The notes beneath the pieces are model-generated. The model ran no database searches. It was not told the DNA's origin and worked only from the letters and a program-made list of their open reading frames with translations. A stretch of 37,249 nucleotides of DNA from Candidatus Desulfofervidus auxilii. Lineage in GTDB: Bacteria; Desulfobacterota; Desulfofervidia; Desulfofervidales; Desulfofervidaceae. The position numbers and the translations under genes are program-made. The DNA lies in NCBI RefSeq assembly GCF_001577525.1, contig NZ_CP013015.1, forward strand, positions 759,657 through 796,905. Reading direction: 5' to 3'. Of this stretch, positions 1 through 37,249 are shown in pieces (within the stretch, counting starts at the first letter, position 1; each line of letters opens with the position of its first letter).

Positions 1-80
1 AATTGATAAAAGTTATTTTTAAGATGTTAAAAGAAGACCGAGACTATATCTTAAAGGAGGAAATGGAGAAGGCTGCTTAA
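1..80 (+). CDS. IS110-family transposase, C-terminal fragment (cut by window start)
   Basis: Only the last ~26 codons are present, ending in TAA at 78-80. They are the same as the C-terminus of the transposase fragment at the right edge (residues LKEDRDYILKEEMEKAA at the end). The family call rests on that longer right-hand fragment. This copy is truncated by the window edge, not demonstrably broken in the genome. Confidence 0.7.
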   Translation, partial: LIKVIFKMLKEDRDYILKEEMEKAA

Positions 81-126
81 AAAATATTTCCATTTTTTAC
101 TTGACTTTTTAAATGGAAAGTTCAAA
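1..126 (+). mobile_element. IS110-family element, 3' end only (left window edge)
   Basis: The first ~126 bases match, in inverted orientation, the right edge of the window (about 36890-37016). They hold the last codons of an IS110-type transposase and about 45 bases of 3' non-coding end. Only two mismatches were seen over the ~130 compared bases (for example C versus T at position 38). The rest of the element lies outside the window. The outer boundary is set where similarity to the right copy stops being element and becomes the shared target-like flank (121-140). Confidence 0.75.
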
Positions 127-140
127 CTTACAAAATACAT

Positions 141-749
141 TTAACCGCCCTCTGACTTAGCTACAATAAACTTTTTAAAAAATCGTCATGAAATTATCAA
201 TCCCTTTCTCAGCTATGAAGGATCAAAACCAAAAAAATAAGATAAAAATAGCTAGGGAAAAAGATAGGTCAACATGGGTGTGATTTGGGAATAATTGAGA
301 AGGACCTTAAGCTCACAGTCTTGTTTAGATAGGTAATTTTATTTTTATCTCTAGGGTCTTTTATGGCCTTAAGCCTTGTGAAAAAAACGGAAAAACTATC
401 TTAACAAAGGCCCTAAGTGTAGGATTTTCTTTATCCATTTAAGATTAAACGAAAATCTTTATGCAATGGATAGACAAATACAGCCTTTATTGGCTTATTC
501 TTCATAAAAAATCACGGCAGGCCATGTCCTTTAAGGCCCCATTTGGCTGCCTCCAATTTAAGATTACTGTTAGGTGAGAAAAAAATATATTCTTCAGAGC
601 TGTAGAGTTTGTCATTGACTTGACAAGAAAAATTTTTTGTGATAGGAGAAATTGCTTTGTGTTTTATTTCACAAAGAAAGGAGGTGAAAGAGGGAAAAAA
701 ACTAATTTTTGAATTTTAGGCTTATTAAAAAATGAAAGAGGAGGGAGTC
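141..749. other. Long non-coding leader upstream of the porin gene
   Basis: No convincing gene is visible in either strand of this ~600 bp AT-rich stretch. Near its end a perfect 7-bp stem-loop (655-676, CTTTGTG/CACAAAG) sits just before an AAAGGAGGTG run (678-687) that is not followed by a real gene. A TTGACA at 620-625 could be a -35 box, but no good -10 is apparent. The long leader and hairpin hint at post-transcriptional control of the porin. I recognise no known riboswitch class. Confidence 0.4.
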
Positions 750-1886
750 ATGAGGAAAGTAGGTGTTTTAGTAGCAGTTTTGATGTTTTTTAGTAGTCTT
801 TGTTTTGCTGAAGTAGAAAAGGGTATTATTGATACTATTGCAAAAAGGATTGAGTTTAGCGGGCTATTGGAGACCGGTTTTAAAGTAGAAAGTATTGGTC
901 ATAAAAATATAAGTGGTAGAGTAGAAGATTCAGAAATTCAGCTTACTACGGCAGCACTGGCGATAGAGGCAGAGGTGGCTGACTGGATAAATGTTGCGGT
1001 AGTGCCTATTTTTGAGGTGGGAGAATTTTATGTAGATGAAGGCCATGTTACTCTGGGACCAACAGAGAGCATACCCCTTTATCTCAAAGGTGGTTTAATG
1101 TATTATCCATTTGGTAAAAGAGAAGAATATACCCATTTCCCAGATGAGCCGTTAGTCAACTTGCCATTTACTATGTATTTTGGCGAAATTTGGGACCCAG
1201 GTGCAGTAGTTGGATTTACCAAAGAAATCCCTGGAATGGGTAGTCTTACCTTAGAAGGCTTTGTGGTTTATGCCAATGTGACCGATAGTGATACAAGGCA
1301 GGTAGATACCTATGGTTTTAACGTCTGTTACAATCTTGAAAAAGGCGATTATAAATTTGAAATAGGAGCATCCTATACTAATAACGCACTTGATTCCACA
1401 GGTTATAAAATGCATAGAACGGGTCTGGAAGATTACGAACGCGCAGATTTCTGGACTCTTCATACTGACCGTGATATAGACGCCATTGCTACTTATGGAA
1501 GTATTGAGTGTGGTGGATGCTATCTTACAGCTGAATATATGGGTGTTGTACAACCCATAAGAGAGGCAATCTCTCGTTCAGGAGAACTCGGAGCACGTCC
1601 TAGAGTATGGGGAGTGGAAGTAGGTACCGCTCTTGAAAATTATGTGGCACTTCCAAAACCAGTAGAAGTAATGTTTAGATATGAAGGCTCCTTAGATGCT
1701 CAGGAAATTTATGAAATACCTAGAAACAGGTATGCAATCGGTGCCAATGTTGGCCTCCATGAATATCTCACCTGGTCTTTGGCTTACGCTTACAATGATT
1801 ATAATGAAGGATATGGCGGAGGAGATCCTACAGGCCATGAAACTAACAGTTCTCTGTTCTTTACTCAACTAGCTATTCAGTTTTAG
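750..1886 (+). CDS. LbtU-like outer-membrane porin
   Basis: This 378-residue exported beta-barrel protein has an N-terminal signal peptide (MRKVGVLVAVLMFFSSLCFA). The mature part is rich in alternating, aromatic-ended strands and ends in a terminal phenylalanine (FFTQLAIQF), typical of BamA-inserted outer-membrane proteins. The segment around residues 75-150 (DEGHVTLG, IPLYLKGGLMYYPFG) resembles the LbtU siderophore-porin family of Desulfobacterota. The substrate is unknown. An ATG 18 bases upstream (732) is in frame, but 750 is preferred because GAGGAGGG lies just before it and the signal peptide then starts directly. The gene stands alone, with a long leader and a strong terminator at 1897-1928. 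A general diffusion or phosphate-selective porin is the alternative. Confidence 0.75.
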   Translation: MRKVGVLVAVLMFFSSLCFAEVEKGIIDTIAKRIEFSGLLETGFKVESIGHKNISGRVEDSEIQLTTAALAIEAEVADWINVAVVPIFEVGEFYVDEGHVTLGPTESIPLYLKGGLMYYPFGKREEYTHFPDEPLVNLPFTMYFGEIWDPGAVVGFTKEIPGMGSLTLEGFVVYANVTDSDTRQVDTYGFNVCYNLEKGDYKFEIGASYTNNALDSTGYKMHRTGLEDYERADFWTLHTDRDIDAIATYGSIECGGCYLTAEYMGVVQPIREAISRSGELGARPRVWGVEVGTALENYVALPKPVEVMFRYEGSLDAQEIYEIPRNRYAIGANVGLHEYLTWSLAYAYNDYNEGYGGGDPTGHETNSSLFFTQLAIQF

Positions 1887-1896
1887 TTAAAATTTA

Positions 1897-1928
1897 AAAC
1901 CAAGGGAGGTTTAGACCTCCCTTGGTTT
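1897..1928 (+). terminator. Strong hairpin terminator after the porin gene
   Basis: A perfect 14-bp inverted repeat (AAACCAAGGGAGGT, 1897-1910, against 1915-1928) closes on a TTAG loop, 10 bases after the porin stop. A short T run lies within the distal arm (GGTTT). It should end the porin transcript and insulate the next gene. Confidence 0.85.
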
Positions 1929-1943
1929 CAGTATTTAGAAAAA

Positions 1944-2303
1944 ATGAAAATACAAAAAACATTAATTCTGAGTATTTTAATCGTTTTTGTTTTTTTGACT
2001 CCAGTATTCTCAGAAACCTTAATTAATGCACCTCGTGATATAGTTTGGGAAAAGGCCATTAAAATGTTTCCTAAAAAACTAAAAATTAAAAAAATCTATA
2101 AAGATAAATATATTATAATAGCTGAAAGGAAAATAGGAATTCAGAAAAAGTTCAATAGGGAAATTAAAATAAGATTTACTTCAAGAGGTGAACAAACAAT
2201 TATAACTTATAATATAAAGACCTTACCAGGTCTTTTAGGTTTTGGTTCTACTAGGGAAATTATGGAAACGTTTGTTGAGCAATTGAAAGAAACCTGTGAA
2301 TGA
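1944..2303 (+). CDS. Small exported protein of unknown function
   Basis: This 119-residue protein has a clear signal peptide (residues 1-23, hydrophobic ILSILIVFVFLTPVFS, cleavage after FSE or VFS). The mature ~95 residues are basic and strand-rich (INAPRDIVWEKAIKMFPKK, then lysine-rich strands). This is loosely like a small START/SRPBCC-type or lipoprotein-like periplasmic domain, but I cannot name a family. No good ribosome-binding site is visible (TTTAGAAAAA precedes the ATG), so translation may be weak. It lies just downstream of the porin terminator and converges with the deacetylase-like gene; no operon partner is evident. Confidence 0.6.
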   Translation: MKIQKTLILSILIVFVFLTPVFSETLINAPRDIVWEKAIKMFPKKLKIKKIYKDKYIIIAERKIGIQKKFNREIKIRFTSRGEQTIITYNIKTLPGLLGFGSTREIMETFVEQLKETCE

Positions 2304-2359
2304 ATTTGATTGCCCCACTTAATTTTGCCCTTATCAGTTATTACTCTTAACTTCCAGCA

Positions 2360-3397
2360 TCAAATCTCCCAAATCCCTTTATGCCAAGCAATAATGTGAG
2401 TAATTTCAGCACTTGGTTGATAGTGAACCAATCCTGGCAATTCTCTTTTTTCACCTGAAAGCACTTTAATAATGGCTACTACTGATTTAGCCATTCCTTC
2501 AAGATGATAACCCCCTTCCAGAAACAAGGCTAAACGATGATTGCAGACTTGAGCTGACAAGTCCTTTAAAATTTGAGTCATTAGAGCAAAGCCATCTACC
2601 GTGATCCGCATGCCTCCTAAAGGGTCTTCAAAATAAGGGTCAAAGCCTGCAGAAACCAGGATAAAATCAGGTTTAAATTTAAGGGCAATAGGATAAAGTA
2701 AATGTAAGAAGAGGTAAATGTAATCCTCATCTCCATACCCAGGACTTAAGGGGACATTGATAGTAAAATTTTTTCCCTTGCCCTCTCCTATTTCCTCTAT
2801 TCTCCCAGTTAAAGGATAATGAGGGTATTGATGGATGGAAAAATAAAGCACATCCGAAGAATCATAAAATGCGTGTTGTGTCCCATTCCCATGGTGAACA
2901 TCCCAATCAACAATAAGAATTTTTTCCCCTAAACCTTGTTTATGAATATAAGCAGCGGCTATGGCAATATTGTTAAAAAGACAAAACCCCATGGCTTTGT
3001 TTTTTTCAGCATGATGACCAGGTGGCCTTATCAAGGCAAAGCCATTATTAACTTCTTTACCATGAATGGCTTTGATTAAATTTAATCCGCCTCCCACTGC
3101 CAGACAGGCTGTTTGGTAAGATTGCGGAGAAGTTACAGTATCAGGGTCAAGTGTTACTTCCTTTCCTTTGGTACCAGCGATAGAATGTATATATTGGGGA
3201 GTATGAATGAGGGAAATTTCTTCTTCTGAGGCATAATAGGGAGGAACTTCTTTATAAAATTCCCTTATTTCATTTATACATTGATAAATAACTTCTAACC
3301 TTTGAGGAGACTCAGGATGCCAAGAACCAGGATTGTGGTCTAGATATCGAGCATCCTTAACTACTCCTGTTTTAAGGAATAAGGGAGCATTTACCAT
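2360..3397 (-). CDS. Histone-deacetylase-superfamily (AcuC/acetylpolyamine amidohydrolase-like) enzyme
   Basis: This 345-residue protein is a full-length zinc-dependent deacetylase. Active-site signatures are intact: RPPGHHAE (residues 124-131, catalytic His pair 128-129), DWDVHHGNG (164-172, zinc ligands D166 and H168), SAGFDP (249-254, zinc ligand D253) and EGGY (294-297, catalytic Tyr297). No signal peptide is seen, so it is cytoplasmic. Bacterial members remove acetyl groups from small amines or protein lysines; the substrate here is unknown. GGAG lies about 7 bases before the ATG. The start overlaps the upstream LpoA-like gene by 26 bases, so it is the last gene of the hrcA-grpE transcription unit. 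Confidence 0.88.
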   Translation of the reverse strand: MVNAPLFLKTGVVKDARYLDHNPGSWHPESPQRLEVIYQCINEIREFYKEVPPYYASEEEISLIHTPQYIHSIAGTKGKEVTLDPDTVTSPQSYQTACLAVGGGLNLIKAIHGKEVNNGFALIRPPGHHAEKNKAMGFCLFNNIAIAAAYIHKQGLGEKILIVDWDVHHGNGTQHAFYDSSDVLYFSIHQYPHYPLTGRIEEIGEGKGKNFTINVPLSPGYGDEDYIYLFLHLLYPIALKFKPDFILVSAGFDPYFEDPLGGMRITVDGFALMTQILKDLSAQVCNHRLALFLEGGYHLEGMAKSVVAIIKVLSGEKRELPGLVHYQPSAEITHIIAWHKGIWEI

Positions 3398-4508
3398 GTT
3401 TAATCTCCATAATATAAATTTTTTTAATTACCTCCCCATTAGGCAAAAAACTGGTCAAACCTGTAGTGCCTGGGAAATTCTGAATGGTTTCATGGATGTT
3501 TTTGGGAGGTAAACGATTAAGGTTCTTCAAATATAACAAAATCCGCCCTACTTCATATCCTTGAGCAGAAAGATAATCTGGAAAAGCATGGTAATTTTTG
3601 CGGAAATCATTGATAAATTGTTTTACCCAGGGCTGTTTGGCTTGAAGGGTGAATCCAGTGGGGAAATAAGCAGCCCTACAGTAACCTTTGACCATTTTGG
3701 CAAATTCAGGGGTGTCCCAAAGAGCTGTTCCCAAAAATACCAGATTTTTGGCATTATAATAGGCAAATTGAGAAATAATAAAGGCTGAAGTTAAAGCATT
3801 GTCAGGAATAAATACCGCATCAAAGGGGAAATGCACAGGATTTTTTAAAATCTCTTCTGGTTTTTTGTTGGCTATCATTTTACCTATAAGAGACTTTATT
3901 TGAATAGCAAAGTCAGTGGTTTTAGGAGGATAAGAAACTATTTTTACCACACTCCCGCCTCTTTTTCCCACTTCTAGGAGGAAAAGTCTCAGATAATTTT
4001 TACCATATTGGTCTTCAGGATAAAATACTGCAAAGGAAGTATAATTTAACTTTTTCATAACTAAATCTAATAAATTTTTTATTTGAATTTCCGGGGTAAT
4101 AAAATCTCTATAAATAAAACCCTTCCCCTTAGGGATATTCGGCTCCGCAGTAAGAGCTATGACAGGGAGTCCTATTTTATAAGCTTTAGATATAACTGGT
4201 TGGGCAGTATTTTTGCCTAAAAGGGCTATTAGCACATCACAATTTTGTGCCTCCATATTCTTGAGAGCATATAGGGCTGTCTCTGAAATACCACCACTAT
4301 CATATACAAATACAGAAAAAGAAGAACCTTTTAATACATCCAATCCTAATAATAAACCTTTAAGAACATTTTCGCCTAACTTCTTATTTTCCCCATTTAG
4401 GGGAAGTAAACAACAAACATCATAGCCAAAACTACCCCAAAAATTAAAGGCAAAAACAGAGGGGATAAAAAAAAGAAAGAAAAATAACCCAATTAATAAA
4501 CGTTTCAT
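3372..4508 (-). CDS. LpoA-like / type-1 periplasmic binding-fold protein
   Basis: This 378-residue exported protein has a signal peptide (MKRLLIGLFFFLFFIPSVFA) and a two-lobed periplasmic-binding fold of the Peripla_BP_6 type. The pattern starts with VCCLLPLNGENKKLGENVLKG and continues with SFAVFYPEDQYGKNY and FPFDAVFIPDN. It resembles the penicillin-binding-protein activator (LpoA) branch more than an amino-acid transporter, because no ABC permease or ATPase genes are nearby and the opening lobe matches that branch. LpoA proteins stimulate peptidoglycan synthases from the outer membrane; no lipobox cysteine is obvious, so a soluble periplasmic form is likely. The start overlaps the grpE stop as ATGA. 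A branched-chain amino-acid receptor is the alternative. Confidence 0.7.
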   Translation of the reverse strand: MKRLLIGLFFFLFFIPSVFAFNFWGSFGYDVCCLLPLNGENKKLGENVLKGLLLGLDVLKGSSFSVFVYDSGGISETALYALKNMEAQNCDVLIALLGKNTAQPVISKAYKIGLPVIALTAEPNIPKGKGFIYRDFITPEIQIKNLLDLVMKKLNYTSFAVFYPEDQYGKNYLRLFLLEVGKRGGSVVKIVSYPPKTTDFAIQIKSLIGKMIANKKPEEILKNPVHFPFDAVFIPDNALTSAFIISQFAYYNAKNLVFLGTALWDTPEFAKMVKGYCRAAYFPTGFTLQAKQPWVKQFINDFRKNYHAFPDYLSAQGYEVGRILLYLKNLNRLPPKNIHETIQNFPGTTGLTSFLPNGEVIKKIYIMEIKHGKCSLIP

Positions 4509-5044
4509 TTTGTTTTGGTTTTAGCTACAGTCACTAAGGCGGGCCGAAGTAGTCTGTCGTGTAAAAGATATCCTTTTTGATGCTCTTCTATCACCATATC
4601 TCCTCCTTCCTTTCTTTCTTCAACCTTAACCGCTTCGTGGACATAAGGGTCAAATTTTTCTCCTACTGTTTTAACAGGTTTTACTCCAAATTTTTCTAAA
4701 CACTGCTGGAGCATTTTCAAGGTAAGTTCAATCCCTTCTAAAATACCCTTCATATTATTAGAAGAATGAGCATGCCCCAGTGCTCTTTCTAAATTATCCA
4801 TTATTGGTAACAATTCTTTAAGCAATTGTTCGTTAGCAAATTTAAGATATTCTGATAGTTGTTTTTCTGTGCGTTTGCGTAAATTATCCAGTTCAGCCAT
4901 AGTGCGTAGCCATTTCTCGTGGTATTCTTGCGCTTCCTTTGTCTTTTTATCTAATTCTGTTTTCAACTTTTCAATTTCTTCACTACTCTTTGTTTCTTTC
5001 TCTTCTATTTGAACTTCCTGAGAAACCCTCTCTTTCTTATCCAT
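4505..5044 (-). CDS. grpE: Nucleotide exchange factor GrpE
   Basis: GrpE releases ADP from DnaK, driving the Hsp70 folding cycle in the cytoplasm. The protein (179 residues from the chosen start) has a charged N-terminal coiled coil (EEIEKLKTELDKKTKEAQEY), then the typical helix ELDNLRKRTEKQ, the four-helix part LLPIMDNLERAL, and the conserved beta domain FDPYVHEAV ... GYLLHDRLLRPALVTVAK. The start at 5044 (MDKKERV) is preferred over an in-frame ATG 36 bases upstream because GGGAGGAAGG directly precedes it and it lies 10 bases after the hrcA stop. It is co-transcribed with hrcA under CIRCE control. dnaK is not in this window, which is unusual for the usual hrcA-grpE-dnaK order. Confidence 0.95.
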   Translation of the reverse strand: MDKKERVSQEVQIEEKETKSSEEIEKLKTELDKKTKEAQEYHEKWLRTMAELDNLRKRTEKQLSEYLKFANEQLLKELLPIMDNLERALGHAHSSNNMKGILEGIELTLKMLQQCLEKFGVKPVKTVGEKFDPYVHEAVKVEERKEGGDMVIEEHQKGYLLHDRLLRPALVTVAKTKTK

Positions 5045-5054
5045 CCTTCCTCCC

Positions 5055-6080
5055 TTATTTATTTTTGTCCAAAATTTCACTTAATACTTGAGCTGTATAT
5101 TCTACTAAAGGAATTACACTAGCATAATTCATCCTTATGGGCCCAATTACTGCCACTGTTCCCAACACACTATCTCCACTCATATATGGAGAAGCAACAA
5201 CTCCGCATTCTCTAAGCTCTTTTTGGTCAATTTCAGAACCTACAAACACCTGGGGTTTGGCATCTCGCACAGTCCTTTCTAACAAGCGAGCAATAATACT
5301 TTTTTCTTCAAAAGCAACCAATAAAGACTTAAGTCTCTCTACATCTGAAAATTCAGGATAATTAAGAATATTCACAGTTCCCTCTATATAAATTTGCTCT
5401 CTCTCCGGCCAAAACATGCGTTGAGTTAATTGAAATACCTTATTCCAAAGGGTATCAAATCTTGCTTTATCTTTTTTCATCTCTTCTATTAATCTCTGCC
5501 TAACCTCTCCTAAGGTTAACCCGGTAAAAGATGTATTAAGGTAATTAGCAAATCGGGTCAAATCTTTTTGAGAAATAACAGTAGGGGCAGAAATTACCCG
5601 GTGATATACCATTCCCCTATTTCCTACAATAATGGTAAGAATAGAATTTTTTCTCAACTGGACAAATTCTATATATTTTAAAACAATAGTAGAAAACTTA
5701 GGAGCAACTACTATTCCTGCATGTTGAGAATAAGAAGATAAAATTTTTGAGCTCTCTTTGAGAATCTTTTCTATATTATCTTTGTCCTCCTTTAAGCTTT
5801 GTCTTATTTGCCTCTTGAATCTTTTGGATAAGGGTCTTTTTTCTAATAAGGTATCAATGTAAATCCTCCATCCCAATTCCGTTGGCACCCTACCAGCCGA
5901 AGTATGAGGTTGATAAAATAACCCCATTTCTTCTAAATCAGCCATAATATTGCGAATAGTAGCAGGACTTATAGAAAACTTATACTGTTTCCAAACCGCC
6001 CGGGAGCCTACTGGTTCCCCAGTGGTAATATACATTTGAACAACTGCACTCAAGACTTGTTTTGCCCGTTCAGATAGCAT
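5055..6080 (-). CDS. hrcA: Heat-inducible transcription repressor HrcA
   Basis: This is a 341-residue homologue of HrcA, which binds CIRCE operators and represses class I heat-shock genes until heat or misfolded protein titrates GroEL. The N-terminal winged helix is visible (VLSAVVQMYITTGEPVGSRA, then SISPATIRNIMADLEEMGL and PHTSAGRVPTELGW), followed by the GAF-like domain ending GTVAVIGPIRMNYASVIPLV. Length is normal. A CIRCE element (6098-6124) lies between its promoter and start, so it is autoregulated. No good ribosome-binding site precedes the ATG, suggesting low expression. It heads a leftward unit with grpE, the LpoA-like gene and the deacetylase gene. Confidence 0.96.
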   Translation of the reverse strand: MLSERAKQVLSAVVQMYITTGEPVGSRAVWKQYKFSISPATIRNIMADLEEMGLFYQPHTSAGRVPTELGWRIYIDTLLEKRPLSKRFKRQIRQSLKEDKDNIEKILKESSKILSSYSQHAGIVVAPKFSTIVLKYIEFVQLRKNSILTIIVGNRGMVYHRVISAPTVISQKDLTRFANYLNTSFTGLTLGEVRQRLIEEMKKDKARFDTLWNKVFQLTQRMFWPEREQIYIEGTVNILNYPEFSDVERLKSLLVAFEEKSIIARLLERTVRDAKPQVFVGSEIDQKELRECGVVASPYMSGDSVLGTVAVIGPIRMNYASVIPLVEYTAQVLSEILDKNK

Positions 6081-6097
6081 AACAATAAATTAATTTT

Positions 6098-6124
6098 TTA
6101 GCACTCTCTTTAATAGAGTGCCAA
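6098..6124. promoter_or_regulatory. CIRCE operator (HrcA binding site)
   Basis: TTAGCACTC, nine spacer bases, then GAGTGCCAA: a near-perfect match to the CIRCE consensus TTAGCACTC-N9-GAGTGCTAA, with one mismatch in the distal half. It lies between the hrcA promoter and start codon, as expected for autoregulation. Confidence 0.95.
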
Positions 6125-6128
6125 AGTT

Positions 6129-6157
6129 TAATTAAACATTCCACTCCTTCTTGTCAA
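6129..6157 (-). promoter_or_regulatory. Sigma-70-type promoter for hrcA-grpE
   Basis: Reading leftward, TTGACA (6157-6152), a 17-base spacer and TAATTA (6134-6129) form a good housekeeping promoter. The CIRCE element begins immediately downstream, over the likely transcription start, so HrcA binding would block initiation. Confidence 0.75.
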
Positions 6158-6195
6158 GTAACAGAAAATAGACAAATTGTCTACCTCTTAAACAC

Positions 6196-6223
6196 TTGAC
6201 AAAAATTTTTGTAAGGATATATT
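6196..6223 (+). promoter_or_regulatory. Sigma-70-type promoter for the tRNA pair
   Basis: TTGACA (6196-6201), a 16-base spacer and TATATT (6218-6223) lie 10 bases before the tRNA-Gly 5' end. It is divergent from the hrcA promoter about 40 bases away. Confidence 0.75.
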
Positions 6224-6233
6224 GAACTTAAGA

Positions 6234-6308
6234 GCGGGAATAGCTCAGGGGTAGAGCGCCACCTTGCCAAGGTGGAAGTCGCGGGTTCAAATCCCGTTTC
6301 CCGCTCCA
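6234..6308 (+). tRNA. tRNA-Gly (GCC)
   Basis: The 75-base cloverleaf has acceptor arm GCGGGAA/TTCCCGC, D-arm TAGCTCAGGGGTAGAGC, anticodon arm CCACC-TTGCCAA-GGTGG with anticodon GCC, and T-arm GCGGG-TTCAAAT-CCCGT. The discriminator is T and the CCA end is encoded. It shares a promoter with the next tRNA. Confidence 0.97.
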
Positions 6309-6311
6309 GAG

Positions 6312-6386
6312 GGCGGCATAGCCAAGTGGTAAGGCAGCGGTCTGCAAAACCGCGATTCACCGGTTCGAATCCGGTTGCCGCCTCCA
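6312..6386 (+). tRNA. tRNA-Cys (GCA)
   Basis: The 75-base cloverleaf has acceptor arm GGCGGCA/TGCCGCC, D-arm TAGCCAAGTGGTAAGGC, anticodon arm GCGGT-CTGCAAA-ACCGC with anticodon GCA, and a T-arm with GGTTCGAATCC. The discriminator is T and CCA is encoded. It starts 3 bases after tRNA-Gly, so both come from one precursor. Confidence 0.97.
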
Positions 6387-6734
6387 TTTTCTGTCCTAAA
6401 TTTTACTAATTGAGCTCTTCCCAGTCATAAAATTGGAATTATTTCTGGCAAAAGGAGTTTTCTCAGGAAAAACAAAGAAAATACCAAGGCTGTCTGAAAC
6501 ACAAAAAGGCCTTTTGATATCTCTACTTTATCTGCCTACCTGCCTGTGCGTTGCACGCAAACCGGCCAGGATACAAGTTTGACAAACTTACTCTAGATTA
6601 AAAAGCAATGGTATTTCTGGAGAAAATAATTTTTTGACCTTCTTGGCGAAAGTCAGGATGAACATGCACAATTTGGGTTAACTTTTTGTTGAACATAACC
6701 GATAAAATTAAAAGGTAGCTATAAGAATAGAGAT
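6387..6734. other. Intergenic stretch with a short palindrome and a possible micro-ORF
   Basis: No gene of normal size is visible. A short GC-richer patch around 6530-6575 contains TGCGTTGCACGCA, a 5-bp-arm palindrome, unlike the AT-rich surroundings. On the minus strand 6696-6598 encodes 32 residues from an ATG (start MFNKKLTQIV, later HPDFRQEGQK). It has no ribosome-binding site and I cannot assign it. Confidence 0.3.
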
Positions 6735-7613
6735 ATGTCAGAAAAGGCACAAAAGTTTATTAATAACATTAAATCTTTACCTACACTCCGTCCCATAGCA
6801 GCTAAAATAATGCAATTATTACACGATAAAAATACCTCTGCCTACCAAATAGCTAAGATTATCCAGATGGACCAATCTCTTACTGCTTTGATTCTTAAAC
6901 TGGCCAATTCTTCATTTTATGGATGTTGTAAGGAGATTTCTACACTTAGACATGCAGTAATAATTATTGGTTTAGATGACATAAAAAATATAGTGTTATG
7001 TGATGCTCTTATAAACTCCTTTCCAGTAAGAAAAGGCTCCTTTGATTATGGGATGTTTTGGGAACATTCTGTTTATTGTGCAATTTTATGTAAAATATTA
7101 TCAAAGCCATTTAATTACAGAAAAGCTGGTGAGTTGTATGTAGCAGGTTTGTTACATGATATTGGTAAAATTGTGATGGTGCAGGTTTTTTATGAAAAAT
7201 TTGAAAAAGTAATTTCTATAACTGCTAAAAGTAATGGTTCTCCTTTAGAGATAGAAAAGGAGATATTAGGCATTACTCATCCTGACATAGGTAAGGCACT
7301 GGCTATGAAATGGAATTTCCCACCTGAGATTACAGATGCCATAGCCTTTCATCACAGCCCTCTAGAATCCGAACACAATGTTGATATAACCTGTATAGTC
7401 CATTTGGCCAATGCACTTTGTTGGAAAATTGGTTTTACAAGTATAAAAACAGCTAATAAATCACAGCCCAAAATAGATGAAGGAGCTTGGGAATATCTAA
7501 AAAACAAAAGGCTAGACCTAAATGAAACAGATTTAGAGCAGTTCTCTTTTGAGTTCCAAAGTCGCACTGAAGAAGTCCAGGAATTTATATCGCTTATTTA
7601 CAAAAAACACTAA
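6735..7613 (+). CDS. HDOD-domain signalling protein
   Basis: This 292-residue cytoplasmic protein has an HDOD domain across most of its length. It opens with LPTLRPIAAKIMQLLHDKN and contains MDQSLTALILKLANSSFYG, a hallmark of HDOD proteins. Unlike many HDOD proteins it keeps HD-type residues: His111, HDIGK at 141-145, His182 and HH at 206-207. It might therefore still bind metal. HDOD proteins act in signalling and gene control, often beside HD-GYP or GGDEF proteins. The stop overlaps the next start by one base (TAATG), so the two are translationally coupled. Confidence 0.88.
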   Translation: MSEKAQKFINNIKSLPTLRPIAAKIMQLLHDKNTSAYQIAKIIQMDQSLTALILKLANSSFYGCCKEISTLRHAVIIIGLDDIKNIVLCDALINSFPVRKGSFDYGMFWEHSVYCAILCKILSKPFNYRKAGELYVAGLLHDIGKIVMVQVFYEKFEKVISITAKSNGSPLEIEKEILGITHPDIGKALAMKWNFPPEITDAIAFHHSPLESEHNVDITCIVHLANALCWKIGFTSIKTANKSQPKIDEGAWEYLKNKRLDLNETDLEQFSFEFQSRTEEVQEFISLIYKKH

Positions 7614-9079
7614 TGGCTCAAGAAATATTAGAAATCATTGCTAAGGCAGAAGGAGACCAGGAGCTATTGGATGGTTTTTTAAAAAAGGCAAAAGACTTGA
7701 TAAATTATGATTGGTGGGGAATGTATATATTAAATGAAGAGACAAATCAATATGAGGTTAGAGCAAAATCAAATGAAGCTAAAAAAATAGAAACTAACAT
7801 AGATTTCTTAATTGAGGATGGAATTATTGATTGGGTTTTAAGGAATTATAAGCCCCGGTTTATTTCTCCTATAACTGATAATCTACATTTTTTTATAATC
7901 CCTATTGTAATTGCTAAAAAAACTATAGGGTTTGTTGTATTTAAAATTTCAAGTAAACAGGCATTTAACAAAAACCTCCATTCTCTTTCTCTTCAAGCCA
8001 CTTTATTAGGATTAATGTTTCAAGGCACTATGTATCGTGAAAGTGTGTGGGATAAAGTAAACAAACTTAAGTTTCTTATGGAAATCGCTCAAAAGATAAC
8101 ATTTTCTACTAATGTAGATAGACTACTGGAATCTATTATGGAGGTTTTAAATAACACAGTTAGGACTAAATATTCTTGCATTTCTCTTCTAGACGAAAAT
8201 AAGAAACTCATTTTAAAAAAAAGCAGTGATTTTAAATGGCCAATAAAACCTACAGAAGTATGCTACTTTGTAATAAATCATGCTAAGCCCATCCATATCT
8301 CTGATTTTAAACAGGATATTCGTTTTAAAAACTCAATGGAGCCTTCTAATCTCAGAAATGTTTTAAGCTTTCCTCTTAAGACTCAGAATACAATTCTTGG
8401 TGCATTGACGTTATATAACAGGTTAGGCTTACCAGATTTTACAAAGGATGATTTTATCTTCCTTTTTGCTTTAAGCAATCAAGCAGCTCTGGCCATAAAG
8501 CTCATCTCCCTTTATGATGAACTTAAAAAGGCTTATAAAGAAACAGTTTTAGCACTAGCAGAAGCTATAGAAGCAAAAGACCCCTATACAAGGGGGCATA
8601 TAGAAAGAGTGACCCGTTATGCCCTGATGTTGGCAAAGGCAATGAAATTTAAACCATCGGATATAGAAACCTTGGAATTTGCAAGCCTGCTTCATGATAT
8701 AGGAAAAATTGGAATAAGCGAGGCAATATTGAAGAAACCAGGGAAATTAACTGCCCAGGAGTTTAGGGAAATAATGAAGCATCCTGTTATTGGTGAGCAA
8801 ATTGTGAAAAAGGTCTCATTTTTAAAAAAAGCAAGCATCATCATCAGGCAACACCACGAACGATTTGACGGAAATGGTTACCCTGATGGACTTAAGGGTA
8901 AGAAGATAGAAAAGCTTTCTAGGATATTGGCTATAGCAGATGCCTTTGATGCTATGACCTCAGAAAGACCTTATAAAAAGAGACTTAATATTGAACAGGC
9001 ACTAGAAGAAATTAAAAGAAACAAAGGGAAACAATTTGACCCAGAGATTTGTGAAGTAGCATTAAAGGTATTTGGATAG
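7613..9079 (+). CDS. GAF plus HD-GYP domain protein, probable c-di-GMP phosphodiesterase
   Basis: This 488-residue protein has two N-terminal sensory regions: a divergent GAF-like part at about 10-130 and a clearer GAF at about 150-295 (ISLLDENKKLIL, ILGALTLYNR). A C-terminal HD-GYP domain spans about 310-480. HD-GYP enzymes hydrolyse cyclic di-GMP to GMP. The metal and catalytic residues are intact: H329, HD 361-362 (HDIGKIG), H390, HHE 414-416, and DGNGYPDGL beginning at 419 with the GYP triad 422-424. No membrane segment is seen, so it senses a cytosolic signal. It is coupled to the HDOD gene. Its stop codon abuts dispersed repeat copy A. Confidence 0.92.
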   Translation: MAQEILEIIAKAEGDQELLDGFLKKAKDLINYDWWGMYILNEETNQYEVRAKSNEAKKIETNIDFLIEDGIIDWVLRNYKPRFISPITDNLHFFIIPIVIAKKTIGFVVFKISSKQAFNKNLHSLSLQATLLGLMFQGTMYRESVWDKVNKLKFLMEIAQKITFSTNVDRLLESIMEVLNNTVRTKYSCISLLDENKKLILKKSSDFKWPIKPTEVCYFVINHAKPIHISDFKQDIRFKNSMEPSNLRNVLSFPLKTQNTILGALTLYNRLGLPDFTKDDFIFLFALSNQAALAIKLISLYDELKKAYKETVLALAEAIEAKDPYTRGHIERVTRYALMLAKAMKFKPSDIETLEFASLLHDIGKIGISEAILKKPGKLTAQEFREIMKHPVIGEQIVKKVSFLKKASIIIRQHHERFDGNGYPDGLKGKKIEKLSRILAIADAFDAMTSERPYKKRLNIEQALEEIKRNKGKQFDPEICEVALKVFG

Positions 9080-9433
9080 GACTTCGTCAAAGTAATTTTA
9101 ACGGAGATCCAAATGTTAAGCGCAATGGCTCAATGCAGAATGCAAATTGAAAAATGCAAAATCGCCTTCTGTTAAATTGGAACGTTAGCACGTTTACACG
9201 TTTGCACGATGAGACGTCCTTAGTGCGTGGTGCTTAGTCTCTAGTCAATTCTAGTTTTCTTTTTGATTGAGGCAATGAAGTTGTTTAATTTGACGCTTAG
9301 CTTATCAAGGTTTGGCATTACAAAGTTGTAAGTTAGAAAGTTTGCAAGTTGGAAAGTTTGCAAGTTAACACGAACTGGGAATTTCTGTTTTCCGTTTTCT
9401 ATTTTCTTAACTGTATTTTGTAGGTTAGACCCC
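9078..9433 (+). repeat. Dispersed intergenic repeat family 1, copy A
   Basis: It begins AGGACTTCGTCAAAGTAATTT inside the stop codon of the HD-GYP gene. A conserved ~110-base head follows, with short echoing words (GTTAGCACG, CGTTTACACG). The middle, about 9210-9320, is unique to this copy, and the tail ends CTGTATTTTGTAGGTT (9411-9426). Copies B (29841) and C (36542) share head and tail in the same orientation. No coding gene is supported here. The rest of the gap to 9490 carries the ribosome-binding site GGAGGT of the next gene. Confidence 0.85.
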
Positions 9434-9490
9434 AAGTTTTCCCAAGTTTCACCACAAATTTCGCAAATTTCGTTTAGGAGGTATGATAAG

Positions 9491-10678
9491 ATGAAACCAA
9501 GGTTATTATTTTTGGCCTTTTTTGTGGTTTTTTTTACAACTAATGTAGTATTTGGGAAAACCTTTAATGTAAAAACCCCCGTACAGTTTCAAAGTGCACT
9601 TACAGAAGCACAGTCTAATGAGGAAGATGATACAATAAATGTAGCAGCAGGGACATATAATATTCCCTCTACCCTTACTTATTCTACCAATAATGGAGAC
9701 AACGGTCACAAACTTACCATCCAGGGTGCTGGTGCAGATCAGACAGTCCTTAATGGAGGAGGAAGTGTGCAGATTTTGTATATATATACTCATGGAGATG
9801 ACTATGGTGGTGATATAACAATAAAGGGTATGGGCTTTAGGAATGGGAATTGTTTTGACTGTTTTGGCGGTGGTGTTTATGTATATGGGGTTTCTATAAA
9901 TATAACAATAAAAGACTGTACGTTCTCAAAAAATTCAGCTAGAAAGATTCATGGGTTACCTGTTAGTGGTGGTGGCGTATCTGCATGTTCAAGCCATGGC
10001 ACAATAACTATTGCAAACAATACATTCTTAGGAAATTCAGCTGATAATGGTGGTGGTGTAGATGCAGATTCAGTTTCAGGTACAATAACTATTACAAATA
10101 ATACATTCTCAGAAAATTCAGCTGATGATAGTTGTGGCGGTGGTGTAGAGGTATATGCAGAATCAGGTAGAATAACTATTACAAACAATACATTTTCAGG
10201 AAATTTGGCTGATAATTATGGGGGCGGCGTCTATGGAATGTTATATCATGAGATAGACATTCTAAATGTTTACAATAATATCCTTTTTGATAATGCCGCC
10301 GGTGCAGGTGGAAATGATGGTGATGACCTATATATTGAGATTGGTTATAAAGGTGCTACTGTTAATCTATACAACAATGACTTTTCAGGAAATGCAAACT
10401 TTAACACGGGCCAGTCTGAAGACTTATATATTAGTTACACTGAAAAGTACCATCATGCAAATAACATCCAAAAAGCCCCACAGTTTGTTGACCCTGTAAA
10501 TGGAGATTTTCATATAAAACCAACTTCCCCCTGCATAGATAAAGGCAATAACTCTGCCCCTGAACTTCCTAGTACTGACTTTGAGGGGGATCCCAGGATA
10601 ATTGGTGGCACTGTAGACATTGGTGCAGATGAATTCATTAAGTCCATGCCCTGGCTGCATCTTTTGCTTGGTGACTGA
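9491..10678 (+). CDS. Exported parallel beta-helix (pectin-lyase-fold) protein
   Basis: This 395-residue protein has a signal peptide ([22 protein letters not shown]). The repetitive middle has rungs of the type [18 protein letters not shown] at about residues 150-260, diagnostic of right-handed parallel beta-helix proteins. The N-terminal part ([18 protein letters not shown]) is the usual cap of polymorphic outer-membrane or DUF1565-like proteins. It ends with DIGADEF, common in this family, followed by a short hydrophobic tail (PWLHLLLG). Such proteins bind or cleave polysaccharide, or serve as adhesins; no catalytic residues can be assigned. The start is set by GGAGGT 8 bases before the ATG. 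It is followed by two more exported-protein genes. Confidence 0.85.
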
Positions 10679-10752
10679 GGTGCTTTGGAGGAATTTTGAA
10701 AAAAGTTGACAATTTTTTGGAAATTTTGTATGTGGGGGATAGAGGTAATTAT

Positions 10753-11367
10753 ATGAAAAGGTGGATTTTGGGGATAGTTGTTATATTGAGTGGATTAGTG
10801 TTTATTATCGGGATTAGATTGGGCAGTAAGAGTACTGTTCCTTCTATAAATTCAAAAAATAAGCCATTAAAGGAGGGGATAATTCCTCATGAAGTGCTTA
10901 AGGCGAAAATAGAGGTTAAACAGGAGGAAAAAGTCTTGAAGGCCAAAGATTGGATAGACCCTAGAGAGATTGAGGTTACACCTGATGGCATTACCCTGGC
11001 TGAGGTTGAGCAAAACCTTAAGGGACAAGATGAGATTGATCCAAATGAGATAGAGGTAACCCCACCTGAAAATGGAAAAAGGGGGCTTACCTTAGCAGAG
11101 GTTGAGGAGATTATTAAACAAGAAAAGGAGATAGATCCAGCACAGGTTGAGGTTACACCGCCTGAAAGACCAGGGGAACGAGGCATTACCCTGGCAGAGG
11201 TTGAGGGAATTATTAAACAAGAAAAGGAGATAGACCCCAGAGATATTGAGGTAATCCCACCTGAGCACCCTGGTGAAAAAGGGGTTACTGTGGGAGAGAT
11301 TGAGGAGATTATAAAGCAACAAAAAGAAATTGACACAAAAAATATAGAGCCAACTCCACCTGATTAA
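10753..11367 (+). CDS. Membrane-anchored protein with acidic tandem repeats
   Basis: This protein of 204 residues (from the ATG at 10753) has a single N-terminal hydrophobic anchor (RWILGIVVILSGLVFIIGIRL) and a Lys/Ser-rich linker. From residue ~68 four near-identical repeats of 27-33 residues follow, plus a partial fifth (IDTKNIEPTPPD). The unit reads roughly IDPxxIEVTPPE, PGExGI, TLAEVEEIIKQEKE: a proline-rich strand followed by an acidic amphipathic helix. I do not recognise a family. A TTG start at 10696 (SD GGAGG) would add 19 residues; 10753 is preferred because the anchor then starts the protein and AGAGGT precedes it. It sits between two secreted-protein genes and may display or tether them on the surface; this is inference. 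Confidence 0.65.
   Translation: MKRWILGIVVILSGLVFIIGIRLGSKSTVPSINSKNKPLKEGIIPHEVLKAKIEVKQEEKVLKAKDWIDPREIEVTPDGITLAEVEQNLKGQDEIDPNEIEVTPPENGKRGLTLAEVEEIIKQEKEIDPAQVEVTPPERPGERGITLAEVEGIIKQEKEIDPRDIEVIPPEHPGEKGVTVGEIEEIIKQQKEIDTKNIEPTPPD
10954..11364 (+). repeat. Coding tandem repeat (about 81-99 bp units)
   Basis: Units begin near 10954, 11035, 11131, 11230 and 11329. The third and fourth are the closest at DNA level (shared GAGATTATTAAACAAGAAAA-type stretch), suggesting recent expansion. Unit lengths are multiples of three, so changes in copy number keep the reading frame. Confidence 0.85.
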
Positions 11368-11430
11368 AAATAATAAAAATGATGGCTTTTTATTTTAATA
11401 ATTTAAAAAATAAATAAGAAGGAGGATGAT

Positions 11431-11757
11431 ATGAGGGTAAAAAAGATGTTTATAACTATGGTAGTGGTATTAAGCATGCTTGCGGTTTTTGCTGTAGCCG
11501 CACACGCTAGTGGCTGGTACACCTGTACAGTTAATATGGCTGGTCCTGGCTGGGGGACTCATTGTTATATCAAGTTATCAGATACTGCTGCCACTCCGGA
11601 TTTTGAAAATAAGTGGTTTGTGGCCCTTGATAGTCAGAAAAAGGAGATGCTTGCAGTTGCCTTAACAGCGATGACCAATAACATGCAAGTTAAAGTTTAT
11701 ATTAGCAGCTCTAGTCCATATTCTATTATCCGTGCTATGTATTTAATATCACCCTAA
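11431..11757 (+). CDS. Small secreted protein of unknown function
   Basis: This 108-residue protein has a strong signal peptide (FITMVVVLSMLAVFAVAAHA, cleavage near residue 26) and a mature domain of about 80 residues starting SGWYTCTVNMAGPGWG. Two cysteines (in YTCTV and THCYI) could form a disulfide in the periplasm or outside. The remainder (KWFVALDSQKKEMLAVALTAMTNN, then VKVYI) looks like one compact alpha/beta domain. I recall similar small exported proteins from proteobacteria but no function. A strong AAGGAGG ribosome-binding site and a hairpin after the gene suggest high expression. It closes the three-gene exported cluster. Confidence 0.7.
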   Translation: MRVKKMFITMVVVLSMLAVFAVAAHASGWYTCTVNMAGPGWGTHCYIKLSDTAATPDFENKWFVALDSQKKEMLAVALTAMTNNMQVKVYISSSSPYSIIRAMYLISP

Positions 11758-11786
11758 TTTTTAAGATTATAAATCACGGAAAAAGA

Positions 11787-11806
11787 CCTCTGGTTTTTAC
11801 CAGAGG
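11787..11806 (+). terminator. Hairpin after the small secreted protein gene
   Basis: A perfect 8-bp stem (CCTCTGGT/ACCAGAGG) closes on a TTTT loop, 30 bases after the stop. The following T run is poor and delayed, so termination may be partial. Confidence 0.6.
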
Positions 11807-12136
11807 CTGAAGTGTGTTTTATTATTTCCAAGAGTATCATAGATTAAGGATTTTTAAAAAAAGGAACTCAGTACCTAATTGTTACTATAATGCTCACTTT
11901 TGTTTATAAAGACAAAAATTTATTTTCAAATGAAAAGGAAGTAAAAATTAAATTTTGTTAAGCATGACCAAGAAATTCAAAAGCAAAACTTAATCCTACT
12001 AAATCTTACTAAGTCCTAAATCTTCTATTTTTTATTTTCCATAAATCAATAGCGGATTTTGGGATATTGTCTGTCTTGACAATAGAGCTACCTTATATTT
12101 TAATAATTTTTATAAAAATGGGATGGAGACAACAGC
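11807..12136. other. AT-rich intergenic region before the glycan cassette
   Basis: No gene is supported. A promoter-like pair lies near its end (separate entry). A short imperfect direct repeat (TAAATCTTACTAAGTCCTAAATCTT region, about 11995-12025) is visible. The base composition becomes markedly more AT-rich here and stays so to about 17.6 kb. Confidence 0.4.
12076..12104 (+). promoter_or_regulatory. Probable promoter for the 12.1-16.3 kb cassette
   Basis: TTGACA (12076-12081), 17 bases, then TTTAAT (12099-12104); the first gene starts about 33 bases downstream. In AT-rich DNA the -10 assignment is uncertain. Confidence 0.45.
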
Positions 12137-12886
12137 GTGGATAAGAATTTAAAGTTGTATTATGAGGAATTTCACTTAAAAACAAGGGAGATGCCTATTG
12201 AAATTATGAAACAACAATCACGAATTAAAGTCCTAAAAGAACTATTGCCAACAAAAAAAGGAGATAATAATATCTTATTTGTAGGCTGTGGGACGGGGGA
12301 TGAATTATTAATAATTAAGGAAAACAAAGAATTGGTAATTGGATTAGATATATCTTACACTGCTCTACGAAAAGCCAAAATGAAAAACCAAAATTTTATT
12401 TTTATTCAAGGAGATGCACACTATATACCTTTTCGAAAAAATTCGTTTAATATTATCATTTGTTCCGAGGTATTAGAACATTTGTCAAATACAGAAAAAT
12501 GTATCTCTGAAATTTACCGAGTTTTAAGAGAACAAGGAATATTTATTCTCACAGTTCCTAATTGGATAAGTCTTTTTGGATTATTTAGGAAAGTAGGTGA
12601 GATTATTATTCAATCCAAATTAACATCTGATAACCAACCAATTGATAATTGGTTTACACCATCTAAATTAAGAAATCTTATTAAAAAATATTTTACTATT
12701 ATAGAGGATAGAGGAATCTGGTATTATCCCCCAACTGGAAAAGGGGGAAGAAGGATACCAGACAAATTTATTTATCCAGTTTTCAAATTTTTGATGCCTT
12801 TAAATAATTCACTTAGTAAAATAATTCCTAATTTTGGACATTGTTTAGCATTGAAATGTCAAAAAAGAACAATTAAAAGAATTTAA
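12137..12886 (+). CDS. Class I SAM-dependent methyltransferase
   Basis: This 249-residue protein has a Rossmann methyltransferase fold. Motif I is FVGCGTGDE (residues 48-56), motif II has the acidic residue in GLDIS (D71), and motif III is GDAHYIPF (92-99), followed by FNIIICSEVLEHL and the VLREQGIFILTVPN strand. This is the Methyltransf_11 type commonly found in O-antigen clusters. It probably methylates a sugar or lipid-linked glycan; the substrate is unknown. It starts with GTG, chosen because GGAG lies about 8 bases upstream. It is the first gene of a rightward cassette of four. Confidence 0.85.
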   Translation: MDKNLKLYYEEFHLKTREMPIEIMKQQSRIKVLKELLPTKKGDNNILFVGCGTGDELLIIKENKELVIGLDISYTALRKAKMKNQNFIFIQGDAHYIPFRKNSFNIIICSEVLEHLSNTEKCISEIYRVLREQGIFILTVPNWISLFGLFRKVGEIIIQSKLTSDNQPIDNWFTPSKLRNLIKKYFTIIEDRGIWYYPPTGKGGRRIPDKFIYPVFKFLMPLNNSLSKIIPNFGHCLALKCQKRTIKRI

Positions 12887-12920
12887 ATTTTTAAAATTAA
12901 AAATTATTTCTAAAAAAGAA

Positions 12921-14486
12921 ATGTCCTCCAAGAATATTTTAATTATGCTAGGGATAATAAGTCTTATTGTTTTTATCCTTTTTTACAATTTCATTTATTG
13001 GGAAATTGGTACATACTCTCCACATTCCCCTGATGAAAGTAATGGATTATTCTTTGCAAAGCAAATAATAGAAAATAGTGAGTTCATCTGGAAATCGCAA
13101 TTAAATGAAAGATACAATGTACCTTTTTTTATGCCCCGAGGATCGGTACGGGTGGGAAAGAATCTTTATGCTCCATTAACTGCTCCCTACTTCATTTTAA
13201 TTATCGCTCTATCCTTCTTGTTTAAGTTTAAGTATTTTATAGTTTCTATTTCTGGAGTAATTGGTATATTATTTTTTTATTTATTAGTGCAATATGTTTT
13301 TAAAAGCAAAAAATTGGGGTTAATAGGTGCAATCCTTTTAGCTTTTTTCCCTCCCTATGTATTATATACCAATATCTGTGTAGATATTATTCCCTCATTA
13401 GTGTTTTGGATTGGTTCTTTATATTATTTTGTTAGATTTCTAAATGAAGACGATCACAGATTTTTAGTTCTCTGTACTCTCTTTTTTATAGTTTCTATAG
13501 CTATTCGTCCACCACATATTCTTTTAGCAATAGCTTACTTGGTACCTCTAATAATGTACTACAAAAAATTATTCACTTTCAGAAATCTTTCAGTTGCTTT
13601 ATCGGTAAGTGTTATTTTTGTGATATTATTTTTTGGCATTAATCACTCAGTTTATGGTTCGTTTTTTAGTACCGGTAGAACAATAATTGGACGAGATATT
13701 GCAGAAGCTGGGGTTATTAAAACTCTGATGCGCATTGATTTTAATTTACATGCTGTTTCCAGGGCATTTAATAACTACCTTTTGCATTATGGAACTTTGA
13801 TTTTTGTGGGAGGAGTATTAGGGATTATTTTGCTTAAACAAACAAATAATAAAATGGTAAAAACCTTAGTATATAGCCTTATTCCTTTAAGTATTATCTT
13901 ACTATTTTATTTCGGCTCAAACCCTACTTTCTATGGTTTTTCCCAAACAAGATTACAGAGTTCGTTGTCCCGGTATTTCTTACCTATATACGTATGTCTA
14001 ATTATATCGACTGTTTATTTTTTAAGTATATTAAAAAATTGCAAGATAAAGACTTTATTTATAACTATATTGATAGTCAATATTCAGATATTTACATTTG
14101 GAAGCGCAGGTTCTTTGATAGATTTAACGCTAGTTAAAGAAAAATTGTATAAATACAACAAAATGGTTAAAACAACACCCCAAAAGAGTATTTTTATTGT
14201 CAAACAATATGATAAATATATAATATTAGATAGACCCGTGATGTTAATGTGGAACAATGAAGATTTAGAAAAACATCCATCCATAGAATACTTCTATCCT
14301 CTTTTAGATATCGATAGAGATCTTATACCAATAATACAAAAATTACAAAATGATGGATATACAGTTTATATCTCCACTGAATCCCTACACGCAGAAAAAA
14401 AATTGAAAAAAGAAAATTATAAATTGATGAAAATAGAAAATACACCCTTTATGGTATGCGTGGGTAAAGTTCATAAGGGGAGATAA
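12921..14486 (+). CDS. GT-C-fold membrane glycosyltransferase (family 39-like)
   Basis: This 521-residue polytopic membrane protein has about 10-12 hydrophobic helices, from residue 6 to about 390, then a soluble C-terminal domain. The first periplasmic loop carries an acidic pair in the expected GT-C position (SPDES, residues 36-40, D38/E39), where polyprenyl-phosphate-sugar users hold their catalytic acid. It therefore probably transfers sugar from a lipid phosphate donor on the outer face of the inner membrane. No strong ribosome-binding site is visible, so it may rely on coupling. Its stop overlaps the next start by one base. A non-catalytic membrane protein cannot be excluded. Confidence 0.7.
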   Translation: MSSKNILIMLGIISLIVFILFYNFIYWEIGTYSPHSPDESNGLFFAKQIIENSEFIWKSQLNERYNVPFFMPRGSVRVGKNLYAPLTAPYFILIIALSFLFKFKYFIVSISGVIGILFFYLLVQYVFKSKKLGLIGAILLAFFPPYVLYTNICVDIIPSLVFWIGSLYYFVRFLNEDDHRFLVLCTLFFIVSIAIRPPHILLAIAYLVPLIMYYKKLFTFRNLSVALSVSVIFVILFFGINHSVYGSFFSTGRTIIGRDIAEAGVIKTLMRIDFNLHAVSRAFNNYLLHYGTLIFVGGVLGIILLKQTNNKMVKTLVYSLIPLSIILLFYFGSNPTFYGFSQTRLQSSLSRYFLPIYVCLIISTVYFLSILKNCKIKTLFITILIVNIQIFTFGSAGSLIDLTLVKEKLYKYNKMVKTTPQKSIFIVKQYDKYIILDRPVMLMWNNEDLEKHPSIEYFYPLLDIDRDLIPIIQKLQNDGYTVYISTESLHAEKKLKKENYKLMKIENTPFMVCVGKVHKGR

Positions 14487-15592
14487 TGAAGTATTCAGAT
14501 TATATTAATTGGAAAACTAACAAGCCAAGAGTTGTATTCATTGTGAAATACTTTTATCCTACAAAACGTATTTCTGGTATCCTTAGTTTTTTATATGTTC
14601 TCTGTGATTTTTTATCTAAGGATTTAGATATTGTCGTAATATCGGCTAAAACTTCAAAGGATGAAAAAAGATTATACAATCATAATGGATACAAAATTAT
14701 AAAAATAAATAAATTACTTTATCCTATAGAATCAGCTTTATTAACTAAAAAGATAAATCCTGATCTAATATTTTATTTTTCAGGTATAGCAAGACCTATA
14801 TTAGCATCTTTTTATTTTGGACTTAGTAGATTTATATTAGGAAAAAACAAAAAAATTTTATATTGTCAGTGTACTCATTTCTTTAAGAAGCCAAATATTA
14901 TCACAAGTTGGTTTTTCAACTCCTTTGATGAACTTATCGGAACTCACCCAAATATAGTGAAAGCATTACAAGAGGTAACGAATAAGCCCGTAAGTTTTAT
15001 TCCACCAGCAATTGATGCAAATAAGTTAAACGAAGTCAAATGCAAGAAGGTCAGAAATACCTACATTGGTTTTTTTGGACATTTTCATAAGGGAAAAGGG
15101 GTAGATTTATTAATAAAAACTTTTTTAAAATTGCCCTATGAAAATGTTAAACTAATACTAGGAGGTAAAGATAACAAATTTTTAAAGTCATTAAAACCAT
15201 TATTAAATAAAAATAATAGAATAAAAATCTATAATTACATGGATGATATTTATTCTTTAATAAACCTATGTGATTTTATCGTTTTGCCATACAGAACCTC
15301 TGCTTATGTTCTGGGGATTTCTCAAACTCTCTTAGAAGCTATGTATCTTGGTAAACCAGTTATAGGGTCTAAAACACCGTGTCTTGATATTATTAAATCT
15401 GAATATAATGGACTTATTTTTCGAAATGAGAACGATTTACTAAGTAAGATGATAACGCTTATCCAAGATCATGAGCTATTAAACATGTTATCAATCAATG
15501 CACATAAAACAATTAGTGAGGATTATACTATTTCTCTGATAGGGAAGAAATTTTTAAAACTTATTTATAAAAAGGTGACAAAAAATGGATGA
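14486..15592 (+). CDS. Glycosyltransferase family 4-like (GT-B fold)
   Basis: This 368-residue cytoplasmic glycosyltransferase has an N-terminal lobe opening RVVFIVKYFYPTKRISG and a C-terminal nucleotide-sugar lobe with PPAIDANKL, GFFGHFHKGKGVDLLIKTF and LLEAMYLGKPVIG. The usual EX7E motif is altered: the second glutamate (LLEAM) is present but the first position reads GIS instead of EGF. It may use a divergent donor site. It overlaps both neighbours (1 and 8 bases), so it belongs to the cassette's operon. Donor and acceptor are unknown. Confidence 0.85.
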   Translation: MKYSDYINWKTNKPRVVFIVKYFYPTKRISGILSFLYVLCDFLSKDLDIVVISAKTSKDEKRLYNHNGYKIIKINKLLYPIESALLTKKINPDLIFYFSGIARPILASFYFGLSRFILGKNKKILYCQCTHFFKKPNIITSWFFNSFDELIGTHPNIVKALQEVTNKPVSFIPPAIDANKLNEVKCKKVRNTYIGFFGHFHKGKGVDLLIKTFLKLPYENVKLILGGKDNKFLKSLKPLLNKNNRIKIYNYMDDIYSLINLCDFIVLPYRTSAYVLGISQTLLEAMYLGKPVIGSKTPCLDIIKSEYNGLIFRNENDLLSKMITLIQDHELLNMLSINAHKTISEDYTISLIGKKFLKLIYKKVTKNG

Positions 15593-16307
15593 TATGAATA
15601 AGATATATTGCGAAACTAAGAGATATTATAACAAATACTCAGATTATTATGATAAAGAACGAACTAGAGGTTATTATGAATTTATTAACGATCTTGAAAT
15701 AGACATTGTTAATACATATATCAAGAATGATAATAAGATCCTTGAAGTAGGTTGTGGCACAGGCATCATTTTGAATAGAATATCAAGAGTTGTACATAGT
15801 AAGAATATAATAGGAATTGATTTATCTGAAAAGATGCTATACGAAGCAAAGAAGAAAAACCTAAATGTGATTATGTGTAATGCCAATATGTTACCTTTTA
15901 AGAATAACTCATTTGATATTGTATATTCATTCAAAGTTATACCACACATCCCTGAAATAGAGAACGTAATAAGAGATATAGATAGAGTAACAAAAAAGGA
16001 TGGCTTGATGATATTAGAATTTTATAATCCTATCTCCTTTAAATTTCTAGCTAATAAAATTTCTTGTTTTTTTGAAGGATGGAAGGTTTACTGTAGATAC
16101 GACAGTTTACATAAAATAAAGTCATATTTACCAAACAATACCAAAATAATTCATATTAGGGGTATAAGAATATTTACTTTCATATCCATATTAGCTAAAA
16201 TTCCAATTATTTCCCATATATTTCGGTTTCTAGAGGAAAATTTTTGTGATAATTTAATACTAAGAAACTTTGGTGGGTATTTTGTAGTAGTTATCAAAAA
16301 ATGTTAA
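15585..16307 (+). CDS. Class I SAM-dependent methyltransferase
   Basis: This 240-residue protein has the methyltransferase fold: motif I LEVGCGTG (residues 53-60), acidic motif II in GIDLSEKM (D79), NANMLPFKNNSFDIVYSF (99-116) and KKDGLMILEFYNP. It is a second Methyltransf_11/25-type enzyme in the same four-gene cassette, only distantly similar to the first. It probably modifies a glycan or its lipid carrier. It starts 8 bases inside the preceding glycosyltransferase gene and ends 17 bases before the convergent WecB-like gene. Confidence 0.85.
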   Translation: MDDMNKIYCETKRYYNKYSDYYDKERTRGYYEFINDLEIDIVNTYIKNDNKILEVGCGTGIILNRISRVVHSKNIIGIDLSEKMLYEAKKKNLNVIMCNANMLPFKNNSFDIVYSFKVIPHIPEIENVIRDIDRVTKKDGLMILEFYNPISFKFLANKISCFFEGWKVYCRYDSLHKIKSYLPNNTKIIHIRGIRIFTFISILAKIPIISHIFRFLEENFCDNLILRNFGGYFVVVIKKC

Positions 16308-16323
16308 GTAATATAAACGGAAC

Positions 16324-17415
16324 TTACAAGTGTAATAAAATATCTACAATTTTCTCAGAAGGACTATAATCTTTAAATTCTTTTAAAAAAGTATTTATTC
16401 GATAGTTTTCATAATTTTTAATAAACAGCCTTATTTTATTTTCATCAAATCCTGCTAGGCATGTGTTAGGATGGATAGTGCGTTCAGTATACTCCCTTAA
16501 TAATAAACAAGGAGTTCCTAAATAATAACTCTCTTCTTGTGGTCCTCCGCCATCGGTTATTATATAGATCGAGTTTTTCATAAATGTGACAAATGAAAAA
16601 TAATCCAAAAGTTGCATAATTTGAATATTTGTATTTTTTTCTAATAAATTTAATAATCCAAATGATTTTAACTTCTCTCTTGTAGATTCATGTAGTGGAA
16701 ATATTACCAATCTGTTTTTCGATATTTCTTTTAGTATATTTATGATACTCTTCATTCTTTTTTTAGATGAAATAGTTTCAAATCTGTGAATTGAAACTAA
16801 TACATATTCTTCCTTTGGAGTGGGAATGCTTTTCATACTGGATGTAGCTATTTTGACTGCGTCGAAAATAGTATTTAAACTAGTGTCATAGATCTTTCCT
16901 TTTACTTTTTCCTTTAACAAATTTTGATAACCATTGTTTACACCATCCGAAAATAAATAATCAGAGTTTTTATCAACTATAATTCTTATTAACTCTTCCG
17001 GAAAAGGTTGAAATATATTACGAGAACGTAATCCTGCTTCAATATGAGCAATTTTCAATTTATTTAACTTTCCGAGGACAAGCCCTAATAATGCTGGTGG
17101 TGCATCACCATGAACTAGAAGTATATTTGTATTTTTATCTTTTAAAAATATCTTATGTTTTTTTGATAACCCACATTCCCAGACATTTTTACTTCCCCAC
17201 CACAACATTTCTCTAACATTTGTAATGTCTTTTTCAAAACCTTCCAACACAAAGTCTGGTTTTTTAAGTTCAAATAATTTTGATATTTCATCTAATATCT
17301 TTGTGTGCTGATTAGCATTAATAAAATTGTATTCTATTCCTCGCCTGTCCATCTCTTTCATAATAGGTGCCATTTTTATAAGTTGTCCTTTTGTTCCAAC
17401 TAACACATTAATCAT
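16324..17415 (-). CDS. Divergent UDP-N-acetylglucosamine 2-epimerase (WecB-like)
   Basis: Enzymes of this family interconvert UDP-GlcNAc and UDP-ManNAc for surface polysaccharides. The 363-residue protein keeps the GT-B epimerase landmarks: GTKGQLIKMAPI at the start, HIEAGLRS, FPEELIRIIVDKNSDYLF, VSIHRFE, and TDGGGPQEESYYLGTPCLLL with the following TERT. Differences from the usual form are HGDAPPALLG in place of VxGDTxSxxxG, and FPEELIRIIVD in place of PEExNRxxxD, so the substrate may differ. ATG at 17415 is preferred over an in-frame GTG at 17427 because AGGTAGG lies ~11 bases upstream of the ATG and overlaps the GTG. It lies on the strand opposite to the cassette. Confidence 0.82.
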   Translation of the reverse strand: MINVLVGTKGQLIKMAPIMKEMDRRGIEYNFINANQHTKILDEISKLFELKKPDFVLEGFEKDITNVREMLWWGSKNVWECGLSKKHKIFLKDKNTNILLVHGDAPPALLGLVLGKLNKLKIAHIEAGLRSRNIFQPFPEELIRIIVDKNSDYLFSDGVNNGYQNLLKEKVKGKIYDTSLNTIFDAVKIATSSMKSIPTPKEEYVLVSIHRFETISSKKRMKSIINILKEISKNRLVIFPLHESTREKLKSFGLLNLLEKNTNIQIMQLLDYFSFVTFMKNSIYIITDGGGPQEESYYLGTPCLLLREYTERTIHPNTCLAGFDENKIRLFIKNYENYRINTFLKEFKDYSPSEKIVDILLHL

Positions 17416-17437
17416 AAGAAAGCACACCTACCTTGGT

Positions 17438-17611
17438 TTAAATTATAATATTTCTTCTTGTAATTTTTGTGTTTTTATTTTTCAATGTAATTCCCTTGTA
17501 ACATTTTTTGACCCCTACCCTTTTTGAAAGTGATTTGAGCAATTCTTGACAGTAAGGACTAATTCCTTTTATTTGTGGTAAGGTTCCAATTAAGGTTATT
17601 TTTGGGTTCAT
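17438..17611 (-). pseudogene. N-terminal remnant of a GT4 glycosyltransferase fused to a duplicated GT2 tail
   Basis: Reading leftward, an ATG with a good AGGTG ribosome-binding site starts 57 codons. The first ~30 (MNPKITLIGTLPQIKGISPY, then CQELLKSLSKRVGV) look like the start of a GT4 glycosyltransferase. The sequence then becomes lysine-rich and stops. Its last ~35 bases (17444-17478) nearly match 17850-17888, inside the 3' end of the neighbouring GT2 gene, apart from a 3-base indel. This looks like a recombination scar: a glycosyltransferase gene that lost its body when the WecB/cassette segment arrived. A short real peptide gene is unlikely. Confidence 0.6.
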
Positions 17612-17778
17612 GATTTATCACCTGTAAGTTTTGTTTTGCCCCTTTGCTGCCCCTTTATTCCTCTTTCAGTATATAATACGTTCCCTTACCAGTTGTAGTT
17701 TTTCTTGACTTCTTCTATCCTCATTTCATTCGCCTCTTATTTGTAAATATTTTAATGCCTTTTTATAATTTCTGCTTA
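17612..17778. other. Intergenic spacer, no recognisable feature
   Basis: Between the GT2 stop and the remnant start there is no open gene. Short minus-strand peptide stretches are interrupted by stops. It may be debris of the same rearrangement. Confidence 0.3.
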
Positions 17779-18765
17779 TTAGGGGTTAATGTCCCTATTA
17801 AAGCTATTTTTTGTTTCACGTCTCATATCAAATTCTATCTTCTTTAATCTATATAATATTTCTTCTTGTAATTTTTTTTGTGTTTTTATCATATCTGCAA
17901 TTAGCCCTAAGATTATTACCTGCAATCCAACTACCAAGAGTACCACCGTCAGCACTGCACTTGGTAGATATGGTGTTACTATTCCCGTCTTAAAATAGTG
18001 GACTAGCACCCTAAGACCCATTAAGAGACCTAGTAAGGTAATTGTCCCCCCAATTAGGGAAAATACCTTTAGTGGATTGTAGTCTCTGTAAGTCCTTAAA
18101 ATTATTGGTGCGCCCCTTTTGGCATAGCTAAATATATTAGAAATAAGTCGAGACTTTCCCTCCCTCTTTCTAAAGTTTACTGGTATCTCCTTTATCACCA
18201 TCCCATTGTTTACAGCCTGTAAGATTGTCTCTTGAACATAGGTATAGTCAGACATAATATTTAAACGAAGGGCAGTTTCCCTTGTAAATGCCCTAAAGCC
18301 TGTTTGGGCATCTGATACTGGATAACCCGATGCCATTCGTGTAACCCATGTGGCAATTTTATTTCCTATTCGCTTCTGAATAGGCATATGTTCAATCCAA
18401 CCCTTAAACCTTGAGCCAAGCACAATGTCTGCCTCACCATCTAAAATAGGTCTAATCAAATCAGGGATCTGTTTTTGATCGTATTGAAAATCTGCATCTG
18501 TATTGACAATGATATCAGCACCCATTTCTAAAGCAGTCTCTAAGCCCAGCCTAAATGCAGGTGCAAGTCCTTTATTTTCTTTAAAGCCAACAATTCTATC
18601 TGCACCTGCCTCCTTTGCCACCTTAACCGTATTATCTGTAGACCCATCATTTATTACCAATACCTCTACCTTTTCTATCCCCTCTATTTCCCTTGGGATC
18701 TCCTTTATTACCTTGCCTATTGTATTCTCTTCATTGTATGCGGGGATCGTTACAACAAGTTTCAT
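17779..18765 (-). CDS. DPM1-like family 2 glycosyltransferase with C-terminal membrane anchor
   Basis: This 328-residue GT-A enzyme resembles dolichyl/polyprenyl-phosphate mannosyltransferases. It shows VTIPAYNEENTIG (residues 4-16), VINDGSTDNT, the DxD region NTDADFQYD, GSRF and SDAQTGFRAFTRE. Two C-terminal transmembrane helices follow (about 232-255 and 270-295). It would load a sugar onto a polyprenyl-phosphate carrier for use by GT-C enzymes such as those encoded nearby. The start lies one base after the preceding stop, with GAGGGA upstream. It is the last intact gene of the leftward operon from 23.7 kb. Confidence 0.92.
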   Translation of the reverse strand: MKLVVTIPAYNEENTIGKVIKEIPREIEGIEKVEVLVINDGSTDNTVKVAKEAGADRIVGFKENKGLAPAFRLGLETALEMGADIIVNTDADFQYDQKQIPDLIRPILDGEADIVLGSRFKGWIEHMPIQKRIGNKIATWVTRMASGYPVSDAQTGFRAFTRETALRLNIMSDYTYVQETILQAVNNGMVIKEIPVNFRKREGKSRLISNIFSYAKRGAPIILRTYRDYNPLKVFSLIGGTITLLGLLMGLRVLVHYFKTGIVTPYLPSAVLTVVLLVVGLQVIILGLIADMIKTQKKLQEEILYRLKKIEFDMRRETKNSFNRDINP

Positions 18766-18766
18766 T

Positions 18767-19810
18767 CTATCCCTCTTCCTCTATCAATAATATAGAGAGA
18801 AAATAGATTAGCAAACAGGTAACTATTGCCAGTATGATGGCAAAAATTCCAAGGTAGCCAAACATTGAACCTATAATGCCCCCTCCAATAATCCCAAATC
18901 TTAAACTTAGCTCTTTATAATCCTTTGCAGAGATTAAGAGTAATCCTGACAATATTGCAGAGAATAGGGCAAAAAACATAATGACTAATTTGAATATGCC
19001 CAAAGAATCCCAGATTTTCTTTAATGGATTTGTTAGAGAAAAGAAAAAGACTATCAATAGAAAGATTATGATTATTGCTGAAATAAACCAAAAAGGAATT
19101 CTAAAGAAAAACCTATTTTCTTTATGACCAAAAGGCTTCTCAAGAGAGATTTCATAACATCCTTCCTCCTGCTTTAACACAATCTGAGACATAATTTTTC
19201 TTTTTATTTCAGATAAATTCATATTGAACTTCTCTTTAATCTCCTTTCTCCTAATGGCCACATAACCTATAAGTATAAGGATAAAGATACTGCCTGCAAG
19301 TGCATCTGAGAGCAGCATGTATGAAAGTTTTGTAATATAGATAAAACTCAATTTGGCTTTATTTGTTTTACCTTTTAAAATAAGATAATTTCCTTCTTTT
19401 TGAGATTTAAAATGCGGGTTTGAAGAAAGTAATTTTTCTCCTGCAACTATCTCTATTTCTACATCTGTATTATTGTTTATTTGAGGCAGATTAAAAGATA
19501 GTTTATACAGGCCCTGCCCCTTTGGCCTTGGTAATAAAAATGCACATTCAAACCTTTCATCTTGTTTCATAAAATAAATTTTATCTCCCTCTCTTTTAAT
19601 GGGGATAGCCCCTGAAAAAGAAATTATTCTTGCATCTCCAATATTTAGCCAAAAATCATCCTTTATCTCTGCGTTCAATGTCCCTTTCCCATACCAATAT
19701 CCAAATTGGCCATCAATTTTAGCGGACTCATAGATTATGTGAATCTCATCTGCTACGATGTTTAAGGGAAAAAGAAAAATTAAAAGGAAAAGTAAAAATC
19801 TAAATCTCAC
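18767..19810 (-). CDS. Membrane protein of unknown function in the glycan operon
   Basis: This 347-residue protein has a signal peptide or first helix (FLLFLLIFLFPLNIVA), an extracytoplasmic beta-rich domain (about 22-160), a transmembrane helix near 170, a cytoplasmic stretch (about 190-230) and three more helices at the C-terminus. I recognise no family. The start is a GTG; no ATG is available before the signal sequence. It overlaps the upstream gene by 11 bases and is 1 base from the DPM-like gene, so these are made together. A partner role with the DUF4350-like protein at the outer face of the inner membrane is inference. Confidence 0.6.
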   Translation of the reverse strand: MRFRFLLFLLIFLFPLNIVADEIHIIYESAKIDGQFGYWYGKGTLNAEIKDDFWLNIGDARIISFSGAIPIKREGDKIYFMKQDERFECAFLLPRPKGQGLYKLSFNLPQINNNTDVEIEIVAGEKLLSSNPHFKSQKEGNYLILKGKTNKAKLSFIYITKLSYMLLSDALAGSIFILILIGYVAIRRKEIKEKFNMNLSEIKRKIMSQIVLKQEEGCYEISLEKPFGHKENRFFFRIPFWFISAIIIIFLLIVFFFSLTNPLKKIWDSLGIFKLVIMFFALFSAILSGLLLISAKDYKELSLRFGIIGGGIIGSMFGYLGIFAIILAIVTCLLIYFLSILLIEEEG

Positions 19811-20891
19811 CTTGAATCATTTCCACCTTTATGTAATCTGCAGTTCTATATAGTCCAAATTCTCTTTTTACTACAATGAACCCAGTTACAGAAGAAGCGT
19901 TTTTCCTCCAATTGATTTTTACTCTTATTACCTTTGTTTCTCCAGGTTTAATCTTTAAACCATTCCCATCAACCTGGACAAAGACTGTGTCTTTTAAATA
20001 AGATGGCACTTCAAATTTTAGCACTTGTTCTATGTCTCCTCTGTTTTTTATTGCAAAAATGGCTGTGCTTGTTTCCCCTTTCTTAACAAAAAATTCAAGT
20101 TTATCAGTAGAGTAAACAATGGTATCATCAGTTTCTTTATGCTCAAACCAATCAAATATACTCAAAGCAAAATTAAGGTTATTTCCCTTTTTGATGTTTT
20201 TATTTAAAAGAATGTCTTTATCTCCAAGAAATGCCACACTGCCTTCTCCATACCTTATTCCTGCAAAGACAACAAAATTTGCCTTTTTTACCTTTTTCCC
20301 TGGCCTTTCCCACACACTGGGCCATTCTTTTGCCTCAATAAAATCTGTTTGAAGCAAGACTTCTGGCTCTTTTTCTAGAGATATAGGGATAGGTGAGATA
20401 AGGTAGATTTCCCCCATGCCTGATTCTATCTTTACTTCATCCCCTAGATAATAATCTAAAAATTCTGCACCAAACCTTCTGGCAAGTTTATTCATATTAG
20501 TCAATGATTCAGGAGTATCTGTTACTAAAAGCAATTTCCCACCATTTGCTACAAAGTCTTTTATTAGTGCTATCTCTTCTCTCTTAAACCTTCTATCTGA
20601 ATTTATTAAAATTAGGATGTGTGCCTCATTTATAAGATCTTTGGTTATAGTGTCTGCATTTAGCCCCATTTCAATGTTATCTTTTACATTATATCCCTTA
20701 AACTCCAGCTCATCCCTTAGGGTGCTTAAACCAAGGGGACCCTCATTTTCCATCCCAAAAAAACCTGTGGAGTTATCAAAAACTATGGTTTCTTTATTAT
20801 TAATATCTTCATTATTAAGTGCAATAGTAGTACTTATATGAGTAAAGATGTATAAAATTAAAATAATCATATAGACAAAACCCCTCTTCAT
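19800..20891 (-). CDS. Exported DUF4350-like (GATase-like fold) protein
   Basis: This 363-residue protein has an N-terminal hydrophobic signal (VYMIILILYIFTHISTTIA). A flavodoxin or glutamine-amidotransferase-like domain follows, with FDNSTGFFGM, LINEAHILILINSDRRF, IKDFVANGGKLLLVTDTPE and YGEGSVAFLGDKDIL. These are landmarks of DUF4350-type proteins, which lack the amidotransferase cysteine. The last ~90 residues (AIFAIKNRGDIEQVLKFEVP, KPGETKVIRVKINW) form an immunoglobulin-like module like those that bind carbohydrate or act as spacers. No enzymatic role can be assigned. It starts 4 bases after the GT-C gene and overlaps the next gene, so it belongs to the glycan operon. Confidence 0.65.
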   Translation of the reverse strand: MKRGFVYMIILILYIFTHISTTIALNNEDINNKETIVFDNSTGFFGMENEGPLGLSTLRDELEFKGYNVKDNIEMGLNADTITKDLINEAHILILINSDRRFKREEIALIKDFVANGGKLLLVTDTPESLTNMNKLARRFGAEFLDYYLGDEVKIESGMGEIYLISPIPISLEKEPEVLLQTDFIEAKEWPSVWERPGKKVKKANFVVFAGIRYGEGSVAFLGDKDILLNKNIKKGNNLNFALSIFDWFEHKETDDTIVYSTDKLEFFVKKGETSTAIFAIKNRGDIEQVLKFEVPSYLKDTVFVQVDGNGLKIKPGETKVIRVKINWRKNASSVTGFIVVKREFGLYRTADYIKVEMIQGEI

Positions 20892-20895
20892 TTTT

Positions 20896-22740
20896 TTACC
20901 CTTTTTGTTTATGATTATAAATAAATATATGTTTTATGTCCTTTCCCTGACAATCTAAGACAAGGACCTTCTCATTGTCTTTAAATTTCATATTTTTAAG
21001 TTCATCTATAGAACCTATCATAATTGGCTCCTTTCCTGTTTTAGAATATATCAAGTATTTGATCCAATTACCAAAGGAATAGTTGCTTGCATTTTCTAAA
21101 GTCCAATCAAATTTTCCCACACAAATTACATTGTCGTATACCTTTATAGATAGGGATTGTAATTTGTCATAAACATCTGCACTAATAAATTGTGTCAACC
21201 GTGGCTTGTGTATTGTCATCTTTTTACAGGCAGTTAGGCCAAAGTCAACAAATAATAGCAAAAGTAGCGTAAAAATCAAGCCTATTTTCAGATTTTTTTC
21301 CTTAATATTAATGGAGGTATTATATAAAAATAGACCTGTGATGATTGCCAAAGGGATGTCCATGTATATGGAAAATCTGAGGTTATATAAATACGGAGTT
21401 GAAGGAAAAATGTGATAGCCAAGCAAGGTAGAAATAAAAAAGTTAACTATAATAAGACTTAAAAATATAGGCAGTGAAAAGGAAAGGGCAGAGATTTCTT
21501 CATGAGAGAGGCCTTTATAGGTATACACCCTAAAGAAATAAAATATGGTAATTAAAAATGCGGTCATATTAGTCAGGGCAATTATTGGGAATGCATAATA
21601 GGTATAAGGGGTTATAATTTGGGCATTTGAAGACTTATGGGGCAATAGATTCATCATTAGTTCATTGTTTTTATATAAATAAATTACGCCTAATAAAATC
21701 AAACACATAAAAGAAAAGGTAATTAATTCTGCCTTATTTAACTTTTTACTTAATATAAGGTAGGTAATGTATGCAACAGAAAATATTACCATTTTTGCAA
21801 ATGCAGTTATTGCTGTCTTCCATAGAAAGAATATAGAAATGAGGAAAAACAATACTTTAATAAAGGAACGTTTTTTAATATAATTTACAAAGATTCCAAG
21901 TGATAAAATAAGCCAGAATTTTCCAAAAATTTCCTTATAAAGGTCAGAAAACAATAATTCTCCAGGCAGAGTAGCAAAGACAAGTGAGGAGTAAAGGGCC
22001 GTCTTTTTATTTGTAAGGGATTTTACCAAGAAATATAAGGCAAGGATTGAAAAGGAATCTATCAGAGGTATAATGATTTTTGGGATAAATAAAAGGTCAA
22101 GGCCCAAAAGATTTAAAATTTTTGCTGTAAGCCCTAACCAAAGGGTGGCAAAGTTTACGGTATCTAAATAGGGATTTTTGCTAAATAAAAGACCTTTTTT
22201 TAAAAGAGAAAAAAAGGGCATTTCTACCCCTTTAATTGCCTGAAGGAGATACATGGGGACATCATATCCAATAGGGATTTTGGGCAACCCAAATACCAAA
22301 AGGCGCAACAGAAAGCCAAAGAGAAAAATAATAAGTAAAATATAAGCATCTTTTGCTATTTCTAATCTAAAGATATTTTTTAGCTCACTTATCTTTTGTT
22401 TCTTTTGGTGTTTTTTTAAAACAATAAAACTGATATAGCCAGCAATTGTGGAGCTAAAAAGGACTAAAAAAATACTGCCATAGGGAAGTAGATGGGCAAA
22501 CCAACTAACAATCACTATAGATAAAAGCAAAATAATTAGACCAAGCGTTTTTTTGACCAGCTCACCTACTTCAAAAGGCCTAAGCTCCTGCTTTATGGTA
22601 GTATAGAGGTATATAAAAGAAATTAAAACCATGCCAACTATATGAAAATAAATAAAATAGGGATTCATTCCCTTAACATTTCTCACACTATAAAGCACAC
22701 TGATAAATAATAGATTTATAAAGATAACAAATGCAATCAT
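20896..22740 (-). CDS. GT-C-fold membrane glycosyltransferase-like protein
   Basis: This 614-residue protein has about 13 transmembrane helices. The first three or four form an extra N-terminal block before the GT-C core, which starts near residue 130. An acidic residue sits in the expected first-loop site (PIGYDVPMYLLQ, D160). The C-terminus (about 510-614) is a soluble periplasmic domain. It probably uses a polyprenyl-phosphate sugar, made for instance by the DPM-like enzyme of the same operon. The start overlaps the upstream GT2 stop as ATGA. Assignment to a numbered GT family is not possible from motifs alone. Confidence 0.7.
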   Translation of the reverse strand: MIAFVIFINLLFISVLYSVRNVKGMNPYFIYFHIVGMVLISFIYLYTTIKQELRPFEVGELVKKTLGLIILLLSIVIVSWFAHLLPYGSIFLVLFSSTIAGYISFIVLKKHQKKQKISELKNIFRLEIAKDAYILLIIFLFGFLLRLLVFGLPKIPIGYDVPMYLLQAIKGVEMPFFSLLKKGLLFSKNPYLDTVNFATLWLGLTAKILNLLGLDLLFIPKIIIPLIDSFSILALYFLVKSLTNKKTALYSSLVFATLPGELLFSDLYKEIFGKFWLILSLGIFVNYIKKRSFIKVLFFLISIFFLWKTAITAFAKMVIFSVAYITYLILSKKLNKAELITFSFMCLILLGVIYLYKNNELMMNLLPHKSSNAQIITPYTYYAFPIIALTNMTAFLITIFYFFRVYTYKGLSHEEISALSFSLPIFLSLIIVNFFISTLLGYHIFPSTPYLYNLRFSIYMDIPLAIITGLFLYNTSINIKEKNLKIGLIFTLLLLLFVDFGLTACKKMTIHKPRLTQFISADVYDKLQSLSIKVYDNVICVGKFDWTLENASNYSFGNWIKYLIYSKTGKEPIMIGSIDELKNMKFKDNEKVLVLDCQGKDIKHIFIYNHKQKG

Positions 22741-23678
22741 CTTGGGAATAGAAATAACCTGAATGGGCTTACCTTAAATTTGAGGCAGCCATAAAGAACA
22801 GATATTATTAAGATAAATGAGCCAATTGTCTGCAACACTAAAAAAGAGAAAAATTCAAAAATGTTTACACTCCACTTACGATAGAATAATTCAACTATAG
22901 TTGTTAAAGGTAGTCCAATAAAGAATAAAGGATTTAAAAATCCCAATAGAGAAAAAAGTATGTATAATGGGGTAAATAACTCAAAGGGAAATTTTATGTA
23001 TTTTTTATATAGCCTAGGATGCTTTTTGAAGAGCAATGGGTCTATAAAAAATCTTATTTTATTTTTGAGCACTTTAGACCAACTTTCCTCTACAAAAAGG
23101 TGATATACTAAGACCTCTGAAGCAAATTTGATAGTATACCCATTTTCTATAATTGTAAATGCCAGGTCTGAATCTTCCCTAAAGTGATAGCAGGCAGGGA
23201 AGCTTTCATCAAAATAGATTTTATTCAAAATTGCTTTTTTATAAGCAATGTTACAGGTTGGATAGCGGCCTCCATAAAGATTTATTACACAGTGAGAGAA
23301 AGGAGTTAAAGCATGTTTTGGAATGGTTTTTCCTTCAACCCCTCCAATTTGCCCGTCAAATGCTTCATTAATCGCCTTTAGCCATTGTCTTGAGGCGATA
23401 CAATCATCGTCAATAAAGGCCACTATATCACCACTTGCCATTTTAATACCTAGATTTCTGGCACAGGCAGGGCCTTTATTTTCTTGAAAGATGTATTTAA
23501 TATCTAAATTTTTTTTAAAACTATCTACAATTTCTTTTGTTTGGTCTTTTGAACCATCGTCTACTACTATAACTTCAAAATTTTTATACTCCTGTTTACA
23601 CAATGAAGTTAAACATTCTTTGAGTAACTTTGCCCTGTTATATGTAGGTATTACAACACTTATCTTTTCTAGAAACAC
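22737..23678 (-). CDS. Family 2 glycosyltransferase
   Basis: This 313-residue GT-A enzyme shows SVVIPTYNRAKLLKECLTSL, VIVVDDGSKDQT, ACARNLGI and the acidic metal site FIDDDC. It ends with two or three membrane helices (about 225-305). It would add a sugar to a lipid-linked intermediate on the cytoplasmic face. The GTG start has GGAG 7 bases upstream. It heads the leftward operon; the 98-base gap to the divergent flippase gene must hold promoters for both. Confidence 0.9.
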   Translation of the reverse strand: MFLEKISVVIPTYNRAKLLKECLTSLCKQEYKNFEVIVVDDGSKDQTKEIVDSFKKNLDIKYIFQENKGPACARNLGIKMASGDIVAFIDDDCIASRQWLKAINEAFDGQIGGVEGKTIPKHALTPFSHCVINLYGGRYPTCNIAYKKAILNKIYFDESFPACYHFREDSDLAFTIIENGYTIKFASEVLVYHLFVEESWSKVLKNKIRFFIDPLLFKKHPRLYKKYIKFPFELFTPLYILFSLLGFLNPLFFIGLPLTTIVELFYRKWSVNIFEFFSFLVLQTIGSFILIISVLYGCLKFKVSPFRLFLFPR

Positions 23679-23776
23679 CTTTGACTCCTTAATTCTTATA
23701 TCTTATTGTAACTATCCTTGCAATACCTTAGAAAACAAGATATATAGCGTCTATCCTTAAATTTAAGGAACATTAC

Positions 23777-25216
23777 ATGAATATATCTTTGGGAAGAGGG
23801 ACACTGTATTTCACCATAGCCCAGGTGATGTTTTTAGCAAGTGGATATGTAATCCATGCAGGTCTAGGAAGGATATTAGGACCTGCCTCTTATGGAATAT
23901 TTGGGGTGGTAATCTATCTTGTCACTCTACCTCAAAACCTCCTTAACACAGGCATTCCTTTAGCAGCCTCAAAATATATTGCAGAGGATAATAGTAGGGC
24001 TAAAGCAGTGATGCATAAAACAACCAAACTGCAATTAGTTTCATCCCTAATTGTCTTTTGGGTATATTTTTTACTTGCAGGCGCTTTTTCTAACCTGCTA
24101 AAAAGCCCATCTTTATGTAATTATATTAAAATTTCTGCCTTTATTATACCTGTAAGTGCCTTTTATTCACTATATACAAATTTTTTAAATGGGTTTAGAT
24201 GGTATGACAAGCAGGCCCTGGTGCTGATTATATCCTCTATGACCAAAGTGATAGGAGTATTTATGTTAGTTTTACTAGGTCTCAGGCTTTATGGGGCAAT
24301 TTTGGGATATTTAATGGGGCCTTTAGCAGGGTTAGCAGTAGGCTGGTATTTTTTAAAAGGTGAGGGGGAAAAAAATAAAAACAGGTTTAAGTATAAAAAA
24401 ATTATAAATTTTGCCATACCTGTTATTGTTTTTTCTATCACTATCAACTTCTTAATTAGTGCTGACTTATTCTTTGTAAAGGGAATCCTTATGGACAATA
24501 TACAAGCAGGCTATTACACTGCTGCCTCTATGTTATCAAGGGTCCCTTTTTATATTTTTAGTGTATTGGGGAGTGCTTTATTTCCTGCCATATCCAGGTC
24601 AACCGCCCTAAGAGATATAGAACAAACCCAAAATTATATAATAAATTCTATGAGATACCTGTTAATGTTTTTAATCCCTACAATAGTTGTTTTTAGTGCT
24701 ACATCCAACAATTTAATTAATCTTTGTTATTCCTTGAAATATTTACCTGCTAGTACTTCGTTAAGCATTTTGTTCTTAGGATTTGGTTTTTTTACCGTAT
24801 TCTCAATTTTTGCAAATATTATTACCGCTAGTGGAAAACCCAGGATTGCTATGCTAGCTGTATTGCTCTTGCTGCCAATATGTATAATTTTAAATACCAT
24901 TTTAATACCACGATACCACTTAGAGGGTGCTGCTTTAGCAACAACCATTACTTCATTTTTAGGTAGTTGTATAACAGGAGGCTATGTGTTTATTTATTTC
25001 AAAGTCTTAATAAACAAAGTTTCGTTAGCAAAAATTTGTGGAGTTTCTATTGTTATTTATTTTATGGCAATTTTATGTGGTTCTGCCTCACCACTTTTGC
25101 TACCGCTGCTTTATGTGATGTTATTATTAGTTTATTTTATTATGCTTTTTTTAATAAAAGAACTTAGAAGAGAAGACCTAAAGACATTCAAAAAAATTAT
25201 CTATGGCCAAGGATGA
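23777..25216 (+). CDS. Polysaccharide/oligosaccharide flippase (Wzx/MATE-like)
   Basis: This 479-residue protein has 12-14 transmembrane helices spread over its whole length. The start (GRGTLYFTIAQVMFLASGYV, then LGRILGPASYGIFGVV) is typical of the Polysacc_synt/MVF superfamily. It would flip polyprenyl-diphosphate-linked glycans across the inner membrane, after the cytoplasmic GTs and before the GT-C and STT3-like steps. AAGGA lies 7 bases before the ATG. It overlaps the next gene by ATGA and is divergent from the leftward glycan operon. Confidence 0.9.
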   Translation: MNISLGRGTLYFTIAQVMFLASGYVIHAGLGRILGPASYGIFGVVIYLVTLPQNLLNTGIPLAASKYIAEDNSRAKAVMHKTTKLQLVSSLIVFWVYFLLAGAFSNLLKSPSLCNYIKISAFIIPVSAFYSLYTNFLNGFRWYDKQALVLIISSMTKVIGVFMLVLLGLRLYGAILGYLMGPLAGLAVGWYFLKGEGEKNKNRFKYKKIINFAIPVIVFSITINFLISADLFFVKGILMDNIQAGYYTAASMLSRVPFYIFSVLGSALFPAISRSTALRDIEQTQNYIINSMRYLLMFLIPTIVVFSATSNNLINLCYSLKYLPASTSLSILFLGFGFFTVFSIFANIITASGKPRIAMLAVLLLLPICIILNTILIPRYHLEGAALATTITSFLGSCITGGYVFIYFKVLINKVSLAKICGVSIVIYFMAILCGSASPLLLPLLYVMLLLVYFIMLFLIKELRREDLKTFKKIIYGQG

Positions 25217-25563
25217 AGGAGTTAGTTGTGCTAAGGGCGTTTTTTGGAACAATCTTTGTATTGTTTATTCCTGGATTTGCCTGGTCTTTTATGTTCTTTC
25301 GAAAGGATGAAATAGATTGGATTGAGAGGATAGCATTATCCTTTGGCCTTTCGATTGCATTAGTCCCTCTAACTATCTTTTGGCTCAATTACCTTTTTAA
25401 GGTAAAAATCAATGCTTTTAATTGTAGCATAGCAATTTTTGTACTTATATTTATACCCATAATCTATCTATTGCTTAAAAAGACAATATCTCACAGTAAA
25501 AATGCCTCTAAAAAGAATAAAGTTGCAAATGGAAAAGGCCTGCCTTTTCCCAAAAATTCCTAA
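25213..25563 (+). CDS. DUF1616-like membrane protein, probably truncated
   Basis: This 116-residue ORF has three hydrophobic helices and matches the start of DUF1616-type proteins (GTIFVLFIPGFAWSFMFF, WIERIALSFGLSIALVPL). DUF1616 proteins are often found with glycan genes; their role is unknown. The end becomes a basic non-family tail (SKKNKVANGKGLPFPKNS) exactly where another reading frame opens a stretch resembling the C-terminus of a different membrane glycosyltransferase (25545-25670). I infer a deletion that joined two genes out of frame. The flippase stop overlaps its start (ATGA). Confidence 0.6.
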   Translation: MKELVVLRAFFGTIFVLFIPGFAWSFMFFRKDEIDWIERIALSFGLSIALVPLTIFWLNYLFKVKINAFNCSIAIFVLIFIPIIYLLLKKTISHSKNASKKNKVANGKGLPFPKNS

Positions 25564-25670
25564 AACTTGTAGAAGAGACCAAAAAACGCTATGATTTGGT
25601 ATATGAAAAAGATGGTTTTATGATTTTGAGGCGGACAATATCTGTACTTGACAAGCTGAATCCAATATAA
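25545..25670 (+). pseudogene. C-terminal remnant of a GT-C-type membrane glycosyltransferase
   Basis: In the frame offset from the DUF1616 ORF there are ~41 codons ending in TAA, including KFLKLVEETKKRYDLVYEKD then GFMILRR. That pattern (valine-tyrosine-glutamate-x-aspartate-glycine near the C-terminus) is typical of the end of DUF2079 or mannosyltransferase-like proteins. There is no start. It lies directly before the left copy of repeat family 2. Confidence 0.45.
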
Positions 25671-25683
25671 TGGATAGTAGTCC

Positions 25684-25824
25684 TATAGGGCTACGTCAAA
25701 GTCAGGCCATAAGTAATTTAAAAAAATCCAAATTTCAAAATCCAAATGCCAAATGAAATCCAAATGTCTAAATGCCAAAACATTAAATCAGTGAGTAGTG
25801 AAATAGTGAGGGAATGAAATAGCC
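25684..25824 (-). repeat. Dispersed repeat family 2, left copy (inverted relative to 30160-30300)
   Basis: It contains GGGCTACGTCAAAGTCAGGC at one end, then CCAAAT-type word repeats and CAGTGAGTAGTGAAATAGTG. Its reverse complement is found at 30160-30300, with the conserved blocks in the same order and some diverged middle sequence. The two copies bracket 4.3 kb of accessory genes. The remainder of the gap to 26045 holds the short palindrome at 25844 and the TA promoter, and no gene. Confidence 0.8.
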
Positions 25825-25843
25825 ACTTTTTCTCCACCTTTTT

Positions 25844-25860
25844 TCCACTTCGTAGGTGGA
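25844..25860. repeat. Short palindromic repeat, copy 1
   Basis: TCCACTTCGTAGGTGGA can form a 5-bp stem with a 7-base loop. Here a larger CTCCACC (25832-25838) with GGTGGAG (25855-25861) pairing is also possible. The same 17-mer occurs at 26684 and 30315, each followed by a GAATTTT/GAAATTTT-like run. Confidence 0.8.
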
Positions 25861-25995
25861 GAAATTTTGTGTTTTTATTGGTTTTTCCTTGTTCTATCCA
25901 CCTTTCGGCAATGGTTGGCGAGCTAGATAGAAACTGCAAGTTTTAAATATGTTATAGGCCACGGTAAATACTCAGACACATTTATTGACAGAATC

Positions 25996-26024
25996 TTGAC
26001 TTAGTCTTTAGTTTAGTCTATTTT
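25996..26024 (+). promoter_or_regulatory. Probable promoter/operator of the toxin-antitoxin operon
   Basis: TTGACT (25996-26001), 17 bases, TATTTT (26019-26024). The spacer carries two direct copies of TTAGTCT or TTTAGTCT, a possible site for antitoxin autoregulation. A second TTGACA at 25985 lacks a good -10. Confidence 0.4.
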
Positions 26025-26045
26025 GTTATAGGAGGTGATTTAAAA

Positions 26046-26282
26046 ATGCCATTAAAGGTAAATATTCACGAGGCAAAAACCCAATTTTCTCGACTTTTGG
26101 CCAGGGTGGAAAGTGGCGAAGAAATTATTATTGCCAAGGCAGGAAGACCCATTGCCCGTTTGGTGCCAATAATAGAAAGACCCAAAGGGCGCACTCCAGG
26201 AAGTGCGGAGGGAAAGATTATTATATCACCAGATTTTGATGCCCCATTACCTGAATCTATCTTAAAGGCATTTGAGCAGTGA
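26046..26282 (+). CDS. Phd/YefM-family antitoxin (VapB-type partner)
   Basis: This 78-residue protein has the Phd/YefM DNA-binding start (VNIHEAKTQFSRLLARVESG) and EEIIIAKAGRPIARLVPI. An acidic/proline C-terminal tail (ISPDFDAPLPESILKAF) would wrap around and block the toxin. It neutralises the adjacent PIN toxin and represses the operon. GGAGGTGA is a near-perfect ribosome-binding site, as expected for antitoxin excess. It overlaps the toxin gene by 4 bases. Confidence 0.92.
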   Translation: MPLKVNIHEAKTQFSRLLARVESGEEIIIAKAGRPIARLVPIIERPKGRTPGSAEGKIIISPDFDAPLPESILKAFEQ

Positions 26283-26665
26283 GAGTACTTTTAGATACCC
26301 ATACCTTTTTGTGGTGGATTTCAAATGATACTAGGCTATCATCTCGTGCTCTTGAGGTTATCAGTAATGGGAATAATGAATTATTGCTTAGTGCTGCTAG
26401 TGGCTGGGAGATTGCTATCAAAGTTCGACTTGGAAGATTGCAACTACCTTATGAGCCAGAGCGTTTTATCCCTGAACAATTGGTCATCAACGCAATTCAA
26501 AGTTTACCTATTAAGATAAGTCACGCTTTACACACCTATAGCCTTCCAATCTATCACCGGGACCCTTTTGACCGTATAATTATTGCCCAAGCCCAGTTGG
26601 AAGGCTTACCTATTTTGACTTCTGATCCTCAAATTGCTAAATATAAAGTGGAGATCATCTGGTAA
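26279..26665 (+). CDS. PIN-domain ribonuclease toxin (VapC family)
   Basis: This 128-residue PIN-domain protein would cleave RNA, usually tRNA or rRNA, when released from its antitoxin. The acidic active-site set is intact: D6 (LLDTHTFLWW), E44 (SGWEIAIK), D95/D98 (HRDPFDR) and D116 (TSDPQI). Full length, GTG start overlapping the antitoxin stop. A short palindrome repeat begins 19 bases after the stop and may act as the operon's 3' end. It lies between inverted copies of repeat family 2, an accessory context. Confidence 0.92.
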   Translation: MRVLLDTHTFLWWISNDTRLSSRALEVISNGNNELLLSAASGWEIAIKVRLGRLQLPYEPERFIPEQLVINAIQSLPIKISHALHTYSLPIYHRDPFDRIIIAQAQLEGLPILTSDPQIAKYKVEIIW

Positions 26666-26683
26666 AATTTTATTTTTCATATT

Positions 26684-26700
26684 TCCACTTCGTAGGTGGA
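26684..26700. repeat. Short palindromic repeat, copy 2
   Basis: The same TCCACTTCGTAGGTGGA as at 25844 and 30315, placed just after the vapC-like stop and followed by AGAATTTT. It may work as a transcript-end hairpin. A further AGCCAA/TTGGCT inverted repeat (about 26709-26733) follows. Confidence 0.8.
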
Positions 26701-26790
26701 AGAATTTTAGCCAAAGTTTGTTGCCTTACTTGGCTGTAATTCTTGACTATCCATAAAACTTATGCTTAAATGTGTATTGGGGTAAGGAGT

Positions 26791-27150
26791 ATGGATAAAG
26801 AAGGCGTTGTTACTGCTATAAAGCATTTTATCCTACCTGAACTTAAAGAGATAAAACACAATCAGGCAAAGATGAGTATAAGGCTTGATGCTGTAGAAAA
26901 GCGCCTTTCTGATATAAATGGGCATCTAGTTGATCAAAGCCGAAGGATTGATGAGACAAATAACCGCATTGATGAGGTAAGAACTGAGCTAACTGGCAGG
27001 ATTGATGCTACCAACAATAGAATTGACCAATTAACCTTTCAGGTAGGAAAAATAGCTCAAGAGATGGAGCGGATTAAAAGAGAAGAAAGTGTTACCTCAG
27101 ATATCTTAACCCGCCTAAGGGCACTAGAGCAAAAAACCGCTAATTTATAA
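26791..27150 (+). CDS. Small coiled-coil protein (RIDETN-repeat family)
   Basis: This 119-residue soluble protein is almost entirely heptad coiled coil. It opens with a conserved-looking segment (VVTAIKHFILPELKEIKHNQ), followed by HLVDQSRRIDETNNRIDEV and the echo RIDATNNRIDQLTF. The paralogue at 29391-29773 shares HLVDQSRRIDETN exactly and a similar PEL start. An in-frame ATG at 26770 adds 7 residues; 26791 matches the paralogue's start, though its AAGGAG lies unusually close to the ATG. Function unknown. It lies 125 bases after the PIN toxin gene. Coiled-coil genes of this type recur in thermophile accessory regions. Confidence 0.6.
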   Translation: MDKEGVVTAIKHFILPELKEIKHNQAKMSIRLDAVEKRLSDINGHLVDQSRRIDETNNRIDEVRTELTGRIDATNNRIDQLTFQVGKIAQEMERIKREESVTSDILTRLRALEQKTANL

Positions 27151-27238
27151 AAAATTCTTTGCATATTATACCTTATTTCTGCTAATCTACAGATAAATAT
27201 CTAGAGGTCTTTGAGTGCCAGAAAGAAGTAAAGATTAG

Positions 27239-27384
27239 TTAGCACAGGCAGAAAGAGATTTAGAGCGTTGTGGCCTAGTGGTGTCCCTAAAGACTACTTT
27301 AATTTAAAGAAAGCCGAGGAGGCATATGAAGTAGCCAAAAGAATACTTACCTTCTGTCAGGATACGATTTCTGGACAGGGGTAA
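27239..27384 (+). pseudogene. Remnant of a HEPN-domain gene
   Basis: Two frames carry the ends of a HEPN protein. LAQAERDLERCG (27239 on) is the typical HEPN start. A shifted frame (from 27292) gives FNLKKAEEAYEVAKRILTFC to TAA at 27382-27384, typical of the HEPN C-terminus. The middle of the ~120-residue domain is missing, so it cannot be active. It precedes a wrecked MNT gene, matching the HEPN-MNT toxin-antitoxin order. Confidence 0.6.
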
Positions 27385-27385
27385 G

Positions 27386-27699
27386 ATTTTAAGGGAATTG
27401 AGAGAATTGAGTTTAACTTTTAAAAAAAGAGAGACAAGATGTGATATCTATTATTCTTTTTGGCTCTTTAGCTAAAGGAAACTATACTGGGGGTAGTGAT
27501 GCAGACATAATTATTAATTATAGTAAAACACAGCCAAAAGGATTTAGTTGAACGCATCTTTGAATTCAGAAAATACTTCCTAAACTGTTCTATCACTGTA
27601 GATGTTCTAGTATATATACTGAAGAAGAGATAAAAAATACAACATGAAGGATTTATAGATTCAGTGATGAAAGAGGGGATTAATTTAACCTGCCTCTAA
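27386..27699 (+). pseudogene. Degenerate MNT nucleotidyltransferase (HEPN partner)
   Basis: The minimal nucleotidyltransferase core is plain: FGSLAKGNYTGGSDADII, with the GS and DxD metal-binding motifs. The frame is broken in an A7 run near 27422-27428, again before 27550 (VERIFEFRKYF, SITVDVLVY) and again near 27640 (GFIDSVMKEGI to TAA 27699). In HEPN-MNT systems this enzyme modifies and neutralises the HEPN RNase. At least three lesions make it a pseudogene. Confidence 0.7.
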
Positions 27700-27726
27700 A
27701 AAGATTGACCGTTTTTTATTTTTTAA

Positions 27727-27852
27727 ATTAAACAAAATGGGCCAAAACAGGCACAAAAATTTTCATGGGAAAGATGTGCCTATGAAACATTGAAGCCTTA
27801 CTTAGAGGTATTGGCGAGTTATCAAATAGTTATCAAGAATGAGGCTTTTTAA
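27727..27852 (+). pseudogene. C-terminal remnant of a GT4 glycosyltransferase
   Basis: The frame after a TAA gives PKQAQKFSWERCAYETLKPY then LEVL, matching the usual GT4 C-terminus (FSWexxAxxTLxxYxxVL; compare FSWNETAQKYLKIF in the gene at 30394). It runs to TAA at 27850-27852, overlapping the convergent DUF2079 3' end by about 20 bases. The rest of the enzyme is absent. Confidence 0.5.
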
Positions 27853-29359
27853 AGATAAAAAACCCATCATAAGCATAAATCTTAATCCAAGTTTTATTTA
27901 TCTTGTTAAAGACATTCCAGTGGGTCTTTATCAAACGTGAGTCTCTGGCTAGAGCATCTTTTATGACTTTAGTGCGTTTTTCTCCTAAAAAATTAATTAA
28001 AGAAATGGCTGGTTCATAGCCTTTTATAAAATAAGGTCTTTTTAAATCTAATATGATATAGTCTGCCTTAAAAATACCACTAGGGTAAAGAAATATCTTT
28101 TTTCTCTGTGATAAATAACCACAATTTAAAAAATTTTGATAGGAGATCTTAAGTTTGGGGTCAGAAGGAATATATGTCTTTAATGCCTGCCAGATTTTTA
28201 TGTCTCTTTTGGTTGGTATGTAAGCATTTTTATAAAAAGGCCAACTATATCCAAGCTTTTTGACCCAAAAGACCTTGGATAATGGTGAACAGCTAAAAAT
28301 AATGTGGAAAAATAAAGCTATAGCTAATAGAAAGGTATTTAAAGTCTGTTTAGATAACTTAAACTTTGAGCAAAAATTATAAACTTTAGGCAAGGCATAG
28401 ATAAAGGCCACAAAAACAGGGGTAATAATAGCTGCGTGATGGTGATTAGAATATATATAATGACCTACTTTTTGGGAAAGAAGGGAAATAGTAATAATAG
28501 GCAGAGCCGGTATGAGTTCTAAGGGGGATAAAATACATAAAAAGAAAAAAGGGGCAAATAAGGCAATAAGATAAATTATCTTTAAGGGATTAGTAAAAAT
28601 CTCTTTTAAAATGACCCAGGGATGGCTAAGAATATAAATACACATTTTTAATGGAGTTTTCCCCAAATACCCAAATGCCCAAGAAGAAAGATAACTCATT
28701 CCTCCAAATTTAGGGATGACCTTAACAGTAACTAAATAGAATAAAAATAGACAAAGGATAAAAAGAATACCTCCTAAAAATGGCCTGCGGTATTTGAATA
28801 TTAAATATATACCAAAGGCAGCGGCTGTGAGGATAAAGGGTTCCTTTAAGAAACAAAGGGATAAAATTAGGCCAGTTATTAAAATTATGGATTTATGATT
28901 TTGAAGGCTATAAAAAATAGCAAACATGATGGGGATTAGCCAACAATCAACATGAAAGTCAAATAAAGCAATCCACCACAAGGCAAAGTAAAGATAATAT
29001 AGGATAATAATGAAAGCAGGTGATACAATTTTCAATTCTGGATTAGTCTTTATTATTTTTTCTAAAAAGATGCCCCCTAAAACAAGGGCAAATGCTTGAG
29101 AGATAAGGAGAATAATAGAAGATGAATAGATTTTGTATATCAGACTATATATAAATAGGACAGGACGGAAGTGATGTCCTCCAGAAAGAAGACCAGAGTA
29201 ATCCCCAAAATAGGAACATGTATAAATATAATGTTCAATTATTCCCAAATCATACATAGAGGTGTGAAAGGAGAAATATTTTAAAAAACTTAGGATAACT
29301 AATAGAAGAAAGATAAAAATATGAATTAAAGAGGTTTTATTTTTCAATCTAAAAGACAA
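27833..29359 (-). CDS. DUF2079 membrane protein (GT-C-like)
   Basis: This 508-residue protein has about 11 transmembrane helices and the DUF2079 landmarks: MYDLGIIEHYIY near residue 35, GGHHFRPVLFI, IALFDFHVDCWLIP, LSFLKEP-like CFLKEPFI, and SNHHHAAIITP. DUF2079 proteins are GT-C relatives found with glycan genes; donor and acceptor are unknown. The only available start is TTG (29359), with GAGATG upstream. It is separated from the coiled-coil gene by about 30 bases and lies within the interval bracketed by family 2 repeats. Confidence 0.82.
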   Translation of the reverse strand: MSFRLKNKTSLIHIFIFLLLVILSFLKYFSFHTSMYDLGIIEHYIYTCSYFGDYSGLLSGGHHFRPVLFIYSLIYKIYSSSIILLISQAFALVLGGIFLEKIIKTNPELKIVSPAFIIILYYLYFALWWIALFDFHVDCWLIPIMFAIFYSLQNHKSIILITGLILSLCFLKEPFILTAAAFGIYLIFKYRRPFLGGILFILCLFLFYLVTVKVIPKFGGMSYLSSWAFGYLGKTPLKMCIYILSHPWVILKEIFTNPLKIIYLIALFAPFFFLCILSPLELIPALPIITISLLSQKVGHYIYSNHHHAAIITPVFVAFIYALPKVYNFCSKFKLSKQTLNTFLLAIALFFHIIFSCSPLSKVFWVKKLGYSWPFYKNAYIPTKRDIKIWQALKTYIPSDPKLKISYQNFLNCGYLSQRKKIFLYPSGIFKADYIILDLKRPYFIKGYEPAISLINFLGEKRTKVIKDALARDSRLIKTHWNVFNKINKTWIKIYAYDGFFIFKKPHS

Positions 29360-29390
29360 TATACATCTCTACTTTCCTTGTGTTGATAAG

Positions 29391-29773
29391 CTATGCAGCC
29401 AATCTGCGCTTCAGCTCGCTTACATCGCGTTCTAGGTTTGCTACCCTTTGCTCAAGCTTGTGGTGTTCATCTCTTCTAACAATTACCTCATAAAGGCGGT
29501 CTATCCTGGTATTTGTCTTTGCTATCTCAGCACGAAGTTCTATCCTTACATCCCTAATCTCCTGGGCCAGTTCCTCCCTTACTGTGTCAATTTTTTTTTA
29601 TTTGTCTCATCAATTCTTCGGCTTTGATCTACTAAGTGGCTGTTCACATCATCCAACCTCTTGTTAATAAAGCCCAAGGAGGTCTTAATCTCAGCATTTT
29701 CCTTTTTAATGCTATTTAGTTCAGGGACAATCATCTCTTGAAGGGCTGTTTTGACTATATTAGTTATATCCAT
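29391..29773 (-). pseudogene. Coiled-coil protein gene with a frameshift in an A9 run
   Basis: The first frame (start ATG 29773, SD GAGGAAGG) encodes 64 residues: PELNSIKKENAEIK, then HLVDQSRRIDETNKKK. It stops just after nine As (minus strand of 29591-29599). In the next frame the coiled coil continues without interruption: IDTVREELAQEIRDVRIELR, AEIAKTNTRIDRLYEVIVRR, to TAG at 29391. Together this is a ~126-residue member of the same family as 26791-27150. Seven or ten As would restore the frame. It may be a mutation, a sequencing error, or a slippage site that makes both short and long products. Confidence 0.7.
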
Positions 29774-29840
29774 TTTCCTTCCTCTTTTTGTATTTTTAAA
29801 TGAAATTTTTAAATTTTTCAAGGTTTTATATAGAGATACT

Positions 29841-30145
29841 AGGACTTCGTCAAAGTAATTTTGACGGAGATCCAAATGTTAAGCGCAATGGCTCAATGCA
29901 GAATGCAAATTGAAAAATGCAAAATCGCCTTTTGTTAAATTGGAACGTTAGCACGTTGGAATTGGGAATTAGGAACTGGGAATTGGGAATTTCTATTTTC
30001 TATTTTCTGTTTCCCGTTTCCCTTTCCTTCTTTATGCACGTTTACAAAGTTGTAAGTTAGAAAGTTTGCAAGTTAACACGTTGGAATTGGAAATTTCTGT
30101 TTTCCGTTTTCTATTTTCTTAACTGTATTTTGTAGGTTTGACCCC
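29841..30145 (+). repeat. Dispersed repeat family 1, copy B
   Basis: Head AGGACTTCGTCAAAGTAATTT through GTTAGCACG and tail CTGTATTTTGTAGGTT (30123-30138) match copies A and C. The middle (GGAATTGGGAATTAGGAACT and related words) is shared only with C. In this copy CGTCAAA/TTTGACG at its start is a perfect 7-bp inverted repeat. It abuts the right copy of repeat family 2. Confidence 0.85.
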
Positions 30146-30159
30146 AATTCCACTACATT

Positions 30160-30300
30160 TGGCTATTTCATTCCCTCACTATTTCACTACTCACTGATTT
30201 AATGTTTTGGCATTTTGGCCTTTGGATTTTTTAGACCATATTTAAACGTTTGTTCTTTTTGTTAAATTACTTATGGCCTGACTTTGACGTAGGCCTGATA
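30160..30300 (+). repeat. Dispersed repeat family 2, right copy
   Basis: GGCTATTTCATTCCCTCACT, ACTCACTGATTTAATGTTTT and GGCCTGACTTTGACGTAGGC match the reverse complement of 25684-25824. The end (ACTTTGACGTAGGCCT) is also related, in inverse orientation, to the start of family 1 (AGGACTTCGTCAAAGT), giving the joined 29841-30300 element TIR-like ends. Confidence 0.8.
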
Positions 30301-30314
30301 GAGGCACGCCTTTT

Positions 30315-30331
30315 TCCACTTCGTAGGTGGA
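30315..30331. repeat. Short palindromic repeat, copy 3
   Basis: TCCACTTCGTAGGTGGA again, followed by AGTGGAGAAATTTT, just upstream of the GT4 gene. As at 25844, it lies beside a family 2 repeat copy. Confidence 0.8.
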
Positions 30332-30393
30332 AGTGGAGAAATTTTCTGGTAAGCTTCTTTACAATCGCTCCCTCTTTTTCCATAATAAATCTA

Positions 30394-31461
30394 ATGATTA
30401 TCGGCATAGACATAAGGTGGCTCAGTTTCAAAGGAACTGGTCTTTACACTTATTTATCAAATCTTTTGACCGTTCTTCTTGAGATAGATAGAAAAAACCA
30501 ATATATATTTTTTTACAATGAAAGTAAGGAGAAAATTTTCCCTTATCAAAAAAATCTAACTTACAAAAGAGTGAGTGCCAAACCGTTTCTGTTTAAGGAG
30601 AAGTTTTTATTTTTTGAGATATTAAAAAGAAATAAATTGGATATATTTTTTGAACCTCATTTTAATTTACCCCTCCTACTTCCTAAAAAATTGCCTGTGA
30701 TTCTGACTATTCATGACCTGACCCCACTTATTTTTCCTCAATTTTTCTCTTTCTTTGAGCGGATTTATTTTCGCTCTATCTTAACCCACGCTATAAAAAG
30801 GGCCAATCATATCATTGCTGTTTCTAAATACACTAAAGACTGTTTAAAGAAAAGATTTTCTAAACTGCCTAAAATATCAGTGATTTATCAGGGAAGGCCA
30901 AAACTTAATAATGCTGAATCAACCACTGATTTATCCATACCCCTGCCTTATATACTTTATTTTGGTAACAAAAGGGGGTATAAAAATTATAAACGAGTGA
31001 TAGAGGCTTATGGGATGCTGAGGACTCGATTATCCCAATATCATCTGGTTATCGTTGGTATAAATGGACAATCTTCTGAAAATATCATCTTTCTCAAAAA
31101 TATATCTGAGACAGAAAAGGCCCTTCTTTATAAAAAAGCCTCTCTTTTTGTATTCCCTTCCCTGAATGAAGGATTTGGGTTTCCTCTTTTAGAGGCCATG
31201 CAAGTAGGTGTACCTGTTATAACCTCTAATCTTTCTTCGCTACCTGAGGTAGCTGGCAGGGCAGCCTATTTTGTTAATCCATTTGAGGTTGACGAAATAT
31301 CTGAGGGGATGTATAAGCTATTGACAAATAAGGGTTTAAGAAAAGAGTTGATAAAAAGGGGACTTCAAAGAAGCAGGATTTTTTCTTGGAATGAAACAGC
31401 TCAAAAATATTTAAAAATCTTTCAAGAATATGCATCCTTTGGTTGTCATACCTGTATTTAA
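30394..31461 (+). CDS. Family 4 glycosyltransferase (GT-B)
   Basis: From the ATG at 30394 the protein has 355 residues and begins as this family does (MIIGIDIRWLSFKGTGLYTY). The frame is open for 48 more codons upstream, but those lie in repeat DNA and do not look like protein, so the longer start is rejected. Motifs: DLTPLIFPQFF, KRANHIIAVSKYTKDCL, the donor lobe YFGNKRGYKNY, and an intact EX7E in LNEGFGFPLLEAM with GVPVITS. It uses a nucleotide sugar in the cytoplasm. It is the first gene of a tightly overlapping rightward operon ending in the STT3-like gene; its end overlaps the next start by 32 bases. Confidence 0.9.
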   Translation: MIIGIDIRWLSFKGTGLYTYLSNLLTVLLEIDRKNQYIFFYNESKEKIFPYQKNLTYKRVSAKPFLFKEKFLFFEILKRNKLDIFFEPHFNLPLLLPKKLPVILTIHDLTPLIFPQFFSFFERIYFRSILTHAIKRANHIIAVSKYTKDCLKKRFSKLPKISVIYQGRPKLNNAESTTDLSIPLPYILYFGNKRGYKNYKRVIEAYGMLRTRLSQYHLVIVGINGQSSENIIFLKNISETEKALLYKKASLFVFPSLNEGFGFPLLEAMQVGVPVITSNLSSLPEVAGRAAYFVNPFEVDEISEGMYKLLTNKGLRKELIKRGLQRSRIFSWNETAQKYLKIFQEYASFGCHTCI

Positions 31462-32092
31462 TGAAGAAAACACAATAGAATCCCTCATTAATGAACTTTT
31501 GGCCTTAGGTTTTAAAGATATTTTGATTATAGATGATGCAAGCGAGGATAGTTCCATTGAGATTGCAAAAAAGTTAAAAGTAGAAACTATTTCCTTACCT
31601 TTTAATATGGGCACCTGGTCAGCCATTAGGGTGGGATTTAAGTATGCCTTGGATAAGGATTATGAGCAAGTAATCACTATAGATGCTGATGGTCAACATA
31701 TACCCAATGATATACCTAAACTGCTAAATGGGCTGAGAAAGGGATTTGATATTGTTATTGGTGCCTGTCCACAAAGGGCAAATATGGCTAAAAAGGTTTG
31801 TTGGTGGCTGTTTAGAAAATTTTCAGGTCTTAAGATTAACGATTTTACCTCTGGGTTCAGGGCTTATAGTAAGTCAGCCTTTAGCAAGTTTTCTACATAC
31901 AATGGGGCCAACCTGGAGTATCAAGATGTAGGGGTGCTGATTATGGCCAAAAAGTTTGGTCTTAAAATAGGAGAAGTGCCTGTGGAAATGAAGTCCAGAA
32001 CATGGGGGAAGTCTAAAGTATTTCCTTCTTTAAAAAGCATTTTAAGATATTTTTTAATTACTTTTACCATTATTATGGTCAAGGGGCGGTAA
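31430..32092 (+). CDS. Family 2 glycosyltransferase (polyprenyl-phosphate type)
   Basis: This 220-residue GT-A domain resembles DPM-type enzymes: VVIPVFNEENTIESL, ILIIDDASEDSS, metal site DADGQH, DFTSGFRAYSKSA and VEMKSRTWGKSK. It lacks its own membrane anchors. The next gene encodes a DUF2304 protein, a common partner that probably supplies the membrane attachment. The start lies inside the preceding GT4 gene. Confidence 0.9.
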   Translation: MHPLVVIPVFNEENTIESLINELLALGFKDILIIDDASEDSSIEIAKKLKVETISLPFNMGTWSAIRVGFKYALDKDYEQVITIDADGQHIPNDIPKLLNGLRKGFDIVIGACPQRANMAKKVCWWLFRKFSGLKINDFTSGFRAYSKSAFSKFSTYNGANLEYQDVGVLIMAKKFGLKIGEVPVEMKSRTWGKSKVFPSLKSILRYFLITFTIIMVKGR

Positions 32093-32454
32093 TGTCTTAC
32101 AGAACTGTTTTGGTTTTGATAGGTATCTGTGTTTTTATTGCAGTTATATCCCTAGTCAGGAAGGCAAGACTCCAAGAAAAACATGCAATATGGTGGATTT
32201 TCATAGCCTTGGCGGTATTAGTCTGTAGTTTTTTCCCCTCTATTATAGACTGCATAGGAAGATATCTAGGAATTCACTATCCTCCTATTTTTCTACTTGT
32301 TATTGCCGCCTGTCTTATCCTTATTAAACTTCTCTCACTAAATATCTCTATTTCTGAAAATGAGGTCAAAATTAAAGAGTTAGCCCAACGACTGGCCATT
32401 ATGGAAAAAAAGCTTACTGATATCAAAAAAGATGAAGATACTTCACTTAAGTAA
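32092..32454 (+). CDS. DUF2304 membrane protein
   Basis: This 120-residue protein has three transmembrane helices (about 5-22, 32-50 and 62-82) and a C-terminal coiled coil (NEVKIKELAQRLAIMEKKL). This is the layout of DUF2304 proteins, which usually sit next to DPM-like GT2 genes as here. It probably holds the GT2 at the membrane. The start overlaps the GT2 stop by one base and its end overlaps the next gene by 23 bases. Confidence 0.88.
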   Translation: MSYRTVLVLIGICVFIAVISLVRKARLQEKHAIWWIFIALAVLVCSFFPSIIDCIGRYLGIHYPPIFLLVIAACLILIKLLSLNISISENEVKIKELAQRLAIMEKKLTDIKKDEDTSLK

Positions 32455-33565
32455 GTTCTTTTATCCTTATCTTGGAGGAATAGAAAATTTTATCTTAGAT
32501 TTGGCCAAAAGTTTAAAGGAATTTCCCCTAAAACTGACAATTTTAGCCCATCAACATAAATCTCTTTCAACTACCAGGAATGAATTTATTGAAAATATTA
32601 AGGTAATAAGGGCAGGGATCATATCTAATATATTATATACCCCCTTAAGCCCATCATTTATTTATAATTTTTTAAAGTTAAACTCCAAGTTTGATATAAT
32701 CCACATTCATATGCCCAATCCTAGTGCCATTTTGGCAGTAATGATGGCCAAACCCAAGGCCAAAGTTTTAATTCACTGGCATGCAGATGTGGTGGCCTCA
32801 GAGATAGATAAAAAGATAAAGGTGTTTTTTCCTTTTTATAAGCCATTGCAAGGGTTTCTTATCAAACGGGCAGATAAGATTATTGTAACTTCAGAACAAT
32901 ATTTAAAGCACTCCCAACCTCTATCCCCACTAGGGAAAAAATGTAGGGTTATCCCCTTGGGCTTGGATCCCTCTCGCTTGAAAAGTGATAAAGAAAGAGT
33001 GAATAAGATTAAAAAAAATTTTGGGGGAGAAATCGTTTTCTCTTTGGGGAGACTTTCTTACTACAAAGGGTTTAGTTATTTAATCAAGGCAATGAAATAT
33101 GTGGATGCAGTGCTTATCTTAGGAGGAGAAGGCAAACAGAAGGATAAATTAAAAAAACTTATAGAGAGTGAGGGACTTAAAAATAAAATTTTTTTGGTAG
33201 GGAAAATCGATGAAAAGGATTTAGGTAGTTACTATGAAGCCTGCACCCTATTTTGTTTGCCTTCTATAGAAAAAACTGAGGCATTTGGCATAGTTTTACT
33301 GGAAGCCATGCGATTTAAAAGACCTTTAGTAACCACAAACATAGATGGTTCAGGTATTAGCTGGGTAAACCAAGATGGAGTAACAGGTATTACTGTAGCC
33401 CCAAAAGATTCTTCAGCCTTAGCAAAGGCCATAAATACCATTATTTCCAATCCATATCTAGCAAAAAAAATGGGGGAAAATGCCTATAAAAGATTTGAAC
33501 AAAACTTTCATATCAATATCATTGCAGAAAAGATTTATTCTCAATATAGTGAACTGCTAGATTGA
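32432..33565 (+). CDS. Family 4 glycosyltransferase (GT-B)
   Basis: This 377-residue enzyme has KFFYPYLGGIENFILDLAKS at the start, HIHMPNP, HWHADVV, RADKIIVTSEQYLK, IPLGLDPSRL, SLGRLSYYKGFSYLI and an intact EX7E (TEAFGIVLLEAM). It resembles mannosyl- or rhamnosyltransferases of lipid-linked oligosaccharide pathways; the actual sugar cannot be told. It lies directly upstream of the STT3-like gene and overlaps DUF2304. Confidence 0.9.
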   Translation: MKILHLSKFFYPYLGGIENFILDLAKSLKEFPLKLTILAHQHKSLSTTRNEFIENIKVIRAGIISNILYTPLSPSFIYNFLKLNSKFDIIHIHMPNPSAILAVMMAKPKAKVLIHWHADVVASEIDKKIKVFFPFYKPLQGFLIKRADKIIVTSEQYLKHSQPLSPLGKKCRVIPLGLDPSRLKSDKERVNKIKKNFGGEIVFSLGRLSYYKGFSYLIKAMKYVDAVLILGGEGKQKDKLKKLIESEGLKNKIFLVGKIDEKDLGSYYEACTLFCLPSIEKTEAFGIVLLEAMRFKRPLVTTNIDGSGISWVNQDGVTGITVAPKDSSALAKAINTIISNPYLAKKMGENAYKRFEQNFHINIIAEKIYSQYSELLD

Positions 33566-33609
33566 AGTTTACTTGCTAATTGATTTAATTTATGTTTTTA
33601 TGAGCCTTG

Positions 33610-35634
33610 ATGAAAAAAGAAAACATCAAAACAGGTTTTAAATTTGCCGGCATATTCTTGGTAATATTTCTGGCTTTGGGTATTCGGTTTAAAGACGGGC
33701 CTCAATGGCAAAAATATAAGAATTTCTTCTTTTATCAAAATCATCCTAATTTATTGGGGCTTGATTCTTATTATTATCTTCGTTTGGCAAAGGAGCTAAA
33801 AACAGGCACATATAAACCCATTGATGAAAAAAGGTGTTTGCCTGAACTGGCACATCGTCCTAAACCACCTCCTTTAATCAGTGTCCTTACTGCTGGCCTG
33901 GCTCACTTTTTCCCCTTGCCTTGGGTGGCCTTTTTTCTTTCATCTCTTTTAAGCTGTATTATTATCATACCCTATTTTTTATGGGGAAGACAGCTAGGTA
34001 ATTATCTAACCGGTTTTATGGCAGCCTCCTTAGGTGTAAGCAGTTTTTTTTATTATTACCGCACTCAGTTAGGCTGGTTTGATACCGACTGTCTGAATGT
34101 ATTTTTTATCCTTATTATTCCTTATTTTTTTTATTGTTATTATGAAAATGTAAATAAAAAGAGGTATCTCTATCTCTTTCTCACTTTAATTTTTAGTATG
34201 CTTTTCTGTTGGTGGTGGATGCCAGCTAAATATATTATAGTCTTTCTTTTAGGATTACCCTTTTTAGCTTCGGTTTTCTTTTATAAACAGAAAAAAAGCA
34301 CCATTTATCTTAAAATAATCTTTGTTTGTGTTTTATCCTTTATTTTTCTCTTAAAATATCACCAGGGGCTTTCTAATTTATTCAAATTTATTGCCAAAGA
34401 ACCCCAAGGCGCATTCCCCAATATAGCTGCTTCTATCTCAGAATTAAGGCAGCCAACCTGGTCTAAACTGGGAAAATTGATTACTGGCAATCTTTTTGGT
34501 TTTTTTGTGGGCATTATAGGCATCCTTTCTTTATGGCGTTTTCGCCCAAGGCAGATGAGCTTTTTGGTTGTGCCCTTGGGTATAGGTCTGCTTTGTTTTT
34601 TTTCCAAGCGATTTTGCCTGTTTTTTATCCCATTTATCTCTCTAGGAATTGCTTATATTTGCTGGTCTTTAGGAAAGGAAATTAAAGAAAGAGGCAATAC
34701 CTTTTTTTCCTATATTTTTATGGCCTTTCTATTTTTATTGGTTCTCTTTTCTAATCTCAAGGCGGATTTTTCTTATAAACCATATCCCAAGTATCCTTCC
34801 TTTATGGCTCAAGGTCTCAGTAAAATTAAACATACTGCTTCAAAAGATGCTGCTATCTGGTGTTGGTGGGATATTGGCTATTTAAGTCAATACTGGTCAA
34901 ATCGAGGCACATTTATTGATGGAGGTGGCCAGAAACCTCAAAGGACTTATTTTACCGCCTTTCCTCTTACTACTACTAACCAAAGATTAGCCAGTCAATG
35001 GATAAAATTTTTTCTCATTCAGGGAGAAACGGGTTTTAATCGGTTAAAGAAAAAGTTTGGCACCAAGAAGGCCATAAATATATTAAAAACTGTGCTTTCT
35101 GTGTCTAAAGAACAAGCAAGGAGTTATTTAGAAAAATATAATTTAGGCCAATCCTGGCTCAATTTTTTCTTCCCCCAAAAAAATAGGGAAGTTTATCTTG
35201 TCCTTGACCGTAGTTTAATAGATAAGGCCTATTGGTGGTATTATTTTGGCACCTGGGATATAAAGACTAGAAAAGGGGACCATGCTTGTATACAAAAAAT
35301 TCCTCAGGCACAATTTAAAGGTCCTTTTCTTATGGGCAAGGAGTGTAAAATCAACCTGATTACTGGCATGGGTAAATGGCAGGAACATAGTTTTAACCTT
35401 AAGGCCCTGGTGATCATAAATTTAAAGAAGAAAATAATTCAAAAACGCTCTTATGGCCATACTCAAGGATTTATTTTAGAAATTGCTCAGCCGTATAATG
35501 AAGCATTTTTGGTTACAGAAAGATTTTATCACTCTTTGTTTAATCGCCTGTTTATCCTCAATCTGCCCTCAGCGCATTTTGTCAATATATATAATGCCCT
35601 TCATGCCTTTCAGGTATGGAAGGTGAGGTTTTGA
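33610..35634 (+). CDS. STT3/AglB/PglB-like oligosaccharyltransferase
   Basis: This ~674-residue membrane protein has about 12-13 helices in its first ~385 residues and a periplasmic C-terminal domain. It carries the family's catalytic landmarks (positions approximate): an acidic residue in GLDSYYYLRL (D53), the DxD-type loop GWFDTD (159-161), an external-loop-5 glutamate in ASISEL (279), and WWDIG (420-424), a variant of WWDYG. These bind metal, lipid-linked oligosaccharide and the Asn-X-Ser/Thr sequon in known enzymes. It should therefore transfer an oligosaccharide to exported proteins in the periplasm. TTG (33607) precedes the ATG (33610) by one codon; ATG is preferred. It ends the 30.4-35.6 kb operon. 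Confidence 0.85.
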   Translation: MKKENIKTGFKFAGIFLVIFLALGIRFKDGPQWQKYKNFFFYQNHPNLLGLDSYYYLRLAKELKTGTYKPIDEKRCLPELAHRPKPPPLISVLTAGLAHFFPLPWVAFFLSSLLSCIIIIPYFLWGRQLGNYLTGFMAASLGVSSFFYYYRTQLGWFDTDCLNVFFILIIPYFFYCYYENVNKKRYLYLFLTLIFSMLFCWWWMPAKYIIVFLLGLPFLASVFFYKQKKSTIYLKIIFVCVLSFIFLLKYHQGLSNLFKFIAKEPQGAFPNIAASISELRQPTWSKLGKLITGNLFGFFVGIIGILSLWRFRPRQMSFLVVPLGIGLLCFFSKRFCLFFIPFISLGIAYICWSLGKEIKERGNTFFSYIFMAFLFLLVLFSNLKADFSYKPYPKYPSFMAQGLSKIKHTASKDAAIWCWWDIGYLSQYWSNRGTFIDGGGQKPQRTYFTAFPLTTTNQRLASQWIKFFLIQGETGFNRLKKKFGTKKAINILKTVLSVSKEQARSYLEKYNLGQSWLNFFFPQKNREVYLVLDRSLIDKAYWWYYFGTWDIKTRKGDHACIQKIPQAQFKGPFLMGKECKINLITGMGKWQEHSFNLKALVIINLKKKIIQKRSYGHTQGFILEIAQPYNEAFLVTERFYHSLFNRLFILNLPSAHFVNIYNALHAFQVWKVRF

Positions 35635-35664
35635 AAAAGGCAAAAATGTGGTATAAATAAAAAT

Positions 35665-36388
35665 ATGATGGAAAAAAGAGATAGAAAAAATTATTATAGA
35701 AGAGTTGCCAAGATTGCTGGCCCAATCCCCTGCCTTTAGGCACCAACTTATTGGTATTATGGCAGAGGTATTTGTAAGAAAGGATGAGCTTAAACAGGTG
35801 CTTGATGCAATAAAACTTCTAAGGGAAGATTTTAATAAAAGGTTTGAAGAGCACTCAAAGAGACTTGAAGAGATGTCCCTGAGACTAGAAGAGCACTCAA
35901 GTTATATTGGCCAACTCATAAAAAGACAAGAGGAACATTCAGAACGTATTAATGAGCTTATGAAGAGACAGGATTAGGGCACAAAGAGGCTAGAATCTGC
36001 TATAGGGGGGCCTTGGTGCCAGATGGGGTATAATGAGTGATGATTCTTTTAGAGAAGGATTAAAGGGTATTTTAAAGGAACTCGGACTTAAGGTGGAGAG
36101 ATATATTGACTATGATACAGAGGGCACTGTATTTGGTCGACCAGAACAAATAGACCTAGATATAGAGTGATTAAAGACAGTATAACCCTACTTGCAGAGA
36201 TAAAGTCTTCTATAAGTAGAGAAGAAATATATACATTTCAAAGGAAGGTTGAATTTTATGAAAGAAAAAAGGGGATAAAGGTTACTAGGAAGGCTGTAAT
36301 CTCACCCTTTGTTGACCCAAGGGCAAGACCCATTGCTGAGAGGTTAAACATAGAGGTATATACCTCTGGTTATGATGTAAGAATCTAA
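35665..36388 (+). pseudogene. Broken DUF3782-like coiled-coil plus PD-(D/E)XK nuclease-fold gene
   Basis: The reconstructed product has an N-terminal segment (EELPRLLAQSPAFRHQLIGI), a coiled coil with repeated (K/R)LEEHS units, then the nuclease-fold part GARWGIMSDDSFREGLKGIL, FGRPEQIDLDI, LLAEIKSSISREEIYTF, ISPFVDPRARPIAERL. Four lesions are seen: an extra A in a run near 35671-35676, an in-frame TAG at 35975-35977, a frame change in a G6 run near 36005-36010, and another near 36165-36170. The acidic D and E-x-K residues survive (DLDI, EIK). Function of intact relatives is not known to me beyond the fold. Confidence 0.75.
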
Positions 36389-36489
36389 AGCAACCTTTCA
36401 ATAAAGTCCCTGGCTGCCTTAAGGACATCATATAACTTTTCAAACTCTCTTAAAAACTTTTTAATTTTAAGCCATAACATTATAGTCAT
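36385..36489 (-). CDS. Possible 34-residue small protein
   Basis: A short ORF (MTIMLWLKIKKFLREFEKLY start, then DVLKAARDFIERLL) has AAAGGTG a few bases before its ATG and would form an amphipathic helix. Its stop overlaps the end of the nuclease remnant on the other strand. No family is recognised; it may be chance. Confidence 0.25.
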   Translation of the reverse strand: MTIMLWLKIKKFLREFEKLYDVLKAARDFIERLL

Positions 36490-36541
36490 TACACCTTTCT
36501 TTTCGGAAAACTTCTGAAAATTCTGGGGAAAGTCCTGTAAT

Positions 36542-36892
36542 AGGACTTCGTCAAAGTAATTTTAACGGAGATCCAAATGATAAGCGCAATGGCTCAATGC
36601 AGAATGCAAATTGAAAAATGCAAAATCGCCTTCTGTCAAATTGGAACGTTAGCACGTTTACACGTTTGCACGTTAGAATTGGGAATTAGGAACTGGGAAT
36701 TGGGAATTTCTATTTTCTATTTTCTGTTTCCCGTTTCCCTTTCCTTCTTTATGCACGTTTACAAAGTTGTAAGTTAGAAAGTTTGCAAGTTAACACGTTG
36801 GAAATGGAAATTGGGAAATAGGAACTGGGAAATGGAAACTGGGAATTTCTGTTTTCCGTTTTCTATTTTCTTAACTGTATTTTGTAGGTTTG
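36542..36892 (+). repeat. Dispersed repeat family 1, copy C (interrupted by the IS110 element)
   Basis: The head (AGGACTTCGTCAAAGTAATTT onward) and the word-rich middle match copies A and B. The tail reaches CTGTATTTTGTAGGTT (36875-36890) and then switches to the IS110 3' end. In this copy the CGCCTTCTGTTAA of A reads CGCCTTCTGTCAA. No gene is supported in it. Confidence 0.85.
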
Positions 36893-37249
36893 AACTTTCC
36901 ATTTAAAAAGTCAAGTAAAAAATGGAAATATTTTTTAAGCAGCCTTCTCCATTTCCTCCTTTAAGATATAGTCTCGATCTTCTTTTAACATCTTAAAAAT
37001 AACTTTTATCAATTGTCTAGCAAGGCAGCGCAAGGCATGGTTATGCTCTTTCCCTTCAGTCCGTTTTTTAGCATAGTAAGTAGCGGATTCTGAAACATAC
37101 CGAATTGTGCAGCCCGCAATTTCAATCATAGTTGCTTTACATATCTTATTAGCCTTATATACAACTCTTGTCCTTTTGTGTTTACCAGACTCATCATCTA
37201 TACAGGCTACACCACAATAGATCGCAAGTTGCCTCTCGTTTTTAAATCT
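36890..37249 (-). mobile_element. IS110-family element, 3' part (right window edge)
   Basis: The element's 3' end (TGAACTTTCCATTTAAAAAG) joins the tail of repeat copy C. The first ~125 bases are the inverted counterpart of the left window edge. The remainder of the element is beyond the window. IS110-family elements have no long terminal inverted repeats and encode a bridge RNA in a non-coding end. The RNA is not visible in the short end present here. Confidence 0.75.
36935..37249 (-). CDS. IS110-family transposase, C-terminal part (cut by window end)
   Basis: The frame is open to the window edge and gives ~104 residues. These show the IS110 C-terminal (Transposase_20-type) pattern: NERQLAIYCGVACIDDESGK, YKANKICKATMIEIAG, YAKKRTEGKEHNHALRCLAR, QLIKVIFKMLKEDRDY. 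This recombinase catalyses RNA-guided insertion and excision. The DEDD N-terminal domain is not in the window. The first internal ATG (37129) is not the real start. Confidence 0.85.
   Translation of the reverse strand, partial: RFKNERQLAIYCGVACIDDESGKHKRTRVVYKANKICKATMIEIAGCTIRYVSESATYYAKKRTEGKEHNHALRCLARQLIKVIFKMLKEDRDYILKEEMEKAA

Follow-up and report, generated by a model that had tools for sequence, protein, structure and literature searches.

Bacterial single-subunit oligosaccharyltransferases (OSTs) are exemplified by PglB of Campylobacter lari and C. jejuni (structures 5ogl, 6gxc and 3rce) and by DgPglB, DdPglB and DvPglB of Desulfovibrio, deltaproteobacterial sulfate reducers whose enzymes are biochemically proven OSTs, use undecaprenyl-pyrophosphate (Und-PP) glycans in E. 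coli and are relaxed at sequon position -2, DgPglB despite keeping the Arg at the position of PglB R331 (PMC4894442). In Euryarchaeota, N-glycans destined for the OST AglB are started on Dol-P, and not on Dol-PP, by the GT2 enzymes AglK and AglJ (PMC8993221, PMC3871713); catalysis is said to proceed by the same mechanism with single- as with double-phosphate donors (PMC8342417). Among Gram-positive cell-wall polysaccharide pathways, DUF2304 proteins act as GacJ-like partners of GacI-type GT2s, and both GacI/GacJ and WpsA/WpsB make Und-P-GlcNAc; the Lactococcus WpsA/WpsB product is a primer on which cytosolic enzymes build an oligosaccharide, to be flipped by a Wzx-like protein and attached by a membrane protein (PMC8327497). 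A limited search, covering open PMC papers only, returned no paper on monophosphate N-glycan donors in bacteria or on a link between STT3 and lipid-P synthases.

The window analysed here (37,249 nucleotides, C1:759657-796905 of the complete, 2,540,211-base genome of Candidatus Desulfofervidus auxilii) holds the sole STT3 gene found by searching that genome. This gene closes a five-gene operon encoded entirely on the forward strand: a GT4 glycosyltransferase (30250-31461, Pfam), a GT2 of the polyprenyl-phosphate sugar synthase type (31430-32092, PF00535; GacI/WpsA-, AglJ- and PpgS-like, with the AglJ and PpgS models under cut-off), a small DUF2304 membrane protein resembling GacJ/WpsB-type GT2 partners (32092-32454, PF10066 at 94.3 bits), a second GT4 (32432-33565, Pfam) and the STT3 protein itself. 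Successive genes overlap by 32, 1 and 23 bp, with a 41-bp gap ahead of STT3, in agreement with the operon described in the first-pass annotation; promoter and terminator scans gave signals no better than those of shuffled sequence.

The arrangement of the GT2 directly followed by DUF2304 (the sole copy in the genome, and also the sole one in the family sample) is that of GacI/GacJ and of WpsA/WpsB, the latter pair being followed by cytosolic glycosyltransferases, a flippase of the Wzx type and a membrane transferase; the Gram-positive systems differ in that their product goes to a rhamnan, not to protein, and that they contain no STT3. From the Campylobacter locus the window departs by the GT2/DUF2304 pair and by the lack of an initiating phosphoglycosyltransferase (PGT) in the locus, none having been found anywhere within the window. 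With the euryarchaeal Dol-P pathway (AglJ/AglK and AglB) it shares the linkage of a DPM-like GT2 to an STT3 protein and the fold of an Asn-glycosylating enzyme, whereas it is bacterial, includes a DUF2304 partner and GT4 elongation, and has a monophosphate donor that is putative.

Two further genes had been counted by the first-pass annotation towards a 'complete glycan locus'. Both the MOP/Wzx-like flippase (23777-25216, forward strand, PF01943) and the DPM-like GT2 (17779-18765) are indeed in the window, but as separate units beyond a reverse-strand gene (27833-29359) for a DUF2079, GT-C-like membrane protein (Pfam); with no PGT in the locus, 'complete' overstates the case. The flippase is a possible supplier in trans for the STT3 pathway.

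The STT3 reading frame is intact and begins at either of two adjacent start codons, TTG at 33607 or ATG at 33610 (the start previously assigned), and runs to 35634 (675 residues counted from TTG). Its product matched PF02516 (STT3, N-terminal domain; 54.8 bits, cut-off 24.5) and PF21436 (the STT3/PglB/AglB core domain STT3-PglB_core; 54.3 bits, cut-off 23), and phmmer related it to the PglB structures (E=2.7e-20). An AlphaFold2 model built with 49 relatives as alignment reached a mean pLDDT of 92.7 and a pTM of 0.91, and Foldseek placed C. lari PglB structures at the top of its PDB hits (5ogl, TM 0.80, E 1.9e-29); eukaryotic Stt3 and archaeal AglB came next, and the other GT-C enzymes Dpy19, AftA and ArnT ranked far lower. 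The fold thus matches that of PglB over its full length, at 18% identity in the structural alignment. The score against the NCBIfam PglB equivalog (NF050801, 113.6 bits, under the curated cut-off of 1300) points to the same superfamily and away from a Campylobacter-type PglB. We conclude that the product is almost certainly a single-subunit STT3-type OST, and that it very probably N-glycosylates exported proteins; a protein N-glycosylation system, as had been proposed, is the best reading of the enzyme and its operon. The enzyme is a new, divergent representative of a known OST group, and its novelty is modest.

The conserved coupling of STT3 to the GT2/DUF2304 pair is the new part, absent from the first-pass annotation: in the nearest relatives of the window the conserved core consists of GT2-DUF2304, a GT4 and STT3. 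Two loci of family f39 (L126 and L127) carry, all on one strand and in the same order, GT4-GT2-DUF2304-STT3; L093 shows GT2-DUF2304-STT3 at the start of its contig, L133 and L046 show STT3-GT2-DUF2304, and in L091 a GT4 is convergent to STT3. The GT2s of these module loci are 36-48% identical to the window GT2 (48% in L093), and the GT4s beside STT3 in L091, L126 and L127 are 41-44% identical to the second window GT4 (32432-33565); the values for the nearest relatives (38-48% for GT2s, 41-44% for GT4s) stand well above the background of ~30% or less in other loci. The first operon gene (30250-31461) does not share this conservation, its best match beside another STT3 being at most 29% identical.

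The larger clade shows a related association, in which a longer DPM/AglJ-like GT2 (~285 aa) directly adjoins STT3, on either side and on the same strand, in 24 of 63 loci. Such GT2s fill 24 of the 72 slots next to STT3, compared with 9 among the 518 remaining ORFs (Fisher p=4e-17, a nominal value since the loci are related by descent), and ~60% of the relatives are without an adjacent GT2. Some STT3+GT2 pairs sit amid housekeeping genes (glnE in L049, 6787-14057; yidC and mnmE in L065, 4992-12058) and not in surface-glycan clusters. In another locus (L134:6037-9820, genome G194) the genes after STT3 encode a GtrA-like membrane protein and then a GT2, a further lipid-P-sugar set paired with STT3. 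The enzymes of family f41, which may represent the Desulfovibrio PglBs, match the window protein over only ~200-300 residues at 24-30% identity and have no GT2 neighbour; the absence of this neighbour applies to L128-L130, which we infer to be likely relatives of the Desulfovibrio PglBs.

The coupling of STT3 to GT2/DUF2304 suggests that the glycan is primed on undecaprenyl monophosphate, as in Euryarchaeota. By this scheme, the GT2 and its DUF2304 partner would load the first sugar on undecaprenyl phosphate in the manner of GacI/GacJ and WpsA/WpsB, GT4 enzymes would lengthen the glycan on the cytoplasmic face, and a Wzx-type flippase (possibly 23777-25216) would turn it outward. STT3 would then bind a divalent metal through D53, D159 and D161, D53 and E279 would activate the acceptor Asn while W420-W421-D422 recognise the Ser/Thr at +2, and the glycan would be transferred. 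We consider this scheme the likeliest because the module fits the WpsA/B and euryarchaeal pattern piece by piece, and we give the route as a whole an even chance. Its parts differ in strength: the GT2/DUF2304 pair probably makes a lipid-P-sugar that is used in the STT3 pathway, and that this sugar is the first of the glycan (i.e. that the donor is a monophosphate) we would place slightly below even. A wider reading, that one Thermodesulfobacteriota branch of STT3 enzymes draws on Und-monophosphate glycans instead of Campylobacter-type Und-PP donors, with priming by a DPM/GacI-type GT2 encoded alongside (DUF2304 present or not), is advanced tentatively. The link makes it testable whether some bacteria use monophosphate donors for N-glycosylation in the way that Euryarchaeota do.

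The main rival is a conventional PglB pathway, in which a distant PGT (PF02397 or WecA-like) would make the Und-PP-sugar, the GT4s would extend it and STT3 would transfer it, leaving the Und-P-sugar of GT2/DUF2304 for decoration by a periplasmic GT-C enzyme. Against the monophosphate route, the genome does encode two PF02397 proteins (at 355 kb and 2,488 kb) and two PF00953 proteins (at 1,556 kb and 2,217 kb), which could supply a pyrophosphate donor in trans; these genes lie 0.4-1.7 Mb from the STT3 locus, and the one at 2,217 kb is likely mraY because it adjoins a murD-like ORF. Decoration also has a precedent, since GacI/GacJ products serve this purpose in streptococci (PMC8327497), and by analogy the product of GT2/DUF2304 may do no more than decorate the glycan on the outside; GT-C-like membrane proteins are nearby (the DUF2079 protein), and the acceptance of Und-PP donors by the Desulfovibrio PglBs (PMC4894442) speaks in the same direction. 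Conversely, the operon contains no PGT, the genome's own PGTs used as queries recovered no homologue beside STT3 in the related loci, and a GT2 stands next to STT3 even in loci whose other neighbours are housekeeping genes (L049, L065). We regard the conventional pathway as a serious possibility that falls short of even. The position of PglB Y196 (Trp in much of the branch), considered as a marker of mono- versus pyrophosphate donors, does not follow the GT2 link.

The catalytic landmarks named in the first-pass annotation (DxD, loop-5 Glu and WWDIG) are borne out by Pfam, by the fold and by the aligned residues, and the predicted structure, compared with PglB and AglB, contains the STT3 active site. 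Equivalences were taken from the alignment to 5ogl (C. lari PglB) and from alignments of relatives, and residue roles from PMC6215017, PMC7226087 and PMC8342417. All on the forward strand, D53 (33763-33765) corresponds to D56 of C. lari PglB (metal and acceptor Asn), R152 with the metal site D159-T-D161 (34060-34089) to R147, D154 and D156, and R335 (34609-34611) to R375 (LLO phosphate, PMC6215017); S276-I-S-E279 (34432-34443) is the loop-5 TIXE/SVSE motif (defined in PMC8342417), whose catalytic Glu, E279, equals E319. All 50 aligned sequences share D53, R152, D159, D161, E279 and R335. The acceptor Ser/Thr pocket is represented by W420-W-D-I-G-Y425 (34864-34881), where W420-W421-D422 match W463-D465, I423 sits at the variable Tyr position of WWDYG and Y425 is the counterpart of the essential Y468. 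Differences from PglB are L291 (34477-34479, forward strand) in place of R331, K540 in place of I572 of the MI motif (L537-I-D-K540 opposite M569-L-R-I572 in the alignment to 5ogl) and DGGG in place of DGGK. The MI/DK motif is therefore not kept, a loss that alone does not exclude membership of the STT3 family, as the motif is a domain-specific part of the Ser/Thr pocket and not a set of catalytic residues.

It had been proposed that the Ile of WWDIG alters sequon preference, and the residue does differ from the usual Tyr and lie near the +2 pocket. Its column, however, is variable while W-W-D and the Y468 equivalent stay: the fourth letter was His in 48, Tyr in 8, Asn in 3, Ile in 2, Lys in 2, Met in 1 and Phe in 1 of 67 sequences (a count in which some rows are misaligned at this column), and a cleaner alignment of 50 gave 31 WWDHG, 4 WWDYG, 3 WWDNG, 2 WWDKG, one WWDIG and one WWDMG, the rest having other changes; Leu also occurs there in the phylum sample. 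By these alignments the position is unconstrained in this STT3 branch, and position -2 is read by the known determinant R331, so WWDIG is an improbable mark of altered sequon choice. The Arg at R331, which reads acidic residues at -2 and marks the enzymes of acidic -2 sequons, is replaced by Leu291 (ungapped alignment to 5ogl), from which a relaxed use of N-X-S/T is a reasonable prediction; it is not certain, because DgPglB is relaxed at -2 with its Arg kept. A divergent, intact OST without this Arg could be of use in glycoengineering.

That the protein is an inactive relic, or an STT3-fold glycosyltransferase acting on something other than protein Asn (e.g. a surface polymer), is very improbable: the low identity to PglB, the lost MI/DK motif and the low NF050801 score would favour it, whereas the metal site, the acceptor Glu, WWD and the Arg are all present and show little or no variation in the branch, Foldseek places C-mannosyltransferase, ArnT and AftA far below PglB, Stt3 and AglB, and the ORF is intact.

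The system had also been called uncommon, a description that does not hold in this phylum, where relatives (E<=1e-5) were present in 66 of 395 genomes drawn, or 38 of 246 genera, and where the Desulfovibrio PglBs have been characterised (PMC4894442). A scan of genome contigs with a single sequence found no STT3 relative; the alignment-based scan found 66 loci with one. Named relatives are mostly MAGs of Thermodesulfobacteriota or 'Deltaproteobacteria', and a few come from Gammaproteobacteria, SAR324, Acidobacteria, Verrucomicrobia-type and Aquificota records, and the closest are only ~33% identical to the window protein. In the STT3 tree, the window protein groups with or next to L091, L093, L096, L005 and L041, with two f39 sequences also near, and falls outside a 60-row, mostly WWDHG clade; the local fork is open and the exact placement uncertain. 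As both STT3 and DUF2304 are absent from four other genomes of the same family, the module is patchy, either acquired by this genome or lost from those four. In genome G203 (C1:2148903-2150607) an STT3 relative is split over three segments in different open frames and may be a copy that is frameshifted or broken.

The surroundings of the operon hold several further features. A separate surface-glycan region of low G+C content (12137-23678) encodes GT2s, a GT4, methyltransferases and large membrane proteins, among them one (20896-22740) that matched no Pfam family, together with a WecB-like epimerase (16324-17427) just under cut-off. Near the flippase unit, a PIN-domain, VapC-like toxin ORF (26279-26665) was recognised by eye, as was an IS110-like transposase ~1.3 kb past the operon (L109:3592-4797, C1:796591-797796), whose translation contains two ambiguous residues. 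The glycan operon has a small coiled-coil ORF on each side (26770-27150 and 35705-35977), and the heptad-like repeats of the two are similar.
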